Source of the DNA: Anaerolineae bacterium | Lineage (GTDB): Bacteria; Chloroflexota; Anaerolineae; Aggregatilineales; Phototrophicaceae | Reading direction: 5' to 3' | Assembly: GCA_025055175.1 (NCBI GenBank) | Contig: JANWYT010000027.1 | Span: forward strand, 62,001-126,000 | DNA: 64,000 bases | Part shown: positions 1-64,000 of the stretch, in pieces | Layout: every line of letters starts with the position of its first letter | Position numbering within the stretch: position 1 is the first letter of the stretch | Position numbers and translations under genes: made by a program | Notes under the pieces: model-generated | Database searches by the model: none | Told to the model about the DNA's origin: nothing | What the model saw: the letters and a program-made list of their open reading frames with translations, nothing else

Positions 1-1
1 T

Positions 2-667
2 TTCGGAGTCAAGAAGCAACACAGCTTGTATGATCTGCTCGTCAGGGACGCGGATTTTAACGATCCTGGCATCATCCACATTATCCCTCCAAGCGTCTAT
101 TCCACTCCAGATAGCCAAGAGGAGAGTGGCAAGCTTTACATCATTCCGGGCAATCGAGAGACGCGCCTTATCGCCCAAGCCCTGGAGAACGAGGTCTTTG
201 CCATACGCAACAAAATGGATGAATTGGCACAGTCAGACGTAGTTGATGTTGTTATCTTTGACACTAGCCCTACACCTTCGGCCTTTCACGCCTTGATCTA
301 TTTGGCTACTCAGCACATCCTCTATCCAACGGAGGTCACTTATCTCAGCTTTGAAGGCCTTGTATCTTCCGTTCAAAGCACGACGGGTTTCAGCAAAAAA
401 AAGAAAGAGCAAGGTCTAGAAGAAATCAAGCTTACTGGCATCATCCCGACTAAGTTTAGACCCAAAACACTTGAACACCAGGAAAAGTATCTATCACTTA
501 AAAAGGGCTTTGGCGATCTAGTCTGGACACCCATCTCGCAGAGTGTCGTTTGGGAAGAAGCAGTTTCACGCCGCCGATCCATCTTTAACTATGCCTATGA
601 CCACCCAGTTGCAGCAGACGCATGGCGCGTCGTCAATCTAACAAGGGAGCGAATTTTCAATGGCTAA
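2..667 (+). CDS. parA: ParA-family partition ATPase, 5'-truncated by window edge
   Basis: The frame is open to the first base of the window, so the annotated piece lacks the N terminus with the Walker A (P-loop) motif. The visible part begins FGVKKQHSLYDLL, which matches the segment after the first conserved Asp in ParA/Soj proteins (usual form LGV...TLYDLL). The Walker B-like segment VVIFDTSPTPS is at about residues 77-87 counted from the internal TTG at 26. The C-terminal part reads like the usual ParA tail (GIIPTKF..., then a helix). ParA proteins are deviant-Walker ATPases that move ParB-bound DNA. The stop overlaps the parB start by 8 bases, as in a translationally coupled parAB pair. 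Family assignment is firm. Whether it is the chromosomal Soj or belongs to an accessory element cannot be told without the upstream DNA. Confidence 0.85.
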   Translation, partial: FGVKKQHSLYDLLVRDADFNDPGIIHIIPPSVYSTPDSQEESGKLYIIPGNRETRLIAQALENEVFAIRNKMDELAQSDVVDVVIFDTSPTPSAFHALIYLATQHILYPTEVTYLSFEGLVSSVQSTTGFSKKKKEQGLEEIKLTGIIPTKFRPKTLEHQEKYLSLKKGFGDLVWTPISQSVVWEEAVSRRRSIFNYAYDHPVAADAWRVVNLTRERIFNG

Positions 668-1970
668 AAGACGCCGCGATCGTGGCTCGTCAGGTGAAGA
701 AGACCTTATTAACCAACTTGATAGTGTATCGTCTTCAGAAGACAACGTAACACTATCCGCTATAGCCAGCGAGGGCTATCGAAGCCAAGTTGAAGTATTT
801 CCCGAACTCTCGCGTCAACGCATTAAAGTTCTTCAAATTCCTATCGAGCAAATTAGCCCCAGCATTACCCAACCACGCCGCGTCATTCCGACTCAGATAC
901 GCCAATACTGGGACGGTAAGTCAACATTTGAGTCTGTTGGCTATATGTACAAAAAATGGCTTTACGAAATCATGCTCGAAAAAGGCGGCACATACTTAGA
1001 CCTAGACGCCCATCTACAAGGTAACGTGACAGATCGCGCACCACTCAATATTGAAGAAACGCTGGACAATGAGACAGAGCCTACACGACTCGGCGCATTA
1101 ACATCGAGTTTTATGCAAATCGTGGATTTGGCTAGCAGTATCAAACGCGACGGCCTGACAAATCCGATCACGATTGCTTCTGGTAACTCAGCCTACATTA
1201 TCGAAACCGGCGAACGGCGTTGGTGGGCATATCATTTGCTCTACTGGCATTTTCAGTCCGATGAATGGCAGAAAATTCCAGCTCGGGTTGTTGACAAAGT
1301 GAGCTTGTGGAGACAAGCATCAGAAAATAACGCCAGAAGTAGCTTAAACGCTATCGCAAAAGCAAGACAATTTGCACTCCTACTCATGGCTCTCTATGAA
1401 GAAGAGGGAGTTTCTTTTCTGCCTCTACATGATTTGGATCATGAGCAAAGTTTCTACGCACAGGTTGCAGACGGAGATCAATGGCGCATTCCACGTGGCA
1501 AAGGAGAGACACTCCTCAATGCGATGGGATTAGAAAATCCGGTTCAACTTCGTCAATACCGAAGGCTTCTAAGACTGCCGCGGCTTGTCTGGATGCTTGC
1601 AGACGATCTTGGATGGACAGAAAATTTGCTCCGACAACGTATCCTGTCTAGCGGTGGGACAGAAAAGGACATTATTCAAGCAGCTCTTTTTCAAGCGTCG
1701 AAAGATGGCTATACCGTAAATGACCTTACGGTATATGCTCCCTACATTGAACTACCTGAGATAGCGTATGATGGCTACCACAATCCCTCCAGGAAAGTAC
1801 TCCGTGATGATGCAGACCTGGCTATCGAACTTAGGTGGCTCCTAAAAAACGCTGGAAGAATACGACTGATGGACAAATCTGAGATCGAAGAAGTACTTGT
1901 ACGCATTGACGCAATCAGGGCCTGGCTTAATGAGGTAGAGGCACTCACCAAAGACAGAGATGACGCATAG
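660..1970 (+). CDS. parB: ParB-like partition protein with an internal insertion
   Basis: A 436-residue protein of the ParB/Srx fold. Residues 56-74 hold the start of the N-terminal domain (LQIPIEQISPS..QPRR). Residues 157-166 (LASSIKRDGL) and 184-190 (GERRWWA, box II of ParB) continue it, and SENNAR (221-226) starts the helical DNA-binding part. In typical ParB the QPR motif is followed within about 10-15 residues by the LA.SI...G helix. Here about 70 extra residues (roughly 80-150) separate them. The basic N terminus MAKRRRDRG is typical. It overlaps parA by 8 bases and should act with it in DNA segregation, loading at parS-like sites. I saw no parS palindrome (TGTTTCACGTGAAACA type) in the window. 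The divergent sequence suggests a non-housekeeping ParB or ParB-like regulator. Confidence 0.8.
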   Translation: MAKRRRDRGSSGEEDLINQLDSVSSSEDNVTLSAIASEGYRSQVEVFPELSRQRIKVLQIPIEQISPSITQPRRVIPTQIRQYWDGKSTFESVGYMYKKWLYEIMLEKGGTYLDLDAHLQGNVTDRAPLNIEETLDNETEPTRLGALTSSFMQIVDLASSIKRDGLTNPITIASGNSAYIIETGERRWWAYHLLYWHFQSDEWQKIPARVVDKVSLWRQASENNARSSLNAIAKARQFALLLMALYEEEGVSFLPLHDLDHEQSFYAQVADGDQWRIPRGKGETLLNAMGLENPVQLRQYRRLLRLPRLVWMLADDLGWTENLLRQRILSSGGTEKDIIQAALFQASKDGYTVNDLTVYAPYIELPEIAYDGYHNPSRKVLRDDADLAIELRWLLKNAGRIRLMDKSEIEEVLVRIDAIRAWLNEVEALTKDRDDA

Positions 1971-1982
1971 GGTTACTTCATC

Positions 1983-4900
1983 TTGAAGCTACACTTCAAC
2001 AAAGTGGCTAATTTACTTAAGCTCTCAATCGTAACACTATGCATAACCCTAGCAACATTTCTTGTCTTTGCTAATGGTATAGTTCTTAGTGACGATGGCA
2101 CTCTCCACATTTACCGTTCCTCTTTAGTCGGACAAGCACTGCTTCTCAAGGAAAACCTGTATCCCCGTTTCACATCTGGTTTTGCTCTCGGATATGGCGC
2201 AGGCTTGTTCAATTTTTTTTCTCCTTTTGCCTACTATCCAATAGTAGCACTACAGGCTTTGGGTTTATCCGTTGAGTCCAGCTGGAAAATCGCGCTAGCT
2301 GGTTATTTTTTCCTTGCCCAAGCAACTACATACTCACTTGCAAGAGACATAAGCAGATCAGCAATAGGCGGTTTGATTGCCTCTATCGCTTACTCTGTAT
2401 CTCCCTATCTTTTGCTCGATCTCACTTCAAGAGGTAGTGTGACAGAGCTAGCATCGCTAGCTGTCCTGCCCATAGTTTTGCTCTTCGCCAAAAAACTGAT
2501 CCTCGATCTAACAGTACAAAATTTTGCTGGATTTGTTGCGTCAGTTATTTTGTTCGTTCCGATGCACAATATTATTACTGTACACAGCCTGATAATTGCC
2601 ACCCCCTGGGCAGCTTTTTGGATTTGCCAGCGTGCAGACCTTTCGAGGTCAACTTACGTTCTCACACTCGCAGTCCTGATTAGCTTCTTTGCGACGGCAT
2701 TTTTTTGGTTGCCAGCGCTCGGAGAGACCAAAGATATCAAACTCAGCGCTATCGCAACTCAGCTGGATTTCGTCGATGCTACGAAGCACCTAAGGTCTAT
2801 CGATCAAGTTTTGAGATTGGGAGACTCAGCAGACACATGGCAGCTCCAGCCACAAACGCCCATTAGTCTAAGCCTCTTCATCATAGCTCTAGCTAGTTTA
2901 GGATTGTGGCTGAAGAAGTCAAAAGGTTTCAGAGGCTTGCTAACTCTACTGCTGATTATTGTTTTGATTTGTGCTTGGCTCAACACGCCGCTGTCAACAT
3001 GGATATGGCAAAATGCACCCCTTCTTGGTTACTCTCAGTTTGCATGGCGAATCCTCGGAGTAGCAAGTCTTGCTCTAGCTTTAGCTGCTGGACTGAGCTT
3101 CGCTGCTTTATACAACTCTTTACGATCAGCCTTGAGTCAAGGACTTGCATTTTGGATTGTTGCCCTAGGAATTCTTTTAGGAGGTTATCCCTGGTTCTAC
3201 AGACCACAAGAGACCAACTTAGTCCGTACGATTCAAGAAATTCATGCTTTTGAAAAACAGACTAATCAATTTGCTTTGTCTTCATACAGCGAATACTTGC
3301 CCGTAGCTGCACGCAATTTGAGCCGAGAGCCACTAGCCGAGCGCTTCGATGAGTCTCCAGTCATCTCGCGCATTGATCCCAGTGTGGAAGTCATTCAAGC
3401 ATCCTGGTCTAGCCTAGGCGCAGATTTAATCGTCAGCGCACCAAGCCCAACACGTCTAGTGCTTGATTGGCTCTACATGCCTGGATGGTGGGTATCAATC
3501 AATGAGCAACTAGTTCAAACTTATGCCGAAGGGAGCCATGGTTTGCTCGCTGTCAATATACCGAAAGGCAAAAGCAATGTTCGTATTTACAGGACATTGA
3601 CACCCTTGCAGCAATTAGGCACCGGCCTAAGCCTGGCAGCGATTTTTCTTCTAGCGCCTTTCGCTTGGCTCATTGTACCGAGTACCAATTCGTCCACAAG
3701 AATCACCACATCTTCCTCAGGTTTAACGCACGGACTATTTTTAGGCCTCACCTTCCTAGTTTTTCGTCTGCTAGTTGACACATCAGGCAGCTCGATCTTC
3801 AAGCTCCAACGCTGGCAAGGAGAACGCTTTAGGGCTGAGAACTGGCACTATGCTCGCCTCGCCAACGGCATGATGCTGCTAGCCTCGACTGAGGCTGACA
3901 GTTCTTCTGATGGGCAAGCTCTTGAACTTGAAACATTCTGGTCAATCTACAAACCTTCTTTAGACAGAGACTATTCATTGCTCTACCAACTAGTCAACCG
4001 ACAAGGTCTTGTTGTCGCAGAAGAAAATCGCTTTCTGATCGGTCAGCTCCCCACCATCCACTGGCTTGAAAACCACTACGTTCAGGACAAGTTGAGCTTC
4101 ATCATACCGGCTTACACACCTCCTGGTGAGCTTCAACTAAAAGTTACAGTCTACGACTCTCAAACACTTGCTCCAATTAGCTGGCTCAGCGAAAATGGCA
4201 ATCCTCAGAGCGTCAGTCTCATGCTCGACCGAGTGACTATACGCCAAGACATGCGACTATTCAACTTCCCGCAGACTTCTCAGGATGTGATTAGCATCGT
4301 TGAAATTTCGGGATTGCCTGAAAAAGCTCAAGTTGGCGACGAATTTATTCTCTCTTGGTTGTGGCGTCTTAACCAGTCTACAACGATGAACTATTCGGCT
4401 CGTTTGCTCTGGAAATGCGCCGATGGTACACAAACCAAATCCAACTGGACTGAATTAATTCATGATTATCCTGTCCATCGCTGGCAAGTTGGGGACACAT
4501 GGCGCGGCCTTCATCGCTTCTATGTACCGGGGCAGCTTGAGACGAGTCTCTGCTCAGTATCTTTAGTTGTACGGGACAACCAAGAATTGGAAATTCTGAG
4601 CTTCGACATAGGTGGCATATCCGTACAAGCTCCGATTCGCACTTATCAGATGGACAAAGTTGATTATCCCGGAGACGCGGTCTGGCAAAATGGTATTCAC
4701 CTTGTCGGATATGATCGTCGAGATCAGCAGCTAACACTCTACTGGAGCAGCACACAACCTATCACCCAAAGCCTGCGCTTGTTTGTGCAAGCCCTCAATC
4801 CAAAAGGTCAAGTGCTGTGGCAGGTTGACGAAGTGCCGCGCCAGTGGTCAAGGCCGACAACAAGCTGGGACGTTGATGAAATTGTCACAACTCACCACAT

Positions 4901-5027
4901 CATTGATGTTCCTGATGGGAACAACTTTTCAGTGATTGTGGGATGGTATGAACCCATCAGCGGAGCGCGTATTCCGCTATTGGGCAGCACTCAAGATTAC
5001 GCAACCATGAGCTTCCTTTCTCGCTGA
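1983..5027 (+). CDS. Large polytopic membrane protein, 6-PTP-synthase-related (PTPS_related) type
   Basis: A 1014-residue protein. The start is a TTG 12 bases after the parB stop, followed by MKLHFNKVANLLKLSIVTLC and a first membrane helix. The N-terminal half carries many hydrophobic segments. A signature near residues 60-85 (ENLYPRFTSG...GYGAGLFNFFSPF) is characteristic of the PTPS-related membrane family, thought to be GT-C-like glycan enzymes. A further pair of membrane segments lies at about 535-555 and 580-605. The C-terminal 400 residues look like soluble extracytoplasmic beta-rich domains. Function is unknown; transfer or flipping of lipid-linked sugars is inferred from the fold class only. 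Its position directly behind parAB is unusual. It shares the A/T-rich composition of its neighbours. Confidence 0.7.
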   Translation: MKLHFNKVANLLKLSIVTLCITLATFLVFANGIVLSDDGTLHIYRSSLVGQALLLKENLYPRFTSGFALGYGAGLFNFFSPFAYYPIVALQALGLSVESSWKIALAGYFFLAQATTYSLARDISRSAIGGLIASIAYSVSPYLLLDLTSRGSVTELASLAVLPIVLLFAKKLILDLTVQNFAGFVASVILFVPMHNIITVHSLIIATPWAAFWICQRADLSRSTYVLTLAVLISFFATAFFWLPALGETKDIKLSAIATQLDFVDATKHLRSIDQVLRLGDSADTWQLQPQTPISLSLFIIALASLGLWLKKSKGFRGLLTLLLIIVLICAWLNTPLSTWIWQNAPLLGYSQFAWRILGVASLALALAAGLSFAALYNSLRSALSQGLAFWIVALGILLGGYPWFYRPQETNLVRTIQEIHAFEKQTNQFALSSYSEYLPVAARNLSREPLAERFDESPVISRIDPSVEVIQASWSSLGADLIVSAPSPTRLVLDWLYMPGWWVSINEQLVQTYAEGSHGLLAVNIPKGKSNVRIYRTLTPLQQLGTGLSLAAIFLLAPFAWLIVPSTNSSTRITTSSSGLTHGLFLGLTFLVFRLLVDTSGSSIFKLQRWQGERFRAENWHYARLANGMMLLASTEADSSSDGQALELETFWSIYKPSLDRDYSLLYQLVNRQGLVVAEENRFLIGQLPTIHWLENHYVQDKLSFIIPAYTPPGELQLKVTVYDSQTLAPISWLSENGNPQSVSLMLDRVTIRQDMRLFNFPQTSQDVISIVEISGLPEKAQVGDEFILSWLWRLNQSTTMNYSARLLWKCADGTQTKSNWTELIHDYPVHRWQVGDTWRGLHRFYVPGQLETSLCSVSLVVRDNQELEILSFDIGGISVQAPIRTYQMDKVDYPGDAVWQNGIHLVGYDRRDQQLTLYWSSTQPITQSLRLFVQALNPKGQVLWQVDEVPRQWSRPTTSWDVDEIVTTHHIIDVPDGNNFSVIVGWYEPISGARIPLLGSTQDYATMSFLSR

Positions 5028-5038
5028 GGCTTGATCTT

Positions 5039-5078
5039 GCAACCACAGCCTACTTTACGGGTTTTTGTATGTGGTTGC
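5039..5078. terminator. Stem-loop after the PTPS-related gene
   Basis: GCAACCACA (5039-5047) pairs perfectly with TGTGGTTGC (5070-5078) around a 22-base loop, 11 bases after the stop at 5027. There is no clean T-run, so it may be an attenuated terminator or an RNA processing site. Confidence 0.4.
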
Positions 5079-5142
5079 GTCGTTGTTTTCCTCGCTGATG
5101 TTTTACCTCTCGACAAGCCCATAAAGCATCAAAGGTCGCCCA

Positions 5143-6705
5143 ATGCCTAACTTCGTTAATGATCCACAGTTCGGTCAGATCGTTGATTTTGAACTGATCC
5201 GCTCCAACATGCGCAAGACTTACGACTGCATGTACCCCAACTTTAACTTGCTAGCCACAGCAGCTTCTGGAACACCACTCTATGACGATGAACCAAGCTA
5301 TCTCATCGCTGGTGGCGCAAGCACTTTAGCTTACTCCATGCTTCTTGCTGCCGAAGAATACGAACTGGCCGAGAAACTGAAGCCATATCTATTCACCTTA
5401 GGATGGACAGAAGAAAGCGTCGGTTCTGATCTGCTGAGCGTCACTACTAGCGCAACCCCGATGAGCGATGATCCCAACAACCGTCAGTACTACATTCGTG
5501 GTCGTAAATGGCTCATCAACAATTCCTATCACGCTGACTATCACATGGTCGTAGCTAAGGTTGATCCAGAGCAAAACGGCCCTCGCTCGCTCTCGCTGTT
5601 CCTCGTCCCGCGCTCCAGCACCAAAAACTGGGAACGTCTGGAGACTCACGTGTTGCGACGCATGGTCTTGACTAAGTTTGAAATCGATGGCCCTGGCACG
5701 CTCATTGGCAAAGTTGGGCATGGCTTGTCCATCCTTCAGCGCATGGCTATGCCCAGCAAATATATCTGCGCTTTCGTCGGTGTGCGCATGATGAACGAGT
5801 CGCTACGAGCTGCTATCGATCACTTGTCGACCAAGCACATTTTCGGCACAGAGCCGATTCAGTTCAGCAACGTCTTCCGCCAACTCTACAATCTAGCCAT
5901 GAAGACGGCGCTCTATAACTTTATGTACTACCGCGCCGTCGCGCTCAGCGACAGCAGCTTTTTAGCCTTCCACGGTACGATGTTGAAGTCTTTCCTACTT
6001 CTACGTATTAACGAAGCCCTCTCACAAACGCTGCTTGTCATCGGCTCAAAAGGCTTCTTGGCTGAGTCAGTCGTAGGGCGTGACACCTTCGACTCATTCG
6101 TCTTGCCTGTCTTTGACGGCCATTACACCATCAACACACTGATGAGCGCCAAGCACATGCGCCGCTATCTAGAAGCTACACGTCGCGAAGACATGACGCA
6201 GCGCCTTGCCTTCCTGCGAGAGAAGATGTTCGTCGCCGAAGTTGGCGGGCAGATGGACGCCAGGCCGTCAGCCATCCGCAATCCAGATTTTTTCGACTAT
6301 GCTGACTACTGGCGGCAGCTCGCTGTGCCTCTCCCCATTGATGTCTCTGCCATGCTCAGCACGACGCGCCAGCTTATGGACGAGATCGACGCGAAAAGTC
6401 TAGACAGCGAAGCTGAGTACAAATACAAAACTGGCGTTCTCGGCCAGTGGCTAGAAGCTGTCCTCACAGCTGCTGAGCTGTGGAAGATGATGAACGATGA
6501 CCTTTACCTCAATGCTATCGTCCAAACTTACAACGACTATGTGGTTGCACTGAACACGGTCATCTCTGAAGGTGGCTTTGACACGCCATTCCTGACGCCT
6601 GTTCATCAGCGACCCATACCACAGCTAGAAGAAAGTCGCGCGCAGTTCCTGCTCAGCATAATGGATGTTGAGACCAGAATGCGGCAAGTTCAGCCGACGC
6701 TCTGA
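5143..6705 (+). CDS. Acyl-CoA dehydrogenase-like flavoprotein
   Basis: A 520-residue protein with recognisable acyl-CoA dehydrogenase landmarks. LGWTEESVGSDLL (about 88-100) corresponds to the family's TEP..GSD motif. YYIRGRKWLINNSYHADYHMV (split here only by variation) corresponds to the FAD-contacting G.KW.I.N strand. The later all-helical domain contains IGSKGFLAES. It is longer than the usual 380-400 residues, with about 120 extra C-terminal residues, so it resembles the AidB-like or long ACAD branches more than short-chain fatty acid enzymes. Members bind FAD and oxidise acyl-CoA or related substrates; substrate here is unknown. No electron-transfer flavoprotein or other beta-oxidation gene lies nearby, so it appears monocistronic, ending at a strong bidirectional terminator. 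Confidence 0.7.
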   Translation: MPNFVNDPQFGQIVDFELIRSNMRKTYDCMYPNFNLLATAASGTPLYDDEPSYLIAGGASTLAYSMLLAAEEYELAEKLKPYLFTLGWTEESVGSDLLSVTTSATPMSDDPNNRQYYIRGRKWLINNSYHADYHMVVAKVDPEQNGPRSLSLFLVPRSSTKNWERLETHVLRRMVLTKFEIDGPGTLIGKVGHGLSILQRMAMPSKYICAFVGVRMMNESLRAAIDHLSTKHIFGTEPIQFSNVFRQLYNLAMKTALYNFMYYRAVALSDSSFLAFHGTMLKSFLLLRINEALSQTLLVIGSKGFLAESVVGRDTFDSFVLPVFDGHYTINTLMSAKHMRRYLEATRREDMTQRLAFLREKMFVAEVGGQMDARPSAIRNPDFFDYADYWRQLAVPLPIDVSAMLSTTRQLMDEIDAKSLDSEAEYKYKTGVLGQWLEAVLTAAELWKMMNDDLYLNAIVQTYNDYVVALNTVISEGGFDTPFLTPVHQRPIPQLEESRAQFLLSIMDVETRMRQVQPTL

Positions 6706-6718
6706 ACTCTAGGATCAA

Positions 6719-6748
6719 AATAAGACCCCTGACTGGAGGGGTCTTATT
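6719..6748. terminator. Bidirectional rho-independent terminator
   Basis: AATAAGACCCCT (6719-6730) pairs without mismatch with AGGGGTCTTATT (6737-6748) around the loop GACTGG. Pyrimidine/T-rich sequence follows on the plus strand, and TTTTGATCC follows on the minus strand. It lies between the convergent ACAD-like and RRM genes and can serve both. Confidence 0.9.
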
Positions 6749-6757
6749 TCCCTTTTC

Positions 6758-7477
6758 TTAGGTTTCATTCTCAGGCTGACGTTTTTGGAATTTTGTCCCG
6801 ACGCTCATAGCAATCACAGCTACAGCCCCAAGCTCTACATCCAGCGTCAGAAAACCTTCGATTACCAAAGCATCATCTTCGTTTTCTTCGAGCAACGGCT
6901 GTACCTTATCCCAAGATTTTTTCGTCATGTACACCACATAATTTACAGGAATAGGCGGAGGTACAGGCAGGCCTTTTGGCAGGCCCGTCTGCTTGGGGAA
7001 ATTTTGTAGGGCGATCATGACAACACCGGCATGCATAGCATGGTTGAGCGGGCGACCAACCAGCACCAGTTTTGCCGTCGTAGCTGTGCCGAGTTCTTCC
7101 AAAAGGGGTTCAACTTCTTCCAAGCGATCATCCCAATTGAAACCCACTGTCGAAGCCGAGGCAGGTATTGGGCGCTTCATAACTGGCGGAGAAGGCGCAT
7201 CAGCAGGGCGGGGCATTGATGTTGTAACAATTGGCTTATCGGAGACTTTAACGACCATTGTGACACCGTCCACAACATAGCCATTAAAGGTCTCAATTGC
7301 TCGCCGTCCTTCTTCCTCGGTCGCCATCGACACAAAGGCGAAGGAACGGTACTCGCCCGACTCGAAGTCTTTAGGTCGCTTGACGAAGGTCACCATGCCC
7401 ACGCGGCTGAACATCTCACGCAACTGTTCAGGCGTAGTCTTGGCAGGAAGTTTAGCAATAAACAAATCTTTGGACAT
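6758..7477 (-). CDS. RRM RNA-binding protein with an unrecognised C-terminal domain
   Basis: A 239-residue protein. Residues 1-80 form an RNA recognition motif: RNP2 is LFIAKL (5-10) and RNP1 is YRSFAFVSM (43-51), with the aromatic residues that stack on RNA bases present. A Pro-rich linker follows (about 85-108). A second domain of about 125 residues begins near GFNWDDRLEEVEPLLEELG and includes LPKGLPVPPPIP and a DDALVIEG...ELGAVAVIAMSV segment. I do not recognise that domain. Bacterial RRM proteins are usually 80-110 residues and cold-inducible, so the added folded domain is atypical. The start is supported by GGAG eight bases upstream and by an extended -10 promoter at 7523-7531. A role in RNA binding is secure; the process is unknown. 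Confidence 0.85.
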   Translation of the reverse strand: MSKDLFIAKLPAKTTPEQLREMFSRVGMVTFVKRPKDFESGEYRSFAFVSMATEEEGRRAIETFNGYVVDGVTMVVKVSDKPIVTTSMPRPADAPSPPVMKRPIPASASTVGFNWDDRLEEVEPLLEELGTATTAKLVLVGRPLNHAMHAGVVMIALQNFPKQTGLPKGLPVPPPIPVNYVVYMTKKSWDKVQPLLEENEDDALVIEGFLTLDVELGAVAVIAMSVGTKFQKRQPENET

Positions 7478-7522
7478 GATGCTCCGGCCTTCTGCTTGAG
7501 TTATTTCTGAATGTTATGGCGC

Positions 7523-7531
7523 ATTATAGCA
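7523..7531 (-). promoter_or_regulatory. Extended -10 promoter of the RRM gene
   Basis: On the minus strand the sequence reads TGCTATAAT, a TGn-TATAAT extended -10 element. It is 46 bases upstream of the RRM start codon. No convincing -35 is present, as is common with extended -10 promoters. Confidence 0.6.
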
Positions 7532-8150
7532 CGCCCCGCTTCATCTCTGGCATGGCCGGCTAAAATGACACAGTCGTCCAGAAGCAAAAGCAAACGAATT
7601 CAACATACGACGCTGAGCGCTTCAAATTCTACATCGGTGAAGGCTGCTCATTGGCGTTGTAACTTATCTCATTTTCTTCAATAGCGATCAGCAGGTGTAC
7701 CCTATTTCTGATGTCGCTGCAGTCATCAACAATCAGGCCTAAGTTGATCAGACTGTTTGTCACTTCAGCTCGATCACTAGAGACGTCATAAACACAAGGA
7801 GCAAAAAACTGTGGTTGTCGTGCTGTGCGGAAAGCTGGGGCAAAATCGAGCAATTTGTTTAGACGGAGGCACACAGTCACAACGGTATCTTAGATTGCCT
7901 ACAGGTATACCATTGCACAACACATCCAGTCGCGTGTCTCTTTTGTTTGCGGTTGCGTTGTGCGGATGTATAAGTGCATTCGCAATGTACGTCATAACTT
8001 CCATCAAACAGTCAGTGAAAGTCATAGATAGACAGATAGAAACTTGGCTTTGCTGGTCGCTCTATGACCTGCTAGTACTGCAAATCCAGAGTGCTATGAG
8101 AGTTAGACGCGAACATCACACAGCCAAGCCAATCTAGCGCATAAGACGAT

Positions 8151-8351
8151 CTACCACCCTAGTCTGCCTGTTGAATACGTCTCCAATTGGTCAAGCTCGC
8201 TGACTAGTGTGCAGAAGCCACTTTCACTGAGCAATGAGCAATCGATGTGGTCTTCGGTGAAGATATAATACGCTTGCGTGTATGCGTGTAGACGAGACGC
8301 CGAAAGGATTTGTAGCCTTCGACGGTTGCCATCAATCTCCTTAGGCATCAT
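8151..8351 (-). pseudogene. Possible decayed small gene (frameshift remnant)
   Basis: The 66-codon frame from 8351 has an acidic, protein-like C-terminal half (YYIFTEDHIDCSLLSESGF). A second start, ATG at 8332-8330, sits four bases after AAGGAG (8342-8337) in another phase and gives MATVEGYKSFRRLVYTH before running out of sense. Changing phase near 8280 would join the well-initiated start to the protein-like end, as expected for a frameshifted gene. No family is recognised and this may be chance. Confidence 0.2.
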
Positions 8352-8441
8352 CAGCCGTGACTCATCATACAGAATAGTGGGCTTTTTTTGTGCCTCAAGC
8401 GCGTTACACTAGGCAAGACAATCACAAAGAGAAGGTAACAC

Positions 8442-9368
8442 ATGGCTCGTGCTGAGTCCCTACACCGCCTGAGCGAAGCGGTGCGCTCTGCTGTCGTCAT
8501 TGATCCTGCCCGCCTGGAGCTGATCTTAATGGCCTTGCTGGCTTCTGGTCATGTCTTGTTAGAGGATAATCCTGGCATGGGCAAGACTATGTTGGCCAAA
8601 GCCATCGCCCGCCTGCTGCAAGCAAGTTTCAAGCGCATCCAATGTACTCCCGATCTATTGCCCAGTGACATCACTGGTAGCGCAGTTTACAACCAGCGCG
8701 AACAGTCCTTTCAATTTATCGCCGGTCCTCTGTTTGCTCATATCGTTTTGGTGGATGAGATCAACCGAGCCTCGCCGCGTACCCAATCCAGCTTGCTGGA
8801 GGCAATGGCCGAGGGACAGGTCTCTAGCGACGGACTCAGTTATCATTTGCCTCGCCCCTTTTTCATTATCGCCACCCAAAACCCTATCGAGATGGGCGGC
8901 ACATTCCCGCTGCCTGAAGCCCAGCTCGACCGCTTCTTTATCGCCCTAGACTTGGGCTACCCCTCATTCGCCGATGAAGTCACCATTTTAGAGCGCGAGG
9001 AACACAATGACTCGCTAGCCAAGCTTCAGCCCGTTCTCAGCACAGATGACGTACTTGCCCTGCAAGCTCAGGCGCGCAGCGTCAATGTTGCCCGCGCCGT
9101 CAAGGAGTACATCGTCGCTCTTGTCCAGGCCACCCGCGCTCATCCGGAGGCTATTCTGGGCCTTAGCCCGCGCGCTGGCGTGGCTCTTCAGCGTGGCGCA
9201 CAAGCTCTAGCCTTGTTAAGAAGCCGCGATTTCGTCACTCCTGACGACGTGAAAGTCGCTTTACCAGCCATAGGCACACACCGAATTCTTACTCGTGATC
9301 GGCGCGCCACCAGCGCCCGCGCTTTACTGGAAGACACGTTGCAGCGCGTACGCATTCCTTTTGAGTAA
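8442..9368 (+). CDS. MoxR-family AAA+ ATPase
   Basis: A 308-residue AAA+ protein of the MoxR family. Walker A is DNPGMGKT (42-49). The family segment SDITGSAVYNQ lies at 75-85. Walker B is IVLVDEINRA (101-110), followed by SPRTQSSLLEAMAEGQV, a MoxR hallmark. The C-terminal lid contains LGLSPRAGVALQRGA. MoxR ATPases act as chaperones that assemble or activate partner proteins, usually together with a DUF58 protein and a transglutaminase-like membrane protein. Exactly those genes follow. Four bases separate its stop from the next start, so the two are an operon. A GAGAAGG ribosome-binding site precedes the ATG. Confidence 0.92.
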   Translation: MARAESLHRLSEAVRSAVVIDPARLELILMALLASGHVLLEDNPGMGKTMLAKAIARLLQASFKRIQCTPDLLPSDITGSAVYNQREQSFQFIAGPLFAHIVLVDEINRASPRTQSSLLEAMAEGQVSSDGLSYHLPRPFFIIATQNPIEMGGTFPLPEAQLDRFFIALDLGYPSFADEVTILEREEHNDSLAKLQPVLSTDDVLALQAQARSVNVARAVKEYIVALVQATRAHPEAILGLSPRAGVALQRGAQALALLRSRDFVTPDDVKVALPAIGTHRILTRDRRATSARALLEDTLQRVRIPFE

Positions 9369-9372
9369 ACCG

Positions 9373-10560
9373 ATGCCTACAGGTCGCGCCTTTTGGTTCT
9401 GGATTACCTCGGTGATGTTTTATTTCTTTGCCAACCAAACTCAGATTGGCTGGCTGTATGTCGTCTCTGCTCTCGTCTTTAGCGTGCTACTAGCCGCCTG
9501 GTGGCTCAACCAACGCACCTTACATTACCTACACGTTACTCGACAAATCGAAGTCCGCGAAACATACCACGAAGATGACACGCTGACTATTAGTCTCAAC
9601 GTCCACAATTCCCGTCGCAGCGCTTCGGCTTTCGTCATGCTTCATGAGTCTTGTCCACTCGTGCCACCTCAGGCAAGTGAGCGTGACCTGCGCCTGCTTT
9701 TTACCAGCTTGCCTCCAGGACAAACATGCACGTGTTACACCATCACCCTTAATCGACGCGGTTTGCATACCTTTCCACCTCTACAGCTTTCGTGTAGCGC
9801 GCCGTTTGGGCTGTTTAAGCGTAACGTCATTTACGGTAGCGCCAATTCGTTGTTGATTTACCCGTTGGTGAGGCCCTTGACACGCTACAGCCTACTAGAT
9901 CGTCAGTTAGCCGGTGCATGGACAAGCGGTCGTTCAGGCACAAGTAGCGAGATTGTGGGCGTGCGAGACTATCGACCTGGTGACTCGCTACGTCACCTAC
10001 ACTGGCGAAGTATCGCTCGTCGCAGTCAGCTCATCAGCAAGGAATTCGCCGATGACTCACAGCACAGCCTGACACTTGTACTGGATAGTTTTTGCCCAGT
10101 TACTTTGGATGATCCAAAGCATAATCCGTTTGAGTGGCTAGTAAAAGCGGCTGCTAGTATTGGTGATTATGCTCTGTGCAAGCGCTGGCCCGTTTCGCTG
10201 CTGTTGCCTGGTAGTGACATTGCACCTCCTGCCAGTCCATTACTTTGGGACAGCCTGCTACAGATCCTGGCTCGCGTCCAGCCCACCGACCGCCAACTAC
10301 TAGGAGACGTACTGGCTCGTCAAGTCTTGTATGGAGCTGTTGCCGTCCTGTGCGCGTGGCTTACGCCCTCTGGCATCGATCAGCTACTGTCGCTAGTACG
10401 ACGTGGAGTGCGCCTACAAGTCATCTGGGCTGATCCATCGTCGTTCGCAGGACTGGGCGCTGGGCCAGAGCAAGGTTTAATTGAAGCGCTACGTAGCAGT
10501 GAGGTGGATGTTGTTCGTCTGACCTACGGACAAGATTGGGCAGAAGCTCTGGCTCGCTGA
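9373..10560 (+). CDS. DUF58 domain membrane protein
   Basis: A 395-residue protein when started at the ATG at 9373, four bases after the moxR stop; an upstream in-frame start at 9295 would overlap moxR and is not needed. Two hydrophobic segments at about residues 6-45 anchor it. The DUF58 signature VGVRDYRPGDSLRHLHWRS lies near residues 194-213. It is followed by a vWA-like fold with a metal-site-like LVLDSF strand. In MoxR/DUF58/transglutaminase loci it is the presumed partner or substrate of the ATPase. Its biochemical role is not established. Confidence 0.88.
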   Translation: MPTGRAFWFWITSVMFYFFANQTQIGWLYVVSALVFSVLLAAWWLNQRTLHYLHVTRQIEVRETYHEDDTLTISLNVHNSRRSASAFVMLHESCPLVPPQASERDLRLLFTSLPPGQTCTCYTITLNRRGLHTFPPLQLSCSAPFGLFKRNVIYGSANSLLIYPLVRPLTRYSLLDRQLAGAWTSGRSGTSSEIVGVRDYRPGDSLRHLHWRSIARRSQLISKEFADDSQHSLTLVLDSFCPVTLDDPKHNPFEWLVKAAASIGDYALCKRWPVSLLLPGSDIAPPASPLLWDSLLQILARVQPTDRQLLGDVLARQVLYGAVAVLCAWLTPSGIDQLLSLVRRGVRLQVIWADPSSFAGLGAGPEQGLIEALRSSEVDVVRLTYGQDWAEALAR

Positions 10561-10955
10561 TTACTTTGAAAGAAAGCTCTCAACAGACGAGCTGAAGTTA
10601 AACAAGACACATCTTGTGCAGTTGATTGATGGACAACAAGGCTTTAATCGACAGGGCTGAATTCGTGGACATCACGACCGCTGCCTCGTCACTCTCTTGA
10701 TACGTGTTGCCTCAGCAGAATGAGAACAGTGTGCTAATTCTAGACGACTTTCTATCACTAGAGACCACTTTGTGTATCCACCAACCATGTACTTATGAAA
10801 TGCGGTTGGGCATTTTGGGGCCGCTGCATCCAAGCGTCGTAGGTTCAAGCACTCATCCTCCAAGCAGAGGTTGCTAGCTTCATAGATCATAACTACACCT
10901 CAAGAAGTCCGGCAGACGATGTTAAAATCGTAACGCTCATATCGACGGAGCGCTC
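10561..10955. other. 395-base intergenic region between the DUF58 and transglutaminase genes
   Basis: The stretch separates DUF58 from the transglutaminase and contains TAAAAT (10923-10928), a plausible -10 for the downstream gene, whose start at 10956 has GACGGAG upstream. On the minus strand a 72-codon frame (10890-10672) begins with an ATG preceded by GAGGTG at good spacing. It has no recognisable family and may be chance. No terminator hairpin is evident after DUF58. Confidence 0.4.
10672..10890 (-). CDS. Doubtful small hypothetical protein
   Basis: A 72-residue frame (MIYEASNLCLEDECLNLRRL...). Its ATG is preceded by GAGGTG six bases upstream. It is Cys-containing and mixed in charge. 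I recognise no family. It lies divergently from the transglutaminase gene in otherwise empty sequence. Listed only because of the ribosome-binding site and the lack of competing genes. Confidence 0.2.
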   Translation of the reverse strand: MIYEASNLCLEDECLNLRRLDAAAPKCPTAFHKYMVGGYTKWSLVIESRLELAHCSHSAEATRIKRVTRQRS

Positions 10956-13025
10956 ATGCGTCTGCCGCGCATTTCTCCTGACCTTAAACAACCTGAAGAG
11001 TCAAAACACCTCCGCTGGCTAGCCTACACTGCCCAGGCCATTGGGATCAGCGCGTTGTGCTGGATCACGGCTCTGTGGTGGTTGTGGCTTGTAGGAATGG
11101 GACTGACAGCAATAGGCCACCTGTGGGCCTATCGTACGCGCCGCGCGCCACGAAGCTGGGCCAAATTAGCTGTCTTTATCGCTCTGCATCTGGCTTTCTT
11201 TCTCATGCTGATTGGCATTCTGCGCGGCGTAGCCTATCCTCAGGCGCAGTTTGCTATCATCGCGACAGGTATCGTCACTTTTGAGGTCTTTAGCCGCTTG
11301 AACCTCTATTCAGCGCTGGGCTTTGGCGTAGTTAACTTGTACGTGGCTGCCACACTCAGCCGCGACATAAGCTATGGGCTGTTCCTGATAGCCTTTGGGA
11401 CGGTAGTGCTAGCTTTTCTCATGCGCGCTGACGTTGAAGACGCTCGGCGTCAAGGAGCGCGCCTCATCCTCTTGTCCAAACACAGATGGCACACTTGGTT
11501 GAATTGGGTGGGATCGTTCACGGCGCTGACTCTTGTGCTAGGCCTTGTGGTCTTCGCTGTCACGCCGCGCTACGCTGCCCGTCCACTATTCACGCCCATC
11601 TCACTGACATTGCCGATTGAAGCTAGCCCTCAGCGTCAGGTCATCAATCCTGCACTACCCTTTATCGAGCTTCGCGGTCAGCGCGTCGTCAACCCTACCT
11701 TCCAGCCTAGTACCCCCAACGAATATTATTTTGGTTTTGCTGACTCTCTCGATTTGCGTTTCCGTCCCAACTTGAGTGACGCCATCTTAATGTACGTCAG
11801 CAGCCCTGCTTTCAGTTATTGGCGCGGCTACGCTTTTGACCGCTACAGCGATAACGCCTGGAGTCAGGCTTCGCTCGATCTGGAAGAGCTCGTCGCCAAA
11901 GACCGCGCGCGTTTCGTTGTCGGAGAGACAAAAGGGCAGACTTTCGTGCAAACCTTCTACATCGCTCGCAAGCTGCCTAACATCGTCTGGGTGGGAGGTG
12001 ATCCCGTCGAGCTGTTCTTCCCAACAGAACGCATGGGGCGCGACAGCACAGGAGGCTTTCGCGTGGGGCAAATTTTGCAACCAGGTATGATTTACAGCGT
12101 CATTGCTAATCGCGTAAGCGCCAGCGAAGACGCTATGCGCCAGTCGAATCAGCGCCCTTATCCCCGCGAGATTTTGGCCGTCAACCTACAACTACCCGAC
12201 ACAATCACGCCGCGCACCCACGACTTAGCTCGCCAGCTCACTAGAGGCAAAATAACAGCTTATGACAAGGTCATCGCCGTCCGCGACTACCTGCTCACCT
12301 TTCCCTATGACTTTTTTCCACCGCCACAAGCGCCCAACACCGACGCCGTAGACCAATTTCTGTTCGTGGACAAGCGCGGCATCTGTGAGCATTACGTGAG
12401 CGCAATGGTGGTTATGCTGCGTAGCCTGGGCATTCCTGCGCGTCTAGTAGTGGGCTACGGCTCTGGAGATTACAACCCGTTCACAGGATACTACGAAGTG
12501 CGCGCTCGTCACGCTCACGCTTGGGCCGAGGTCTACTTTCCTGAGTTAGGCTGGATGCCCTTCGACCCGACGCCTGGTTGGACAGGCAGTCCACAGACCG
12601 GCGTCGTCAACACCTGGCTATTCTCCGAAGCGCTTAACCTGTCTTTGCCCGACATTCCGTTGGAGCAAGTAGCCCGCTTTAGCTTTCGCGCCCTGGGTGC
12701 TGTTCTGCCGCTCTTGATTTGGGCCAGCGTAGCGCTCGCCATCCTCATCGGACTGTGGCGTATCTGGCGGCGCTGGCAAGCCTGGCAAGCCGCTCGCCCA
12801 CCAATTTATCACACGGACAAAGAGCGTCGCGCTATTTTTGCCGCCTATCGACGTTTGCTGCGACGCTTGAAACTCCAACGCGCCCCCTGGCAAACAGCCC
12901 GCGAATTGGCCCAGGCTCACCCAGAAACGCCTGCGCTCTCTCAAGCCGCTGAACTAGTCGAACGCGCTGCCTACGACGCGCGTTTACCCAGCGTCGAAGA
13001 TCTAGAGCACCTGCGTCGCCTGTGA
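10956..13025 (+). CDS. TgpA-like membrane transglutaminase
   Basis: A 689-residue protein. Several membrane segments occupy about residues 25-190 (DUF3488-like). A large extracytoplasmic region carries a transglutaminase-like catalytic core. The catalytic triad is visible: Cys477 in [11 protein letters not shown], His521 in [10 protein letters not shown] and Asp537 in FDPTPG. A further membrane helix at about 570-600 is followed by a cytoplasmic tail (DUF4129-like). Proteins of this type act on the cell-surface side, probably cross-linking or hydrolysing peptide or protein amides. It completes the MoxR-DUF58-transglutaminase locus, although it has its own promoter region 395 bases after DUF58. 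Confidence 0.9.
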
Positions 13026-13029
13026 TTGT

Positions 13030-13058
13030 TTGGCGAACGATCTAGCAAGCGTTACAAT
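13030..13058 (+). promoter_or_regulatory. Sigma-70-like promoter of the 149-residue protein gene
   Basis: TTGGCG (13030-13035) and TACAAT (13053-13058) are separated by 17 bases, 33 bases before the start codon at 13091. An AAGGAG ribosome-binding site lies between. Confidence 0.55.
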
Positions 13059-13090
13059 TCGCTCGGCTATCCAGCATAAGGAGACAGATA

Positions 13091-13540
13091 ATGAGCGATC
13101 ACAACAACGATCAGGTGCGTAGCTTGGTAGACGCCCTCAACAACGTCATGGTAGGCCTCATGAAAGTAGGCGGCAGCGGCACATTCGGCATGGTGCGCGA
13201 AGGCATGGCAGCGGTGAGCTTTTTGAGGGAAGCCCGCGAGTCCTTCAGCGGTAACCAGCTCATCCAGCAAGTGATTGAAACAGTCATGAACCGCGTCCAG
13301 GGCGGCAGCAGCGAAGAGTCAGTCGCCTACGATCAGCCTGAAGATGCCATGTTAGCCCAGATTGGCGCAGCGGTTGCTGGCCTGCAGGGCGAAGACGGCC
13401 TTCAATTCCGCCAAATGCTGCTGCAATTCGCTGAGAAGGTGGCCAGCGCTGCAGGCCAGGGCCTGTTTGGCAGTGGCGAGAAGATTAGCAGCGGCGAGGC
13501 CAACTTCCTAGCCAAGCTCCAGCAAGTGCTTGGGCTGTAG
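13091..13540 (+). CDS. Hypothetical small protein, 149 residues
   Basis: I do not recognise this protein. It starts at an ATG preceded by AAGGAG and has its own promoter. It has no signal peptide or membrane helix, so it is probably cytoplasmic. The sequence is mostly helical, with a Gly/Ser-rich hinge near residues 75-80 and a second helical half. It ends GEKISSGEANFLAKLQQVLG, which faintly resembles the end of TerB-like domains (a helix-rich fold near membranes), but too weakly to assign. It lies between the transglutaminase and the ABC binding-protein gene and is probably transcribed alone. Confidence 0.7.
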   Translation: MSDHNNDQVRSLVDALNNVMVGLMKVGGSGTFGMVREGMAAVSFLREARESFSGNQLIQQVIETVMNRVQGGSSEESVAYDQPEDAMLAQIGAAVAGLQGEDGLQFRQMLLQFAEKVASAAGQGLFGSGEKISSGEANFLAKLQQVLGL

Positions 13541-13574
13541 TTTCTGCACACGTCACCCTAAGAAGTTATGTGTG

Positions 13575-13602
13575 TTGCGCAAATCACCACCTGCGTTACA
13601 AT
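13575..13602 (+). promoter_or_regulatory. Promoter of the peptide-binding protein gene
   Basis: TTGCGC (13575-13580) and TACAAT (13597-13602) are 16 bases apart, 51 bases before the start at 13654. The context GCGTTACAAT is the same as in the promoter at 13030-13058. Confidence 0.55.
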
Positions 13603-13653
13603 CGTCGCGGCTGTTAAGCATGTTCAAGAAGATTTCACCAAAGGATAAGAATC

Positions 13654-15267
13654 ATGCGCATGACGAAATGGCTAGGGGCTGGTCTGGTGAGCCTGGCGTT
13701 GATCGCGCCTAGCGTTGCTCAGGGCAAGTCAATCACTGTCTCCTGGACACAAGAACCTGATAACATGAACCCAATGTATACAGTGATGAGCTTCGCGGGC
13801 TACACCTACCAGCTCATCTATAGCGCAGCTTGGAACTTCGACGCCGAAGGCTTGCCTTTCCCTGTGTTACTGGACGAGATGCCCAGCGTCGAAAACGGCG
13901 GCATCAACGCCGAAGGCACGGTCTTCACCCTCAAGGTACGCCAGGGCCTCACTTGGTCAGACGGTGATCCACTGGACAGCGCCGACTTCAAGTTCACTTA
14001 TGACATGATAATGTCTGAGAGCAATACACCGCTCTCGCGTGGGTGGGCAGAGAGCGCCGTCAGCGTCGAAGCACCTGATCCACAAACCGTCGTCGTCACC
14101 TTTGAGAAGCCTTTTGCACCCTGGCTGGGCATGTTCAATTATGTCTTGCCTGAACACATCTTTGGCCCTATCTTTGAAGCCGAAGGCTCGCTAGACGCAG
14201 CTCAGCCCAACTTGAATCCCGTCGTCAGCAGCGGCCCTTACGTCTTGGCAGAGTGGGATCGCGGCAACTTCATGCGCCTGACGGCCAACTCGGCTTATGC
14301 CCTGGGCCAGCCTAAGATCGACACAGTTGTCGTGACCTTTGTACCAGACGACCAGACCTACTTGCAGAACGCCGTCACTAGTCAGAGCGACATCATTACC
14401 TTCATCCCCTTCAGCGACGTACCAATCGTCGAGGAAGCAGGTATGCAGGTGCAGATTGTGCCTTCGGGGTACAACGAAGCTTGGTATCTGAACGTCGGCC
14501 CAAACGCACATCCGGCTATGCAGGATGTGCGCGTGCGTCGTGCGATTGCCCTGGGCTTCGATCGCTTCAGCTTCACGGAAGATGTGCTGCTGGGCAAGAC
14601 GTACCCACCGGCCAGCTTCTGGGAGAACACCCCCTATGCCAACCCTGAGTTGGAAGCTTATCCCTACGATCCGATCCAGGCCGCTGCGCTGTTGGACGAA
14701 GCCGGCTGGGTGGACAACGACGGCGACGGCATTCGTGACAAAGATGGCCAGAAGCTGACGCTGCGCTTCATCACCAACCAACGCGCCATCCGCAAGGATG
14801 TGCAAGCTCTAGCTCAGCAGCAGCTCGGCGAGATTGGCATTGAAGTGGTGCTGCAAAACTTCGACAGCAACGTCTTCTTCAATGGCTTCACTGATGGCGG
14901 CCCGCAGGCCACTGGCCAGTACGAAATTGCCGAGCTTAGCGGCACGGTCGCTTCTTTCCCTGATCCAGACACCCGTCGTTTCCTCTGTGATGAAATTCCC
15001 ACGCCAGAGAAGCCCACTGGCAGCAACTGGACGGGTTACTGCAACCCTGAAGTGGACGCCCTGTTCAAAGCCCAGATCACCGAGACCGACACGGCTGAGC
15101 GCATTGCTCTCTTCCACCAGATCGACGCGCTCATGCATGAAGATGTAATTTGGATCGGCGTTTGGCACGACGCCGACGTCTGGGTCTTCAACCCGCGCAT
15201 TCAGAACGTCCAGTTTAATGGCGTCGTCCCCTTCTACAATATCCACGAATGGGACATCAGCAGCTGA
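13654..15267 (+). CDS. ABC transporter family 5 substrate-binding protein (peptide/nickel type)
   Basis: A 537-residue secreted protein. The Sec signal peptide is residues 1 to about 23 (KWLGAGLVSLALIAPSVAQG), with an AxA-like cleavage site and no lipobox cysteine. The mature protein begins with SWTQEPDNMNPM and shows family landmarks such as FTLKVRQGLTWSDGDPLDSADFKFTYDMI (given in part) and PFAPWLGMFNYVLPEHI. Family 5 proteins capture oligopeptides, or sometimes sugars or nickel, and deliver them to a DppB/DppC-type permease. Both permeases follow, and a hairpin-rich spacer of 100 bases may adjust expression of the binding protein relative to them. Confidence 0.9.
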   Translation: MRMTKWLGAGLVSLALIAPSVAQGKSITVSWTQEPDNMNPMYTVMSFAGYTYQLIYSAAWNFDAEGLPFPVLLDEMPSVENGGINAEGTVFTLKVRQGLTWSDGDPLDSADFKFTYDMIMSESNTPLSRGWAESAVSVEAPDPQTVVVTFEKPFAPWLGMFNYVLPEHIFGPIFEAEGSLDAAQPNLNPVVSSGPYVLAEWDRGNFMRLTANSAYALGQPKIDTVVVTFVPDDQTYLQNAVTSQSDIITFIPFSDVPIVEEAGMQVQIVPSGYNEAWYLNVGPNAHPAMQDVRVRRAIALGFDRFSFTEDVLLGKTYPPASFWENTPYANPELEAYPYDPIQAAALLDEAGWVDNDGDGIRDKDGQKLTLRFITNQRAIRKDVQALAQQQLGEIGIEVVLQNFDSNVFFNGFTDGGPQATGQYEIAELSGTVASFPDPDTRRFLCDEIPTPEKPTGSNWTGYCNPEVDALFKAQITETDTAERIALFHQIDALMHEDVIWIGVWHDADVWVFNPRIQNVQFNGVVPFYNIHEWDISS

Positions 15268-15277
15268 AGTCCACTTA

Positions 15278-15336
15278 ACCTCATCCAAAGCCTCTCTCCT
15301 TGCAGAGAGAGGCTTACCTGCTCTTGAGAGCAGGTA
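15278..15336. repeat. Double-hairpin intergenic repeat (REP-like)
   Basis: GCCTCTCT (15290-15297) pairs with AGAGAGGC (15306-15313). Immediately after, TACCTGCTCT (15315-15324) pairs with AGAGCAGGTA (15327-15336). The element starts with CCTCATCC. A degenerate copy of the same CCTCATCC...CTCC pattern occurs at 39491-39539. Elements of this look are scattered between genes in many Chloroflexota. Placed after a binding-protein gene, the stems may protect its mRNA 3' end. Confidence 0.55.
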
Positions 15337-15367
15337 GAGGGCGAGGATCGATACACCAGAGCCTGCG

Positions 15368-16387
15368 ATGTTCAAATATGTTGCCCGCCGCCTGATCCAG
15401 GCCATACCACTCTTATTCTTCATCAGCCTGATCTTATTCCTGCTCATGCAGCTCACTAGCGACCCGCTGGCCACTTTAGGCGGACGTCAACCGCCCAATC
15501 CCGCCGACCGCGAGCGCCTAGAGAAAGCCTTTGGCCTGGATCAGCCCGTTCTGATCCAATACGTCTATTGGCTGATCGGCAACGACTGGGTCGTCGTCAA
15601 CGAGGAGACGGGGCAGCGTGGCCGTCGCCTGGGCATTCTGCGCGGCGACTTTGGCACGTCCTTCATTACGCGCCAACCGGCCCTGCAAGTCATTCTGGAT
15701 CGTTTGCCCAACACGCTGCTGCTGATGGTCACGGCGCAGGTCGTCATCGTCAGCGTGTCTTTGGTGGTGGGGATCGTGGCGGCGTTGCGCCAATACAGCG
15801 CTTTCGACAACGCCCTGACGACCTTCGCCTTCATCACCTATTCGTTCCCCGTCTTCTTGATGGCTTACCTGCTGATGTTCATCTTCGCAGTGCAGTTCCG
15901 TCAATGGGGTTTGCCCTATCTGCCCACCAGCGGCATGTTCAATCCGGCTGTGGGACGGACGTTTGAGCAAGTCGCCTGGCACATGATCCTGCCTGTGACG
16001 ACCATCTCGCTCATCAGCATTGCCGGCTACAGCCGCTTCATCCGTTCGGCTATGCTAGAAGTCATCAACGCTGACTACATCCGCACAGCTCGCGCCAAAG
16101 GCTTGGCTGAACGGCGTATTCTGTTCGTGCATGGCTTCAAAAATGCCGCGCTGCCGCTGGTGACGCTGATCGGTCTCGACTTGCCCTTCCTGCTAGCTGG
16201 GGCCGTCGTCACCGAGACCATCTTTGCCTGGCCTGGGATGGGTCGCTTGTTCATCGACCATCTCAGCCGCGCCGACTTTCCGGTGGTCATGGGCCTGCTG
16301 CTGCTGATCGCCCTGGCCGTCGTCATCTTCCAAATCCTGACCGACATCGTCTACACCTTCCTCGATCCACGCATTCGCCTGAGCTGA
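15368..16387 (+). CDS. Peptide-type ABC transporter permease, DppB-like
   Basis: A 339-residue inner-membrane permease of the binding-protein-dependent type. The N-terminal helix RRLIQAIPLLFFISLILFLL is characteristic of DppB/OppB proteins. The region PLATLGGRQPPNPADRERLEKAFGLD is the usual extracytoplasmic loop, shown here in part. The cytoplasmic EAA loop that contacts the ATPase is recognisable as YIRTARAKGL near residues 237-246. It follows the binding-protein gene and precedes the second permease by 7 bases. Confidence 0.92.
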   Translation: MFKYVARRLIQAIPLLFFISLILFLLMQLTSDPLATLGGRQPPNPADRERLEKAFGLDQPVLIQYVYWLIGNDWVVVNEETGQRGRRLGILRGDFGTSFITRQPALQVILDRLPNTLLLMVTAQVVIVSVSLVVGIVAALRQYSAFDNALTTFAFITYSFPVFLMAYLLMFIFAVQFRQWGLPYLPTSGMFNPAVGRTFEQVAWHMILPVTTISLISIAGYSRFIRSAMLEVINADYIRTARAKGLAERRILFVHGFKNAALPLVTLIGLDLPFLLAGAVVTETIFAWPGMGRLFIDHLSRADFPVVMGLLLLIALAVVIFQILTDIVYTFLDPRIRLS

Positions 16388-16394
16388 GCTGTCC

Positions 16395-17336
16395 ATGTCT
16401 CAAGTCGCCGCCCTAGATCAGAAGACCTCCTCATCGACAGAGCAGGGGAGTTGGCTGCGCCGCGCGCTGCGCCGCTTTCTGCGCCATCGCTTGGCGGTAG
16501 TCGGCATGACCATGCTGGGCTTGGTCATGGCCTACGTCATCATCGGTGCTTTTTTCTACAGCGAACGCGACGCCAACTTCAACGACACCAAGCGCCGCCT
16601 AGTCGCGCCTAGCGCTGAACACCCGCTAGGGACGGACGACATTGGTCGCGATATCCTGGCCCGCAGCATTTACGGTGGGCAAATCTCCATCCTGATCGGC
16701 CTAGCAGCCGTGAGCGTCTCGGTCACGGTAGGGGTGACGGTCGGCCTGCTGAGCGGCTACTATGGCGGCTGGCTGGACTCGTTGCTCATGCGCTTCACCG
16801 AGGCCATGCTCAGCATTCCTACCATCCTGCTGCTGCTGGTCATGGCTCAAATCCTCAGCGCTCGCATTCCAACAGTGAACTTGCTAGGACGCAGCTTCAG
16901 CGGCAGCGTGATCGTCATCGTGGTCATCATCGGCCTCACCAGCTGGATGTACTTATCGCGAATTGTTCGCAGCAGCGTGCTGTCCTTGCGCGAGTCAGAG
17001 TATGTGCTGGCGGCGCGCGCCCTGGGGGCAGACGATTGGCGAATCATCAGCCAGCATATCTTGCCCAATACGCTAGCGCCGGTCATCGTGGCCGCCACGC
17101 TAGGCGTGGCCCAAGCTATCCTGCAAGAGGCTTACATCAGCTTCTTGGGCATGGGCGTGCAAGCTCCTACCGCCACTTGGGGCAACATGCTCCAAGAATC
17201 GCGCGAATACATCGGTCGCGCCCCCTGGTTGTGGCTCGTCCCCAGCTTGCTGATCCTGCTCACCGTCATGGGGATCAACTTCATGGGCGACGGTCTGCGC
17301 GACGCCTTCGACCCGCGCAGCGACAAGCGCGTGTGA
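16395..17336 (+). CDS. Peptide-type ABC transporter permease, DppC-like
   Basis: A 313-residue inner-membrane permease. The N-terminal cytoplasmic segment and first helix are followed by HPLGTDDIGRDILARSIYGG, the hallmark of DppC/OppC. The EAA loop is YVLAARALGADDWRI near residues 199-213. It starts 7 bases after the DppB-like stop, so both subunits are co-translated. The two ATPase genes that normally follow are absent: the next gene is the giant surface protein, so the ATPases must be encoded elsewhere. Confidence 0.92.
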   Translation: MSQVAALDQKTSSSTEQGSWLRRALRRFLRHRLAVVGMTMLGLVMAYVIIGAFFYSERDANFNDTKRRLVAPSAEHPLGTDDIGRDILARSIYGGQISILIGLAAVSVSVTVGVTVGLLSGYYGGWLDSLLMRFTEAMLSIPTILLLLVMAQILSARIPTVNLLGRSFSGSVIVIVVIIGLTSWMYLSRIVRSSVLSLRESEYVLAARALGADDWRIISQHILPNTLAPVIVAATLGVAQAILQEAYISFLGMGVQAPTATWGNMLQESREYIGRAPWLWLVPSLLILLTVMGINFMGDGLRDAFDPRSDKRV

Positions 17337-17383
17337 AGACAACGAAAAATTGGGTTTGCTAAACGCTTTGTCGTCGAGATTTG

Positions 17384-17400
17384 TGTGAAAGATGTTCACA
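17384..17400. promoter_or_regulatory. Inverted repeat upstream of the giant surface gene
   Basis: TGTGAA (17384-17389) and TTCACA (17395-17400) form a perfect inverted repeat with a 5-base centre. It resembles a regulator site of the CRP/FNR kind, but with TGTGA-N7-TCACA spacing instead of N6. It lies 100 bases upstream of the -35 at 17500. It could equally belong to the 3' end of the permease transcript. Confidence 0.3.
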
Positions 17401-17499
17401 ATTTGCACAGATTTTTGAACAAATCGCGGAGCTTGACCCCTCAAGAACCTTAGATCGATTCAAAGAGCCACGTTAACGCTCATTGAAACTTTAGGTATA

Positions 17500-17528
17500 T
17501 TGCAGCTTGTTAAATTTAGGTCTATAAT
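17500..17528 (+). promoter_or_regulatory. Promoter of the giant surface protein gene
   Basis: TTGCAG (17500-17505) and a consensus TATAAT (17523-17528) are separated by exactly 17 bases. Transcription from here would give a leader of roughly 98 bases before the ATG at 17633. The leader includes the small inverted repeat CATATATCGATATG. Confidence 0.7.
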
Positions 17529-17632
17529 GTTTTCATGTCGCCATATATCGATATGACGGCCTTATAACGTTTGTGATACGCTCGCGAAGGTGGCATATTC
17601 CTCAAAAGCTGCCTGAAGTGGAGAAAAAATCC

Positions 17633-20600
17633 ATGAAGCCCTCGATTAACCGACACACCCCCCGGTTATGGAGTGCCTCCCCCTCGCAGGTCAAGGCGCG
17701 CCACCTCGTTCTCCTCGTTTTTATCCTAGCACAATTATTCTTCGTCACTTCGCTGGTCTTCGCCAGTGGTACGCTGTCGCTAGACGTGAGCATCGTCGAC
17801 CCCACCACACCTACCGTGCAGACTGGCCAGATCGTCGAATACCTGATCGACTTCTCCTGCTCCAGCACCAGCATGAACTGCGGCACGCTGACTATCAACT
17901 TCACGCTAGACACGGAGCTAGACTTCATCGAAGCCATCGCGCCGCCTGGCTACAACTGGACGTACAACCCCGTAACTCGCGTCTTGACCATCGTCAACAA
18001 CCCCCTCATCAACCCCACCTTCGACGACGGTGAAGCGGGGCAGGTGACAGTGCGTGCCCGCGTCGGCCAAAACCTGAGCGACTTGCAGCTCAACGCCACT
18101 GTCAACGGCACAATCACCAATGGCCCTGGCGGCAACCCCATCACCATCCCTGTCCCTGGCCCAACGCTGACTATCCTCACGCCCAACGGCGGCTGGACGC
18201 TGGACAAGAGCAAAGTCTCGCCCGCTGATCCCGTTGGCCCAGCCTCTGGCGGCCAGGCGACGTACCAACTACGCGCCTGCCCAGGCACGACTGGCGTCGC
18301 GCGCATGGACACCATCTCCTTCGTGGATCGCTTCCCCGAAGGAGCCGTCCCCGTCGCGCCGTTGCCCACTGGCGCCACCATCCACGACGAATTGCCAGCG
18401 CCCAGCGGCAACGGCATCAACGACACCATCCGCTGGACAGTAGATGTGACCGGCACTGGCCCTGGCGGCCTATGGACGGCCAACGACGGCTGCATCACCC
18501 AGACGTACACCGTCGAGTTCCCCGCAGCTGCCTTCCCGCCCGGCACACCCATCAACAACACCGCTTACTTCAGCTACGTCACGCCTGATGGCTACCCGCC
18601 CGTGCCTGGCCCCTGCCCAACGAGCTGCGCCGGCACGGATGGCAACGGCACGACTTCTTCCAACCCGGTGGCCAATCTGCAAGCCGATAAAGACGGCCCT
18701 GGCACGAGCGCCGTCATCGCCCCTGGCTTGGTCAACGGCACGAGCGTCTTCACGCTGAACTGGAACCTCAGCCAGGCCAACGCCTCCGTCAGCGGCTTCA
18801 TCGTCCAGGACATCTTCCCGACGACGGTAGCCGGCCCCGTCCAGTCGATCATCGACGTGCAGGAGCTGGGCAGCGGCACGTGGCCAGGCGGCCACGTCGC
18901 CCAGCTACAAACCTTCGACGGCACGACTTGGACGACGCGCGCGACGGTCAACGGCAGCAGCAACGTCGTCCTCACCCCGCCAGGCGGCTTCCCAGCAGGC
19001 ATTCGCGGCATGCGCCTGGTCTTCACAGGGCCTGTGCCGCCTGGCTTCGCGCCCGTCACCCGTCCCTCGATCCGCTTCATCATCCCCGACGGCCTCGACC
19101 CAGCCAACTACGATCAGGACGGCCCTGGCCCGCTCAAATACCGCGACTACAACAACTGCCTGACCTTCAGCGGCACAGTGGCCGGCGGCACGTTCAACGC
19201 CCCTGGCTCAGTCTGCGAGGCTTTCCGCGTCGGCAAGGATAACACGGACGGCTTCGCCAACATCCTGGTGAGCAAGACCAGCAGCCCCAGCGAGGTCTTC
19301 CCGCTGGAAGAGATCACCTTCACGCTGACTCTTTCGCTCACCCAGGAAGCTTCCAGCAATCTGATTAACCCCGTCATCGAAGACGTGCTACCCTTCGGCA
19401 TGCAGGCCTTGCGTGTGACCGGCGTCAACTTCAGCGCCAATATGACGCCTAGCGAGCAAGTGTTCCCCTACGTCAACATCGACACCGTGACAGGCACGCA
19501 CCCCATCACTGCCGCGCCTGTCAGCCTCCAGCGCTTGCGCTTCTACTGGCGCAACACGCCCTTCGGCGGCAGCAACTACGACCTGGACAGCCCTGCAGGC
19601 AGCGAGACCTTCGCCAACCCCGTCCCGCCCACTTACAACTTCAGCCTCATCCCCGACGATGACGGCGCGCCCGTCACAGGCAATCCTATCTCTATCGCGC
19701 GCCCAGCGACTGGTGCGAAGACCATCACCATCCAGTTCGTAGCCATGCCCCGCCTCGATACGCCCTCTGGCGACAATGGCGGCAACCAATTCGTCTACGC
19801 CAACACCACGCGCACCGTCGCTAACTCGCCCAACCTAGTGTGTCAGAGCGGCATGACTGGCACGGACAGTGGCGACATCGACGGCGACGGCAACACCACC
19901 GAGACGCGCTGCGACACGACGGGCAACTATCGCATCCGCGAAGCGGCCCAGATGTCTTCGCAGAAGTGGATTCGCAGCGTCGTCGGGCCCTTCGGCTTCT
20001 TGGACGCTACCAACCTGAACAACCCCTCGCCCAGCTGTCCGATCTTCACTTACGACCCCTCAAGCACGCCGCCCAACACGCCCGTCAATTACACGCGCTA
20101 CCCCTGCGTGGCCCAGGCCGTCCAGGGCGGGGCGATTGAGTACTTGATGCGCATCCAAAACAGCGGCCTGGTCAACGTCAACGAATTCATCCTATACGAC
20201 GTACTGTCCCACGTGGGCGACGTCGGCGTGTCGCAAGCCACGGCTGGGCAGCCGCGCTTCAGCGAATTCCGCACCTTCCTCACAGGCCCCATCGTCCTGG
20301 AAGCCATCGCTAAGCTGCCGACCGGCTGGCCTGTCGCTGACACCCCCACCTTCGTCATCGAATACAACGAAGTGACGCCGCACAACAACTCCTGCCGTCC
20401 AGAGATGTCCAACACGGCCACCATTACTCCTGCCGATCACTGGCAGCCAGGCTGTAACAACACCTGGGTGACGACGCCCTCTAGTTGGGGCGCAGTAACC
20501 AGCTTCCGCATTCGCCAGACGGGCGGCCTCGTGCCGCCTGGCGCCGAGCTAATCTTCAGCGCCCCTGCCATCGTCAGCAATCAGACCATACCCGGTGGCT

Positions 20601-23600
20601 GGGAGGCAGAGACGGGCGAGATCGCCTGGAACAACTTCGCTCAGCGCTTCCGCAACGCGCCATCGGGCCGCCGCTTGCTGACGGCAGAGCCGCGCAAGGT
20701 CGGCGTCATCGTCCCAGAGGTCTACAGCATCGGCAATCGCGTCTGGATCGACAACGGTGGCGGAGCAGGCGGCATCGCCGGCGACGGCATCCTGAACGGC
20801 ACAGAGGCGGGGATCAACGGCGTCGAAGTCCAGCTGTGGACGCGCACGCGCCCCAATCCCAGCAGTCCCTACGGCGCATGGTCGCTCTTCAGGACGGATA
20901 CCACCCGCGCTGATACGTCCACGCCCGGCAAGGACGGCTTCTACTTCTTCGGCAACTTGCCCGGCGGCATCAACCGCGAATACCGCGTCCTGATCCCGCA
21001 CACGCAATTCTCGCCCGGCCCAGACAACACCTACGGCACGTTGGACGACGCCATCCTGGCCACCTACATCAGCAGCAACTACACTGGCGTAGACGCCAGC
21101 GGCGGCGCTTACCAGGCCAGCCAAAGCAACGCGCGCCTCGATCAGCGCGACAACGGCGTCAATCCCGGCACTTTCGCGGGCTACACCAATGCGACCACCG
21201 GTGGCGATGGCTTCCCGAATGGCGGCGTGCGCACCCAAACCTTCCAGCTGACGCGCGGTCAGACGAGCAGCCTCTCCACCCAGGGCGATCAGTCTACCGC
21301 CGACAACGCCAACGCCAACGTCAACCTGGACAACACCAATCCTGACGCTGGCCCACAGCGCAACGAGGGCCAGTTCGGGCGCGGCCAGGACTACGAGCGC
21401 AACGACTACAGCGACCTGACGCGCGACTTCGGCTTCTTCACGCCCATGTCCATTGGCAACCGCGTCTGGCGCGACGATGGCCGCGACTTGAGCGCCCCCA
21501 ATAACTTCAACCAGCTCCTCTTCAACAACGGCATCCAGGACGGGGATGAGCTGGGGATCGCCGGCGTGCAGGTGCGCTTGCAGCGCGACATCAACCTAGA
21601 CGGCGACTTCGACGACCCCGGCGAAGGCAACTTCGCCAACACGACGACGGACGCCAACGGCTACTATATCTTCGATGGCCTGCCGCCCGGCAATTACCGC
21701 GTCCTCATCCTGAACACGAACTTCACCGGCTCCAACCCGCTGGCTGGCCTGCTCAGCAGCTACAGCCCAACGGCGCCCGTGGACGCCGCGCCTGACCGCA
21801 ACGATCACGGCATCGACAACGCCAACCCAGCTGTTAACGGCATTCTCTCGCCGACGATCACCCTCCAGCCGCCAGGCGGCGAGCCGACGGGCGAGACCGA
21901 CTTGAGCGGCAACGCCAGCGCGCACGGCCCGCTGTTCCGAGGCCGCAACGGCGAGCTAGACGCCAACAGCGACCTGACGGTAGACTTCGGCTTCATCGCG
22001 CCCCTGAGCATCGGCAATCGCGTCTGGATCGACGACGGGCGCATCGGCCCTGGCACCTACAACCCTGCCCAATTCGACGACGGCATCCTCAACGGCGCTG
22101 AGCTGGGCGTGCAAGGCGTCACCGTCAGACTGTACTTCGCCTCCAATCTGACGACGCCCATCGCCACCACCACCACCGACGCCAACGGCTACTACCTGTT
22201 CCAGTACTTGCCGCCTGGCGATTACGTCGTGGAGATTCCCAGCAGCAACTTCGTGTTGGGTGGCCCGCTCTACCTGCACTTCAGCAGCACCAGCGTGCCA
22301 GCGCCCGTGGACGCCACGCCCAACGACAGGGATCACGGCATCGACGTGGCCGATCCCACTGTCAGCCCGGTGCGCAGCCCCGTCATTCAACTGCGGCCCA
22401 ACCAAGAGCCGACCAACGAAGACCCCGCCAACCCCACCACCAACACGGGCATAGGCCTGGGCGTCTTCACGGGGACAGGCCAGCCCATCCGCGACAGCGA
22501 CAGCGACCTGACCGTCGACTTCGGCTTCGTGCGTCCGGTGGCCATCGGCAACCGCGTCTGGCTAGACGACAACAGCGTTGGCCAGCTGCCTGGCGATGGC
22601 ATTCGCCAAGCCACCGAAGTCGGTATCAACGGCGTCACCGTCCAACTCTACTTGCAAGGCCAGACGCCCGGCGTCGACACCCCCATCGCCAGCACCGTCA
22701 CCGCCAACGGCGGCTACTACTTGTTCGACCGCAAGGGCAACAACCAGGCCGACCCGAACGCGGCGCGCCTGGGCCTGGGCAACTACTTCGTCCATATCCC
22801 CGCCAGCAACTTCACGGGCAGCGGCCCGCTGGTGGGCTACATCAACAGCGACAACGGCCCAGCCACCAACGGCGGCGACACGGGCATCGACAGCGTGACT
22901 GGCGGCGGCGACGAGAACGGCCAGAACACGCTCGTCCCAACCAACCCCGCCACCTATCCGACGGTGACAGGCGTCTCCAGCTCCATCATCCAACTGGGCT
23001 ACGACGTCGAGCCGCTCAACGAAGTTGACCGCGATCCCACGCGCCTCGTCGATCCTGACGGACGCAGCGTCAACGATGGCAGCAGCGACTTGACCATCGA
23101 CTTCGGCTTTTACCGTCCGCGCATGTCCATCGGCAATCGCGTCTGGTTGGACAACGGCGCGGGTGGCGGTCTCTTCGGCAACGGCGTCCAGGACGGCACA
23201 GAGCCAGGCATTGCCAACGTCGTCGTCAATCTGTATCGCGACGACGACAACAACGGCGTGCCAGATACTGCCCCAGGCTCGCCGCTGGCCAGCACCACCA
23301 CCGACAGCAACGGCTACTACATCTTCGACGGCCTGCTGCCAGGCCGCTACATCGTCACCGTCGCCGCCAGCAACTTCGCGTCCGGCGGCCCGCTGTTCGA
23401 ACACGGCAGCAGCATCGGCAACTACAGCGCCCCCACCACCGCCAACACCCGCGACGACCGTCGCGATAACGGCATCGACAACCCGAACCCCACCATAAAC
23501 TACGGCGTCATCAGCCACAGCGTCAACCTGACTCTGTTCGGCGAACCGACCAACGAAGCCCCTGGCGACCTCAGCGGCAACCCCGCTCACGGCCCCGGCT

Positions 23601-26600
23601 TCATCGGCAACAACGCTGAAGTCAACATCAACAGCAACATGACCATCGACTTCGGCTTCGTGCGCTACATGAGCCTGGGCAACCGCGTCTGGCTCGACGA
23701 CGGCGCAGGCGGCGGCACGCGCAACGACGGCATCCAAAACGGCGCCGAAGTCGGCATCGACGGCGTCACCGTCGAGCTGTACCGCGACGACAACAACGAC
23801 GGCGTCCCCGACGGCCCGGCCATCGCCACCACCACCACCTCCGGCGGCGGCTACTACCTGTTCGACGGCCTCTTCCCCGGCCTCTACATCGTCGGCATCC
23901 CCGCCAGCAACTTCACCGGCTCCGGCGTCCTGGTCGGCTACGACAGCAGCTACGACGGCCACCCCACCCAGCCCAACCTGCCCACCAACGACGGCGTCGA
24001 CCGCAACGACAACGGCATCGACGCCCCCAATCCTCCCGCCACCGGCGTCATCAGCCGCACCATCGAACTGGCCTACGACACCGAGCCGACCAGCGAGACC
24101 GACCTGCAAACCGCCAACCCCAGCGCCCTGCCAGGCCCCAACAGCCGCGGCCGCAACAACGAGGCCAACGCCAACAGCGACCTCACCATCGACTTCGGCT
24201 TCTTCCCACCGCGCATGTCCCTCGGCAACCGCGTCTGGTTCGACGACGGCGCAGGCGGCGGCACGCGCAACAACGGCCTCCAAGACGGCGCTGAACTGGG
24301 CGTCGCCAACGTCGTCGTCAACCTGTACCGCGACGTCAACAACGACGGCCAGCCCGATGAACCAGCCGCTTCGCCCTTCCGCACCACCACCACCGACAGC
24401 AACGGCTACTACATCTTCGACGACCTGTCGCCAGGACGCTACATCGTCACCGTCGCCGCCAGCAACTTCACGGGCAGCGCCCCGTTGGCCGGCTTCGGCA
24501 GCAGCACCGGCAACTACAGCGCCCCCACTACCGCCAACACCCGCGACGACCGCCGCGATAACGGCATCGATCCCGTCGATTACACCACCGGCTATGGCGT
24601 CCGCAGCCACGTCGTCACCCTGACGCTCTATCAAGAGCCGACCAACGAAGCCCCCGGCGACCTCAGCGGCAACCCCGCTCACGGCCCCGGCTTCATCGGC
24701 AACAACGGCGAGTTCAACGCCAACAGCAACATGACCATCGACTTCGGCTTCGTGCGCTACATGAGCCTGGGCAACCGCGTCTGGCTGGACAATGGAGCGG
24801 GCGGCGGCACGCGCAACGACGGCATCCAAAACGGCGCTGAGCCAGGCATCGACGGCGTCACCGTCCAACTGTTCGCAGCCGATGGCGCAGGCAACCCGAC
24901 CGGCCCCGTCCTACAGACGGCCACCACGTCGGGCGGCGGCTACTACCTGTTCGACGGCCTCTTCCCTGGCGACTACGTCGTCGTCATCCCCGCCAGCAAC
25001 TTCACTGGCTCTGGTGCGCTGGTCAACTTCAACAGCAGCTACGACGGCACGGGCGGCAACTTGCTCGACAACGGCGTCGACCGCAACGACAACGGCATCG
25101 ACGAGAACTTGCCAGCCGTTAACGGCGTGCGCAGCCGCGCCATCAACCTGGCCTACGACGCCGAGCCGACCAGCGAGACCGACCTGCAAGCCCCCAACCC
25201 CAGCGCCCTGCCAGGCCCCAACAGCCGCGGCCGCAACAACGAGGCCAACGCCAACAGCGAACTCACCGTCGACTTCGGCTTCGTCGAACCGCGTTACAGC
25301 TTGGGCAACTTCGTCTGGTACGACTACAACAACAACGGTCAGTACGACACCGGCTTCGTCGGCCCGGCGGCCTTCCGCAACGAAGCGCCTGCTCCTGGCG
25401 TCACCGTGCGCTTGTACTTCTCCAGCGGCAACGACACTAGTGGGCGCGGCATCCCAACGACCCCGCTCTCCAGCCCGTTCCGCACCACCACGACGGACGC
25501 CAACGGCTACTACCTCTTCGATGACCTGCCGGCGGGCAACTACGTCATCTGGATCGACGCGCTGAACTTCCGCTCCGTTCCGACGCCTGGCCCGCTGTTC
25601 GAATACCGCAGCAGCACGGACGTCTACAGCGCCCCGACGGTCAGCAACGCGCGCCTGGACACCCGCGACAACGGCGTCGATGAAGCCAACCCTGTCGTCA
25701 ACGGCGTCTACAGCACGACGATCAGCGTCACCAAGAACGCCCTGCCCATCGGCGAGCCAGACCTATCCAGCAACCCGACGCACGGCCCAGCCGGCGAACG
25801 GCGCGGCAACTTCGGCCAGCTAGACAGCGACAGCGACCTGACGCGCGACTTCAGCTTCTTCAAGTTCATGTCCATCGGCAATCGCGTCTGGCTCGATCCG
25901 AACAACAACGGCATCGTGGACGCGGGCGAGAGCGGCATTGCGGGCGTCACAGTGCAGCTGTGGGAAGACACCGACCTGGACGGCACTTACGAGACGCTGC
26001 GCGACACGCGCCTCACCAACGCCACCGGCCACTATCTGTTCGATGGCTTGCTGCCTGGCGATTACCTGGTCGTCATCCCCGCCAGCAACTTCAGCAGCGG
26101 CGGCGCGCTGGACGGCCTGAACAGCAGCAACTACACCGGCCCAGATAACAACAGCAACGGCGCTTACGCTGCTCCCACCACGGCTAGCCGCCTGGACAAC
26201 CGCGACAACGGCTTCCCGCCCACCATTGGGCCGTTCGTCGGCGGCGTGACCAGCAGCCCCATCCAGCTGCGCATCGACAGCGAACCGACGGGCGAGACCG
26301 ACTTGGCCTCCGGCCTGGGCGCCAACGGCGAGACCAATCGCAACAGCAACCTGACCATCGACTTCGGCTTCGTCGGCGACCTGCTCAGCTTGGGCAACCG
26401 CGTCTGGCTCGACCCGAACAACAACGGCCAGCAGGACACAGGTGAGAACGGCATCGCTAATGTGCGCGTGAGCCTGTATCGCGATGTGGACAACAACGGC
26501 ATCCCCGACGGCCCGGCCATCCAGACCACGCTCACCGACGCCAACGGCTACTACCTGTTCGATAACCTGCCGCCAGGGCGCTACATCGTCGGCCTAGACA

Positions 26601-29600
26601 ACAGCAACTTCGGCCCGTCGCAGCCGCTCAACGGCCTCATCAGCAGCACCTACAACGGCCCCAGCAGCAACGACGGCGGTTACAACGCCCCGACGGTCAG
26701 CAACGCGCGCAACGACCGCCTCGACAATGGTCGCGACACGCTCAACCCGACCTTCGGCCTGCTGTCGCACACGATCGAATTGGCGCGCACCGCAGAGCCT
26801 GTCGGCGAGACGGACATCGGCCCGCAGGGCATTGGTGCAGGTGGCCAGGACAACAGCAGCAACTTGACTATCGACTTCGGCCTGTTCCGCCCGCTGAGCA
26901 TCGGCAACCGCGTCTGGCTGGACAACGGCGGCGGCGCGCTGACCAACAACGGCCTCCAGGACGCCATCGAAGTCGGCATTGCGGGCGTCGAACTGCGCCT
27001 CTACCGCTACATCGGCACGAATCCCACGCCGACCGACTACACGACCAATCCTGGTGACTACACGCCCGTGCTGGACGCCCTGAGCAACCCGCGCACTAGC
27101 ACCACCGACGCCAACGGCTACTACCTCTTCGACGGCCTGGGTCAGGGGATTTACGTCGTCGTCGTCGCGCCCAGCAACTTCGCACCTGGTGGCCCGCTGG
27201 AGAACTTCAACAACAGCACGCCCACCTTCGCTACGCCAGCCGACCGCAACGACAACGGCATCAACAACCCCAGCCCAGCTACGCTCGGCATCGCCAGCAA
27301 CCCCGTCACCCTCACGGTCGGCGGCGCGCCCACCGGCGAGACCGACCTGAGCGGCAACACAGTGGCGCACGGCCCCAACAGTCGCGGGCGCAATGGCGAA
27401 ACAGACAACAACAGCAACCTGACCATCGACTTCGGCTTCGTCCCGACGACCACGCTCAGCCTGGGCAACCGCGTCTGGATTGACGAAGGCCCGAACGGTC
27501 GCAACGGCGTGCTGGACGCCGGCGAGAGCGGGGCGGCCAACGTGCGCGTCAGCCTGTACTTCGACAGCAACAACGACGGCGCGCCGGACGGCCCAGCCAT
27601 CGCCACCACCATCACCGACGCTAACGGCTACTACCTGTTCGATAACCTAGCCCCAGGGCGCTACATCGTCGGCCTAGACGCCAGCAACTTCGTCGGTAGC
27701 GGCCCGCTGGTGGGCTACGGCAGCAGCCCCTACACCGGTCCCAGCAGCGCCAGCGGCGCTTACAACGCCCCGCCCAGCGCGACGCGCGACGACAACCGCG
27801 ACAACGGCATCGACAATCCAGCGCCCAACCTGGGCAACGGCATCATCAGCCACAGCATCCTGCTCCAGCCAGGCAACCAGTCCACCGTCGACAGCGACGT
27901 TGGCCCGCAAGGGACGGGCGCCGGCGGCGTCGACGCCAACAGCAACCTGACCATCGACTTCGGCCTGTACCGCCCGCTGAGCATCGGCAACCGCGTCTGG
28001 CTGGATAACGGCCCCGCCGCCCAGACCAACAACGGCCTGCAAGACCCCGGCGAGTTGGGCATCGCTGGCGTCATCGTAGAGCTGTACGCCGCCGATACCA
28101 CCACCGGCCAACGCATCGGCTCAGCCCTGGCCACCACCATCACCGACGCCAACGGCTACTACATCTTCGATGGCTTGTTGCCCGGCAGCTATGTCGTCTT
28201 CTTGCCGACTGTCAACTTCACGGGCAGCGGCCCGCTGGTCGGCATGACCAACAGCGTCCCCACCAACCCCAATCCGCTGACGGGCGAGCAAAATGTGGAT
28301 CGCAACGACAACGGCATCAACGATCCCACGCCAGCCGTCAACGGCATCGCCAGCAACATGATCGTGCTGGCCTACAACACCATGCCCACCAACGAGACCG
28401 ACCTGAGCGGCAACACGACGGCGCATGGCCCGAACAGCCGCGGTCGCAACGGCGAAGCCAACAACAACAGCAACCTGACGGTGGACTTCGGCTTCTTCGT
28501 CGATGGTGGCACGCGCATGAGCCTGGGCAACCGCGTCTGGCTGGACAACGGCGCGGGCGGCGGCACGGCCAACGACGGCACTCAGAACGGCGCAGAGCCA
28601 GGCGTCGATGGCGTGACGGTCGAGCTGTACGCCGACGCCGACGGCAATGGCGTCCCCGACAGCCTCACGCCGCTGGCCAGCACCGTCACGACGGGCGACG
28701 GCTACTACTTGTTCGATAACCTGCTGCCAGGACGCTACGTCGTCGTCATACCCGCCAGCAACTTCGACAACCCCACCGATCCGCTCTATGGCACGCTGAG
28801 CAGCACCGGCGCCTACACATCGCCCAGCAGCGGCCCGCGCACCGACCAGCTGGACAACGGCGTCGACGTCGTCAATCCGGCGGTCAGCGGCGTGCGCAGC
28901 GGCACGATCCAGCTGGTGCTGGGCAACGAGACGACGGGCGAGACCGACCTCGGCCCGCAGGGGACGGGGCTAGATGCTAACGGCAACCCCATCGCCGACA
29001 ACAACAGCAACCTGACCATCGACTTCGGCTTTGTGACGCGCTTTGACTGGGGCGACGCGCCCGACACCGGCGGCGCCTTCACCTTCCCCAACGGCAGCCC
29101 TGCCAACTACGGCACGAGCAACGCCACCGGCGGCCCCAGCCACCGCATCGTCAGCGGCCTATACATGGGCAGCCGCGTGGACGCCGAAAATGATGGCCAG
29201 CCCAACGCCCCCGCCGACGGCGACGACGTCAACGGCACGCCCGACGACGAGGACGGCGTGGTCTTCCCGCCGCTGGTCGCCGGCTTGCCCGCCCCCGTCC
29301 AGGTCACCGTCTTCAACAACACGGGCCAGCCCGCCACCCTGGTCGGCTGGATCGACTTCAACGGCAACGGCGTCTTCGACGCGAGCGAAGCCGTCAGCGC
29401 CACTGTCCCCAGCAGTACGACCCCACAGGTCATCACCCTGACTTTCACCGTCCCCGCCGGCTCTGACTTGCCCGCTCAGACGGGCGGCACGACCTACGCG
29501 CGCTTCCGCCTCAGCACCGACCCGACGCTGACGACTGGCACGCCTGGCGGCCCCGTCAACGACGGCGAGGTGGAAGATTACCGCGTCACCATCCAGCCGC

Positions 29601-30871
29601 CCGGCGTCTACATCAACAAGACGGACGGCCTGAACTCCATCGTCGTCGGCCAATCGACCACCTACACGGTGACGATCCGCAACAGCCCCAGCAACTCCAA
29701 CACGATCACGGGCAGGCCGTTCACGGACACGCTCGACTCGCGCTTCATCAACGTCTCGTGGACGTGCGTCGCCAACAACCTGGCCAGCTGCGTCACAGGG
29801 CAGGGCTTCGGCACGGGCGCGAGCGGCACAGGCAACATCGCCCTCAGCCTCGACTTGGCGCCTGGCGGCGAGATCATCATCACCATCAATGCCACGCTGC
29901 AGCTCAACGTCGTCCCGCCGCCCAACACCATCGTCAACGAAGCGCTGTTCTTGCCCGACCGCGCCGAAGACATCAACGGCATCATCTTCGATCCGCCCTT
30001 CGGCCAGAAGACAGGCGTCCACCTGGGCAACAACGTCATCCGTTGGACGATGGTCTGGTTCAACACGGGCCTGGCTCAAGCGGCTACCATCACCGACACG
30101 CTGCCACCCGGCCAGACCTTCCTGGGCAACCTGAACTGCACGGCCTTCGGCGCCAGCTCCACGACCAGCTGCACCTACAACCCGGCTACCTTCCAGGTGA
30201 TCTGGACGGGGACGATTGACCAAGGGCCGCCCAACCGCGTGGAGATCGCCTTCGACGTGACCGTCCCCGGCGACGGCAACTACAACAACGTCGCCACCCT
30301 GACCACCAGCAATGGTCAGCAGGCTGCCGCCTCGGCTGCTGTCGTCATCGGCGGGGACGAAGACGACGGCCAGGGCGGCGGCACGCCGGGCGTCTTCCTG
30401 GTCGATCCGGCCATCGTCAAGTTGGTGAACCCGCGCTTGGCCCTGCCGGGCGAGGTCATCACCTGGACGATCACCGTCACCAACCCCAACCCCGTCTCGG
30501 TCGATAACGTGACCGTGGTGGAGAACATGCCCGCCGAGTTCATCATCGACAGCGTGAGCGCTTCGCGCGGCACCGTGACGCGCAGCGGCCAGCGCCTCAC
30601 CATCAGCCTCGGCACGATGACAGCTGGCGAGCAGGTGACCATCATCGTCCAGACGCGCCTCAACCCGCGCGCCATCACCACCTCTAGCGTGACCAACGTC
30701 GCTGTCCTAGACGCGCCTTACAACAAGGAAGCTAGGGCCACCGTCGAAATTGTCAGCCGCCTGCCAGAGACGGGCGAAACGCCGCTGTGGCGCGACGCCT
30801 TGCTGCTAGGCCTGGCTCTGAGCCTGGCGGCCCTCGGCCTGGGCGCTGCTTGGCGGGCGCGCACCCGCTAG
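17633..30871 (+). CDS. Giant modular LPXTG surface protein with 15 SdrD-B-like modules
   Basis: A 4412-residue protein. The ATG at 17633 is chosen because GGAG lies nine bases upstream; an in-frame GTG at 17573 has no such site. Residues 1-45 hold a long signal peptide with the hydrophobic core LVLLVFILAQLFFVTSLVFA. Residues 45 to about 1030 are DUF11-like/adhesin-type beta domains. Fifteen SdrD-B-like modules follow, each opening with S(I/L)GNRVW(L/I)D and containing TTTD.NGYY.FD.L.PG.Y and a closing LT.DFGF. They start near nt 20726, 21449, 22007, 22541, 23126, 23672, 24218, 24764, 25298, 25871, 26397, 26897, 27458, 27980 and 28520. A GEVED-like domain (about 3803-3985) and two or more DUF11-like domains follow. 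The C terminus has LPETG (4377-4381), a membrane helix and an RARTR tail, a complete sortase sorting signal. SdrD-B modules are calcium-binding stalks in adhesins. Function here (adhesion or sheath) is inferred. Confidence 0.93.
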   Translation: MKPSINRHTPRLWSASPSQVKARHLVLLVFILAQLFFVTSLVFASGTLSLDVSIVDPTTPTVQTGQIVEYLIDFSCSSTSMNCGTLTINFTLDTELDFIEAIAPPGYNWTYNPVTRVLTIVNNPLINPTFDDGEAGQVTVRARVGQNLSDLQLNATVNGTITNGPGGNPITIPVPGPTLTILTPNGGWTLDKSKVSPADPVGPASGGQATYQLRACPGTTGVARMDTISFVDRFPEGAVPVAPLPTGATIHDELPAPSGNGINDTIRWTVDVTGTGPGGLWTANDGCITQTYTVEFPAAAFPPGTPINNTAYFSYVTPDGYPPVPGPCPTSCAGTDGNGTTSSNPVANLQADKDGPGTSAVIAPGLVNGTSVFTLNWNLSQANASVSGFIVQDIFPTTVAGPVQSIIDVQELGSGTWPGGHVAQLQTFDGTTWTTRATVNGSSNVVLTPPGGFPAGIRGMRLVFTGPVPPGFAPVTRPSIRFIIPDGLDPANYDQDGPGPLKYRDYNNCLTFSGTVAGGTFNAPGSVCEAFRVGKDNTDGFANILVSKTSSPSEVFPLEEITFTLTLSLTQEASSNLINPVIEDVLPFGMQALRVTGVNFSANMTPSEQVFPYVNIDTVTGTHPITAAPVSLQRLRFYWRNTPFGGSNYDLDSPAGSETFANPVPPTYNFSLIPDDDGAPVTGNPISIARPATGAKTITIQFVAMPRLDTPSGDNGGNQFVYANTTRTVANSPNLVCQSGMTGTDSGDIDGDGNTTETRCDTTGNYRIREAAQMSSQKWIRSVVGPFGFLDATNLNNPSPSCPIFTYDPSSTPPNTPVNYTRYPCVAQAVQGGAIEYLMRIQNSGLVNVNEFILYDVLSHVGDVGVSQATAGQPRFSEFRTFLTGPIVLEAIAKLPTGWPVADTPTFVIEYNEVTPHNNSCRPEMSNTATITPADHWQPGCNNTWVTTPSSWGAVTSFRIRQTGGLVPPGAELIFSAPAIVSNQTIPGGWEAETGEIAWNNFAQRFRNAPSGRRLLTAEPRKVGVIVPEVYSIGNRVWIDNGGGAGGIAGDGILNGTEAGINGVEVQLWTRTRPNPSSPYGAWSLFRTDTTRADTSTPGKDGFYFFGNLPGGINREYRVLIPHTQFSPGPDNTYGTLDDAILATYISSNYTGVDASGGAYQASQSNARLDQRDNGVNPGTFAGYTNATTGGDGFPNGGVRTQTFQLTRGQTSSLSTQGDQSTADNANANVNLDNTNPDAGPQRNEGQFGRGQDYERNDYSDLTRDFGFFTPMSIGNRVWRDDGRDLSAPNNFNQLLFNNGIQDGDELGIAGVQVRLQRDINLDGDFDDPGEGNFANTTTDANGYYIFDGLPPGNYRVLILNTNFTGSNPLAGLLSSYSPTAPVDAAPDRNDHGIDNANPAVNGILSPTITLQPPGGEPTGETDLSGNASAHGPLFRGRNGELDANSDLTVDFGFIAPLSIGNRVWIDDGRIGPGTYNPAQFDDGILNGAELGVQGVTVRLYFASNLTTPIATTTTDANGYYLFQYLPPGDYVVEIPSSNFVLGGPLYLHFSSTSVPAPVDATPNDRDHGIDVADPTVSPVRSPVIQLRPNQEPTNEDPANPTTNTGIGLGVFTGTGQPIRDSDSDLTVDFGFVRPVAIGNRVWLDDNSVGQLPGDGIRQATEVGINGVTVQLYLQGQTPGVDTPIASTVTANGGYYLFDRKGNNQADPNAARLGLGNYFVHIPASNFTGSGPLVGYINSDNGPATNGGDTGIDSVTGGGDENGQNTLVPTNPATYPTVTGVSSSIIQLGYDVEPLNEVDRDPTRLVDPDGRSVNDGSSDLTIDFGFYRPRMSIGNRVWLDNGAGGGLFGNGVQDGTEPGIANVVVNLYRDDDNNGVPDTAPGSPLASTTTDSNGYYIFDGLLPGRYIVTVAASNFASGGPLFEHGSSIGNYSAPTTANTRDDRRDNGIDNPNPTINYGVISHSVNLTLFGEPTNEAPGDLSGNPAHGPGFIGNNAEVNINSNMTIDFGFVRYMSLGNRVWLDDGAGGGTRNDGIQNGAEVGIDGVTVELYRDDNNDGVPDGPAIATTTTSGGGYYLFDGLFPGLYIVGIPASNFTGSGVLVGYDSSYDGHPTQPNLPTNDGVDRNDNGIDAPNPPATGVISRTIELAYDTEPTSETDLQTANPSALPGPNSRGRNNEANANSDLTIDFGFFPPRMSLGNRVWFDDGAGGGTRNNGLQDGAELGVANVVVNLYRDVNNDGQPDEPAASPFRTTTTDSNGYYIFDDLSPGRYIVTVAASNFTGSAPLAGFGSSTGNYSAPTTANTRDDRRDNGIDPVDYTTGYGVRSHVVTLTLYQEPTNEAPGDLSGNPAHGPGFIGNNGEFNANSNMTIDFGFVRYMSLGNRVWLDNGAGGGTRNDGIQNGAEPGIDGVTVQLFAADGAGNPTGPVLQTATTSGGGYYLFDGLFPGDYVVVIPASNFTGSGALVNFNSSYDGTGGNLLDNGVDRNDNGIDENLPAVNGVRSRAINLAYDAEPTSETDLQAPNPSALPGPNSRGRNNEANANSELTVDFGFVEPRYSLGNFVWYDYNNNGQYDTGFVGPAAFRNEAPAPGVTVRLYFSSGNDTSGRGIPTTPLSSPFRTTTTDANGYYLFDDLPAGNYVIWIDALNFRSVPTPGPLFEYRSSTDVYSAPTVSNARLDTRDNGVDEANPVVNGVYSTTISVTKNALPIGEPDLSSNPTHGPAGERRGNFGQLDSDSDLTRDFSFFKFMSIGNRVWLDPNNNGIVDAGESGIAGVTVQLWEDTDLDGTYETLRDTRLTNATGHYLFDGLLPGDYLVVIPASNFSSGGALDGLNSSNYTGPDNNSNGAYAAPTTASRLDNRDNGFPPTIGPFVGGVTSSPIQLRIDSEPTGETDLASGLGANGETNRNSNLTIDFGFVGDLLSLGNRVWLDPNNNGQQDTGENGIANVRVSLYRDVDNNGIPDGPAIQTTLTDANGYYLFDNLPPGRYIVGLDNSNFGPSQPLNGLISSTYNGPSSNDGGYNAPTVSNARNDRLDNGRDTLNPTFGLLSHTIELARTAEPVGETDIGPQGIGAGGQDNSSNLTIDFGLFRPLSIGNRVWLDNGGGALTNNGLQDAIEVGIAGVELRLYRYIGTNPTPTDYTTNPGDYTPVLDALSNPRTSTTDANGYYLFDGLGQGIYVVVVAPSNFAPGGPLENFNNSTPTFATPADRNDNGINNPSPATLGIASNPVTLTVGGAPTGETDLSGNTVAHGPNSRGRNGETDNNSNLTIDFGFVPTTTLSLGNRVWIDEGPNGRNGVLDAGESGAANVRVSLYFDSNNDGAPDGPAIATTITDANGYYLFDNLAPGRYIVGLDASNFVGSGPLVGYGSSPYTGPSSASGAYNAPPSATRDDNRDNGIDNPAPNLGNGIISHSILLQPGNQSTVDSDVGPQGTGAGGVDANSNLTIDFGLYRPLSIGNRVWLDNGPAAQTNNGLQDPGELGIAGVIVELYAADTTTGQRIGSALATTITDANGYYIFDGLLPGSYVVFLPTVNFTGSGPLVGMTNSVPTNPNPLTGEQNVDRNDNGINDPTPAVNGIASNMIVLAYNTMPTNETDLSGNTTAHGPNSRGRNGEANNNSNLTVDFGFFVDGGTRMSLGNRVWLDNGAGGGTANDGTQNGAEPGVDGVTVELYADADGNGVPDSLTPLASTVTTGDGYYLFDNLLPGRYVVVIPASNFDNPTDPLYGTLSSTGAYTSPSSGPRTDQLDNGVDVVNPAVSGVRSGTIQLVLGNETTGETDLGPQGTGLDANGNPIADNNSNLTIDFGFVTRFDWGDAPDTGGAFTFPNGSPANYGTSNATGGPSHRIVSGLYMGSRVDAENDGQPNAPADGDDVNGTPDDEDGVVFPPLVAGLPAPVQVTVFNNTGQPATLVGWIDFNGNGVFDASEAVSATVPSSTTPQVITLTFTVPAGSDLPAQTGGTTYARFRLSTDPTLTTGTPGGPVNDGEVEDYRVTIQPPGVYINKTDGLNSIVVGQSTTYTVTIRNSPSNSNTITGRPFTDTLDSRFINVSWTCVANNLASCVTGQGFGTGASGTGNIALSLDLAPGGEIIITINATLQLNVVPPPNTIVNEALFLPDRAEDINGIIFDPPFGQKTGVHLGNNVIRWTMVWFNTGLAQAATITDTLPPGQTFLGNLNCTAFGASSTTSCTYNPATFQVIWTGTIDQGPPNRVEIAFDVTVPGDGNYNNVATLTTSNGQQAAASAAVVIGGDEDDGQGGGTPGVFLVDPAIVKLVNPRLALPGEVITWTITVTNPNPVSVDNVTVVENMPAEFIIDSVSASRGTVTRSGQRLTISLGTMTAGEQVTIIVQTRLNPRAITTSSVTNVAVLDAPYNKEARATVEIVSRLPETGETPLWRDALLLGLALSLAALGLGAAWRARTR
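23126..25297 (+). repeat. Recent tandem duplication of a two-module block inside the giant gene
   Basis: Modules 5-6 (from 23126) and 7-8 (from 24218) are near-identical at the DNA level, with a period of 1092 bases (364 codons). For example, GTGCGCTACATGAGCCTGGG occurs at 23660 and 24752. Further downstream the phase shifts to 1080 bases because of a 12-base indel. The other modules are far more diverged, so this block was copied late. Confidence 0.85.
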
Positions 30872-30884
30872 TCCATCACCGCAA

Positions 30885-30915
30885 GTGGGGCGTGACGCGT
30901 CACGTCACGCCCCAC
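30885..30915. terminator. Strong hairpin after the giant gene
   Basis: GTGGGGCGTGACG (30885-30897) pairs perfectly with CGTCACGCCCCAC (30903-30915) around a 5-base loop, 14 bases after the stop codon. There is no T-run. Its position between convergent transcription units supports a terminator role. Confidence 0.75.
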
Positions 30916-30931
30916 GTAGGTTCAGCATACG

Positions 30932-30961
30932 GTCGGGGATTTGGCGCGCCAAATCTCCGAC
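30932..30961. terminator. Second hairpin between convergent units
   Basis: A near-perfect palindrome of 30 bases is centred on GGCGCGCC (30943-30950), with one G-T pair. It lies 16 bases after the first hairpin and about 105 bases beyond the 3' end of the minus-strand ABC operon. It probably ends transcripts arriving from that side. Confidence 0.65.
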
Positions 30962-31067
30962 GTTTCGTCTAATGTTCTGCGCGTACGGGCATAATACGTC
31001 ATGCCCTGCTCGCGTCTGGCCGTCGTCGGGGCATGAATGACCATGCTCCCGTTCGAATTGCCGCTCT

Positions 31068-32342
31068 TCATTCCTTCTTGTAGGGCGTGCCGATGGCTTT
31101 GGGCGGCGTGGCGCGCCCGACTAGGCCTGCCAAGACGACCAGCGTCAGGATATACGGCACCATCTGCAAGAATTGGTAGGGAATCGGCACGCCGACGATC
31201 TGGAAGCGCGAGCCGAGCGCCGACGAGAAGCCGAACAGCAGCGCCCCGCCGAACGCCCCGAAGGGCATCCATTTGCCGAAGATCATGGCCGCCAGCGCGA
31301 TGAAGCCCACGCCGCTGGTCATGCCGTCGTTGAAGCTGCCCGTCGCTTCAATGCTCAGCCAGGCGCCAGCTAGACCCGCGATCATGCCGCTGAGGATTAC
31401 GCTGATCCAGCGCACGCGGTTGACGTTGATCCCCACCGTATCCGCCGCCGACGGATGTTCACCCACCGCGCGCACCCGCAGCCCCCAGCGCGTGTAGAAC
31501 AAGGCGATGTGCGTGCCGATGATGACGACAAACATCAGGTAGAAGATGGGCTTGTTGCTGAAGAAGGCGCTGCCGACGACGGGCAGCTCGCTTAGAATGG
31601 GGAGGGGGAGGGTGGGCAGGGTGGAGAGCGACGCCTCTGTGCTAGCCAGCACTTCGCGACGGATGAAGCTGGTGATCCCCAGCGCCAGGATGTTGATGAC
31701 CGTCCCAGAGACGATCTGATCGGTGGCGAAGGTGATGGACAGCCAAGCGTGCAGCAGGGCCGCCGCGCCGCCAGCCAGAATAGCCGCCAACACGCCCACC
31801 GTCTGCGCCGCCCAGAAGCTGTCTGGCGGAATGCTGGTGCGCAGCGTGTACATGACCGTGAAGCCGATACAAGCTCCCGTGAGCATCATGCCTTCGATGG
31901 CGATGTTGACCACGCCACTGCGCTCGCTCCAAATGCCGGCCATAGCGCCGATGGCGATGGGCGTCGCCAGGCGGAAGCTCTCGGCGATGAGCGAGGTGAA
32001 GTTGGTGCTGCCCCCTTGTGCCGCCAGGATCAGGATCGTCGGGACGAGCAAGGCCGCTCCTACGCCCAGCCCCAGGGCCGCCCAATTCATGCCGCGCTTA
32101 GGCTTGGCGTACAAGTCGGCCAGCGGTTGGCGCAGGGCTACCGCGCTGAAGACGAACACCAGCAAGGCCACCACCAAGACGCTAGCCTGCGTCGGGAAGG
32201 TGAGGGCCAGGCCGCGTTGGTCGAAGACGAGCGTCGTCGTCGTGTTGCCAGGGATGCTGAGCGCCCCCAGGGCCATCAGCAGGACGACGCCCAGCATGAG
32301 CAGGGCCAGAAGACGTTGACGGGTGAGGCGGATCGTCGGCAT
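31068..32342 (-). CDS. BMP-family ABC transporter permease (YufQ-like), N-terminally extended
   Basis: A 424-residue inner-membrane permease of the BPD_transp_2 family, as found in nucleoside (BmpA-type) importers. The start at 32342 (MPTIRLTRQR) is chosen because GGGGAG lies upstream and it follows the neighbour's stop by 5 bases; a longer frame would overlap the neighbour. The conserved core contains GIWSERSGVVNIAIEGMML near residues 140-158. About 100 residues with additional hydrophobic segments precede that core, more than in the plus-strand paralogue (332 residues). It is the last gene of a three-gene minus-strand operon (ATPase, permease, permease). Confidence 0.85.
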   Translation of the reverse strand: MPTIRLTRQRLLALLMLGVVLLMALGALSIPGNTTTTLVFDQRGLALTFPTQASVLVVALLVFVFSAVALRQPLADLYAKPKRGMNWAALGLGVGAALLVPTILILAAQGGSTNFTSLIAESFRLATPIAIGAMAGIWSERSGVVNIAIEGMMLTGACIGFTVMYTLRTSIPPDSFWAAQTVGVLAAILAGGAAALLHAWLSITFATDQIVSGTVINILALGITSFIRREVLASTEASLSTLPTLPLPILSELPVVGSAFFSNKPIFYLMFVVIIGTHIALFYTRWGLRVRAVGEHPSAADTVGINVNRVRWISVILSGMIAGLAGAWLSIEATGSFNDGMTSGVGFIALAAMIFGKWMPFGAFGGALLFGFSSALGSRFQIVGVPIPYQFLQMVPYILTLVVLAGLVGRATPPKAIGTPYKKE

Positions 32343-32347
32343 GGTGT

Positions 32348-34552
32348 TCAACTCCCCTGGCTGCTGAACTTGAGCGTGCTGACGCTCGTGCCGCTGATCC
32401 GCCACAAGAAGCGGATGATCTGATCGGCGGCGACGAACATGATGATGAGAGCCTGGATGACTTTGACCAGGTCAATCGAAATATTGGCGATGGTCTGCAT
32501 GGGCGCTGAGCCGCTGATGAGGCCGCCCCACAAAATGCCCGACCAGATCATGTTGCGGATGTTGTTGCGGGCCAGCAGCGCCACGCTGATGGCGTCGAAG
32601 CCGTAGCCCTGGAACAAGGCTGGCAGCATACGATACTGCCGTCCGGCCATCTCTACGGCGCCGGCCAGGCCAGCCAACAAGCCGCTGAGGGCCAGGGCCA
32701 GCACCACGTTCAGGCGCACGTTCATGCCAGCGTAGCGCGCCGCGTGCTGATTCATGCCCACCGTGCGCAGCTCAAAGCCGAGCGTGGTGCGCTCTAGGAA
32801 GGCGTTCACCACCAAGATAGCCACGATCATCAGCACGAAGCCCAAGTGCAGCGCGCCAGTGACGGCGATGGCCCGCAGGAAAACGCCGATGAGCGCCGTG
32901 GCCAGGCCAAGTAGAGCGGCGCGCAGCACAGCTCGCCGATCCAGGGCGCGGCGCGCGCCCCACAGGACGAAAGCGGCCACCAGCCCACCAGCCGCGACGA
33001 AGACCAGCACGTCCAGCGCATTGAAGCTGCCCAGGCGGGCGCTCTCCAGCATGAGCGGCGTCTTGGGCGTGCTGGAGGTGGGATCGCCTACCAGGAGGGG
33101 GTCTTTAGACTTAATCAGCCAATCGATCAACCAGAAGGCGATGAAGTTGAGCATGATCGTCGAGACGACCTCGTTGGCGCCAGTGTAGGCTTTCAGCACG
33201 CCGGCGATGCTGCTCCACATCATGCCGCCCAGCGCACCCGCCGCCAGCACCAGCAGCAAGTGGAAGGGCGCGCTCAGGCCCGTCAGGCCGAACCCCACCC
33301 AGGCGGCCAAGATCGCACCGATGTGGAGCTGGCCCTCAGCGCCGATGTTGAACAGGCCGGCCTTGAAGCCCAGCGCCACCGCCAAGCCAGTGATGACGAA
33401 GGGGATGGCCTGCAAGAGCGTACTCTCTAGGCTAGACGGCACGAACACCAGCGCCTGCCCCCCGATGAGCTGGAGATAGGCCAGGGGCAGCCGTTGGCCC
33501 TGCGTCGTCAGAATGCCGAAGGCGTTTTGGGCGGCGCCATCGTGGCGCTCCAGGATGTTGCTGGGGCGGCGGATGACCAAGTGCTGCTCTAGCATGGCGG
33601 GCAGTTCTTCCACAAGGGCGGCGCTCACTTTGTCGCGCGTCAGGTAGCCGAAGCCATAGAGGCCTTCCACCAAGCGGAACTGTTCGCCCAGGCGGGCGGC
33701 GTCGGCAATTTGCGCCTGTTCCACCCTGTCCAGGACTTCGAAGGCTTCGCGGACGCGGCGCGGGTTATTGGCGGCAATCTCCGCCAGCGCTTCGGCGGTG
33801 CGGCTGTTGAGGTCGATCCCCAGCTCATCCAAGCGCGACACCAGGGCGGTGTAGTCGCGGATGGCGTTGGCGGTGTAGGTGCGGATGAGCGTCATAGTGG
33901 CCAGGAAGTCGCCCAGCGTCTCCTCGTCCATCGTGGCCAGGGCGGGAACGTCGGCGGCTAGGCGCTCGCGATCCGCCTGGCTGAGCCGCGTCTGGCCAGA
34001 GAGTTCGTCGGCCAGGGTGCGCAAGCGCGCCCGCGAAAGGCCTGCTTCGTCCACGATGGCCAGGATTTGGCCCGCTTCGCGCAGCGGCTCGGCCTGGATG
34101 TTGCGCATGGCGTTCAGGCCGCCGCCCAGCTGCTGGATGAAGTCGTCGTCGATTTGCGGGTACTGCGTGAGGATGGCTTCGTATTCGCGCACGCGCTCCA
34201 CGCCAATCGCGCCGATGCGCTCGAAAGGGCGGGCTTGGCGCGTCAGGCCACCGCTGCTGAGGTCGTGGACTTGGGCGTAGCGCGCAATCAGGTCGAAATC
34301 GTCGGCGCTCACCAAGTCGTTGAAAGACAGGCCCGTCGCCCCCTCAATCAAGGCCGCATAGGCCACGCCGGCCACGCGCAGGCCGTTCGGCACGTCGCCA
34401 ACTGTCAAGATGACCAGCGGCACGCCCATCAAGAAGGCCGTGACGATGGCCAGCAACGGCACGAGGCTCGGCCCAACTCGGCCCGACCACCAGCCCGCCA
34501 GGCGCAGCAACGGCACAGGCACGCGCGGCGCGTTCGTCGTCGTCTCGCTCAT
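32348..34552 (-). CDS. BMP-family ABC transporter permease (YufP-like) with a large inserted domain
   Basis: A 734-residue protein; normal members have about 350. A first membrane helix lies at about residues 29-53. Then comes a hydrophilic, Arg/Glu/Ala-rich, apparently helical segment from about 76 to 370. From about 375 the normal permease core follows, with FKAGLFNIGAEGQLHIGA near 393-410, the hallmark of this family, and repeated membrane helices. By topology of the family, the insert should face outside the cytoplasm. It starts with a TGATG overlap with the ATPase stop, so the two are coupled. The insert has no recognisable domain. It might replace or dock a binding protein, since none is encoded in this operon. 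Confidence 0.85.
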   Translation of the reverse strand: MSETTTNAPRVPVPLLRLAGWWSGRVGPSLVPLLAIVTAFLMGVPLVILTVGDVPNGLRVAGVAYAALIEGATGLSFNDLVSADDFDLIARYAQVHDLSSGGLTRQARPFERIGAIGVERVREYEAILTQYPQIDDDFIQQLGGGLNAMRNIQAEPLREAGQILAIVDEAGLSRARLRTLADELSGQTRLSQADRERLAADVPALATMDEETLGDFLATMTLIRTYTANAIRDYTALVSRLDELGIDLNSRTAEALAEIAANNPRRVREAFEVLDRVEQAQIADAARLGEQFRLVEGLYGFGYLTRDKVSAALVEELPAMLEQHLVIRRPSNILERHDGAAQNAFGILTTQGQRLPLAYLQLIGGQALVFVPSSLESTLLQAIPFVITGLAVALGFKAGLFNIGAEGQLHIGAILAAWVGFGLTGLSAPFHLLLVLAAGALGGMMWSSIAGVLKAYTGANEVVSTIMLNFIAFWLIDWLIKSKDPLLVGDPTSSTPKTPLMLESARLGSFNALDVLVFVAAGGLVAAFVLWGARRALDRRAVLRAALLGLATALIGVFLRAIAVTGALHLGFVLMIVAILVVNAFLERTTLGFELRTVGMNQHAARYAGMNVRLNVVLALALSGLLAGLAGAVEMAGRQYRMLPALFQGYGFDAISVALLARNNIRNMIWSGILWGGLISGSAPMQTIANISIDLVKVIQALIIMFVAADQIIRFLWRISGTSVSTLKFSSQGS

Positions 34553-36078
34553 CAGCTCTGCCCTTCTTTGATGCCAGCCATGCGCAGGCCAACCGTCTCG
34601 CGATCTGCCCGTTCAATCGGCAACACGTCAATGATATGGCCATCGAACATGACCGCCACCCGATCCGACAGGCTGAGGATTTCATCAAGTTCTGACGACA
34701 CCAGCAGCACCGCCGCGCCCTCGTCGCGCATACGGACGATCTGCTTGTGGATGAATTCGATTGAGCCGACGTCCAGGCCGCGCGTGGGCTGGCTGGCGAT
34801 CAGCAGCTTATGAGCATGGTCTAATTCGCGGGCCACGATCACCTTTTGCTGATTGCCGCCGCTCAGGCCACCGATGCGGTTGTGGATGTTGGGCGGCCTC
34901 ACGTCGTACTGCTCTACCAGTCGCTGCGCATGGGCTTCAATCGCCTCCGTTTGGATGAGGCCGTAGCGGGCGAAAGGGGGGTGATGATAGGTGTTCAGCA
35001 CCATGTTCTGCATGACCATCAGCGGCTTGACCAGGCCCATCTTCTGGCGGTCTTCTGGGATGTGGCCCACGCCCAATTCAGCGATGGTGCGCGGCGTGGC
35101 GCGGCGGATGTCTTGGCCCAACAGCAACGCTTCGCCGCCCAGGATAGGGCGCAGACCGGTGAGCGCTTCCACCAGTTCCGTCTGGCCGTTGCCTTGCACG
35201 CCAGCAATGCCCAGAATTTCGCCGCTGCGCACCTCCAGCGTCACACCATCGACGGCGTAGACGCCGCGCTCGTCTTCTACCACCAAGTCGCGCACTTGCA
35301 AGATGACTTCGCCGGGCTGGGCAGGCTTCTTCTCTACTTCCAGCAACACTTCGCGTCCTACCATCAGCGAAGCCAGCGATTGTTGGGTAGATTGCTTGGG
35401 GTCGGCTTGGCCGGCCACTTTGCCGCGCCGCAGCACCACCACGTCATCGCAAATCTCCAGCACTTCTTTCAGCTTGTGGCTGATGAAGATGATGCTGACG
35501 CCGCGCGCCGTCAGGCTGCGCATAATCTTGAACAAGCCCTCCGCTTCCTGCGGCGTGAGGACGGCGGTCGGCTCATCCAGGATGAGGATATCCGCGCGGC
35601 GGTAGAGCGTCTTGATGATCTCCACGCGCTGCTGCAAGCCGACTGGCAGGTCGCAGACCAGGGCGTCGGGGTCAACGTCCAGGCCGTACTCCTGCGAGAT
35701 AGTCCGTATCTTCTGGCGAGCCACCGCGCGCTGCAAGAAGCCCAGCTGAGCTTCTTCGTTGCCCAGCATGACGTTCTCGGTCACGGTCAGCACATCCACC
35801 AGCTGGAAATGCTGGTGAACCATGCCAATGCCCGCCTTGATAGCGTCGCGCGGGTCGTGGATAGTGATGGGCCGACCGTTGACGACGATCTCGCCTTCGT
35901 CGGGCTGGTACAAACCGTAGATCAGGTTCATCAGCGTCGATTTGCCAGCGCCGTTCTCGCCCAACAGCCCCAGCACTTGGCCTTTGCGCAGCGTCAGGTT
36001 GATACGGTCGTTGGCCAAGACGCCAGGGAAGCGCTTGGTGATGTTGCGCACTTCTAGGACGGGTGGGGGGCTGGTCAT
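34552..36078 (-). CDS. BMP-family (nucleoside-type) ABC transporter ATPase, double nucleotide-binding domain
   Basis: A 508-residue ATPase with two ABC domains. The start at 36078 (MTSPPPVLEV) has GCGGAG upstream. The first domain has Walker A GENGAGKST near residues 42-50 and Walker B ILILDEPTAVLTP. The second has a degenerate P-loop (GVQGNGQTE), signature LSGGNQQK and LLIASQPTRGLDVG, where the catalytic Glu is Gln. This asymmetry is usual for the YufO/NupO branch. It energises uptake of nucleosides or related solutes. It leads the operon with both minus-strand permeases and is divergent from the SLC13 gene. Confidence 0.9.
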   Translation of the reverse strand: MTSPPPVLEVRNITKRFPGVLANDRINLTLRKGQVLGLLGENGAGKSTLMNLIYGLYQPDEGEIVVNGRPITIHDPRDAIKAGIGMVHQHFQLVDVLTVTENVMLGNEEAQLGFLQRAVARQKIRTISQEYGLDVDPDALVCDLPVGLQQRVEIIKTLYRRADILILDEPTAVLTPQEAEGLFKIMRSLTARGVSIIFISHKLKEVLEICDDVVVLRRGKVAGQADPKQSTQQSLASLMVGREVLLEVEKKPAQPGEVILQVRDLVVEDERGVYAVDGVTLEVRSGEILGIAGVQGNGQTELVEALTGLRPILGGEALLLGQDIRRATPRTIAELGVGHIPEDRQKMGLVKPLMVMQNMVLNTYHHPPFARYGLIQTEAIEAHAQRLVEQYDVRPPNIHNRIGGLSGGNQQKVIVARELDHAHKLLIASQPTRGLDVGSIEFIHKQIVRMRDEGAAVLLVSSELDEILSLSDRVAVMFDGHIIDVLPIERADRETVGLRMAGIKEGQS

Positions 36079-36143
36079 GGGCAGCAACTCCGCACAAAGG
36101 GTCAATCGTCGGATTTAACATGAGCTTTACATCCTATAGGGGG

Positions 36144-36149
36144 ATTATA
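36144..36149 (-). promoter_or_regulatory. Possible -10 for the minus-strand BMP operon
   Basis: The minus strand reads GCGCTATAATCC here, a consensus TATAAT about 65 bases upstream of the ATPase start. No good -35 is seen at 16-18 bases. Confidence 0.35.
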
Positions 36150-36204
36150 GCGCAAAGCCCCAGACGACGTTAGAATGAGCGGCTGATTAAAACGGGGGTA
36201 CGCC

Positions 36205-38025
36205 ATGACAACGCCTATGCTCATCACTTTGGTCGTGCTGGTGGTATCGATTGGCCTGTTCATCTGGGATCGTCTGCGCGTGGACGTGGTAGCTTTGATG
36301 GTGCTGGTGACGTTGGCCATCAGCGGCGTGGTGACGCCACAGGAGGCCATCGCTGGCTTCAGCAGCAATACGCTCATCAGCTTTGCAGCCCTGTTCATCG
36401 TCGGCGGGGCAGTCTTCCAAACTGGCTTGGCCGACATGATAGCCAGCGCCATCCTGCGCTTGGCGGGCAAGAATGAGGTGAGGCTGCTCGCCGTCCTCAT
36501 GTGTGCAGTGGCCACCATGTCGGCTTTCATCTCGTCAACTGGCGTCGTGGCCCTCATGTTGCCCGCCGTCCTCAGCTTGGCGCGCCAAGCGCAGATTGCC
36601 CCCTCCAAGCTGCTCATCCCCATCGCCTTCAGCGCCTTGCTGGGCGGTGCTTCCACGCTCATCGGCACGCCGCCCAACCTGCTGGCCTCCGATGCCCTGG
36701 TCAAGGCCGGCGAACCCGCTTTCGGCTTCTTCTCCTTCGCGCCGGCAGCCCTCGTCATCTTCTTCCTGGGCCTGGTCTTCATGATCGCTGTGGGCCGCCA
36801 CCTGCTGCCCGTGCGCCAACCCATCGCCAAATCGCCTTTGCCCTCTCCTTCCGATTTGTTTCAGCTCTACCGCTTGCCCGACAACCTCATCCGCTTGCGC
36901 GTGCCGTCGGAGTCGGCCCTGGTGGGGGTCAGCCTGGCCGAGTCGCGCTTGCGTGAGAGCGGGGTCAACGTGCTGCGCGTCCATCATCCCCACCAGCGCC
37001 GCGAGAGCCTGCCCGACGGGACGACGGTCTTTCAGGCCGACGACGAGCTGATCGTGCAAGCTGAAGACAGCGCCATCCAGCGAGCCTGCGCGCGCTGGGG
37101 GCTGGCGGTTCGCGCCGATCAGCCGATCACCGAGAAAGACATGCTCACACAAGAGCTGGGCATCGCCGAGATTGTGCTGCGGCCACGCACCACGCTAGAA
37201 GGCGAGACGCTGGTCAGCTCGCGCTTCGGCACGCAGTTTGGCCTGAAAGTGCTGGAACTGCGCCGCGCCGACCAGGGCTTCCTGCACAACTTCGAGACGA
37301 TGCCACTCAAGGTGGGCGACGTGCTGCTGGTGCAAGGGCCATGGCGCGCCTTCATCGACCTCAAGCGCCGTCACCGCGAAGAGTTCATCGTCTTAGGCGA
37401 GAAAGAAGTCATCGCCAGCGGCATGTTGGCGCGTCGCCAGTACGCTCCACGCATGGTCGTCATCCTGGTGGCCATGATCCTGGCCATCTTGCTGGACAAC
37501 AGCGCGCTGGTGGTGGCCAGCCTGACCGCTGCCCTAGCCTGCGTCCTGAGCAACTGCATCACCATCGACGAAGCCTACCAAGCCATCGACTGGCGCACCA
37601 TCATCCTCATCGGCGGCATGTTCCCCATGAGTACGGCCCTGCAGAAAGTCGGCTTGGTGACGGCGCTGGCCGACTTTCAGACGCAGTTGGTGGGTGGAGC
37701 GGGGGCGGTGGCCGCCCTGGTGCTGATCTTCATCGTGACGGCCATCCTCACGCAGTTGCTGTCTAACACTGTCACAGCCTTGCTGCTGGCGCCCCTGGCC
37801 ATCGCCAACGCGCGCGCGCTGGGCGTCGAGCCAGAAGCCTTCGTCATGGTGGTGGCCCTGGCAGCATCGATGGCTTTCCTCACGCCGATCGCCTCGCCAG
37901 TGAACGCGCTGGTCATGAGCGCTGGCGACTATCGCTTCAGCGACTACGCGCGGGCAGGCTTCGCCTATATCCTGATGGCCTTCGCGGCCATCCTGGTCAT
38001 CGTGCCGCTGATGTATCCCCTGTGA
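36205..38025 (+). CDS. SLC13/DASS-family anion transporter with two RCK_C (TrkA_C) domains
   Basis: A 606-residue membrane protein. N-terminal helices include the first substrate/sodium-site signature, FISSTGVVALMLP (about 110-122), and a GTPPNLLAS loop. A central cytoplasmic region (about 225-405) contains two TrkA_C/RCK_C-like domains (motifs VGVSLAESRLRESGVNV and LVSSRFGTQFGLKVLEL). The C-terminal helices repeat the signature as LLSNTVTALLLAPLA and FLTPIASPVNALVM. The family moves sulfate, dicarboxylates or similar anions with sodium. RCK_C domains suggest gating by a small ligand. It is transcribed away from the BMP operon and probably alone. Confidence 0.9.
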   Translation: MTTPMLITLVVLVVSIGLFIWDRLRVDVVALMVLVTLAISGVVTPQEAIAGFSSNTLISFAALFIVGGAVFQTGLADMIASAILRLAGKNEVRLLAVLMCAVATMSAFISSTGVVALMLPAVLSLARQAQIAPSKLLIPIAFSALLGGASTLIGTPPNLLASDALVKAGEPAFGFFSFAPAALVIFFLGLVFMIAVGRHLLPVRQPIAKSPLPSPSDLFQLYRLPDNLIRLRVPSESALVGVSLAESRLRESGVNVLRVHHPHQRRESLPDGTTVFQADDELIVQAEDSAIQRACARWGLAVRADQPITEKDMLTQELGIAEIVLRPRTTLEGETLVSSRFGTQFGLKVLELRRADQGFLHNFETMPLKVGDVLLVQGPWRAFIDLKRRHREEFIVLGEKEVIASGMLARRQYAPRMVVILVAMILAILLDNSALVVASLTAALACVLSNCITIDEAYQAIDWRTIILIGGMFPMSTALQKVGLVTALADFQTQLVGGAGAVAALVLIFIVTAILTQLLSNTVTALLLAPLAIANARALGVEPEAFVMVVALAASMAFLTPIASPVNALVMSAGDYRFSDYARAGFAYILMAFAAILVIVPLMYPL

Positions 38026-38193
38026 CGGGGTCGTGCTTCGGAACGTCGCGGGGTGCGAACAGGCTTATCATAGCACGAACGTTCTTTTTGTGCAGGACAT
38101 GTGTCCGTCCATCCGTCCACCCCTTGTAGAAAAGCGCCAAAAGCTCATCGGCTTCTTTGGAGGCCAGATGGTAGCAATTTATGAGGCACAGGT

Positions 38194-38222
38194 TAAAATA
38201 GCCGCTGTTGACTTACGTCAAC
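38194..38222 (+). promoter_or_regulatory. -10 and operator-like palindrome of the BMP binding-protein operon
   Basis: TAAAAT (38194-38199) is a plausible -10. Seven bases downstream, GTTGAC (38207-38212) and GTCAAC (38217-38222) form a perfect inverted repeat around TTAC, at or just after the expected transcription start. Such a position suits a repressor operator. The start codon is at 38256 with GAGGAG upstream. Confidence 0.45.
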
Positions 38223-38255
38223 GGTCGAACATCCTTCCAGAGGAGACAAATATCG

Positions 38256-39479
38256 ATGAAACGCTTCACCCTTGCAGCCCTCGTGTTGGGCGTTGTGGCC
38301 ATGCTGAGCATGCCCGCCACAGCGCAAGACGAATTCATCTTCGGCATGATCTTGGTCGGCCCGCGCAACGATCGCGGCTGGAGTCAAGCGCACTTCGAAG
38401 GTGGCTTGTACGTCGAACAGAACATGCCCGGCGCCAAAATGCTGCTGTTTGAAAGCCTCAACCCCGCCGACGCGCCAGAAGCGACGCTGGAGAGCGTGGC
38501 CGCCGACATGATCGAACAAGGCGCTAAGCTCATCCTGACGACTTCCGACAGCTTTGAGAAGGACACCGACGCGGTGGCCGCTAAGTACCCCGACGTGATC
38601 TTCGTCAACATGAGCGGCAGCAACGCCCTAGAGATCAAGGCCCACGACCTCTTCGGTGGAGAAGCCGAAGAGGAGAACACCCCGCCCAACGTCGGCAACA
38701 TCATGCCGCAGATGGAATGGGACAAGCTGGTGGCCGGCTGCGCCGCCGCCCTGATGACCGAGACGGGCAGCATTGGCTACCTCGGCCCGCTCATCAACGC
38801 CGAGACGCGCCGCTTCGTCGCCTCTGCTTACCTAGGCGCGCGCCACTGTTACGAGACTTATCGTGGCAAGCCTGCCGATGAACTGACCTTCGCCGTCACC
38901 TGGATCGGCTTCTGGTTCAACATCCCTGGCGTGACGCTCGATCCCACTGCCGAGGTCAACACCTTCTTCGACAGCGGCGCCGACGTGGTCATCAGCGGCA
39001 TCGACACCACCGAAGCCGTCGTCGTCGCTGGGCGGCGCGCCAGCGAAGGCCAGCGCGTCTTCAGCGTGGCCTACGATAACAAGAGCGGCTGCGAAGAAGC
39101 CCCCGAATCTTGCCTGGGCGTCCCCTATTACAACTGGGGCATCGCCTATCTAGAATTGGCCGAAGCTGTCAAGGCTGGCACTTACGTCCCCGAATGGGAT
39201 TGGGTCGCCCCTAATTGGGACGACGTGAATGGCCCTAGCTCCATCGTCGGCTTCCTCAAGGGCCAGGGCCTGAGCGAAGAAGCTTCCGCTAACTTGGACA
39301 AGTTCACCGAGGAGATGGTGACCTTCGCCAAAGCTAACCCCGATGCCTTCTTCCTGTGGGAAGGCCCGCTGAGCTTGCAAGACGGCACGCCGCTGGCCGC
39401 TGAAGGCGAATTCGTCGACCCGCTCAAGATTTGGTATCTGCCGCAGCTCTTGGAAGGGATCATCGGCAAGAGCAGCTAG
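38256..39479 (+). CDS. BMP-family ABC transporter substrate-binding protein
   Basis: A 407-residue secreted protein. The start at 38256 (MKRFTLAALV) has GAGGAG upstream and begins a signal peptide ending near PATAQD; the longer frame from 38208 adds only an unlikely leader. There is no lipobox cysteine, unlike BmpA lipoproteins. The mature part starts FIFGMILVGPRNDRGWSQAH, typical of the Bmp family, and continues with the segments ADMIEQGAKLILTTS and AVVVAGRRASEGQRVFSVAYD. Bmp proteins bind purine nucleosides or related ligands. It heads the complete four-gene plus-strand importer and might also serve the minus-strand importer, which lacks a binding protein. Confidence 0.88.
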   Translation: MKRFTLAALVLGVVAMLSMPATAQDEFIFGMILVGPRNDRGWSQAHFEGGLYVEQNMPGAKMLLFESLNPADAPEATLESVAADMIEQGAKLILTTSDSFEKDTDAVAAKYPDVIFVNMSGSNALEIKAHDLFGGEAEEENTPPNVGNIMPQMEWDKLVAGCAAALMTETGSIGYLGPLINAETRRFVASAYLGARHCYETYRGKPADELTFAVTWIGFWFNIPGVTLDPTAEVNTFFDSGADVVISGIDTTEAVVVAGRRASEGQRVFSVAYDNKSGCEEAPESCLGVPYYNWGIAYLELAEAVKAGTYVPEWDWVAPNWDDVNGPSSIVGFLKGQGLSEEASANLDKFTEEMVTFAKANPDAFFLWEGPLSLQDGTPLAAEGEFVDPLKIWYLPQLLEGIIGKSS

Positions 39480-39490
39480 GCGCTCTCGTC

Positions 39491-39539
39491 CCTCATCCTC
39501 GGCCCTTCTCCTGCTGCCTTGCGGTGGGGGAGGGGCTTG
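39491..39539. repeat. Degenerate copy of the REP-like hairpin element
   Basis: CCTCATCC followed by a C/T-rich arm (CCCTTCTCC) and a G-rich arm (GGGGGAGGGG) can fold into an imperfect hairpin. It shares layout with 15278-15336 and again follows a binding-protein gene directly. Confidence 0.4.
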
Positions 39540-39569
39540 GGTTGAGCGTCGATCAAGCCAACACACCTC

Positions 39570-41024
39570 ATGGAAATTGTCCTCAAGAACATCAGCAAAC
39601 GCTTTGGGGCGGTGCGGGCCAATCAAGACATCAGCGTCGCCTTCTACAGTGGGCGAATCGTCGGCGTGCTGGGCGAGAACGGGGCGGGCAAGTCCACCTT
39701 GATGAAGATTCTCAGCGGCTTCCAGGCAGCCGACAGCGGCGAAATTTGGCTGGATGGCCAGCGAGTGCGCTATCGCGGGGCGCAAGAGGCGGTGCGCGCC
39801 GGGCTGGGCATGCTCCAACAAGACCCGCTAGACGTGCCAGCCTTCACCGTGCTGGAGAACTTCGTCTTCGGCAACCCCAACCTGGCCAACCCACGCCAGA
39901 AGCTGGCCGAGCTGGCCGCGCGCTTCGGCTTCCACCTAGATGCCGACGCACTGTGCGGGCAGCTCTCCATCGCTCAGCGCCAGCAACTGGAGATTGTGCG
40001 CCTGCTGGCCCTGGGCGTGCGCGCTCTCATCCTGGATGAGCCGACGACGGGCATCAGCGCGGAGCAAAAGGAGCTGCTGTTCAGCACGCTGCGTCGCCTG
40101 GCCCGCGAAGAGGGTATGACCGTGCTGCTGGTCAGCCACAAGTTAGAAGACGTGATTGCCCTGTGCGACGAGGTGATCGTGTTGCGCGGCGGCCGCCTGG
40201 TGGGGCGGACTAGTATGCCCACCACGCCGCAAGCGCTGGTGGCCATGATGTTCGAAGAGCTGTCGCCCATCGATGCGCGCCCTAGCTTGCCTTTAGGCCA
40301 AACTGCTTTGCGCGTGGAAAGCCTGCACTTACACGTGGATCGTCTGCACCTGCACAACCTGAACTTCAGCTTGCGCGGCGGCGAGACGGTAGGCCTGGCC
40401 GGCCTGGACGGCAGCGGCCAAGAAGCCTTCCTGCGCGTCTGCGCCGGCCTGTTGCGCCCCCAGCGCGGACGAGTCTGCGTTGGCGAGCAAGACTTCACCC
40501 ATCGCAGCTACCGCGACTTCCGTCGCGCAGGCGTCTACTTCACGGCGGCAGGCCGCCTAGAAGAAGGCCTCATCGCTGGCTTGACCCTGACCGAACACGT
40601 GGCCCTGACCGATGAAGGCGACGACGGCGCCGCCTGGATCAACTGGATTGACGCTGAGAAGCGGGCTGCTGCGCGCATTGCCCGCTACCAGGTGCGCGGC
40701 CAGCCCTACAGCCCGATTGAGACGCTCAGCGGCGGCAACCAACAGCGCGTCCTCATCTCTCTGCTGCCCGAACATCCGCGCGCCCTGCTGCTCGAACAGC
40801 CTACGCGCGGCCTGGACGTGGACTCCACTCGCTGGATTTGGCAGCAGCTGGAAGCGCGCCGCCAGCAGGGGGCGGGGATCGTCTTCAGCAGCGCCGAATT
40901 GGATGAGCTGGTCACCTACAGCGACCGCATCTTGGTCTTCTATGAAGGGCGCTGCGTAGAAGTAGCTGACGTGCGCCAGACCAGCGCCGACGCGCTGGGC
41001 CACTTGATCGGAGGCAACTTCTGA
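39570..41024 (+). CDS. BMP-family ABC transporter ATPase, double nucleotide-binding domain
   Basis: A 484-residue ATPase. The first domain has Walker A GENGAGKST (residues 36-44) and Walker B ALILDEPTTGIS, with a divergent signature LSIAQRQQLEI in place of LSxGQQQ. The second domain has a degenerate P-loop (GLDGSGQEA), signature LSGGNQQR, and ALLLEQPTRGLDVD, in which the Walker B Asp is Glu and the catalytic Glu is Gln. The second site is therefore probably not hydrolytic. It lies 90 bases after the binding-protein gene and 2 bases before the first permease. No good ribosome-binding site precedes the ATG. Confidence 0.88.
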   Translation: MEIVLKNISKRFGAVRANQDISVAFYSGRIVGVLGENGAGKSTLMKILSGFQAADSGEIWLDGQRVRYRGAQEAVRAGLGMLQQDPLDVPAFTVLENFVFGNPNLANPRQKLAELAARFGFHLDADALCGQLSIAQRQQLEIVRLLALGVRALILDEPTTGISAEQKELLFSTLRRLAREEGMTVLLVSHKLEDVIALCDEVIVLRGGRLVGRTSMPTTPQALVAMMFEELSPIDARPSLPLGQTALRVESLHLHVDRLHLHNLNFSLRGGETVGLAGLDGSGQEAFLRVCAGLLRPQRGRVCVGEQDFTHRSYRDFRRAGVYFTAAGRLEEGLIAGLTLTEHVALTDEGDDGAAWINWIDAEKRAAARIARYQVRGQPYSPIETLSGGNQQRVLISLLPEHPRALLLEQPTRGLDVDSTRWIWQQLEARRQQGAGIVFSSAELDELVTYSDRILVFYEGRCVEVADVRQTSADALGHLIGGNF

Positions 41025-41026
41025 AC

Positions 41027-42079
41027 ATGCGTGCTTGGAGAGACTTCGTCTTCGGCTTGCTGCCCATCAGCTTCTCGCTGCTAGTGACGGCCTTGCTGAT
41101 CGTCCTGGTGGGCAAAGACCCACTGGAGGTAGCCCGTGTGCTGTGGAGTGGGGCGTTCGGCACGAGCGAGACGCTGGCCAGCGTCGTCAACTTCTGGATT
41201 CCGCTGACGCTGGCAGCGCTAGGCCTGGTCGTCACCTTCCGCGCCGGCTTGTGGAACATCGGCGTCGAAGGCCAGATCATGATCGGCGCTGTCGCTGCCA
41301 GCGGCGTAGCCCTGTACGTCAAAGGCTTGCCTAGCCCACTGCTGATCGGCCTGAGCATGGCGGCAGCCGTGATGGCAGGAGCGCTGCTGGGGGCGCTGAT
41401 TGGCTTCCTGAAGCTGCGCTTGGGGGTGAACGAAATCTTCGGCGGGGTAGCCCTGAACGCTCTGGTCAACGTCGCCTCCATCTACCTCATCAGCGGCCCC
41501 TGGCAACCCGCCGAAGGCGGCAGCGCCCAAGCCACCAGCCCCTTCCCAATGGATGCGCGCTTGCCTCTCATCAGTCCCATCTTCCCCACCAGCTTGCTCA
41601 TGCTCGTCCTCACGGTGCTGGCCATCGGCCTGATCATCCGCCTGCTGAGCGGCACGCGCTGGGGCTTGCAACTCAAAGCAGTGGGCAAGAACCCGCGCTC
41701 GGCGTTGTTGTTGGGCGTGCCGACGGGGCGCAGCGTCTTCAGCGCGTTGGCGCTGTGCGGCTTGCTAGCTGGCTTGGGCGGAGCGCACCGCGTGCTGGAT
41801 ACTTACTACAGCCTGCGACCATTGGTCAGCGGCGGCATTGGCTTCTTGGCTTTGCTGGTGGTGCTGCTGGCGGCTATGCGCGCTCTGTGGGCGCCCCTCA
41901 TCGCCTTCGTCTTCGCGGCCATCTTGGGCGGCACGACGCGCGTGCGCATTCGCCTCCAGCTCGATCCCTCGCTGGCGGGGGTGCTGCAAGGGCTGATCGT
42001 GCTGACAGTCGTGCTGTTCCAGGGCATTCGCGAGCGCTATTTCGCCCATCACGATGAGAGCATCGAAGAGAAGGTCTGA
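41027..42079 (+). CDS. BMP-family ABC transporter permease (YufP-like)
   Basis: A 350-residue inner-membrane permease of normal length for the family. GGAGG lies upstream within the ATPase end. The hallmark LVVTFRAGLWNIGVEGQIMIG falls near residues 67-87. This is the direct counterpart of the enlarged minus-strand permease at 32348-34552 and shows what that protein would be without its insert. The stop overlaps the next start by one base (TGATG). Confidence 0.9.
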   Translation: MRAWRDFVFGLLPISFSLLVTALLIVLVGKDPLEVARVLWSGAFGTSETLASVVNFWIPLTLAALGLVVTFRAGLWNIGVEGQIMIGAVAASGVALYVKGLPSPLLIGLSMAAAVMAGALLGALIGFLKLRLGVNEIFGGVALNALVNVASIYLISGPWQPAEGGSAQATSPFPMDARLPLISPIFPTSLLMLVLTVLAIGLIIRLLSGTRWGLQLKAVGKNPRSALLLGVPTGRSVFSALALCGLLAGLGGAHRVLDTYYSLRPLVSGGIGFLALLVVLLAAMRALWAPLIAFVFAAILGGTTRVRIRLQLDPSLAGVLQGLIVLTVVLFQGIRERYFAHHDESIEEKV

Positions 42080-43077
42080 TGGACTCTGTCTTGCAAAATA
42101 CCCTGAACACAGTCGTCTCCAATGCTACACCGCTGGTGATCGCGGCCCTAGGCGAGACGATCACAGAGCGAGCTGGCGTCATCAACCTGTCGCTGGACGG
42201 CAGCCTAGCCCTGAGCGCTATGGTCGGCTTCGTAGCAGCCTACGCCGCCCAGCGGAGCGGGGTCAGCGCGCCCGTCGCCCTGGCGCTGGGGGTGACTTCG
42301 GCGGCCTTGATCGGGGCATTGATGGCCCTCATCATCGCCTGGGGCGGGATCACGCTGCGCCGCGACCAGGTGGCGGTGGGCTTCATCCTCACGTTGCTGG
42401 CCGCCGATTTGGCCCAATTCCTGGGCCAGGACTACACGCGCATCCCTGGCCCGACCTTCCCCACAGTGCCTGTGCCGTTCCTGGTCGACCTTCCCGTCGT
42501 CGGGCCGATCCTGTTCCGCCATAGCTTGTTCGTCTACTTCAGTTACGTGCTGCTGATCGTCTGCTGGTGGTGGCTGTTCCGCACCCAGGGCGGCCTGGCT
42601 CACCGCGCCATCGGCGAACGGCCCGCTTCGGCCTATGCGCGCGGCGTGGACGTGAATGGCCTGCGCTACCTTTATACGATCCTGGGCGGGGCGCTGGTGG
42701 GCGTCGCCGGGGCCGCCTTCTCGCTCAATCTGAAGCCTGGCTGGGCCAATCCGCCCTCCATGCGCGGCGATGGTTGGATTGCGCTGGCCATCGTCATCTT
42801 CGGCGGCTGGCATCCCTTCCGCGTGCTGCTGGGGGCATATTTGTTTGCGGCGCTGCGCGCCTTCGCCAGCGCCGCCCAGCGCAGCGGCGACGTCGGCATT
42901 CCGCTGGTGCTACTGAACGCCATCCCCTGGCTGGCCATGATCCTCACGCTGGTCTTCGTCAGCAGCGGCGTCTTGGAACGACTGCTGCGCGTCCTGCCGC
43001 GCGCCGTCCAAAACCGCGCTCGCGCCCTGCTGCGCAGCGATCCGCCCGCTGCCCTGGGGACGCGCTTCGAGCCTTGA
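42079..43077 (+). CDS. BMP-family ABC transporter permease (YufQ-like)
   Basis: A 332-residue inner-membrane permease. The segment ITERAGVINLSLDGSLALSA near residues 29-48 matches the family hallmark (ERsGV.N...EG). Multiple membrane helices follow to the end, and a basic tail completes it. It ends the four-gene operon (binding protein, ATPase, two permeases), and the promoter of the next gene overlaps its last codons. Confidence 0.9.
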   Translation: MDSVLQNTLNTVVSNATPLVIAALGETITERAGVINLSLDGSLALSAMVGFVAAYAAQRSGVSAPVALALGVTSAALIGALMALIIAWGGITLRRDQVAVGFILTLLAADLAQFLGQDYTRIPGPTFPTVPVPFLVDLPVVGPILFRHSLFVYFSYVLLIVCWWWLFRTQGGLAHRAIGERPASAYARGVDVNGLRYLYTILGGALVGVAGAAFSLNLKPGWANPPSMRGDGWIALAIVIFGGWHPFRVLLGAYLFAALRAFASAAQRSGDVGIPLVLLNAIPWLAMILTLVFVSSGVLERLLRVLPRAVQNRARALLRSDPPAALGTRFEP

Positions 43078-43102
43078 CTGATATATTATGAAGCATTAAA
43101 AT
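43074..43102 (+). promoter_or_regulatory. Promoter of paralogue 1
   Basis: TTGACT (43074-43079) and TAAAAT (43097-43102) are 17 bases apart. Expected transcription starts near 43109, which rules out the in-frame GTG at 43108 as start codon and supports GTG at 43138. Confidence 0.65.
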
Positions 43103-43137
43103 AATGAGTGTCCTATAAAAAGCGAAAGTTTGCCGCT

Positions 43138-43536
43138 GTGCCTATCACCTACGGTTGGTATGACGAAGCCAAGCACATCTGGATGATCGAATTCAGGGGA
43201 CACTGGACGTTGGACGACTTCTGGCGCATGGTCGATGCCTGCTACCAAGCCATTGACTCAGTTGCTCCGCACGCCTTCTACTACGTCACCGTAATGCACG
43301 GCAGCATGTATTTGCCCAAAGGCGCATTCTCAGCCATTCAGAGCGCCAGCAGCCAGACGCGGCCCAACGAGCGTATGCACGTCTTGGTAGGTGGTGGCAT
43401 GATCGTCAAGTCCTTCTTCCGAATGCGCAACTTTTTCATGCCCAAAGAGCGCCTGGAGTTAGCTGATACCCTAGAAGAAGCCCTGGCCATGATTGAGCAG
43501 GTTATCGCTCAAGATCAAATGCAACAGGCTTCCTGA
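43138..43536 (+). CDS. Five-member small-protein family, paralogue 1
   Basis: A 132-residue protein if started at GTG 43138 (VPITYGWYDEAK...), the point where all paralogues begin; an upstream GTG at 43108 would add ten residues but falls at the transcription start. The layout is GWYDEAKHIW, a helix with WTLDDFW, APHAFYYVT, a conserved VLVGGGMI strand and a final ADTLEEALAMIEQ helix. There is no signal peptide or membrane helix. The alternating strand-helix pattern and the closing T.EEAL helix resemble SpoIIAA/STAS-like folds, but that is inference. Function unknown. It is the first of five tandem copies and lies just behind a BMP importer. Confidence 0.85.
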   Translation: MPITYGWYDEAKHIWMIEFRGHWTLDDFWRMVDACYQAIDSVAPHAFYYVTVMHGSMYLPKGAFSAIQSASSQTRPNERMHVLVGGGMIVKSFFRMRNFFMPKERLELADTLEEALAMIEQVIAQDQMQQAS

Positions 43537-43570
43537 GCTTCTTCACAGCCCTTGATTCCATCAGCTTCGC

Positions 43571-43600
43571 TTGCTAAGCTTTAAAGGTTGTCTTTATAAG
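43571..43600 (+). promoter_or_regulatory. Promoter of paralogue 2
   Basis: TTGCTA (43571-43576) and TATAAG (43595-43600) are 18 bases apart, 24 bases before the ATG at 43624. Confidence 0.45.
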
Positions 43601-43623
43601 CTGAGCTGAAAGATCGTGCGCTT

Positions 43624-44019
43624 ATGCCCATCACCTTCGGCTGGTACAATGAAGCCAAGCACATCTGGATTCAAGAATTCAGCAATTACTGGACGATGGA
43701 AGAGTTTTGGGTTGCGGCAGACGAAGCCTACAAGGCCATCGACGCCATCGCCCCGCACAAGTTCTACATCATCTCCGACATGACCAGCAGCATGCGTTTG
43801 CCGCCCGGCCTGCTCTCAGCGACGCGCAGTATCTTGCAACGCAAACGCAACAACGAAGCGCTGCACGTGCTGGTCGGGGGAGGGGTCATCATCCACTCGC
43901 TCTATCAGATGGCCAGGCCCGCTACCAAACAGTACTTACGTCTGGCCAACACCCTGGAAGAGGCCTTGGCCATGATCGACGAAGCCATTGCTCAGGATCA
44001 GGTCGGCAGCTCAGGTTAA
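43624..44019 (+). CDS. Five-member small-protein family, paralogue 2
   Basis: A 131-residue cytoplasmic protein. Conserved positions are GWY (6-8), HIW (13-15), APHKFY (43-48), LPPG (59-62), HVLVGGG (81-87) and LANTLEEAL (107-115). It differs from its neighbours by a basic ILQRKRNNE segment before the VGGG strand. The upstream ribosome-binding site is weak. Divergence from paralogue 1 is substantial, so the duplication is old. Function unknown. Confidence 0.85.
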   Translation: MPITFGWYNEAKHIWIQEFSNYWTMEEFWVAADEAYKAIDAIAPHKFYIISDMTSSMRLPPGLLSATRSILQRKRNNEALHVLVGGGVIIHSLYQMARPATKQYLRLANTLEEALAMIDEAIAQDQVGSSG

Positions 44020-44046
44020 GTCTGAAGCAAAGATGCTCACTCGTCC

Positions 44047-44075
44047 TTAACTTTTTGCAGCAGAGCCTCTATAAT
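44047..44075 (+). promoter_or_regulatory. Promoter of paralogue 3
   Basis: TTAACT (44047-44052) and a consensus TATAAT (44070-44075) are 17 bases apart, 43 bases before the ATG at 44119. A GGAG ribosome-binding site lies between. Confidence 0.65.
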
Positions 44076-44118
44076 GTAGCGACATTAAGAACAAGCTGTC
44101 GCTGGAGATTCTGCTAAC

Positions 44119-44526
44119 ATGCCCATTAAGGTCGGTTGGTACGATGAGCGTCAGCGCATTTGGTCGCAGGTCTTCACAGGCTCTTGGACGCTCGATGAGT
44201 ACTGGGAGTCAGTCGACAAGACCCACCGTGCGCTCGACTCAGTCGCACCTCATCCTGTTTACATCTTCACCGAAATTCGCGGAACATTGCGCCTGCCGCC
44301 CGGCATGCTGACGGCGCTGCGCACCGTCAGCGCGCAGGCACGAGCGCATGAGCGCATTCACGTCATCATCGGCGGCGGCATGATCGTCCGCTCGCTCTTC
44401 CGCGTCGGCCAGGCTATCGTCCCCAATCCCCACATTCGCCTGGCAGACACCCTAGAAGAAGCGCTGATGTTGATTGAGCAGATGATCGTCCACGACCAGA
44501 CTCGCGCCAAGCAGGGCAGCGAGTAG
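44119..44526 (+). CDS. Five-member small-protein family, paralogue 3
   Basis: A 135-residue cytoplasmic protein beginning MPIKVGWYDERQRIWSQVF. It keeps WTLDEYW, SVAPHPVYIF, LPPGML, ERIHVIIGGGMIVRSLF and LADTLEEALMLIEQ. The tail is longer and hydrophilic. GGAG lies upstream and it has its own promoter. A structured inverted-repeat region follows its stop. Function unknown. Confidence 0.85.
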   Translation: MPIKVGWYDERQRIWSQVFTGSWTLDEYWESVDKTHRALDSVAPHPVYIFTEIRGTLRLPPGMLTALRTVSAQARAHERIHVIIGGGMIVRSLFRVGQAIVPNPHIRLADTLEEALMLIEQMIVHDQTRAKQGSE

Positions 44527-44584
44527 TAGCCATCGCCTTCTCTTCCCGCTCCGCTGCGATCTCCAAGCTGCGCCAGACCAGCCT

Positions 44585-44641
44585 AGGAGCGCTCTAGCGA
44601 GGGACGACACGTCGTGCGCAGCCACTTGCCTGAGCGCTCCT
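44585..44641. other. Nested inverted repeats between paralogues 3 and 4
   Basis: AGGAGCGCTC (44585-44594) pairs perfectly with GAGCGCTCCT (44632-44641). Inside, ACGAC (44604-44608) pairs with GTCGT (44611-44615). Each outer arm is itself palindromic (GAGCGCTC), so it may be a pair of protein-binding sites, a structured RNA or a terminator without a T-run. Confidence 0.5.
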
Positions 44642-44787
44642 GCCCAAGTCTCGGATTTGATTGAGCGAGCTATTCAAGGCAGCTCCTGGAATTCACCAAA
44701 GATCAAGATTTTTGAACATCGCATAGCAAAAGTCGGTCATAATATTAGAGTAAGCTATTAACAGCAATAACAATAGGAAATTGGTCT

Positions 44788-45180
44788 ATGCCTATCCGAG
44801 TTCAGTGGCACGACGAAGCTCGGCGTATTTGGTACCAAGAATTTGAGGGCCATTGGACTTTAGGCGAGTTCCGCCAAGCTATGGAGCAGTCGAACCAAGC
44901 CGCCGAGTTGGTTGCTCCACATCCTCTTTACATCGTTGCCAACATGATAGGGCCTATCTACTTTCCGCCCAACATCATCGCTGCTCTGCACCAAGCCAGC
45001 TTGGAAGTGCGCCCCAACATATGCCTGCACATCATCGTCGGAGGTGGCCAAGTGGTACAAGCGCTGTACGCCCTACCGACAGTCCAGAAGCTCAATCCTC
45101 ACGTGCGCCTGGCTGACACCACCGAAGAAGCCCTCGCCATGATTGAACAAGCGGCAGCGGAGAAGTGCAGCAGTGTATAA
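44788..45180 (+). CDS. Five-member small-protein family, paralogue 4
   Basis: A 130-residue cytoplasmic protein beginning MPIRVQWHDEARRIWYQEFE. It keeps WTLGEF, APHPLYIV, ICLHIIVGGGQVVQAL and LADTTEEALAMIEQ, but has QWH instead of GWY and FPPN instead of LPPG, making it one of the more divergent copies. A possible promoter (TTGAAC 44712, CATAAT 44738) has a 20-base spacer and is weaker than those of the other copies. Function unknown. Confidence 0.85.
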   Translation: MPIRVQWHDEARRIWYQEFEGHWTLGEFRQAMEQSNQAAELVAPHPLYIVANMIGPIYFPPNIIAALHQASLEVRPNICLHIIVGGGQVVQALYALPTVQKLNPHVRLADTTEEALAMIEQAAAEKCSSV

Positions 45181-45230
45181 GACGCGCTAGAGGTTTGCGT
45201 CACACGTCCAACTCCCTGTGTGCCTCGTCA

Positions 45231-45259
45231 TTCACAGCTCAGATATCGTTGGTTATTCT
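45231..45259 (+). promoter_or_regulatory. Promoter of paralogue 5
   Basis: TTCACA (45231-45236) and TATTCT (45254-45259) are 17 bases apart. GGAGG lies upstream of the ATG at 45300. Confidence 0.55.
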
Positions 45260-45299
45260 AGGATAGGCGAGAGCGCTAGGCACGTTTGGAGGATGACAG

Positions 45300-45722
45300 A
45301 TGGGCCTCAAAGTTCATTGGTATGACGAAGCTCGGCGCATTTGGTACCAGGAAGCGTTCGGCACATGGACGGTAGACGACTACTGGGAGAGCGTCAGGAT
45401 CACTCACGCGGCCTTCGACGCCGTCCACCCTGACCCTGTTTATACGGTGACGGTGTTCCGCGGCCCGCTGTACCTGCCACCGGGCATTATGTCGGCGCTG
45501 CGCAGCGCCAGTGGCCAGGTGCGGCCCAACGAGCGAATCTTGGTCTACGTCGGCGGAGGGCTGCTGGCGCGCTCCATCTTCAAAGTGCGCAACCTGATCG
45601 ACCCGAACGACCACACCGCTCTGGCCAACACCCTCGACGAAGCCCTCAAGCTGATCGAAGAGGTCATCGCCTACGACAAGACCCTGCCAGACATTGGCCC
45701 GCACAACCGCCCCAGGCGCTGA
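45300..45722 (+). CDS. Five-member small-protein family, paralogue 5
   Basis: A 140-residue cytoplasmic protein beginning MGLKVHWYDEARRIWYQEAF. It keeps WTVDDYW, VHPDPVYTV, LPPGIMSALRSAS, RPNERILVYVGGGLLARSIF and LANTLDEALKLIEE. A good GGAGG ribosome-binding site precedes it. It is the last copy; gabT starts 58 bases further on. Function unknown. Confidence 0.85.
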   Translation: MGLKVHWYDEARRIWYQEAFGTWTVDDYWESVRITHAAFDAVHPDPVYTVTVFRGPLYLPPGIMSALRSASGQVRPNERILVYVGGGLLARSIFKVRNLIDPNDHTALANTLDEALKLIEEVIAYDKTLPDIGPHNRPRR

Positions 45723-45780
45723 ATACCGTCCATCTTGCGCTATACTAGGCCCAAAACCTTAGCGCAGAGATGGATGAGTC

Positions 45781-47076
45781 ATGCTTGATACACCAATCAC
45801 CCGCACCGAAGAACTGCTGCTTATGCGCCAGGACGCCATTCCGCGCGGCCTAGCAACGGCCCATCCAATTGTCTTAGCGCGCGGACAGGGCGCGCGCGTC
45901 TGGGACGTGGAGGACAAAGAATACATCGACTTCATCGGCGGCATTGGCGTGCTGAACGTGGGCCACAACCACCCGCGCGTGGTGGCCGCCGTCGTGCGGC
46001 AAGCCCAACAGCTCATGCACACCTGCTTCCAGGTGGCTATGTACGAGCCGTATATCCACCTGGCCCGCGCCCTCAACCGCGCCATGCCCGGCGGCGTACA
46101 GGCCAAATCCGTCCTGTTCACCAGCGGCGCAGAAGCCACCGAGAACGCCATCAAGATCGCCCGCGCCTACACAGGCCGCCCTGGCGTCATCGCCTTCAGC
46201 CACAGCTTCCACGGCCGCACCCTGCTGGGCATGAGCCTCACCGGCAAGGCCAATCCCTACAAGCAGAACTTTGGCCCGTTCGCTCCAGAGGTTTACCGCG
46301 CCCCTTACCCCTACGAATACTGGGGCTGGACGACCGAGAAAGCGCTAGAGGGCCTGCGCGAGCTGTTCGAGACACAAGTCAGCCCCGACCGCGTGGCCGC
46401 TATCATCATCGAACCCGTCCTGGGCGAAGGCGGCTTTGTGCCAGCCCCGATAGACTTCCTGCGCGCCCTGCGCCAGCTGTGCGACCAGCACGGGATCGTC
46501 TTCATCGACGACGAAATCCAGAGCGGCTTTGGTCGCACGGGCAAGCTGTATGCCATCGAACATAGCGGCGTGACGCCTGACCTGGTGACCTTCGCCAAGA
46601 GCGTGGGCGGCGGTCTGCCCATCAGCGGCGTGACGGGCAAAGTCGCCATCATGGACGCGCCACAGCCTGGCGGCCTGGGCGGCACGTTCGGCGGCAACGT
46701 GCTGGCCTGTGCAGCGGCTCTGGCCGTCTTCGACATCTTTGAGCGCGAAGACCTGCTGGCGCGCGGCCAAGCGTTGGGCCAGACGCTGCGCGACGCCTTC
46801 GAGGCCTGGCAGCGCCGCTATCCGCAGATCGGCGACGTGCGCGGCCTCGGCCCTATGCTGGGCCTGGAATTCGTGAGCGACCGCCAGACGCGCCAACCAG
46901 CTCCGCACCTGGTGAGCCAGATCGTGGAGCGCGCTCGCGAGCGCGGCCTGCTGCTGCTGAAAGCCGGCATGTACGGTAGCGTCATCCGCGTCCTCGTGCC
47001 GCTGGTGGCCAGCGACGACGACATCGACCAAGCGCTGGACGTTTTTGCGGCTGCGCTGGCCGACGTGCTGGGATAG
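45781..47076 (+). CDS. gabT: 4-aminobutyrate aminotransferase, class III PLP enzyme
   Basis: A 431-residue fold-type I aminotransferase. VLFTSGAEATENAIKIARAY is the phosphate-binding region. FIDDEIQSGFGRTG contains the Asp that contacts the pyridine ring. TFAKSVGGGLPISGV carries the PLP-binding Lys273. A C-terminal GDVRGLGPMLGLEF segment matches class III enzymes. GabT converts GABA and 2-oxoglutarate to succinate semialdehyde and glutamate. The assignment over ornithine or beta-alanine transaminases rests on overall resemblance and on the succinate-semialdehyde dehydrogenase gene that follows after 11 bases. A TATACT -10-like element lies at 45741. Confidence 0.88.
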   Translation: MLDTPITRTEELLLMRQDAIPRGLATAHPIVLARGQGARVWDVEDKEYIDFIGGIGVLNVGHNHPRVVAAVVRQAQQLMHTCFQVAMYEPYIHLARALNRAMPGGVQAKSVLFTSGAEATENAIKIARAYTGRPGVIAFSHSFHGRTLLGMSLTGKANPYKQNFGPFAPEVYRAPYPYEYWGWTTEKALEGLRELFETQVSPDRVAAIIIEPVLGEGGFVPAPIDFLRALRQLCDQHGIVFIDDEIQSGFGRTGKLYAIEHSGVTPDLVTFAKSVGGGLPISGVTGKVAIMDAPQPGGLGGTFGGNVLACAAALAVFDIFEREDLLARGQALGQTLRDAFEAWQRRYPQIGDVRGLGPMLGLEFVSDRQTRQPAPHLVSQIVERARERGLLLLKAGMYGSVIRVLVPLVASDDDIDQALDVFAAALADVLG

Positions 47077-47087
47077 GGAGAGAGGGC

Positions 47088-48518
47088 ATGAGCGGTTACG
47101 CCTGGCCCGCCTGGGCCGAAGCCATCCTACAGGCTCGGCCAGAGCGCAGCTTTGCAGTGCGCAGCCCGTCCAGTGGTCAGGTCGTGGCCTACGTGGCCGA
47201 CCAAGACGAGGACGCGGCGCGCCAAGCTGTTGAACGCAGCGTTGCTGCCTTCGAGCAGTGGCGGCAGACCACGCCTTACGAACGCGCCGCCTTGCTGCGC
47301 CGCTGGTTCAACGCCATCACCGAACACGCCCCCACGCTGGCCCGCCTCACCGCCCTAGAGATGGGCAAGCCCATCACCGAAGCGCTAGGAGAGGTGCGCT
47401 ACGCCGCCGCCTTCGTAGAGTGGTACGCTGAAGAAGCCAAGCGTGTCTACGGCGACGTCATCCCCAACCACCTGCCTCACAAGCGCCTGTTCGCCATCAA
47501 GCAGCCCGTCGGGCCGGCCTACGCCATCACCCCCTGGAACTTCCCCTCAGCGATGGTGACGCGCAAAGCCGCGCCTGCTCTGGCCGCTGGCTGCACCATG
47601 ATCCTCAAACCTGCCGAACAATCGCCGCTCACTGCTCTGGCCCTGGCAGCCCTGTGGCAGCAAGCAGGCGGCCCGCCCGACGCCTTCATCGTCCTCACTT
47701 GCGCCGATCCCGTCCTCGTCTCGCAGGTCATGTTCGCTGACGAGCGGGTGCGCAAGCTCAGCTTCACGGGCAGCACGGAAGTCGGCCAGCTGCTCTACCG
47801 CCAGGCATCGCAGACGGTCAAGCGCCTGTCGCTGGAATTGGGCGGTCACGCCCCCTTCATCGTCTTCGACGACGCCGACGTAACCCACGCCGTGCGCGAA
47901 GTCGTCGCCAGCAAGTTCCGCAACGCCGGCCAGACCTGCGTCTGTGCCAACCGCATTTACGTGCAGGCGGGCATCGCCCAGGCTTTTGGCGAACAGTTGG
48001 CTCAGGCAGTGGCCGCTTTGCGCCTGGGCGACCCGCTGGACGAAGCGACGCAGATTGGCCCGCTGGTAGACGAAGTTGGCTTGGCCAAAGTGCAGCGCCA
48101 CGTCGACGACGCCCGTCAGCGCGGCGCGCGCCTGCTAGTGGGCGGGGCGGGACAGGGGGGCTTGTTCTTCCAGCCCACCGTCCTGGCCGACGTGAGCCGC
48201 GACGCCCTCATCATGACGGAAGAGACCTTCGGCCCCGTCGCGCCGCTCGTGCCGTTTGAGGCGGAAGACGAAGTCATACGCCTGGCCAACGACACGCCCT
48301 TTGGCCTGGCCGCCTACCTGTACACCGAGAACATCGCGCGCGGGGTGCGCGTGGCAGAAGCGCTGGAATACGGCATTGTCGGCCTGAACGATGGCGTCCC
48401 TAGCACGGCGCAAGCCCCCTTCGGCGGCGTCAAGCAGAGCGGCATAGGCCGCGAGGGCGGCAAGTGGGGCATTGAAGAATACCTTGAGGTAAAGTATATC
48501 TCCTTGGCCTTGCGCTAG
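47088..48518 (+). CDS. gabD: Succinate-semialdehyde dehydrogenase (NAD(P)+)
   Basis: A 476-residue aldehyde dehydrogenase of typical GabD length. ITPWNFPSAMVTRKAAPALA is the family's nucleotide-binding and substrate segment. LSLELGGHAPFIV carries the general base Glu250, and NAGQTCVCANR carries the nucleophile Cys284, the spacing expected for the family. The PFGGVKQSGIGREGGKWGIEEY ending (shown in part) is characteristic of GabD. It oxidises succinate semialdehyde to succinate, feeding the TCA cycle. It is co-transcribed with gabT, together forming the GABA degradation pathway. A good ribosome-binding site (GGGAGAGAGG) precedes it. Confidence 0.9.
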   Translation: MSGYAWPAWAEAILQARPERSFAVRSPSSGQVVAYVADQDEDAARQAVERSVAAFEQWRQTTPYERAALLRRWFNAITEHAPTLARLTALEMGKPITEALGEVRYAAAFVEWYAEEAKRVYGDVIPNHLPHKRLFAIKQPVGPAYAITPWNFPSAMVTRKAAPALAAGCTMILKPAEQSPLTALALAALWQQAGGPPDAFIVLTCADPVLVSQVMFADERVRKLSFTGSTEVGQLLYRQASQTVKRLSLELGGHAPFIVFDDADVTHAVREVVASKFRNAGQTCVCANRIYVQAGIAQAFGEQLAQAVAALRLGDPLDEATQIGPLVDEVGLAKVQRHVDDARQRGARLLVGGAGQGGLFFQPTVLADVSRDALIMTEETFGPVAPLVPFEAEDEVIRLANDTPFGLAAYLYTENIARGVRVAEALEYGIVGLNDGVPSTAQAPFGGVKQSGIGREGGKWGIEEYLEVKYISLALR

Positions 48519-48596
48519 CTGTAACCAATGCTTCACAGAGTCATAACATAACTGTGTTAAGCTGAATGCATAATATTAGTAGTAAGGAGCGCGCTT

Positions 48597-49742
48597 ATGT
48601 CCACATCTAGGCCGGGTCCAGAAGCTAGAAGTCGTGAGCCAATACCTGTCGTTTTGGTCAGTGCTGAGGGCCAGGAAAAAGAGAAAGATAAAGGAGCGCC
48701 GCTGCGCTTCTATGCGCTGCTCATCTTCTTCGGGACGCTGCTGGGGACGCTACTGGGCGCCGTCGCCGATCTAGGCGAGGCCACCCAGACGATTGAGCGC
48801 TTCCAGGAGATTCTCAACCCGCCGCCCAAGCTGTGCGTGGTGGGCAGCGACACCATCCTCGGCCTAGATTTGAAGCTGTCGCTGGATTGGAAGCGCGAAT
48901 TCGAGGATCGTCACCGCGTCAACGTCGATATCCAAGCGATCGGCAGCGGCAACGGCGTGCGCCGCGCCGCCGAAGGCGGTTGCGCCCACGTGCTGGCCAT
49001 GTCCGAGCCAATGTCGCGCAACCAACAGCAGACTTTGCAGAATGCAAACGTGCAGGTGCAATGCGCTGCTCCTGTCGGCTACGACGTCATCGCCTTCGTG
49101 ACAGACATCAACAACCGCATTCCTAGCTTGCAATACCGCGACCTGACGCGCATCCTAGATGGGCGCGTAGAGAATTGGTCTGCGCTCGACCGCCGCCAGA
49201 ACAGGCCAGTCACCATCTGGGCGCGCCCTGGCAGCGGCACGACGGCCCACATCCTCACGCACTTCACTCCGCCCTACACTGGCGACACCACCAACAACTT
49301 TCCCCCCACCGCCAACTACGCCTTCTGCTACAACAACGAAGAATGCTTGAACCAAACGCTGGCCACCCCCGGCTCGCTCTACTGGGTGGGCGTGGCCTGG
49401 ATGCGCACCAAGCCGCCGCGCTATCTGCGCGTCCTGCCCATCCTAGCTGGCGATGAGCGGCCCATCAACCCACTAGAGGACAAGTTCACCCTAGAAGAAT
49501 ATCCCAGCCTTCTGGTGCGGCCACTGTACCTCTATGTGGTCGTCGGCCCTGACATGACCCCTGAGCAAGCTCAGCTGGCTCGCGACTTCTTGACCTATGC
49601 CCGCAGCCTGAACGGCCAATCGCAATTGGAGCAGCGCGGCTACATCACCTATTTTGACGCTGCGGCCGATGTTCCTATCGAGCTGCCGCCAGCCTTCGTG
49701 CCTGATCCCAGCACTGGCCGCGCGCCGGTCTGCTTAGGCTGA
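48597..49742 (+). CDS. Membrane-anchored PstS-like (PBP-like) solute-binding protein
   Basis: A 381-residue protein. AAGGAG lies nine bases before the ATG. Instead of a signal peptide it has a cytoplasmic, charged N terminus (1-40) and then one membrane helix (about 41-60, YALLIFFGTLLGTLLGAVA). The rest is a periplasmic-binding-protein fold of the PstS/PBP-like family: VVGSDTI, IGSGNGVRRAAEGG, VGYDVIAFVTDINN and a PVTIWARPGSGT phosphate-type anion loop. PstS-like proteins bind phosphate or related anions. No pst transporter genes are present, so it may act as a sensor or scaffold, not in uptake. That is inference. Confidence 0.8.
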   Translation: MSTSRPGPEARSREPIPVVLVSAEGQEKEKDKGAPLRFYALLIFFGTLLGTLLGAVADLGEATQTIERFQEILNPPPKLCVVGSDTILGLDLKLSLDWKREFEDRHRVNVDIQAIGSGNGVRRAAEGGCAHVLAMSEPMSRNQQQTLQNANVQVQCAAPVGYDVIAFVTDINNRIPSLQYRDLTRILDGRVENWSALDRRQNRPVTIWARPGSGTTAHILTHFTPPYTGDTTNNFPPTANYAFCYNNEECLNQTLATPGSLYWVGVAWMRTKPPRYLRVLPILAGDERPINPLEDKFTLEEYPSLLVRPLYLYVVVGPDMTPEQAQLARDFLTYARSLNGQSQLEQRGYITYFDAAADVPIELPPAFVPDPSTGRAPVCLG

Positions 49743-49772
49743 GCGCAGCCTCGGCTTCCAGCTATCAGAGTT

Positions 49773-50324
49773 TCATGAGCCTAGTGTCACATTTTGACGC
49801 AAGCAAGGCTTCGTCGTGAAGCGCAGGGGCTGGAGGTGCGTCTCTTCTAGCTGTAGCCGATCAGGTTTCGTGTCCTCCGACCAATCCAAGCTGGGTTGGG
49901 TTTGCTCAAGCTGGTGCAGATCATCCGCAGACGTGGCCAGCTGCTCAGGCTGCGCTGCCCAGCGCTGCGCGGCGTTCAGCAAAGCGAGGCGCGAGACGGG
50001 TTTAGCCAAGAAGTCGTCGAAGTCGTTGTCTTTGCACCACTGAGCCTGGTCGCCCACCATCGTCGCCGTCAGAGCGACGATAGCTGCGTGCTTGGTCAGG
50101 GGGTGTTCGCGCAGGCAGGCCGCCACCTGCACACCGCTCATGTCCGATAGGTGCAAGTCCATCAACACAAGGTCGGGACGGTGGTGGATGGCCATGCTGA
50201 TCCCTTGCTCGCCGCTGTTAGCTCCCAACACAAGGTAACCAGCGGCGCGCAGGGACTTGCTCACCAGCTCCAGGTTCAGCGGATTATCTTCAATGTACAA
50301 CACGATGGGTAGGGCTTGGCTCAT
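49773..50324 (-). CDS. Stand-alone response regulator receiver (CheY/DivK-like) 1
   Basis: A 183-residue protein starting at MSQALPIVLYIEDN (50324); the longer frame would add an unlikely 16-residue leader. The receiver domain (about 5-125) has the acidic pair Glu12-Asp13, the phospho-acceptor Asp56 in LMDLHLSD, the switch Thr in ALTA and Lys108 in FLAKPV. A polar tail of about 55 residues with no output domain follows. It therefore works through protein-protein contacts. No histidine kinase is nearby. It is closely related to the protein at 50598-51113. Confidence 0.9.
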   Translation of the reverse strand: MSQALPIVLYIEDNPLNLELVSKSLRAAGYLVLGANSGEQGISMAIHHRPDLVLMDLHLSDMSGVQVAACLREHPLTKHAAIVALTATMVGDQAQWCKDNDFDDFLAKPVSRLALLNAAQRWAAQPEQLATSADDLHQLEQTQPSLDWSEDTKPDRLQLEETHLQPLRFTTKPCLRQNVTLGS

Positions 50325-50409
50325 CTCATGCTCTGCTTTGCGTAGGAGAAGGTCTTCATACAGCAAAACCAACGAGGCATTGGCTTAATAATTTTTAATC
50401 CTTAAGGCT

Positions 50410-50438
50410 AGCGTAAACCTAAAGCTAATTTTTGTCAA
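50410..50438 (-). promoter_or_regulatory. Promoter of receiver 1
   Basis: On the minus strand, TTGACA (50438-50433) and TACGCT (50415-50410) are exactly 17 bases apart, about 85 bases upstream of the start. The -35 is consensus, the -10 weak. Confidence 0.5.
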
Positions 50439-50542
50439 GCACAGTCTTTTGGTACTTTTGTAGGATATAACCAAAAGGAAAGGCCAGGACAGCAGCAAAG
50501 AAAACGTTTAGCTCGTGCAGAGTGACGAAAGGCAGCACTTGG

Positions 50543-50571
50543 GCAGGCCCAAGCGTTGCGCTTGGGCCTGC
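50543..50571. terminator. Terminator hairpin downstream of receiver 2
   Basis: GCAGGCCCAAGCG (50543-50555) pairs perfectly with CGCTTGGGCCTGC (50559-50571) around a 3-base loop. It lies 27 bases after the stop of the 50598-51113 gene on the minus strand. It separates the two receiver genes into independent units. Confidence 0.75.
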
Positions 50572-50597
50572 TTGCCGCGTTCGCAGCTACGCGCGCG

Positions 50598-51113
50598 TCA
50601 CTCTGCGTTGGGGCGAGCGATCCGGTGCTGTGAAACAGCGCACCAATGCCATGCGTCGGGCTTGGTCTCTTCCAAGTCAGGCGAGCGGTCGGCGTCTGAC
50701 CATCTATCAGCCAGCTGCGCTTGTTTGCGCTGTTGCGCCTGGTCGGCCCAGTATCTCACCGTCTGCAGCAGGGTGGTACGGCTGACGGGCTTGGTCAAGT
50801 AACCATCGAAATGATTATCTCGGCACCACTGATCTGGGTCGTTCGCGCTGTCTGCCGTCAGAGCTACGATAGCGACGTGCTTGGTAGCAGGATTTTCGCG
50901 CAGGCGCGCCGCCACTCGTATGCCGCTGATGTCCGGCAGATGCAAGTCCATCAGCACCAGGTCTGGGATGTGACGCAGCGCCAGGTTGATTCCTTGCGCG
51001 CCGTTGGCCGCCTCCAGCAAGCGGTAACCCATGAAATGCAGCGACTTGCGGACGAGGGTCATATTCAGCGGATTATCTTCAATGTAGAGGATGCGCGGGG
51101 TGTCTTGAAGCAT
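50598..51113 (-). CDS. Stand-alone response regulator receiver (CheY/DivK-like) 2
   Basis: A 171-residue protein. The receiver domain shows Glu12-Asp13, phospho-acceptor Asp56 in LMDLHLPD, ALTA and Lys108 in YLTKPV, all conserved. The tail of about 50 residues is polar and unlike that of receiver 1. The two share the same numbering of active-site residues and much sequence, so they are tandem paralogues. AAAGGA lies upstream of the start. The region ahead of it (51114-51369) is A/T-rich with no other gene. No partner kinase is encoded in the window. Confidence 0.9.
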   Translation of the reverse strand: MLQDTPRILYIEDNPLNMTLVRKSLHFMGYRLLEAANGAQGINLALRHIPDLVLMDLHLPDISGIRVAARLRENPATKHVAIVALTADSANDPDQWCRDNHFDGYLTKPVSRTTLLQTVRYWADQAQQRKQAQLADRWSDADRSPDLEETKPDAWHWCAVSQHRIARPNAE

Positions 51114-51369
51114 GTTCCGTTTTCCTTTAGCACCGATAATGCGTCAACTGAGAGACTGATTAGCCGTTAAAACTCAGATTAAAGATATTTGAAATAGAAA
51201 GTGCTTTTGTCCGTACATTTCACTTTACTTTTTATTGCGTTTTGCACCATTTTTTGTTGTTCGTTGTTATGTCTTGTATGTCGCATGATATAACAAAAAA
51301 TTTTCACTGTCAATCAGCCCAGACGACACTTAACCTGGAAAGGTCGGAAATTAAAGAACTATATACCAA

Positions 51370-52368
51370 TTATGTGTCTAAGATAAGCAGCCCAGCACCC
51401 ATACGCCAGGCAGCCCACAGGCGCAGGTCGCGGCGCTTGGCGCGCGCGGTGGCCTTCAGCAAGCAGGCGCGCACCAGTTGGCGGGCATGAGCGCGCTCCT
51501 GCGGGCTGACGGAAGCAGGTAGACGGTGGTAGAGTTGAGCCAGGACTTCTAGGGCAGGGCGCAAGCTGTGGGGCGGAGGCGGACTGGCCTGCGCTTCGGC
51601 GGGGAAGCGCCAGGCTGTGAGGTATTCGCGGCCCAGGACAGGCAGCGCGTCGCCATAACGCCGCGCTAGCTCGCGGGCCACAATCCGCCCCGTCTGCTCA
51701 ATCTGGCGGGCCTGCTGCGCAACAGAGACGCTGCTGGCCAAGATGCGTCGGTGCAGCAAGACGTCGCCCAGACGCGCGATTTGCCCGTGCTGAGCTAAGC
51801 GCGTCCATAGATCATAGTCTTCGGTCACGCTGAAAGTGGGGTCGTAGCGCAGACGGTGCGCTTCCAGGACGCTGCGCCGCAGCATGACGGAAGCATGAGC
51901 CAGCGGGTTCTGCCATTGTAGCAGCCAATCGGCGTAGGCAGGTGAAGCACCCAAGCCATAGACAGGCCTGCCGCCGTCCAGGGGCTGGTCGTCTTCGCCC
52001 ACCTGCGCCCAGTCCGTCCCCAACGCCGCCACTTGCGGGTGCGCGTCCAGATAGGCCACCTGGCGCGCCAGTCGTTCGGGCAGCGAGACGTCATCGTCGT
52101 CCATGCGCGCCACGTATTCGCCCTGAGCCATGGCCAGGCCTACATTCAGCGAGCGGGCCAGGCCTATGTTGCGCGCGTTGAAGTGCAGACGTATGCGCCC
52201 ATCCTGAGCAGCATAGCGCGCCAGCACGTCGCGGCTGCCATCACCAGAGCCGTCGTCGACGATGAGGAACTCAAAATCGGGCCAGCTTTGCGCTAGAATA
52301 GACTCGACGGCCGCACCGAGGTAGCGGGCATTGTTGTAGACCGTCATGAGGACAGTGACGCGCGGCAT
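51370..52368 (-). CDS. Family 2 glycosyltransferase
   Basis: A 332-residue protein when started at 52368 (MPRVTVLMTVYNNARYL), with GGGAG upstream; the longer frame runs back through the region of rarA's start and is unlikely. The GT-A fold landmarks are TVYNNARYLGAAVESIL, FLIVDDGSGDGS and VARMDDDDVSLPERLARQV, the latter with the metal-binding acidic cluster. The last 100 residues are helical and basic. It transfers a nucleotide-activated sugar in the cytoplasm. It is divergent from rarA and belongs to the glycan cluster by location. Confidence 0.88.
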   Translation of the reverse strand: MPRVTVLMTVYNNARYLGAAVESILAQSWPDFEFLIVDDGSGDGSRDVLARYAAQDGRIRLHFNARNIGLARSLNVGLAMAQGEYVARMDDDDVSLPERLARQVAYLDAHPQVAALGTDWAQVGEDDQPLDGGRPVYGLGASPAYADWLLQWQNPLAHASVMLRRSVLEAHRLRYDPTFSVTEDYDLWTRLAQHGQIARLGDVLLHRRILASSVSVAQQARQIEQTGRIVARELARRYGDALPVLGREYLTAWRFPAEAQASPPPPHSLRPALEVLAQLYHRLPASVSPQERAHARQLVRACLLKATARAKRRDLRLWAAWRMGAGLLILDT

Positions 52369-52419
52369 GAGAGTCTCCCTGGTCGATGGGGCGCGGCGCG
52401 CCGCAAGAGATGAGCAAGC

Positions 52420-53607
52420 ATGGTCAAAACTCAAGCGCCACCTTTGGCAGAACGCCTGCGTCCGCACAACCTAGCCCAAGTCGTTGGGCAACAGCACCTG
52501 ATCGGCCCAGGCAAGCCGCTGGCCCTGGCGCTGGAGCAAGGGCGCGTGCCGTCCATGATCTTATGGGGGCCGCCTGGCGTGGGCAAGACCACGCTGGCCC
52601 GCCTGATCGCCCAGGCAGCGCAGCGTCCCTTCTTCGCCCTGTCAGCGGTCAGCGCCGGCAAAGATGAGCTGCGCGCCATCGTCCGACAACTCCAAGCCCG
52701 CTCCGACCTGTTCGGCCAGGCCGGCACGGGCAGCGCTGTGCTGTTCCTAGACGAGATTCACCGCTTCAACAAAGCCCAGCAAGATTTTTTGCTGCCCTAC
52801 GTCGAAGACGGCACGCTGACGCTGATCGGCGCAACGACAGAGAATCCGTCGTTTGAAGTCATCTCGGCGCTGCTGTCGCGCTTGCAGGTCTTCGTCCTAG
52901 AAGCGCTGAAGCCTCAAGAGATCGCCTTGATCGCTCAGCGCGGCGCGGCAGAACTGGGCATCAGCCTGGACGAAGACGCCGCCGACTTCTTGGGACGCTA
53001 CGCCAACGGCGACGCGCGCGCCGCCCTCAACCTGCTGGAGAACGCCGCCCGCCTGATTGCGCCACAGGGCGAGACGCTCAGCCTGGCCCAGCTCCGCCAG
53101 GCTCTCCAGGGACGACGTATGCGCTACGACAAAGGCGGCGACGAACACTACAACACCATCAGCGCCTTCATCAAAAGCATGAGGGCGGGGCAAGTAGACG
53201 CCGCCCTCTACTACCTGGCGCGCATGATCGAAGCTGGTGAAGACCCGCGCTTCATCGCCCGCCGCATGGTCATCTTCGCCAGCGAAGACGTGGGCATGGC
53301 CCTGCCGACTGCCCTGGTGGTGGCCAACGAAGTCTTCCGCGCCGTCGAGACGGTGGGCCTGCCAGAAGCGCAGATCAACCTGGCTCACGGCGTGGTCTAC
53401 CTGGCCAGCGCCCCCAAAGACCGCCGCGCTTACGACGCTTACTTCTCGGCTCTTGACGACGTCCGCCGTCACGGCAACCTAGACATTCCCATGCACTTGC
53501 GCAACGCCCCGACGGAACTCATGCGCGAGCTGGGCTACGGCCAGGGCCAGCGCGAACACTACCTGCCCGACGCCCTGCGCAGTCGGCGCTACTACCAGGT
53601 GGAGTAG
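52420..53607 (+). CDS. rarA: Replication-associated recombination protein A (RarA/MgsA)
   Basis: A 395-residue AAA+ clamp-loader-like ATPase. The N terminus PPLAERLRPHNLAQVVGQQHL is typical. Walker A is WGPPGVGKTTLARL (about 49-62) and Walker B is AVLFLDEIHRFNKAQQD. GATTENPSFEVISALLSR is the sensor region. The C-terminal tetramerisation part includes GGDEHYNTISAFIKSMRG-like and DPRFIARRM segments. RarA acts at stalled replication forks with single-strand-binding protein. The protein is a little shorter than usual, lacking part of the final tail. Four bases separate it from the following glycosyltransferase, so this housekeeping gene is co-transcribed with glycan genes. Confidence 0.93.
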   Translation: MVKTQAPPLAERLRPHNLAQVVGQQHLIGPGKPLALALEQGRVPSMILWGPPGVGKTTLARLIAQAAQRPFFALSAVSAGKDELRAIVRQLQARSDLFGQAGTGSAVLFLDEIHRFNKAQQDFLLPYVEDGTLTLIGATTENPSFEVISALLSRLQVFVLEALKPQEIALIAQRGAAELGISLDEDAADFLGRYANGDARAALNLLENAARLIAPQGETLSLAQLRQALQGRRMRYDKGGDEHYNTISAFIKSMRAGQVDAALYYLARMIEAGEDPRFIARRMVIFASEDVGMALPTALVVANEVFRAVETVGLPEAQINLAHGVVYLASAPKDRRAYDAYFSALDDVRRHGNLDIPMHLRNAPTELMRELGYGQGQREHYLPDALRSRRYYQVE

Positions 53608-53610
53608 AGC

Positions 53611-54738
53611 ATGGCCTGGGCGGATGTCGTCCCCACTGTCTCCATCGTCATGTCGGTCTACAACGATCCCGACGGTTTCGTCCAAGCCTACAACTCCATC
53701 CAGGCCCAAACCCTGAGCGACTACGAGTTCATCGTCATCAACGACGGCAGCACGGATGAGCGGACGGGGTGGCTCATCAGCGAGTACGCCGCTGCCCAGT
53801 GGCGCGATGGTCGTATGCGCGGTTGGGACAACCACCACAACCTCGGCCTGGCCACCAGCCTCAACGTCGGCGTAGAGATGAGCCGTTCGCCGCTCATCGC
53901 TCGCCAGGACAGCGGCGACCTCAGCCACCCCGAACGCCTAGCGCGCCAAGTGGCCTTCATGCAAGCTCATCCTGAAGTCGTCCTGCTCGGCACGGGTGGC
54001 CGCATGGTTGACTCGCGCGGCCAGGTGATCGCGCCCATCCTGCGCCAGCACGACGACGCGGCCCTGCGCCAAGCCCTGCGCGAGGACAACGCCTTCACGC
54101 ATGGCAGCGTCGTCTTCCGCAAGGAGGCCTTCCAGCGCGTAGGCGGCTACGACGAATGCTTCCCCGCCTCTCAGGACTACGACCTGTTTGTGCGCCTGGC
54201 GGACGTGGGACAGGTGGCCAACCTGCCCGACGCGCTCTACGATTGGCGCTTCGATCCGCGTTCGACCACCTTTGCGCGCTTCCGCAAGCAGTACGCCTAT
54301 CGCCAGGTGGTGCGCTTGCGCCAACACGATCCATTCACTGCTCCGAACATCCCTGCGCTCATGGCCCAAGCCCCTGTGCTGGCCGAACGCTTGTGGTGGT
54401 TAGCCCAACTGGCCGGGATCGACAGCCCAGACGCCCACGTGGTGCAGATGGCTCTGGCACAGGATCAGCCTGAATGGCAGGATCGGCCTGTCTTGCTGCC
54501 CTACGCCGTCAAATATGGCCTCAAGCTGGCCGACAAGCACCACGACTGGGACGCCGTGCTGCGCTGGCTGAGCCTGCTCTACCCCGCCAATCCAGCCTGG
54601 CAGGGACGCGCTCTGCGCCGCATCGCCGCTCGCGCCACCATCCCCCTCTCCAGCCAGGCCCGCGCCTTGCTGTGGCAGGGCTGGCAGAGCGATTGGCGAG
54701 GGTGGGGGAAGCTGCTCAAACAACTCATCCATCGCTAG
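53611..54738 (+). CDS. Family 2 glycosyltransferase
   Basis: A 375-residue protein. The GT-A core shows VSIVMSVYNDPDGFVQAYNS, FIVINDGSTDE and ARQDSGDLSHPERLARQVAF; the last has DSGD where the other family 2 enzyme nearby has DDDD, a common variation of the metal-binding motif. A helical C-terminal 120 residues follows. It starts 4 bases after rarA and ends 8 bases before the methyltransferase start. Acceptor and donor are unknown; cell-surface glycan synthesis is inferred from neighbours. Confidence 0.88.
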   Translation: MAWADVVPTVSIVMSVYNDPDGFVQAYNSIQAQTLSDYEFIVINDGSTDERTGWLISEYAAAQWRDGRMRGWDNHHNLGLATSLNVGVEMSRSPLIARQDSGDLSHPERLARQVAFMQAHPEVVLLGTGGRMVDSRGQVIAPILRQHDDAALRQALREDNAFTHGSVVFRKEAFQRVGGYDECFPASQDYDLFVRLADVGQVANLPDALYDWRFDPRSTTFARFRKQYAYRQVVRLRQHDPFTAPNIPALMAQAPVLAERLWWLAQLAGIDSPDAHVVQMALAQDQPEWQDRPVLLPYAVKYGLKLADKHHDWDAVLRWLSLLYPANPAWQGRALRRIAARATIPLSSQARALLWQGWQSDWRGWGKLLKQLIHR

Positions 54739-54746
54739 GAACTTTC

Positions 54747-55424
54747 ATGCTCCACTACCGTACTACGCTCAGCTACCAAAATCGCGCCGAGAAGATGGCT
54801 TACGTCTGGGACAAATACCAGCCCTTGCTCAAGGGCAAAGCTATCCTAGATGTTGGCTGCGATCAGCGCGAACTGACCCGCTACTTGGATGAGCAGGCGC
54901 ACTACTGGGGCATTGATATCGGTGGTAACCCCGATCAAGTGGTCGATTTGGAAGCGGGGCCGCTGCCTTTTGCAGACCGCGCCTTCGACACCGTCCTGTG
55001 CCTAGACGTGCTAGAACACATCGAAACTATCCACTTCATCTTCGACGAGTTGTGCCGCGTGGCGCGCGAAGCCATCATCATCTCCCTGCCCAACGCCTAT
55101 GCAGACTTCTACCACATGCTCCAGCACCGCGACTACCAGCCAGGCCAGGCCCTGAAGTTCTACGGCCTGCCTCCAGAGAAGCCGCAGGATCGTCACAAGT
55201 GGTTTTTCTCGCTGGACGAAGCCGAGCGCTTCGTCCGCTACCGCGCCGAGAAGAACGGCTGGCAAGTAGAGCAATTCGACGCCATCGGCCACAAAGCCAA
55301 CCTCGTCCCCGACGACTGGCGCGAACGTATCGCCCGCTTGCTGCGCTATCCACGTCCTTATCGCCTCGGCTTCAAGACGCGCAACCTCACCAGCAGCACG
55401 CTGTGGACTGTCTTAAGGCGCTGA
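54747..55424 (+). CDS. SAM-dependent class I methyltransferase
   Basis: A 225-residue protein starting at 54747, right after the glycosyltransferase; the longer upstream frame overlaps that gene and is a shadow. Motif I is AILDVGCDQRELTRYL and an acidic loop follows at GIDIGGNPDQVVDLEAG. VLCLDVLEHI is the post-II motif common in methyltransferases acting on sugars or lipids. The C-terminal part is basic. It probably methylates a glycan or lipid intermediate. Substrate unknown. Confidence 0.85.
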   Translation: MLHYRTTLSYQNRAEKMAYVWDKYQPLLKGKAILDVGCDQRELTRYLDEQAHYWGIDIGGNPDQVVDLEAGPLPFADRAFDTVLCLDVLEHIETIHFIFDELCRVAREAIIISLPNAYADFYHMLQHRDYQPGQALKFYGLPPEKPQDRHKWFFSLDEAERFVRYRAEKNGWQVEQFDAIGHKANLVPDDWRERIARLLRYPRPYRLGFKTRNLTSSTLWTVLRR

Positions 55425-55446
55425 GGCAAACAAAAGGCCTCCTACC

Positions 55447-56853
55447 ATGCCCGGTCAAATCTTGATCCTCTGTACTGTGTTGCTGGCCTGCTGGTTGGTC
55501 TGGCGTCCACGCACCTGGCCTATTCGCCTACAACTGCACTTGCTGGATTATCGCATAGGCTTGCTAGTGGTAGTGCTGCTCTACTGGCTGGCGTTGGTCA
55601 GCCTGCGCCTCAGAACGGAGCCACTGGTTTATGACGACACACTCCGATATTGGGCTGCGGCCCAGCATGTTGATCTGCTGAGCGCGAATTTTTGGCTAGG
55701 CGATTCGCCACCTCTAATCAGCGTCTACTTCAGCCTGTTCGGACGCAACGCAGAACAGGCAGGTCTGTTTGTCACTGCCAACTTGCTGCTGCACAGCTTG
55801 ACATGGCTCAGCTTCGTCTTGGTACTGGTACGCTCCTATGCAGGCAGCTGGTGGCGTGTGGGCCTAGCTGCTCTGCTGCTAGCCTTCTCTCTGACGATAG
55901 AAGTCGTCATGTGGACAGGGACAATGCTGGCTGAGACGCTCTCGCTCAGCATCATGCTCCTGTGGTTAGCTGCTTGGCTGCGCTTGCTGGCTAAACTCCA
56001 CACCAAGCAATCCTGGAATTCCTCCGCTGCGTTGCTCATGCTCGTGAGCATTTTGTTCGCTCTGGTGCGCGATGTGCATATCTACCTCATCGTCGGCCTG
56101 GCTGGTCTATTCGGTCTGCTAGGCCTTTGGCGTGGTCGTCATCAATTGGCTTAGCGACGTTGTGCTTTGACCATGCTAGTCTTGCAAAGTTTATTGTTTC
56201 TAGTCCATGAGCAAATGGCGCGCAACAGCGTGCGCTGGCATTTTCCGATGGTCAACAACATCGGATGGCGCATTCTTACGAACGAGGAACACATCGCTTG
56301 GATGGTAGCGCGCGGCATGCCGATGAATCCGCTAGTCGAGCGCTACCGTGACAAACCTGCCAGTGCTTTCGGCCAGGACTTCAGCGGCTTTGGGACTTGG
56401 CTGAGCAAAGGCTAGGCCCGCCGTGATTATGCAGCCTTCCTGCTCAGCCGACTCTTGGACTCTACACTTGAAGTAGTTGAATTTTGGCCCGACCTCATCG
56501 ATTACAAGGCTATCCTAACAGAAGGTTATCCACCACCTTACAAAACTTCGCGCCCAGATTGGACACTGCGCCGTATTCTCTACACTAGCGGAGCTGATAT
56601 GGCTCTACTACACTTCAGCGGTGCACTGGCTATGTTCACGTTGCTCATGCGCCGCGTCGACCATCCGGCTCTGCTGCTGGCTCACGGCTTGCTGCTGCTA
56701 GCGTATCCCTTCGGATTTATCATCTACCATGCAGACGCAATGGAGATCAACCGTCACGCCTTCTTGTTAGCTGTTGGTTGGCGTTTAGCTTTTTGGCTCA
56801 TGATTGCGCATGTGTGGTATCTGGCGTGGACAAGCCAAAAATTTCTCCGATGA
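55447..56853 (+). pseudogene. GT-C-like membrane glycosyltransferase interrupted by two in-frame TAG codons
   Basis: One reading frame of 469 codons, in a single phase, broken by TAG at 56152-56154 and TAG at 56413-56415. The sequence reads naturally through both: ...GRHQLA(TAG)RRCALTMLVL... and ...TWLSKG(TAG)ARRDYAAFLL.... The N-terminal part (235 codons) has five or six membrane helices, an acidic first loop (VYDDTLRYW) and an AETLSLSIMLLW helix, as in GT-C/PMT-like transferases. The middle piece is a soluble domain and the end is again hydrophobic. The true stop TGA overlaps the next gene's ATG by 4 bases (ATGA), so the far end of the frame is genuine. TAG serves as an ordinary stop elsewhere, so two nonsense mutations (perhaps TGG to TAG) are the simplest reading. 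Confidence 0.8.
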
Positions 56854-57956
56854 CCACCCTGACCTTGTTCTTCACGAGAGGCGTATCGCTGATGGAATGG
56901 GAGACGAGCGGCACGTTGGCCCGCGAGTTGGCGCTCTATCAGCAGATGGTGGCGCGCGGCTGGCGCGTCAACTTCGTCACTTACGGCGCACAAGACTGCC
57001 TGACTTACGCCGACCAGCTGCGCGGGATCGCCATCTACGACAATGCGCGTCGCTGGCCCAGGGCGCGCTACACACGCTGGCAACCACTGCTGCACGCTCC
57101 CGCGCTAGCCCGCTCTCACGTCATCAAGTCCAACCAAGTAGACGGGTCGGAAGCCGCGCTGCGCGCGGCGCGCCTGTGGCGCAAGCCGTTCGTAGCACGC
57201 TGCGGCTACCTACTCTCCAGCTTCAGCCGCCAGGAACACGGCCCCGACAGCCCCCAGGCTCGCCAGGCGTTGGAACACGAAGCGCGCGTCTTCGGCCAAG
57301 CGCAACTAGTCATCGTCACAGCAGCATGGATGGCCGACGATGTGCGTCAGCGCCTGCCGCGCGCCCGCGTGGCCGTCATCCCTAACTATGTAGAGACGGA
57401 GCGCTTCCGACCACGCCTGTCGGACGATCCCGCTCCACGCTACGACCTGGCCTTCGTCGGACGTATCTCGCGGGAGAAGAATTTACCTGCGCTGCTGACG
57501 GCAGTGCGCGCCCTGGGCTTGCGCCTGCTCGTCGTCGGTGATGGCCCGCTGCGCGCTCCCCTGCAAGCCGAGTGGGGGGACGTTGGGGGATTGGTGACTT
57601 GGCAGGGGCGCGTCCCTCACGCAGAACTGCCTGCTTTGCTGCGCTCTGTCCGTGCTTTTGTGCAGCCGTCTTTTCATGAGGGTCATCCCAAAGCCCTGCT
57701 AGAGGCGATGGCCTGCGGGCTGCCCGTCGTCGGGACGGACGTGGTGGGCGTGCGCGAGTGCATACGCCATGAGGTCGATGGCCTGCTCTGTTCGCCTGAC
57801 GCCGAGAGCTTGCAAGCGACCCTGGCGCGCCTGCTGAGCGACGAAGCGCTCATGGCGCACTTGGGCCAAGCCGCGCGCCGCTATGCTGTCGACCACCTGG
57901 CGCTGGACAAAATTGCAGAACGAGAGATGGCCATTTTGCAGGAGATCATCCCATGA
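56850..57956 (+). CDS. Family 4-type (GT-B) glycosyltransferase
   Basis: A 368-residue protein starting at 56850 (MTTLTLFFTRGVSLMEWETSG), where ATGA overlaps the stop of the preceding broken gene. GT-B landmarks are YDLAFVGRISREKNLPALL, LLVVGDGPL and PSFHEGHPKALLEAMACGLP with the catalytic-site Glu pair, then VVGTDVVGVREC. The fold retains the sugar donor nucleotide. It acts in the cytoplasm on lipid-linked glycans. It is tightly coupled to the following methyltransferase (ATGA). Confidence 0.88.
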   Translation: MTTLTLFFTRGVSLMEWETSGTLARELALYQQMVARGWRVNFVTYGAQDCLTYADQLRGIAIYDNARRWPRARYTRWQPLLHAPALARSHVIKSNQVDGSEAALRAARLWRKPFVARCGYLLSSFSRQEHGPDSPQARQALEHEARVFGQAQLVIVTAAWMADDVRQRLPRARVAVIPNYVETERFRPRLSDDPAPRYDLAFVGRISREKNLPALLTAVRALGLRLLVVGDGPLRAPLQAEWGDVGGLVTWQGRVPHAELPALLRSVRAFVQPSFHEGHPKALLEAMACGLPVVGTDVVGVRECIRHEVDGLLCSPDAESLQATLARLLSDEALMAHLGQAARRYAVDHLALDKIAEREMAILQEIIP

Positions 57957-58756
57957 AGAAAGTCATGCTGCGCTTGCTTTGGGCGCTGATCGATCGTCTA
58001 CCCGCCACCTTGAGCCAAGAACTCATCTTGCGCGCAAGCCACAAGCTAGACCCTCAGCAACTCCGCGTTGTTCTCGCTCGCGTCCTCAAGCATAAGGCTC
58101 AAAGGCTCTCCCCCGATGAGGCGCTGCGACTGCTATTCAGCGTCGATCATGACCTCTACGTTCAAGAAGGTGAGTGGGCGGTGCGCTATGGTGGTGGCTT
58201 GCACACCAAACATCGCCACACGAAATATCACGATTTCTTTGTCGAACGCATACAGCCAAATGAACGTGTGTTGGATATCGGTTGTGGCGTAGGCGCACTT
58301 GCTCACAGCTTGGCAACGCGCAGCGGCGCACGAGTACTGGGCATTGACATCTCAGAGAAGAACATCTCTCAGGCTAAGGAGCGCTACGCACATCCTAGCG
58401 TCACCTATCAAATCGGCGACGCACCACGCGATTTACCTCAACAGCCATTCGACGTCGTCGTATTATCGAATGTGCTAGAGCATATTCCTCCATCGCGCAG
58501 CGACTTCCTGCGACAGGTCCACATTGCTTCTCAAGCACAGCGTTTTCTGATCCGTGTGCCACTCTACGAGCGAGACTGGCGCGTACCACTCATGGACGAG
58601 CTTGGTTTGGACTATCGCCTCGATCCCACGCACTACACGGAGTACACCCTAGAGAGCTTCAAGGATGAGATGAAACAGGCTGGGCTAAGGGTCGTCGTCC
58701 TTGAAGTACGTTGGGGAGAGATTTGGTCAGAATTGGTAGTCCAACTAAACAGCTGA
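57953..58756 (+). CDS. SAM-dependent class I methyltransferase
   Basis: A 267-residue protein. Its ATG overlaps the stop of the glycosyltransferase by 4 bases. After a helical N-terminal 75 residues, motif I is VLDIGCGVGALAHSL and the acidic loop is LGIDISEKN. FDVVVLSNVLEHIP is the post-II motif. It probably methylates a glycan or lipid carrier produced by the cluster. No gene of the cluster lies beyond it; the next gene is convergent. Confidence 0.86.
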   Translation: MKKVMLRLLWALIDRLPATLSQELILRASHKLDPQQLRVVLARVLKHKAQRLSPDEALRLLFSVDHDLYVQEGEWAVRYGGGLHTKHRHTKYHDFFVERIQPNERVLDIGCGVGALAHSLATRSGARVLGIDISEKNISQAKERYAHPSVTYQIGDAPRDLPQQPFDVVVLSNVLEHIPPSRSDFLRQVHIASQAQRFLIRVPLYERDWRVPLMDELGLDYRLDPTHYTEYTLESFKDEMKQAGLRVVVLEVRWGEIWSELVVQLNS

Positions 58757-58780
58757 ATGCTCTTTGTTCTACAACACTAA

Positions 58781-59401
58781 CTAGCGCTCCAGCGGCGCCT
58801 GGCCAAAGACGGCGATATGAATATCCAGGTTTTTGGCGACGATGGCCACCAGCCCTGGTGGGCAAATCTGGGTGGGGATGGTGTCGAAGAGTTGAGGCGT
58901 GAGCTGCGGGCGCGTCGGATCGCTGAGGACGCTGGGCGAATCGCACCAAACCTGCGTCCTGGGTGAGAAGCCGCGCAGGGCCAGCAAGGCCTGCATATCC
59001 GCCAAGCTGAGGCCCGCCGACGCAGCAGATGTAGGCACAGGGGCCGGAGTGGCGCCAGCAATAGGGCGCGGCGAAGCGGGATTAGCGGGCAGAGCGACGA
59101 TTGTCACACTGCTGCTTCGCGGTGCGTTCAGAAGCACAATACCAAAGTCACCAGCGACGCCAGTCGGCGCGGTGGCGCCAGCGCAGTTGATCCGCAGGGC
59201 TTGCCCAGGGAAGATACGATAATTCACCAAGCGGTTGTCGCGCGCTACCTGCTCGACAGCCGAAGCAGGGCAACCGTAGGTGCGCGTGACGATCCCAAAG
59301 ACCGTCTCGCCATGACGGACGATGTGGATCGCGCCTTGAGCCAGCGCAGACACAGCCCAAAGCGCCAACAGGATCACCAGAATAGCGAGCCGACGTGCCA
59401 T
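58781..59401 (-). CDS. Secreted LysM-domain protein
   Basis: A 206-residue protein. The signal peptide is residues 1-22 (MARRLAILVILLALWAVSALA), with cleavage after ALA. One LysM domain follows (about 26-75): IVRHGETVFGIVTRTYG, then DNRLVNYRIFPGQALRI. LysM binds peptidoglycan or chitin-like glycan. A Pro/Ala/Ser linker leads to a C-terminal part with two Cys (WCDSPS, QICPPG). That part is unrecognised. It is a single gene reading away from the two large minus-strand genes, with a palindrome upstream. Confidence 0.85.
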   Translation of the reverse strand: MARRLAILVILLALWAVSALAQGAIHIVRHGETVFGIVTRTYGCPASAVEQVARDNRLVNYRIFPGQALRINCAGATAPTGVAGDFGIVLLNAPRSSSVTIVALPANPASPRPIAGATPAPVPTSAASAGLSLADMQALLALRGFSPRTQVWCDSPSVLSDPTRPQLTPQLFDTIPTQICPPGLVAIVAKNLDIHIAVFGQAPLER

Positions 59402-59448
59402 GCAGCACCTCTCTGAACCGTTTAGCCATAACTCAGCCTAACCCTGTT

Positions 59449-59464
59449 TTGCCTGACCAGGCAA
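59449..59464. promoter_or_regulatory. Perfect palindrome upstream of the LysM gene
   Basis: TTGCCTG (59449-59455) and CAGGCAA (59458-59464) form a perfect inverted repeat with a 2-base centre. It is 48 bases upstream of the LysM start and 39 bases after the stop of the TSP3/SH3 gene on the same strand. An operator is likelier than a terminator, as no T-run follows. Confidence 0.4.
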
Positions 59465-59502
59465 TACTATTTGCGCTAGAGCATAGTAAGAAGAGAGATA
59501 AA

Positions 59503-60972
59503 CTAGTCACCACCGCCGACTAGGCTGGTGGGCAGCTCTATCGGCGGCGCACCGCGCAGGTCGCCTAGCAGGGTATAGCTGCCGCCCAATTGGCCGATGT
59601 TCAGCCAGCGCACTTGCCCACCGTCCAGCTGGATTTGCGCCCAGCGTCCTGCACCCTCCCCGCCCACCCCTAGAATTTTGACGCGCTCACCTGGCGTCAG
59701 GCTGCGCGCTCGCGTTCCTGTCTCGTCGCGCACGTTCAAGTTGACCAGCGGCACGAGGACGGGCAGCACGTCCAGCGTCGACGCGATCCCGTTGGCCAGG
59801 CTCAGCTCCAGCGCGTTCTGTGGCTCTTCTCCTGATGAAGATGGCGGCACATAGAAAAGGGTATAGGGCTGATTGGTCACAATGTCGAAGTTGGCGGTCA
59901 TGGTCAGAGGATCGAGGGCAGTCAGCAGCTCACAGGCGGCGCCGTCCTGGCGCGCCAGGTACAATTCGCCCGTCGGGATGGCCAGTTGCACCGCGTAGCG
60001 CCGCGCCGCGTCTTCGTCAGCCGCGTCTAGGCGTAGGATGAGGGGGATGGCGCTCTGCTCCAGCAACAAGGCCACGCGCCCAACAGGGTCATTGAAGTAA
60101 CAGCGGCTGGGATTAGCGCGATCAGCTTCGCTGGCCAAGTTGAGGATGGGCGCGCGCGCGAAGGTGATCGTCAGAGCGTCTTGGCGCAAAGGCAGGCGCA
60201 ACTCTCCGCCTCGGCTGCCGTCCTGGGTGCGCGCGCGCAGCACAACCTCAGATGGAAAGTCGACGCTGGGTGAACAGTAGCGCGCCTGCGCAACGCCGCC
60301 AGGCAGGGTCAGTGTGGCCTGCTCCAAAGCATCGCAGGCGGCGTCGACGATCACAAAACCTCCCACGTCGGCTTCGATGAGCAGGGCAGCGTCGGCGGGC
60401 GCGCTGCTCACGCGGATCAGGGCGCTGCTAGTGTCCATGCTGAGGGGGTAGAGGACGCTCGGCTCGGCGCTCAAGCTCAACCCTCTCAGATCGAACGCGG
60501 CGTCACAAGCGTCGCCTAGGCCGTCTCCGTCGCGATCGGCTTGGTCAGGATTGGCGCGGTCGGGGCAGTTGTCTTCGGCGTCGCTCAGGCCGTCCCCGTC
60601 GCGGTCAGGGAAAGATGTGGCAGTAGGGCTAGGCGTAACCAGAGCCGTCGGCGCGGCTTGGGCCGCTTGCACCCCAGGTAGGAGGAAGGGCGTCGGGCTG
60701 GCCAGGCCAGAGAAGCTCAGCGACGACGCTTCTAGACCATCGGGCATGGGACTGGCGTCTTGGGCCAGATCGTCGTCAAGACCAGCCGTGCCTTCCTCAG
60801 GTAGATAGCGGGCCAGCAGCAACCCAGCCAGAGCTGCCAGAACCAGCAGCGGCAAACCTAGCAGCAGGGCCGAGCGCTGGTTACGCTCGCGCCAAGAGGC
60901 CTCGGCGCTGCGCCACAGTGCGCCGGGCAACTCATGAGGCGGCGTGTAAGGGCGCTTGGGCGTTGGGTTCAT
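59503..60972 (-). CDS. Single-pass membrane protein with thrombospondin type 3 repeats and SH3-like domain
   Basis: A 489-residue protein. A short cytoplasmic Pro-rich N terminus is followed by a membrane helix (about 36-55). Then a low-complexity Thr/Pro/Ala linker and two calcium-binding thrombospondin type 3 repeats (DRDGDGLSDAEDNCPD, DRDGDGLGDACD; about 123-157) follow. A middle beta-rich region (about 160-400) is unrecognised. Near residues 410-470 a bacterial SH3-like domain is seen (LNVRDETGTRARSLTPGERV). The bulk lies outside the cytoplasm and may bind wall glycan or peptide. Its ATG overlaps the stop of the 1008-residue gene by 4 bases, so the two proteins are probably made together. 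Confidence 0.8.
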   Translation of the reverse strand: MNPTPKRPYTPPHELPGALWRSAEASWRERNQRSALLLGLPLLVLAALAGLLLARYLPEEGTAGLDDDLAQDASPMPDGLEASSLSFSGLASPTPFLLPGVQAAQAAPTALVTPSPTATSFPDRDGDGLSDAEDNCPDRANPDQADRDGDGLGDACDAAFDLRGLSLSAEPSVLYPLSMDTSSALIRVSSAPADAALLIEADVGGFVIVDAACDALEQATLTLPGGVAQARYCSPSVDFPSEVVLRARTQDGSRGGELRLPLRQDALTITFARAPILNLASEADRANPSRCYFNDPVGRVALLLEQSAIPLILRLDAADEDAARRYAVQLAIPTGELYLARQDGAACELLTALDPLTMTANFDIVTNQPYTLFYVPPSSSGEEPQNALELSLANGIASTLDVLPVLVPLVNLNVRDETGTRARSLTPGERVKILGVGGEGAGRWAQIQLDGGQVRWLNIGQLGGSYTLLGDLRGAPPIELPTSLVGGGD

Positions 60973-63900
60973 GAGGCCGACTCATTCGGTGGGCTGTGCA
61001 TGCGCTGATGAGCCTGAGCTTTGGCGCGGGCTTCTTCCTCGCACTCGGCCAGCATGGCGCGCACTCGGCGGACGTTCGCCTTGAGCAGGGTGCGCTCTTT
61101 GCGCGACAGCTTGGCACTGGGGGTGCTGAGGGCGTCGAAGCGGGCGTGCAGGCGGCCAAAAGCCGCTTCCCAGGCTTGGGCGCAGGCAGGATCGTAGGCG
61201 TCGGCGGGACAGCGACGCAGGGCATAGACCAGGCCATCGATGGCATCTAACAGGGCAGGAATGCGCTGGAAGCTGGCAGGGTCGGGCATAGCCTGGATGT
61301 AAGTCATGAGCAATTGGGCCTCGTGGCGCTGGCCCTGATTGAGGCGCTGCTCAAGCTGGCCCAAGCGCTGACGAGCGTCCTGGAGTAGGTTACCGCTGCT
61401 GGTGATCTGGTCGGCTTGACGCTTGAGTTGGATGTCGTGAACCTCTAGCTGGCCGCGAGCTTCGTCCTGCACGCCTTCCAGGCGGCGCTGGAGGGCGCGC
61501 GCTTGCTCCTGATAGCTGCGCTCCAATTCGTTGAGGTGCAGGCGCAGGGCGCTGAGTTGCTGGACGACGCCCAGCGCGCCGCTCTCGCCCTGTGGGTTGT
61601 CCACCACCACGCGCAGAGCTTCCACTTGCTGGATGAGGTCGTTCAAGCGAGCGGGCAAGCCGCTCTCGCCACCGATGAGCTGCTTCATCTGAGCCACGTC
61701 GCTGCTGACTGTCTCAAGTTGGCCGAGAGCTCGCAGAGCGTCGTCGAGGAGCTGGCGCCAAGCCGCGCGGGTCGAGTCGTCGGAGTCTATGAGGTTGTCC
61801 ATCGGCAATCCTAGCTCATGAGCGCGGCGCAGCAGTTCTAGGGTACGGCGGGCGCGCTGCAAACGTTCCAGCTCGTTCAAGGCCAGGCCGCTGGCGACTT
61901 GGGCCTGGTGGGCTTTGGCTTGGGCCAGCAAGTCGCGGGTGGTCGTGTAGAGCTGGTGGTAGTGGTCGAGGGTGTCGTAATAATCCAGACGGCGCGGCTG
62001 ATCGGCGTGCAAGCTGGCCAAGCGCTCCAGCGCTTCTTTGCTGACCGACTCGGTGTGCAGGCGGGCGGCGGGATAGGCGGCGCGAAGCTCATCCCAGGTG
62101 CGGGCGGCGCTGGCCTGCTGGATGAGGGCGAAGGCCCGCGCGCCGATGGTCAACAGACGACGTTCAATCAGGCGCATCAACTCTTCATCGCTGCTCAGAG
62201 TTGGGAGAGCCAGCAGAGCCAAACCCTCGTGGAAGAGGGTGGGCAGGGTCGCCACGTGGCGCAGGTCAGCTTCTAGGAAGTCTACTAGACGCTGATAGGG
62301 CGCGAGCGTGCGTTCCAGCCAAGCCAGCTCAGCGGGTTGACTGGCCAGCAGAGCGGCGCGCTCTAGCAACCAGCGAGCCACGATGAAATCCTCTTGGCGT
62401 AGGGCGACCAGAATCGGTTCGACGCTGTGGGCCAGCGTGCCGGCGATACGCCCTGGCAAGGTGTAGAAGAAAGCCGTGTTGTCGCCCTGCATAGCCTGGC
62501 TCATCTGCAAGTGAGCAGGCGTGCCGTCACCGTTGTAGCCGCTGAACAGAGCAGCGCGCAAGGCTTCGGCATAGGTGGGCCAAGCCGTGAGCGGGGTCTG
62601 CTGGCGCAGGGCCAGCATACGAGCGCGCAGGTCGGCTTCGAAGCGCAGCTCGCGGGTGATGCGGTCGTCAGGCAGGGCAGTCAGGACTTCGTTCAGGCTG
62701 TGCAGAGCGGCGGGCTGGTCGTCTTGCGGATCGTGGTGCAGAGCCAGGCCAATTTGCCAGGCGATTTCGGCCTGCTCTGGGTAGGCGCTCATCCAAGTCA
62801 GCAGGCGCTCCCAGCGGCCTAAATGCCCCCACTCTTGCCAAGCAGGGCTGTGGCTGCTGCGAGCCAGCGCTTCGCTGTGTTGCCGCCACTGAGCGCAGTG
62901 GGCTTGAGCCGTCGTCCAATCGCGGGCGCTGATGAGCGGGCGCAGGCCATCAACGAACAGAGCGCGCAGGTCGTCTTCGCTGCGCACCACGAACAAAGCC
63001 TGGGTGCGCTCGTCCTGGGCCTGGCGCAGTGCAGCCCTGTCAGCTCCCGCTTCGCTGGCCAGGGCGCGCCACAGCCAATCGTACCACACGGCCTGGCGCA
63101 GGCTGGCGCGCTGGAGGTGGCGCGGCAGCAGACCGATGAAATCATCTAACAGCTCAGGGCTGGCGGCTGTCAGGCTGGCATTCGATAAGGTGATGAAGCT
63201 CTGCCAGGCGCTCAGCGCGCGGCCGAGCTGGGCGAAGCGGCCGTCTTCGGCCAGGTAGCGAGTAGGAGGCGGGGTTTGCATGGCCGCGCTCAGGACGAGA
63301 CGCCAGCCTAAGCTCATCACCCCCTGGGGCAGATAAGGCACGCGGCGCGCCTGCCAGCGCGTATCGTCGTAGGCGTTCAGGGGCAGGGCGGGTAGATGGC
63401 CCAGCCAAGCTTCGTGCCACAGGCGCGCCCAATGATGCAAGTAGGCGGCTTCGTCGGGCGGATCGGCAGAGACAGCTCCTAGCCAGGCCATCAGGCGCAG
63501 ACGGCCCATCTCGTCCAGGGCCAAATCTTGGGCGCGCCAATGCCACAGCGCGCGCGGCTGCTCATCGCTCAGCAGAGCTTTGGCCAGGGCAGCGGCATCT
63601 AGGGCGGCTTGGGTGGCTAGCCGTTCCGTTCGTGTCCATTGGCCTGCGCTGAGCAGGTCGCGCAGGGCCTGGCTCAGGGTCTGAGCAGGATAGGGCAGGA
63701 TGAGCAGGAGTTGTGCCTGCATAGGATGGACGGCCAGGGCCATCAGCGGCAAGCCCTGAGGCGCGCGCGCTGCCAATCGCTTCCCCAGGCGCAGCACTTC
63801 CAGCACTTCGTCATCGGCAGGGCGGTGCGGCAGCAGGGCAGCGTAGTGTGGAGCGCTATCGTCCTGAGCAGTGACGGCGTACAGCAGACCGCCGCAGGTG

Positions 63901-63995
63901 CGCCACAAGGGGCGCGCTTCGTTCAGGCGCAGAGATGTTCCTACTGCCAGAGACGTTGTGCCGCTGTCGCGGAGGATGAGGTCGAATTCGGCCAT
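60969..63995 (-). CDS. Large helical protein with kinase-like N terminus (possible pseudokinase)
   Basis: A 1008-residue protein whose ATG at 63995 is 5 bases from the window end; its upstream site is not visible and the frame could extend further. Residues 1 to about 210 show the outline of a protein kinase: a hinge-like LLLILPYPAQTLSQAL, and WHWRAQDLALDEMGRLRLMAW at about 150-170, which lines up with the H.D..N...D..G...L.DFG catalytic region of Ser/Thr kinases. The catalytic Asp and DFG Asp are not in place, so it would be a pseudokinase. The middle is helical and repeat-like. About 690-930 is strongly coiled-coil-like (RLNDLIQQVEALR, LERSYQEQARALQRRLEGVQ). No membrane segment is seen. It is coupled by ATGA to the TSP3/SH3 membrane protein. 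Confidence 0.6.
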   Translation of the reverse strand: MAEFDLILRDSGTTSLAVGTSLRLNEARPLWRTCGGLLYAVTAQDDSAPHYAALLPHRPADDEVLEVLRLGKRLAARAPQGLPLMALAVHPMQAQLLLILPYPAQTLSQALRDLLSAGQWTRTERLATQAALDAAALAKALLSDEQPRALWHWRAQDLALDEMGRLRLMAWLGAVSADPPDEAAYLHHWARLWHEAWLGHLPALPLNAYDDTRWQARRVPYLPQGVMSLGWRLVLSAAMQTPPPTRYLAEDGRFAQLGRALSAWQSFITLSNASLTAASPELLDDFIGLLPRHLQRASLRQAVWYDWLWRALASEAGADRAALRQAQDERTQALFVVRSEDDLRALFVDGLRPLISARDWTTAQAHCAQWRQHSEALARSSHSPAWQEWGHLGRWERLLTWMSAYPEQAEIAWQIGLALHHDPQDDQPAALHSLNEVLTALPDDRITRELRFEADLRARMLALRQQTPLTAWPTYAEALRAALFSGYNGDGTPAHLQMSQAMQGDNTAFFYTLPGRIAGTLAHSVEPILVALRQEDFIVARWLLERAALLASQPAELAWLERTLAPYQRLVDFLEADLRHVATLPTLFHEGLALLALPTLSSDEELMRLIERRLLTIGARAFALIQQASAARTWDELRAAYPAARLHTESVSKEALERLASLHADQPRRLDYYDTLDHYHQLYTTTRDLLAQAKAHQAQVASGLALNELERLQRARRTLELLRRAHELGLPMDNLIDSDDSTRAAWRQLLDDALRALGQLETVSSDVAQMKQLIGGESGLPARLNDLIQQVEALRVVVDNPQGESGALGVVQQLSALRLHLNELERSYQEQARALQRRLEGVQDEARGQLEVHDIQLKRQADQITSSGNLLQDARQRLGQLEQRLNQGQRHEAQLLMTYIQAMPDPASFQRIPALLDAIDGLVYALRRCPADAYDPACAQAWEAAFGRLHARFDALSTPSAKLSRKERTLLKANVRRVRAMLAECEEEARAKAQAHQRMHSPPNESAS

Positions 63996-64000
63996 AAACA

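Follow-up and report, generated by a model that had tools for sequence, protein, structure and literature searches.

A tandem array of five small paralogous proteins with a predicted STAS/SpoIIAA-like fold in an Anaerolineae bacterium

The closest described systems

STAS proteins (PF01740), among them SpoIIAA, RsbV, RsfB and RsbS, bind their partners at the face formed by the ends of strands beta-3 and beta-4. The SpoIIAA motif consists of an Asp, the phospho-Ser and the next Ser, which we take to correspond to Pro60, position 61 and position 62 of the family described below. The broad SpoIIAA-like fold also extends to the CRAL-TRIO/SEC14 proteins (CRAL_TRIO_2, PF13716), carriers that are much larger than the proteins considered here, and to SiaC (6kko, 7e6g), a small single-domain protein of the same fold class. 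In the SpoIIAA-like proteins of DUF3478 (PF11964; structures 2q3l and 2ook) the phospho-Ser is mostly missing and a GxLxH-like motif is kept, and the role proposed for 2q3l and 2ook is that of a nonpolar-ligand carrier or an interfacial enzyme rather than an adaptor (PMC2954212). MlaB is a STAS protein that serves as a subunit in an ABC transporter (PMC7367683).

The locus studied here comprises five neighboring genes in a window of 64,000 nucleotides (by "window" we mean the whole stretch of DNA that was analyzed). Their products share with STAS proteins a predicted fold and topology, a turn motif before alpha-1, and conserved residues where beta-3 and beta-4 end; they differ from them in having no match to PF01740, no phospho-Ser and no kinase neighbor, and in carrying a signature of their own in Trp7, Trp23 and Pro60. 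They resemble the DUF3478 proteins in length, in fold and in the absence of a conserved phospho-Ser (PMC2954212), yet none of the five matches PF11964, though some of their relatives do so weakly. SiaC is a weak structural match, with lower TM-scores of about 0.4-0.5, and neither a SiaB kinase nor a diguanylate cyclase lies beside the array.

The five genes, their family and their predicted fold

All five genes are intact open reading frames on one strand, spanning 43138-45722, and each encodes a STAS-like paralogue. Gene 1 (43138..43536, +; 132 aa) begins with a GTG that matches the MPI... start of the other four, an in-frame GTG upstream at 43108 being a possible alternative. It is followed, across gaps of 87, 99, 261 and 119 bases, by gene 2 (43624..44019, +; 131 aa), gene 3 (44119..44526, +; 135 aa), gene 4 (44788..45180, +; 130 aa), which is the most diverged, and gene 5 (45300..45722, +; 140 aa), which has a longer C-terminal tail. 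The first-pass annotation had described a tandem array of five strongly diverged paralogues, and the alignment bears this out, with 23 invariant columns and pairwise identities of 36-53%. When gene 3 is used as the query, the other four are recovered at E = 1e-34 to 1e-44, and the next relative in the genome at 8e-8. Conservation among the five is lowest at third codon positions, and dN (0.39-0.71) lies below a dS that is near-saturated (1.25-3.1), so that dN/dS is about 0.5 or lower; these are therefore real, selected genes rather than a chance pattern, and all five are under purifying selection.

That the proteins belong to no named family, as was first supposed, agrees with a search of Pfam and NCBIfam profiles, in which none of the five gave a match above cut-off. 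None passes the curated cut-off of PF01740, for which the genome's sole match is a gene on another contig (C33, discussed below), or that of PF11964, for which the best score in the genome is 23.1 bits against a cut-off of 25, and the CRAL_TRIO_2 profile matches none of the five. A literature search covering open-licence papers returned no description of the family, and a search for phage or plasmid relatives of gene 3 found none. Weak matches to NCBIfam, PHROGs and PADLOC entries involved only single proteins or single members, and we treated them as chance.

At least 14 members are encoded in the window's own genome. Across this genome and 40 relatives, members (E <= 0.01) occur in 29 of the 41, with a maximum of 23 in one genome; outside the window's own order they are rare (21 of 298 in a sample of the class, 7 of 400 in one of the phylum). 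In an alignment of 126 members, conservation is highest at Trp7 (98%), Ala115 (97%), Pro60 (85%) and Trp23 (73%), followed by Val84 (71%), Thr24 (68%), Asp at position 52 (67%) and Gly85 (61%), a signature clear enough that the family is ready for a Pfam entry. The only clear multi-domain member that we found, in a related genome (G003; L118:4927-6099), joins a STAS-like domain to pentapeptide repeats.

AlphaFold models of the products of gene 3 (pLDDT 95.2, pTM 0.87, 42 sequences) and gene 4 (pLDDT 91.8, pTM 0.85, 81 sequences) have a common order of elements, beta-beta-alpha-beta-alpha-beta-alpha-beta-alpha, with alpha-3 split into two pieces in gene 4. In Foldseek searches of the PDB, the leading matches to both models are nearly all STAS or SpoIIAA-like; they include RsfB (8ih8), the STAS structures 4xs5 and 4hyl, and DUF3478 (2q3l and 2ook, at TM-scores of 0.55-0.69), as well as SpoIIAA (1th8, 1thn, 1tid and 1til), RsbS, the stressosome and SLC26 STAS domains. 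Probabilities are mostly 0.9-1.0, and TM-scores for single-domain targets about 0.55-0.72. On these models the products of genes 3 and 4 have a STAS/SpoIIAA fold, in agreement with an initial guess made from the strand and helix pattern, and genes 1, 2 and 5 would share it by homology. Roadblock proteins, the other fold then named for comparison, are missing from the best 50 Foldseek matches of either model.

Since the Foldseek E-values are modest (7e-4 at best) and the genome's canonical STAS protein gives no significant score when profiles are compared, with a short stretch aligned in the same register, we regard the link to STAS as structural and not as secure by sequence. A sequence profile matched 4hyl in the PDB at E 0.011-0.042, with the register matching. 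PF11964 and CRAL_TRIO_2, each matched weakly by 4 of 81 relatives, are the only Pfam families matched by more than one relative, and one bridging member of the family (C20:59619-59981) matches PF11964 at 3.6e-4 and the family profile at 5e-11. The top of the PDB sequence search, 6c2u (a "phosphate-loop protein"), matched over two strand-helix stretches only, and we do not consider it a relative.

Possible roles: adaptors or carriers

In the predicted secondary structure, Asp52, Pro60 and Val84-Gly85 fall where strands beta-3 and beta-4 end and helix alpha-2 begins. A conserved surface around the VGGG strand had been named as supportive evidence, and the conserved residues do gather at these strand ends. 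We place the working site, most probably, on the usual STAS face, where alpha-2 and alpha-3 would begin next to the C-terminal ends of beta-3 and beta-4. The register of positions 60-62 was taken from the 4hyl profile matches and from the comparison with the canonical STAS profile. In this register residues 61-62 are K-G, P-G, P-G, P-N and P-G in genes 1 to 5, so that the phosphorylatable Ser expected at the start of alpha-2 is absent from all five; across the 126 members Ser or Thr occupies position 61 in 18% and position 62 in 13%, and the family as a whole has no preference for them. With Pro or Lys followed by Gly or Asn at this site, phosphorylation of a Ser in the usual place cannot switch binding. 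The suggestion of regulatory switching therefore finds no support in its SpoIIAA-type, phosphorylation-dependent form, and protein-protein switching without phosphorylation is possible.

Given that the phosphorylatable Ser is missing, the proteins are most economically read as binding proteins that work independently of phosphorylation. Each gene would yield a stand-alone, single-domain protein of the STAS/SpoIIAA fold, presumably cytosolic, and we suggest, with roughly even confidence, that the five serve as adaptors, either constitutive or responsive to a ligand, much as RsbS, MlaB or SiaC do.

The chief competitor, which we consider possible and clearly the less probable of the two, is that the five are small proteins that carry or sense nonpolar molecules, like those of the DUF3478/CRAL-TRIO branch of the SpoIIAA-like fold. 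The DUF3478 structures are among the closest folds, the two Pfam families that recur, weakly, among the relatives are both of this branch, hydrophobic residues are abundant in alpha-3, and the DUF3478 proteins likewise mostly lack the phospho-Ser while keeping their GxLxH-like motif (PMC2954212). On the other hand, the hydrophobic moments of alpha-2 and alpha-3 do not clearly exceed those of the genome's canonical STAS protein, and true STAS proteins rank as well or better in Foldseek. We prefer the adaptor reading, and the data do not separate the two.

A further observation that speaks for carriers, and the best clue to what the family at large does, comes from an orthologue group that is not among the five. 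In eight genomes of six genera (G000, G004, G007, G008, G016, G021, G289 and G322) its STAS-like gene lies directly downstream of a lipoprotein gene, in a two-gene unit found at L063:4414-5556 and also at L083, L094, L071, L134, L135, L136 and L024. The lipoproteins are about 240-290 aa long, and the one scanned, from L063, has no Pfam match. An ABC exporter comes next after the pair in four of these genomes (G008, G016, G289 and G322).

Surroundings and expansion of the array

The array is flanked by a PnrA-type ABC transporter (38208-43077) and by an aminotransferase/aldehyde dehydrogenase pair (45781-48518). It begins 60 bases past the last permease and on the same strand, an arrangement that might suggest that the five are accessory or regulatory subunits of the transporter; MlaB offers a precedent (PMC7367683), and in some genomes an ABC exporter comes after the lipoprotein-paired orthologue. 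We think this very unlikely. The permease is present in 18 relatives, none of which has a family gene after it (0/18), and the gene that does follow varies between genomes; the site is therefore a variable one, and we reject the transporter as a linked partner. In addition, a promoter-like site within the gap (43074..43102, +; TTGACT-17-TAAAAT) separates gene 1 from the permease. Similar sites precede gene 3 (44047..44075, +; TTAACT-17-TATAAT) and gene 5 (45231..45259, +; TTCACA-17-TATTCT). All three were recognized by match to the consensus, and five such sites were observed in the region against 1.5 expected. With these sites, and with upstream regions that, when compared, have no detectable similarity among the five genes, independent expression of the array genes seems plausible. 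Neither an RNA family in 41000-48000 nor a tRNA anywhere in the window was found.

The flanking genes scanned include no kinase, phosphatase or sigma partner, as the first reading of the locus had also reported, and across about 60 family loci no neighbor is generally kept. Large sensor-type proteins recur most often as neighbors, and the longest of them has GAF/kinase-like sequence; they lie at scattered distances, as abundant genes would, and we do not regard them as partners. Elsewhere in the window, a single open reading frame of 4432 aa (17573-30871), in which SdrD B-like and carboxypeptidase-regulatory-like domains are numerous and a DUF11 domain lies near the end, probably encodes a giant surface protein.

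Recurrent multi-copy arrays, which had been named as supportive evidence, are present at many loci in many genera, in 2 to 12 copies. Neighboring family genes are on the same strand in 37 of 37 pairs; the largest array seen has 12 members in 8 kb (G021, L060:34-7872) and belongs to a subfamily distinct from the window's, one of four is found in G012 and one of three in G307, and many loci have two. In a tree of 113 members, built on few columns and unresolved in its deep branching, the window, G021, G012 and G307 arrays each form one group with respect to the other arrays (SH-aLRT 98-100), although with midpoint rooting the G021 branch also includes three other members, and many two-gene pairs are mutual closest relatives. 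Because the larger arrays are separate clades, tandem expansion has occurred many times. An old expansion had been proposed for the five genes, and their sequence divergence agrees with this; the five are, however, a single clade without equivalent in the relatives, which places the expansion in the window's lineage.

One could suppose that such arrays are redundant or selfish local duplications of little functional meaning, given their variable genomic sites and unconserved neighbors, but purifying selection, the maintenance of five intact copies at 36-53% identity and the recurrence of arrays in many genera make this very unlikely. Less tenable still, and largely refuted, is the idea that the five are classical anti-anti-sigma factors in a partner-switching system that includes an RsbW/SpoIIAB-type kinase and a PP2C phosphatase: their fold is identical in class, and the genome has a single canonical STAS gene, a single SpoIIE-type phosphatase above cut-off and one strong match to RsbW-like kinases, but the phospho-Ser and the PF01740 match are each found in 0/5, at least 14 family members would face one such kinase, and that kinase gene, not adjacent to the array, immediately follows the canonical STAS gene, with its FMSSAG motif, on a different contig (C33; L106:2184-3121).

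We propose that the array arose by tandem duplication within the window's lineage and that the copies then diverged in alpha-2, alpha-3, their tails and their upstream regions, a divergence that would let each copy be expressed separately and bind a different partner or ligand. Repeated local expansion followed by divergence suggests diversification of partners or ligands. More tentatively, and with less than even confidence, we suggest that the family is a largely lineage-restricted, undescribed and phosphorylation-free branch of STAS (W7, GxWT, P60, VG), repeatedly expanded in tandem into a per-genome repertoire of small switches or carriers. If this is true, each genome would have a set of binding switches or carriers of its own, rather as genomes have repertoires of receptors. 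Some genomes of this lineage devote a dozen to over twenty genes to one unnamed family of small proteins, which has been multiplied independently in one genus after another, and the partner or ligand, once identified, would explain a conspicuous part of such genomes and reveal how the STAS fold works without a phosphorylation switch.
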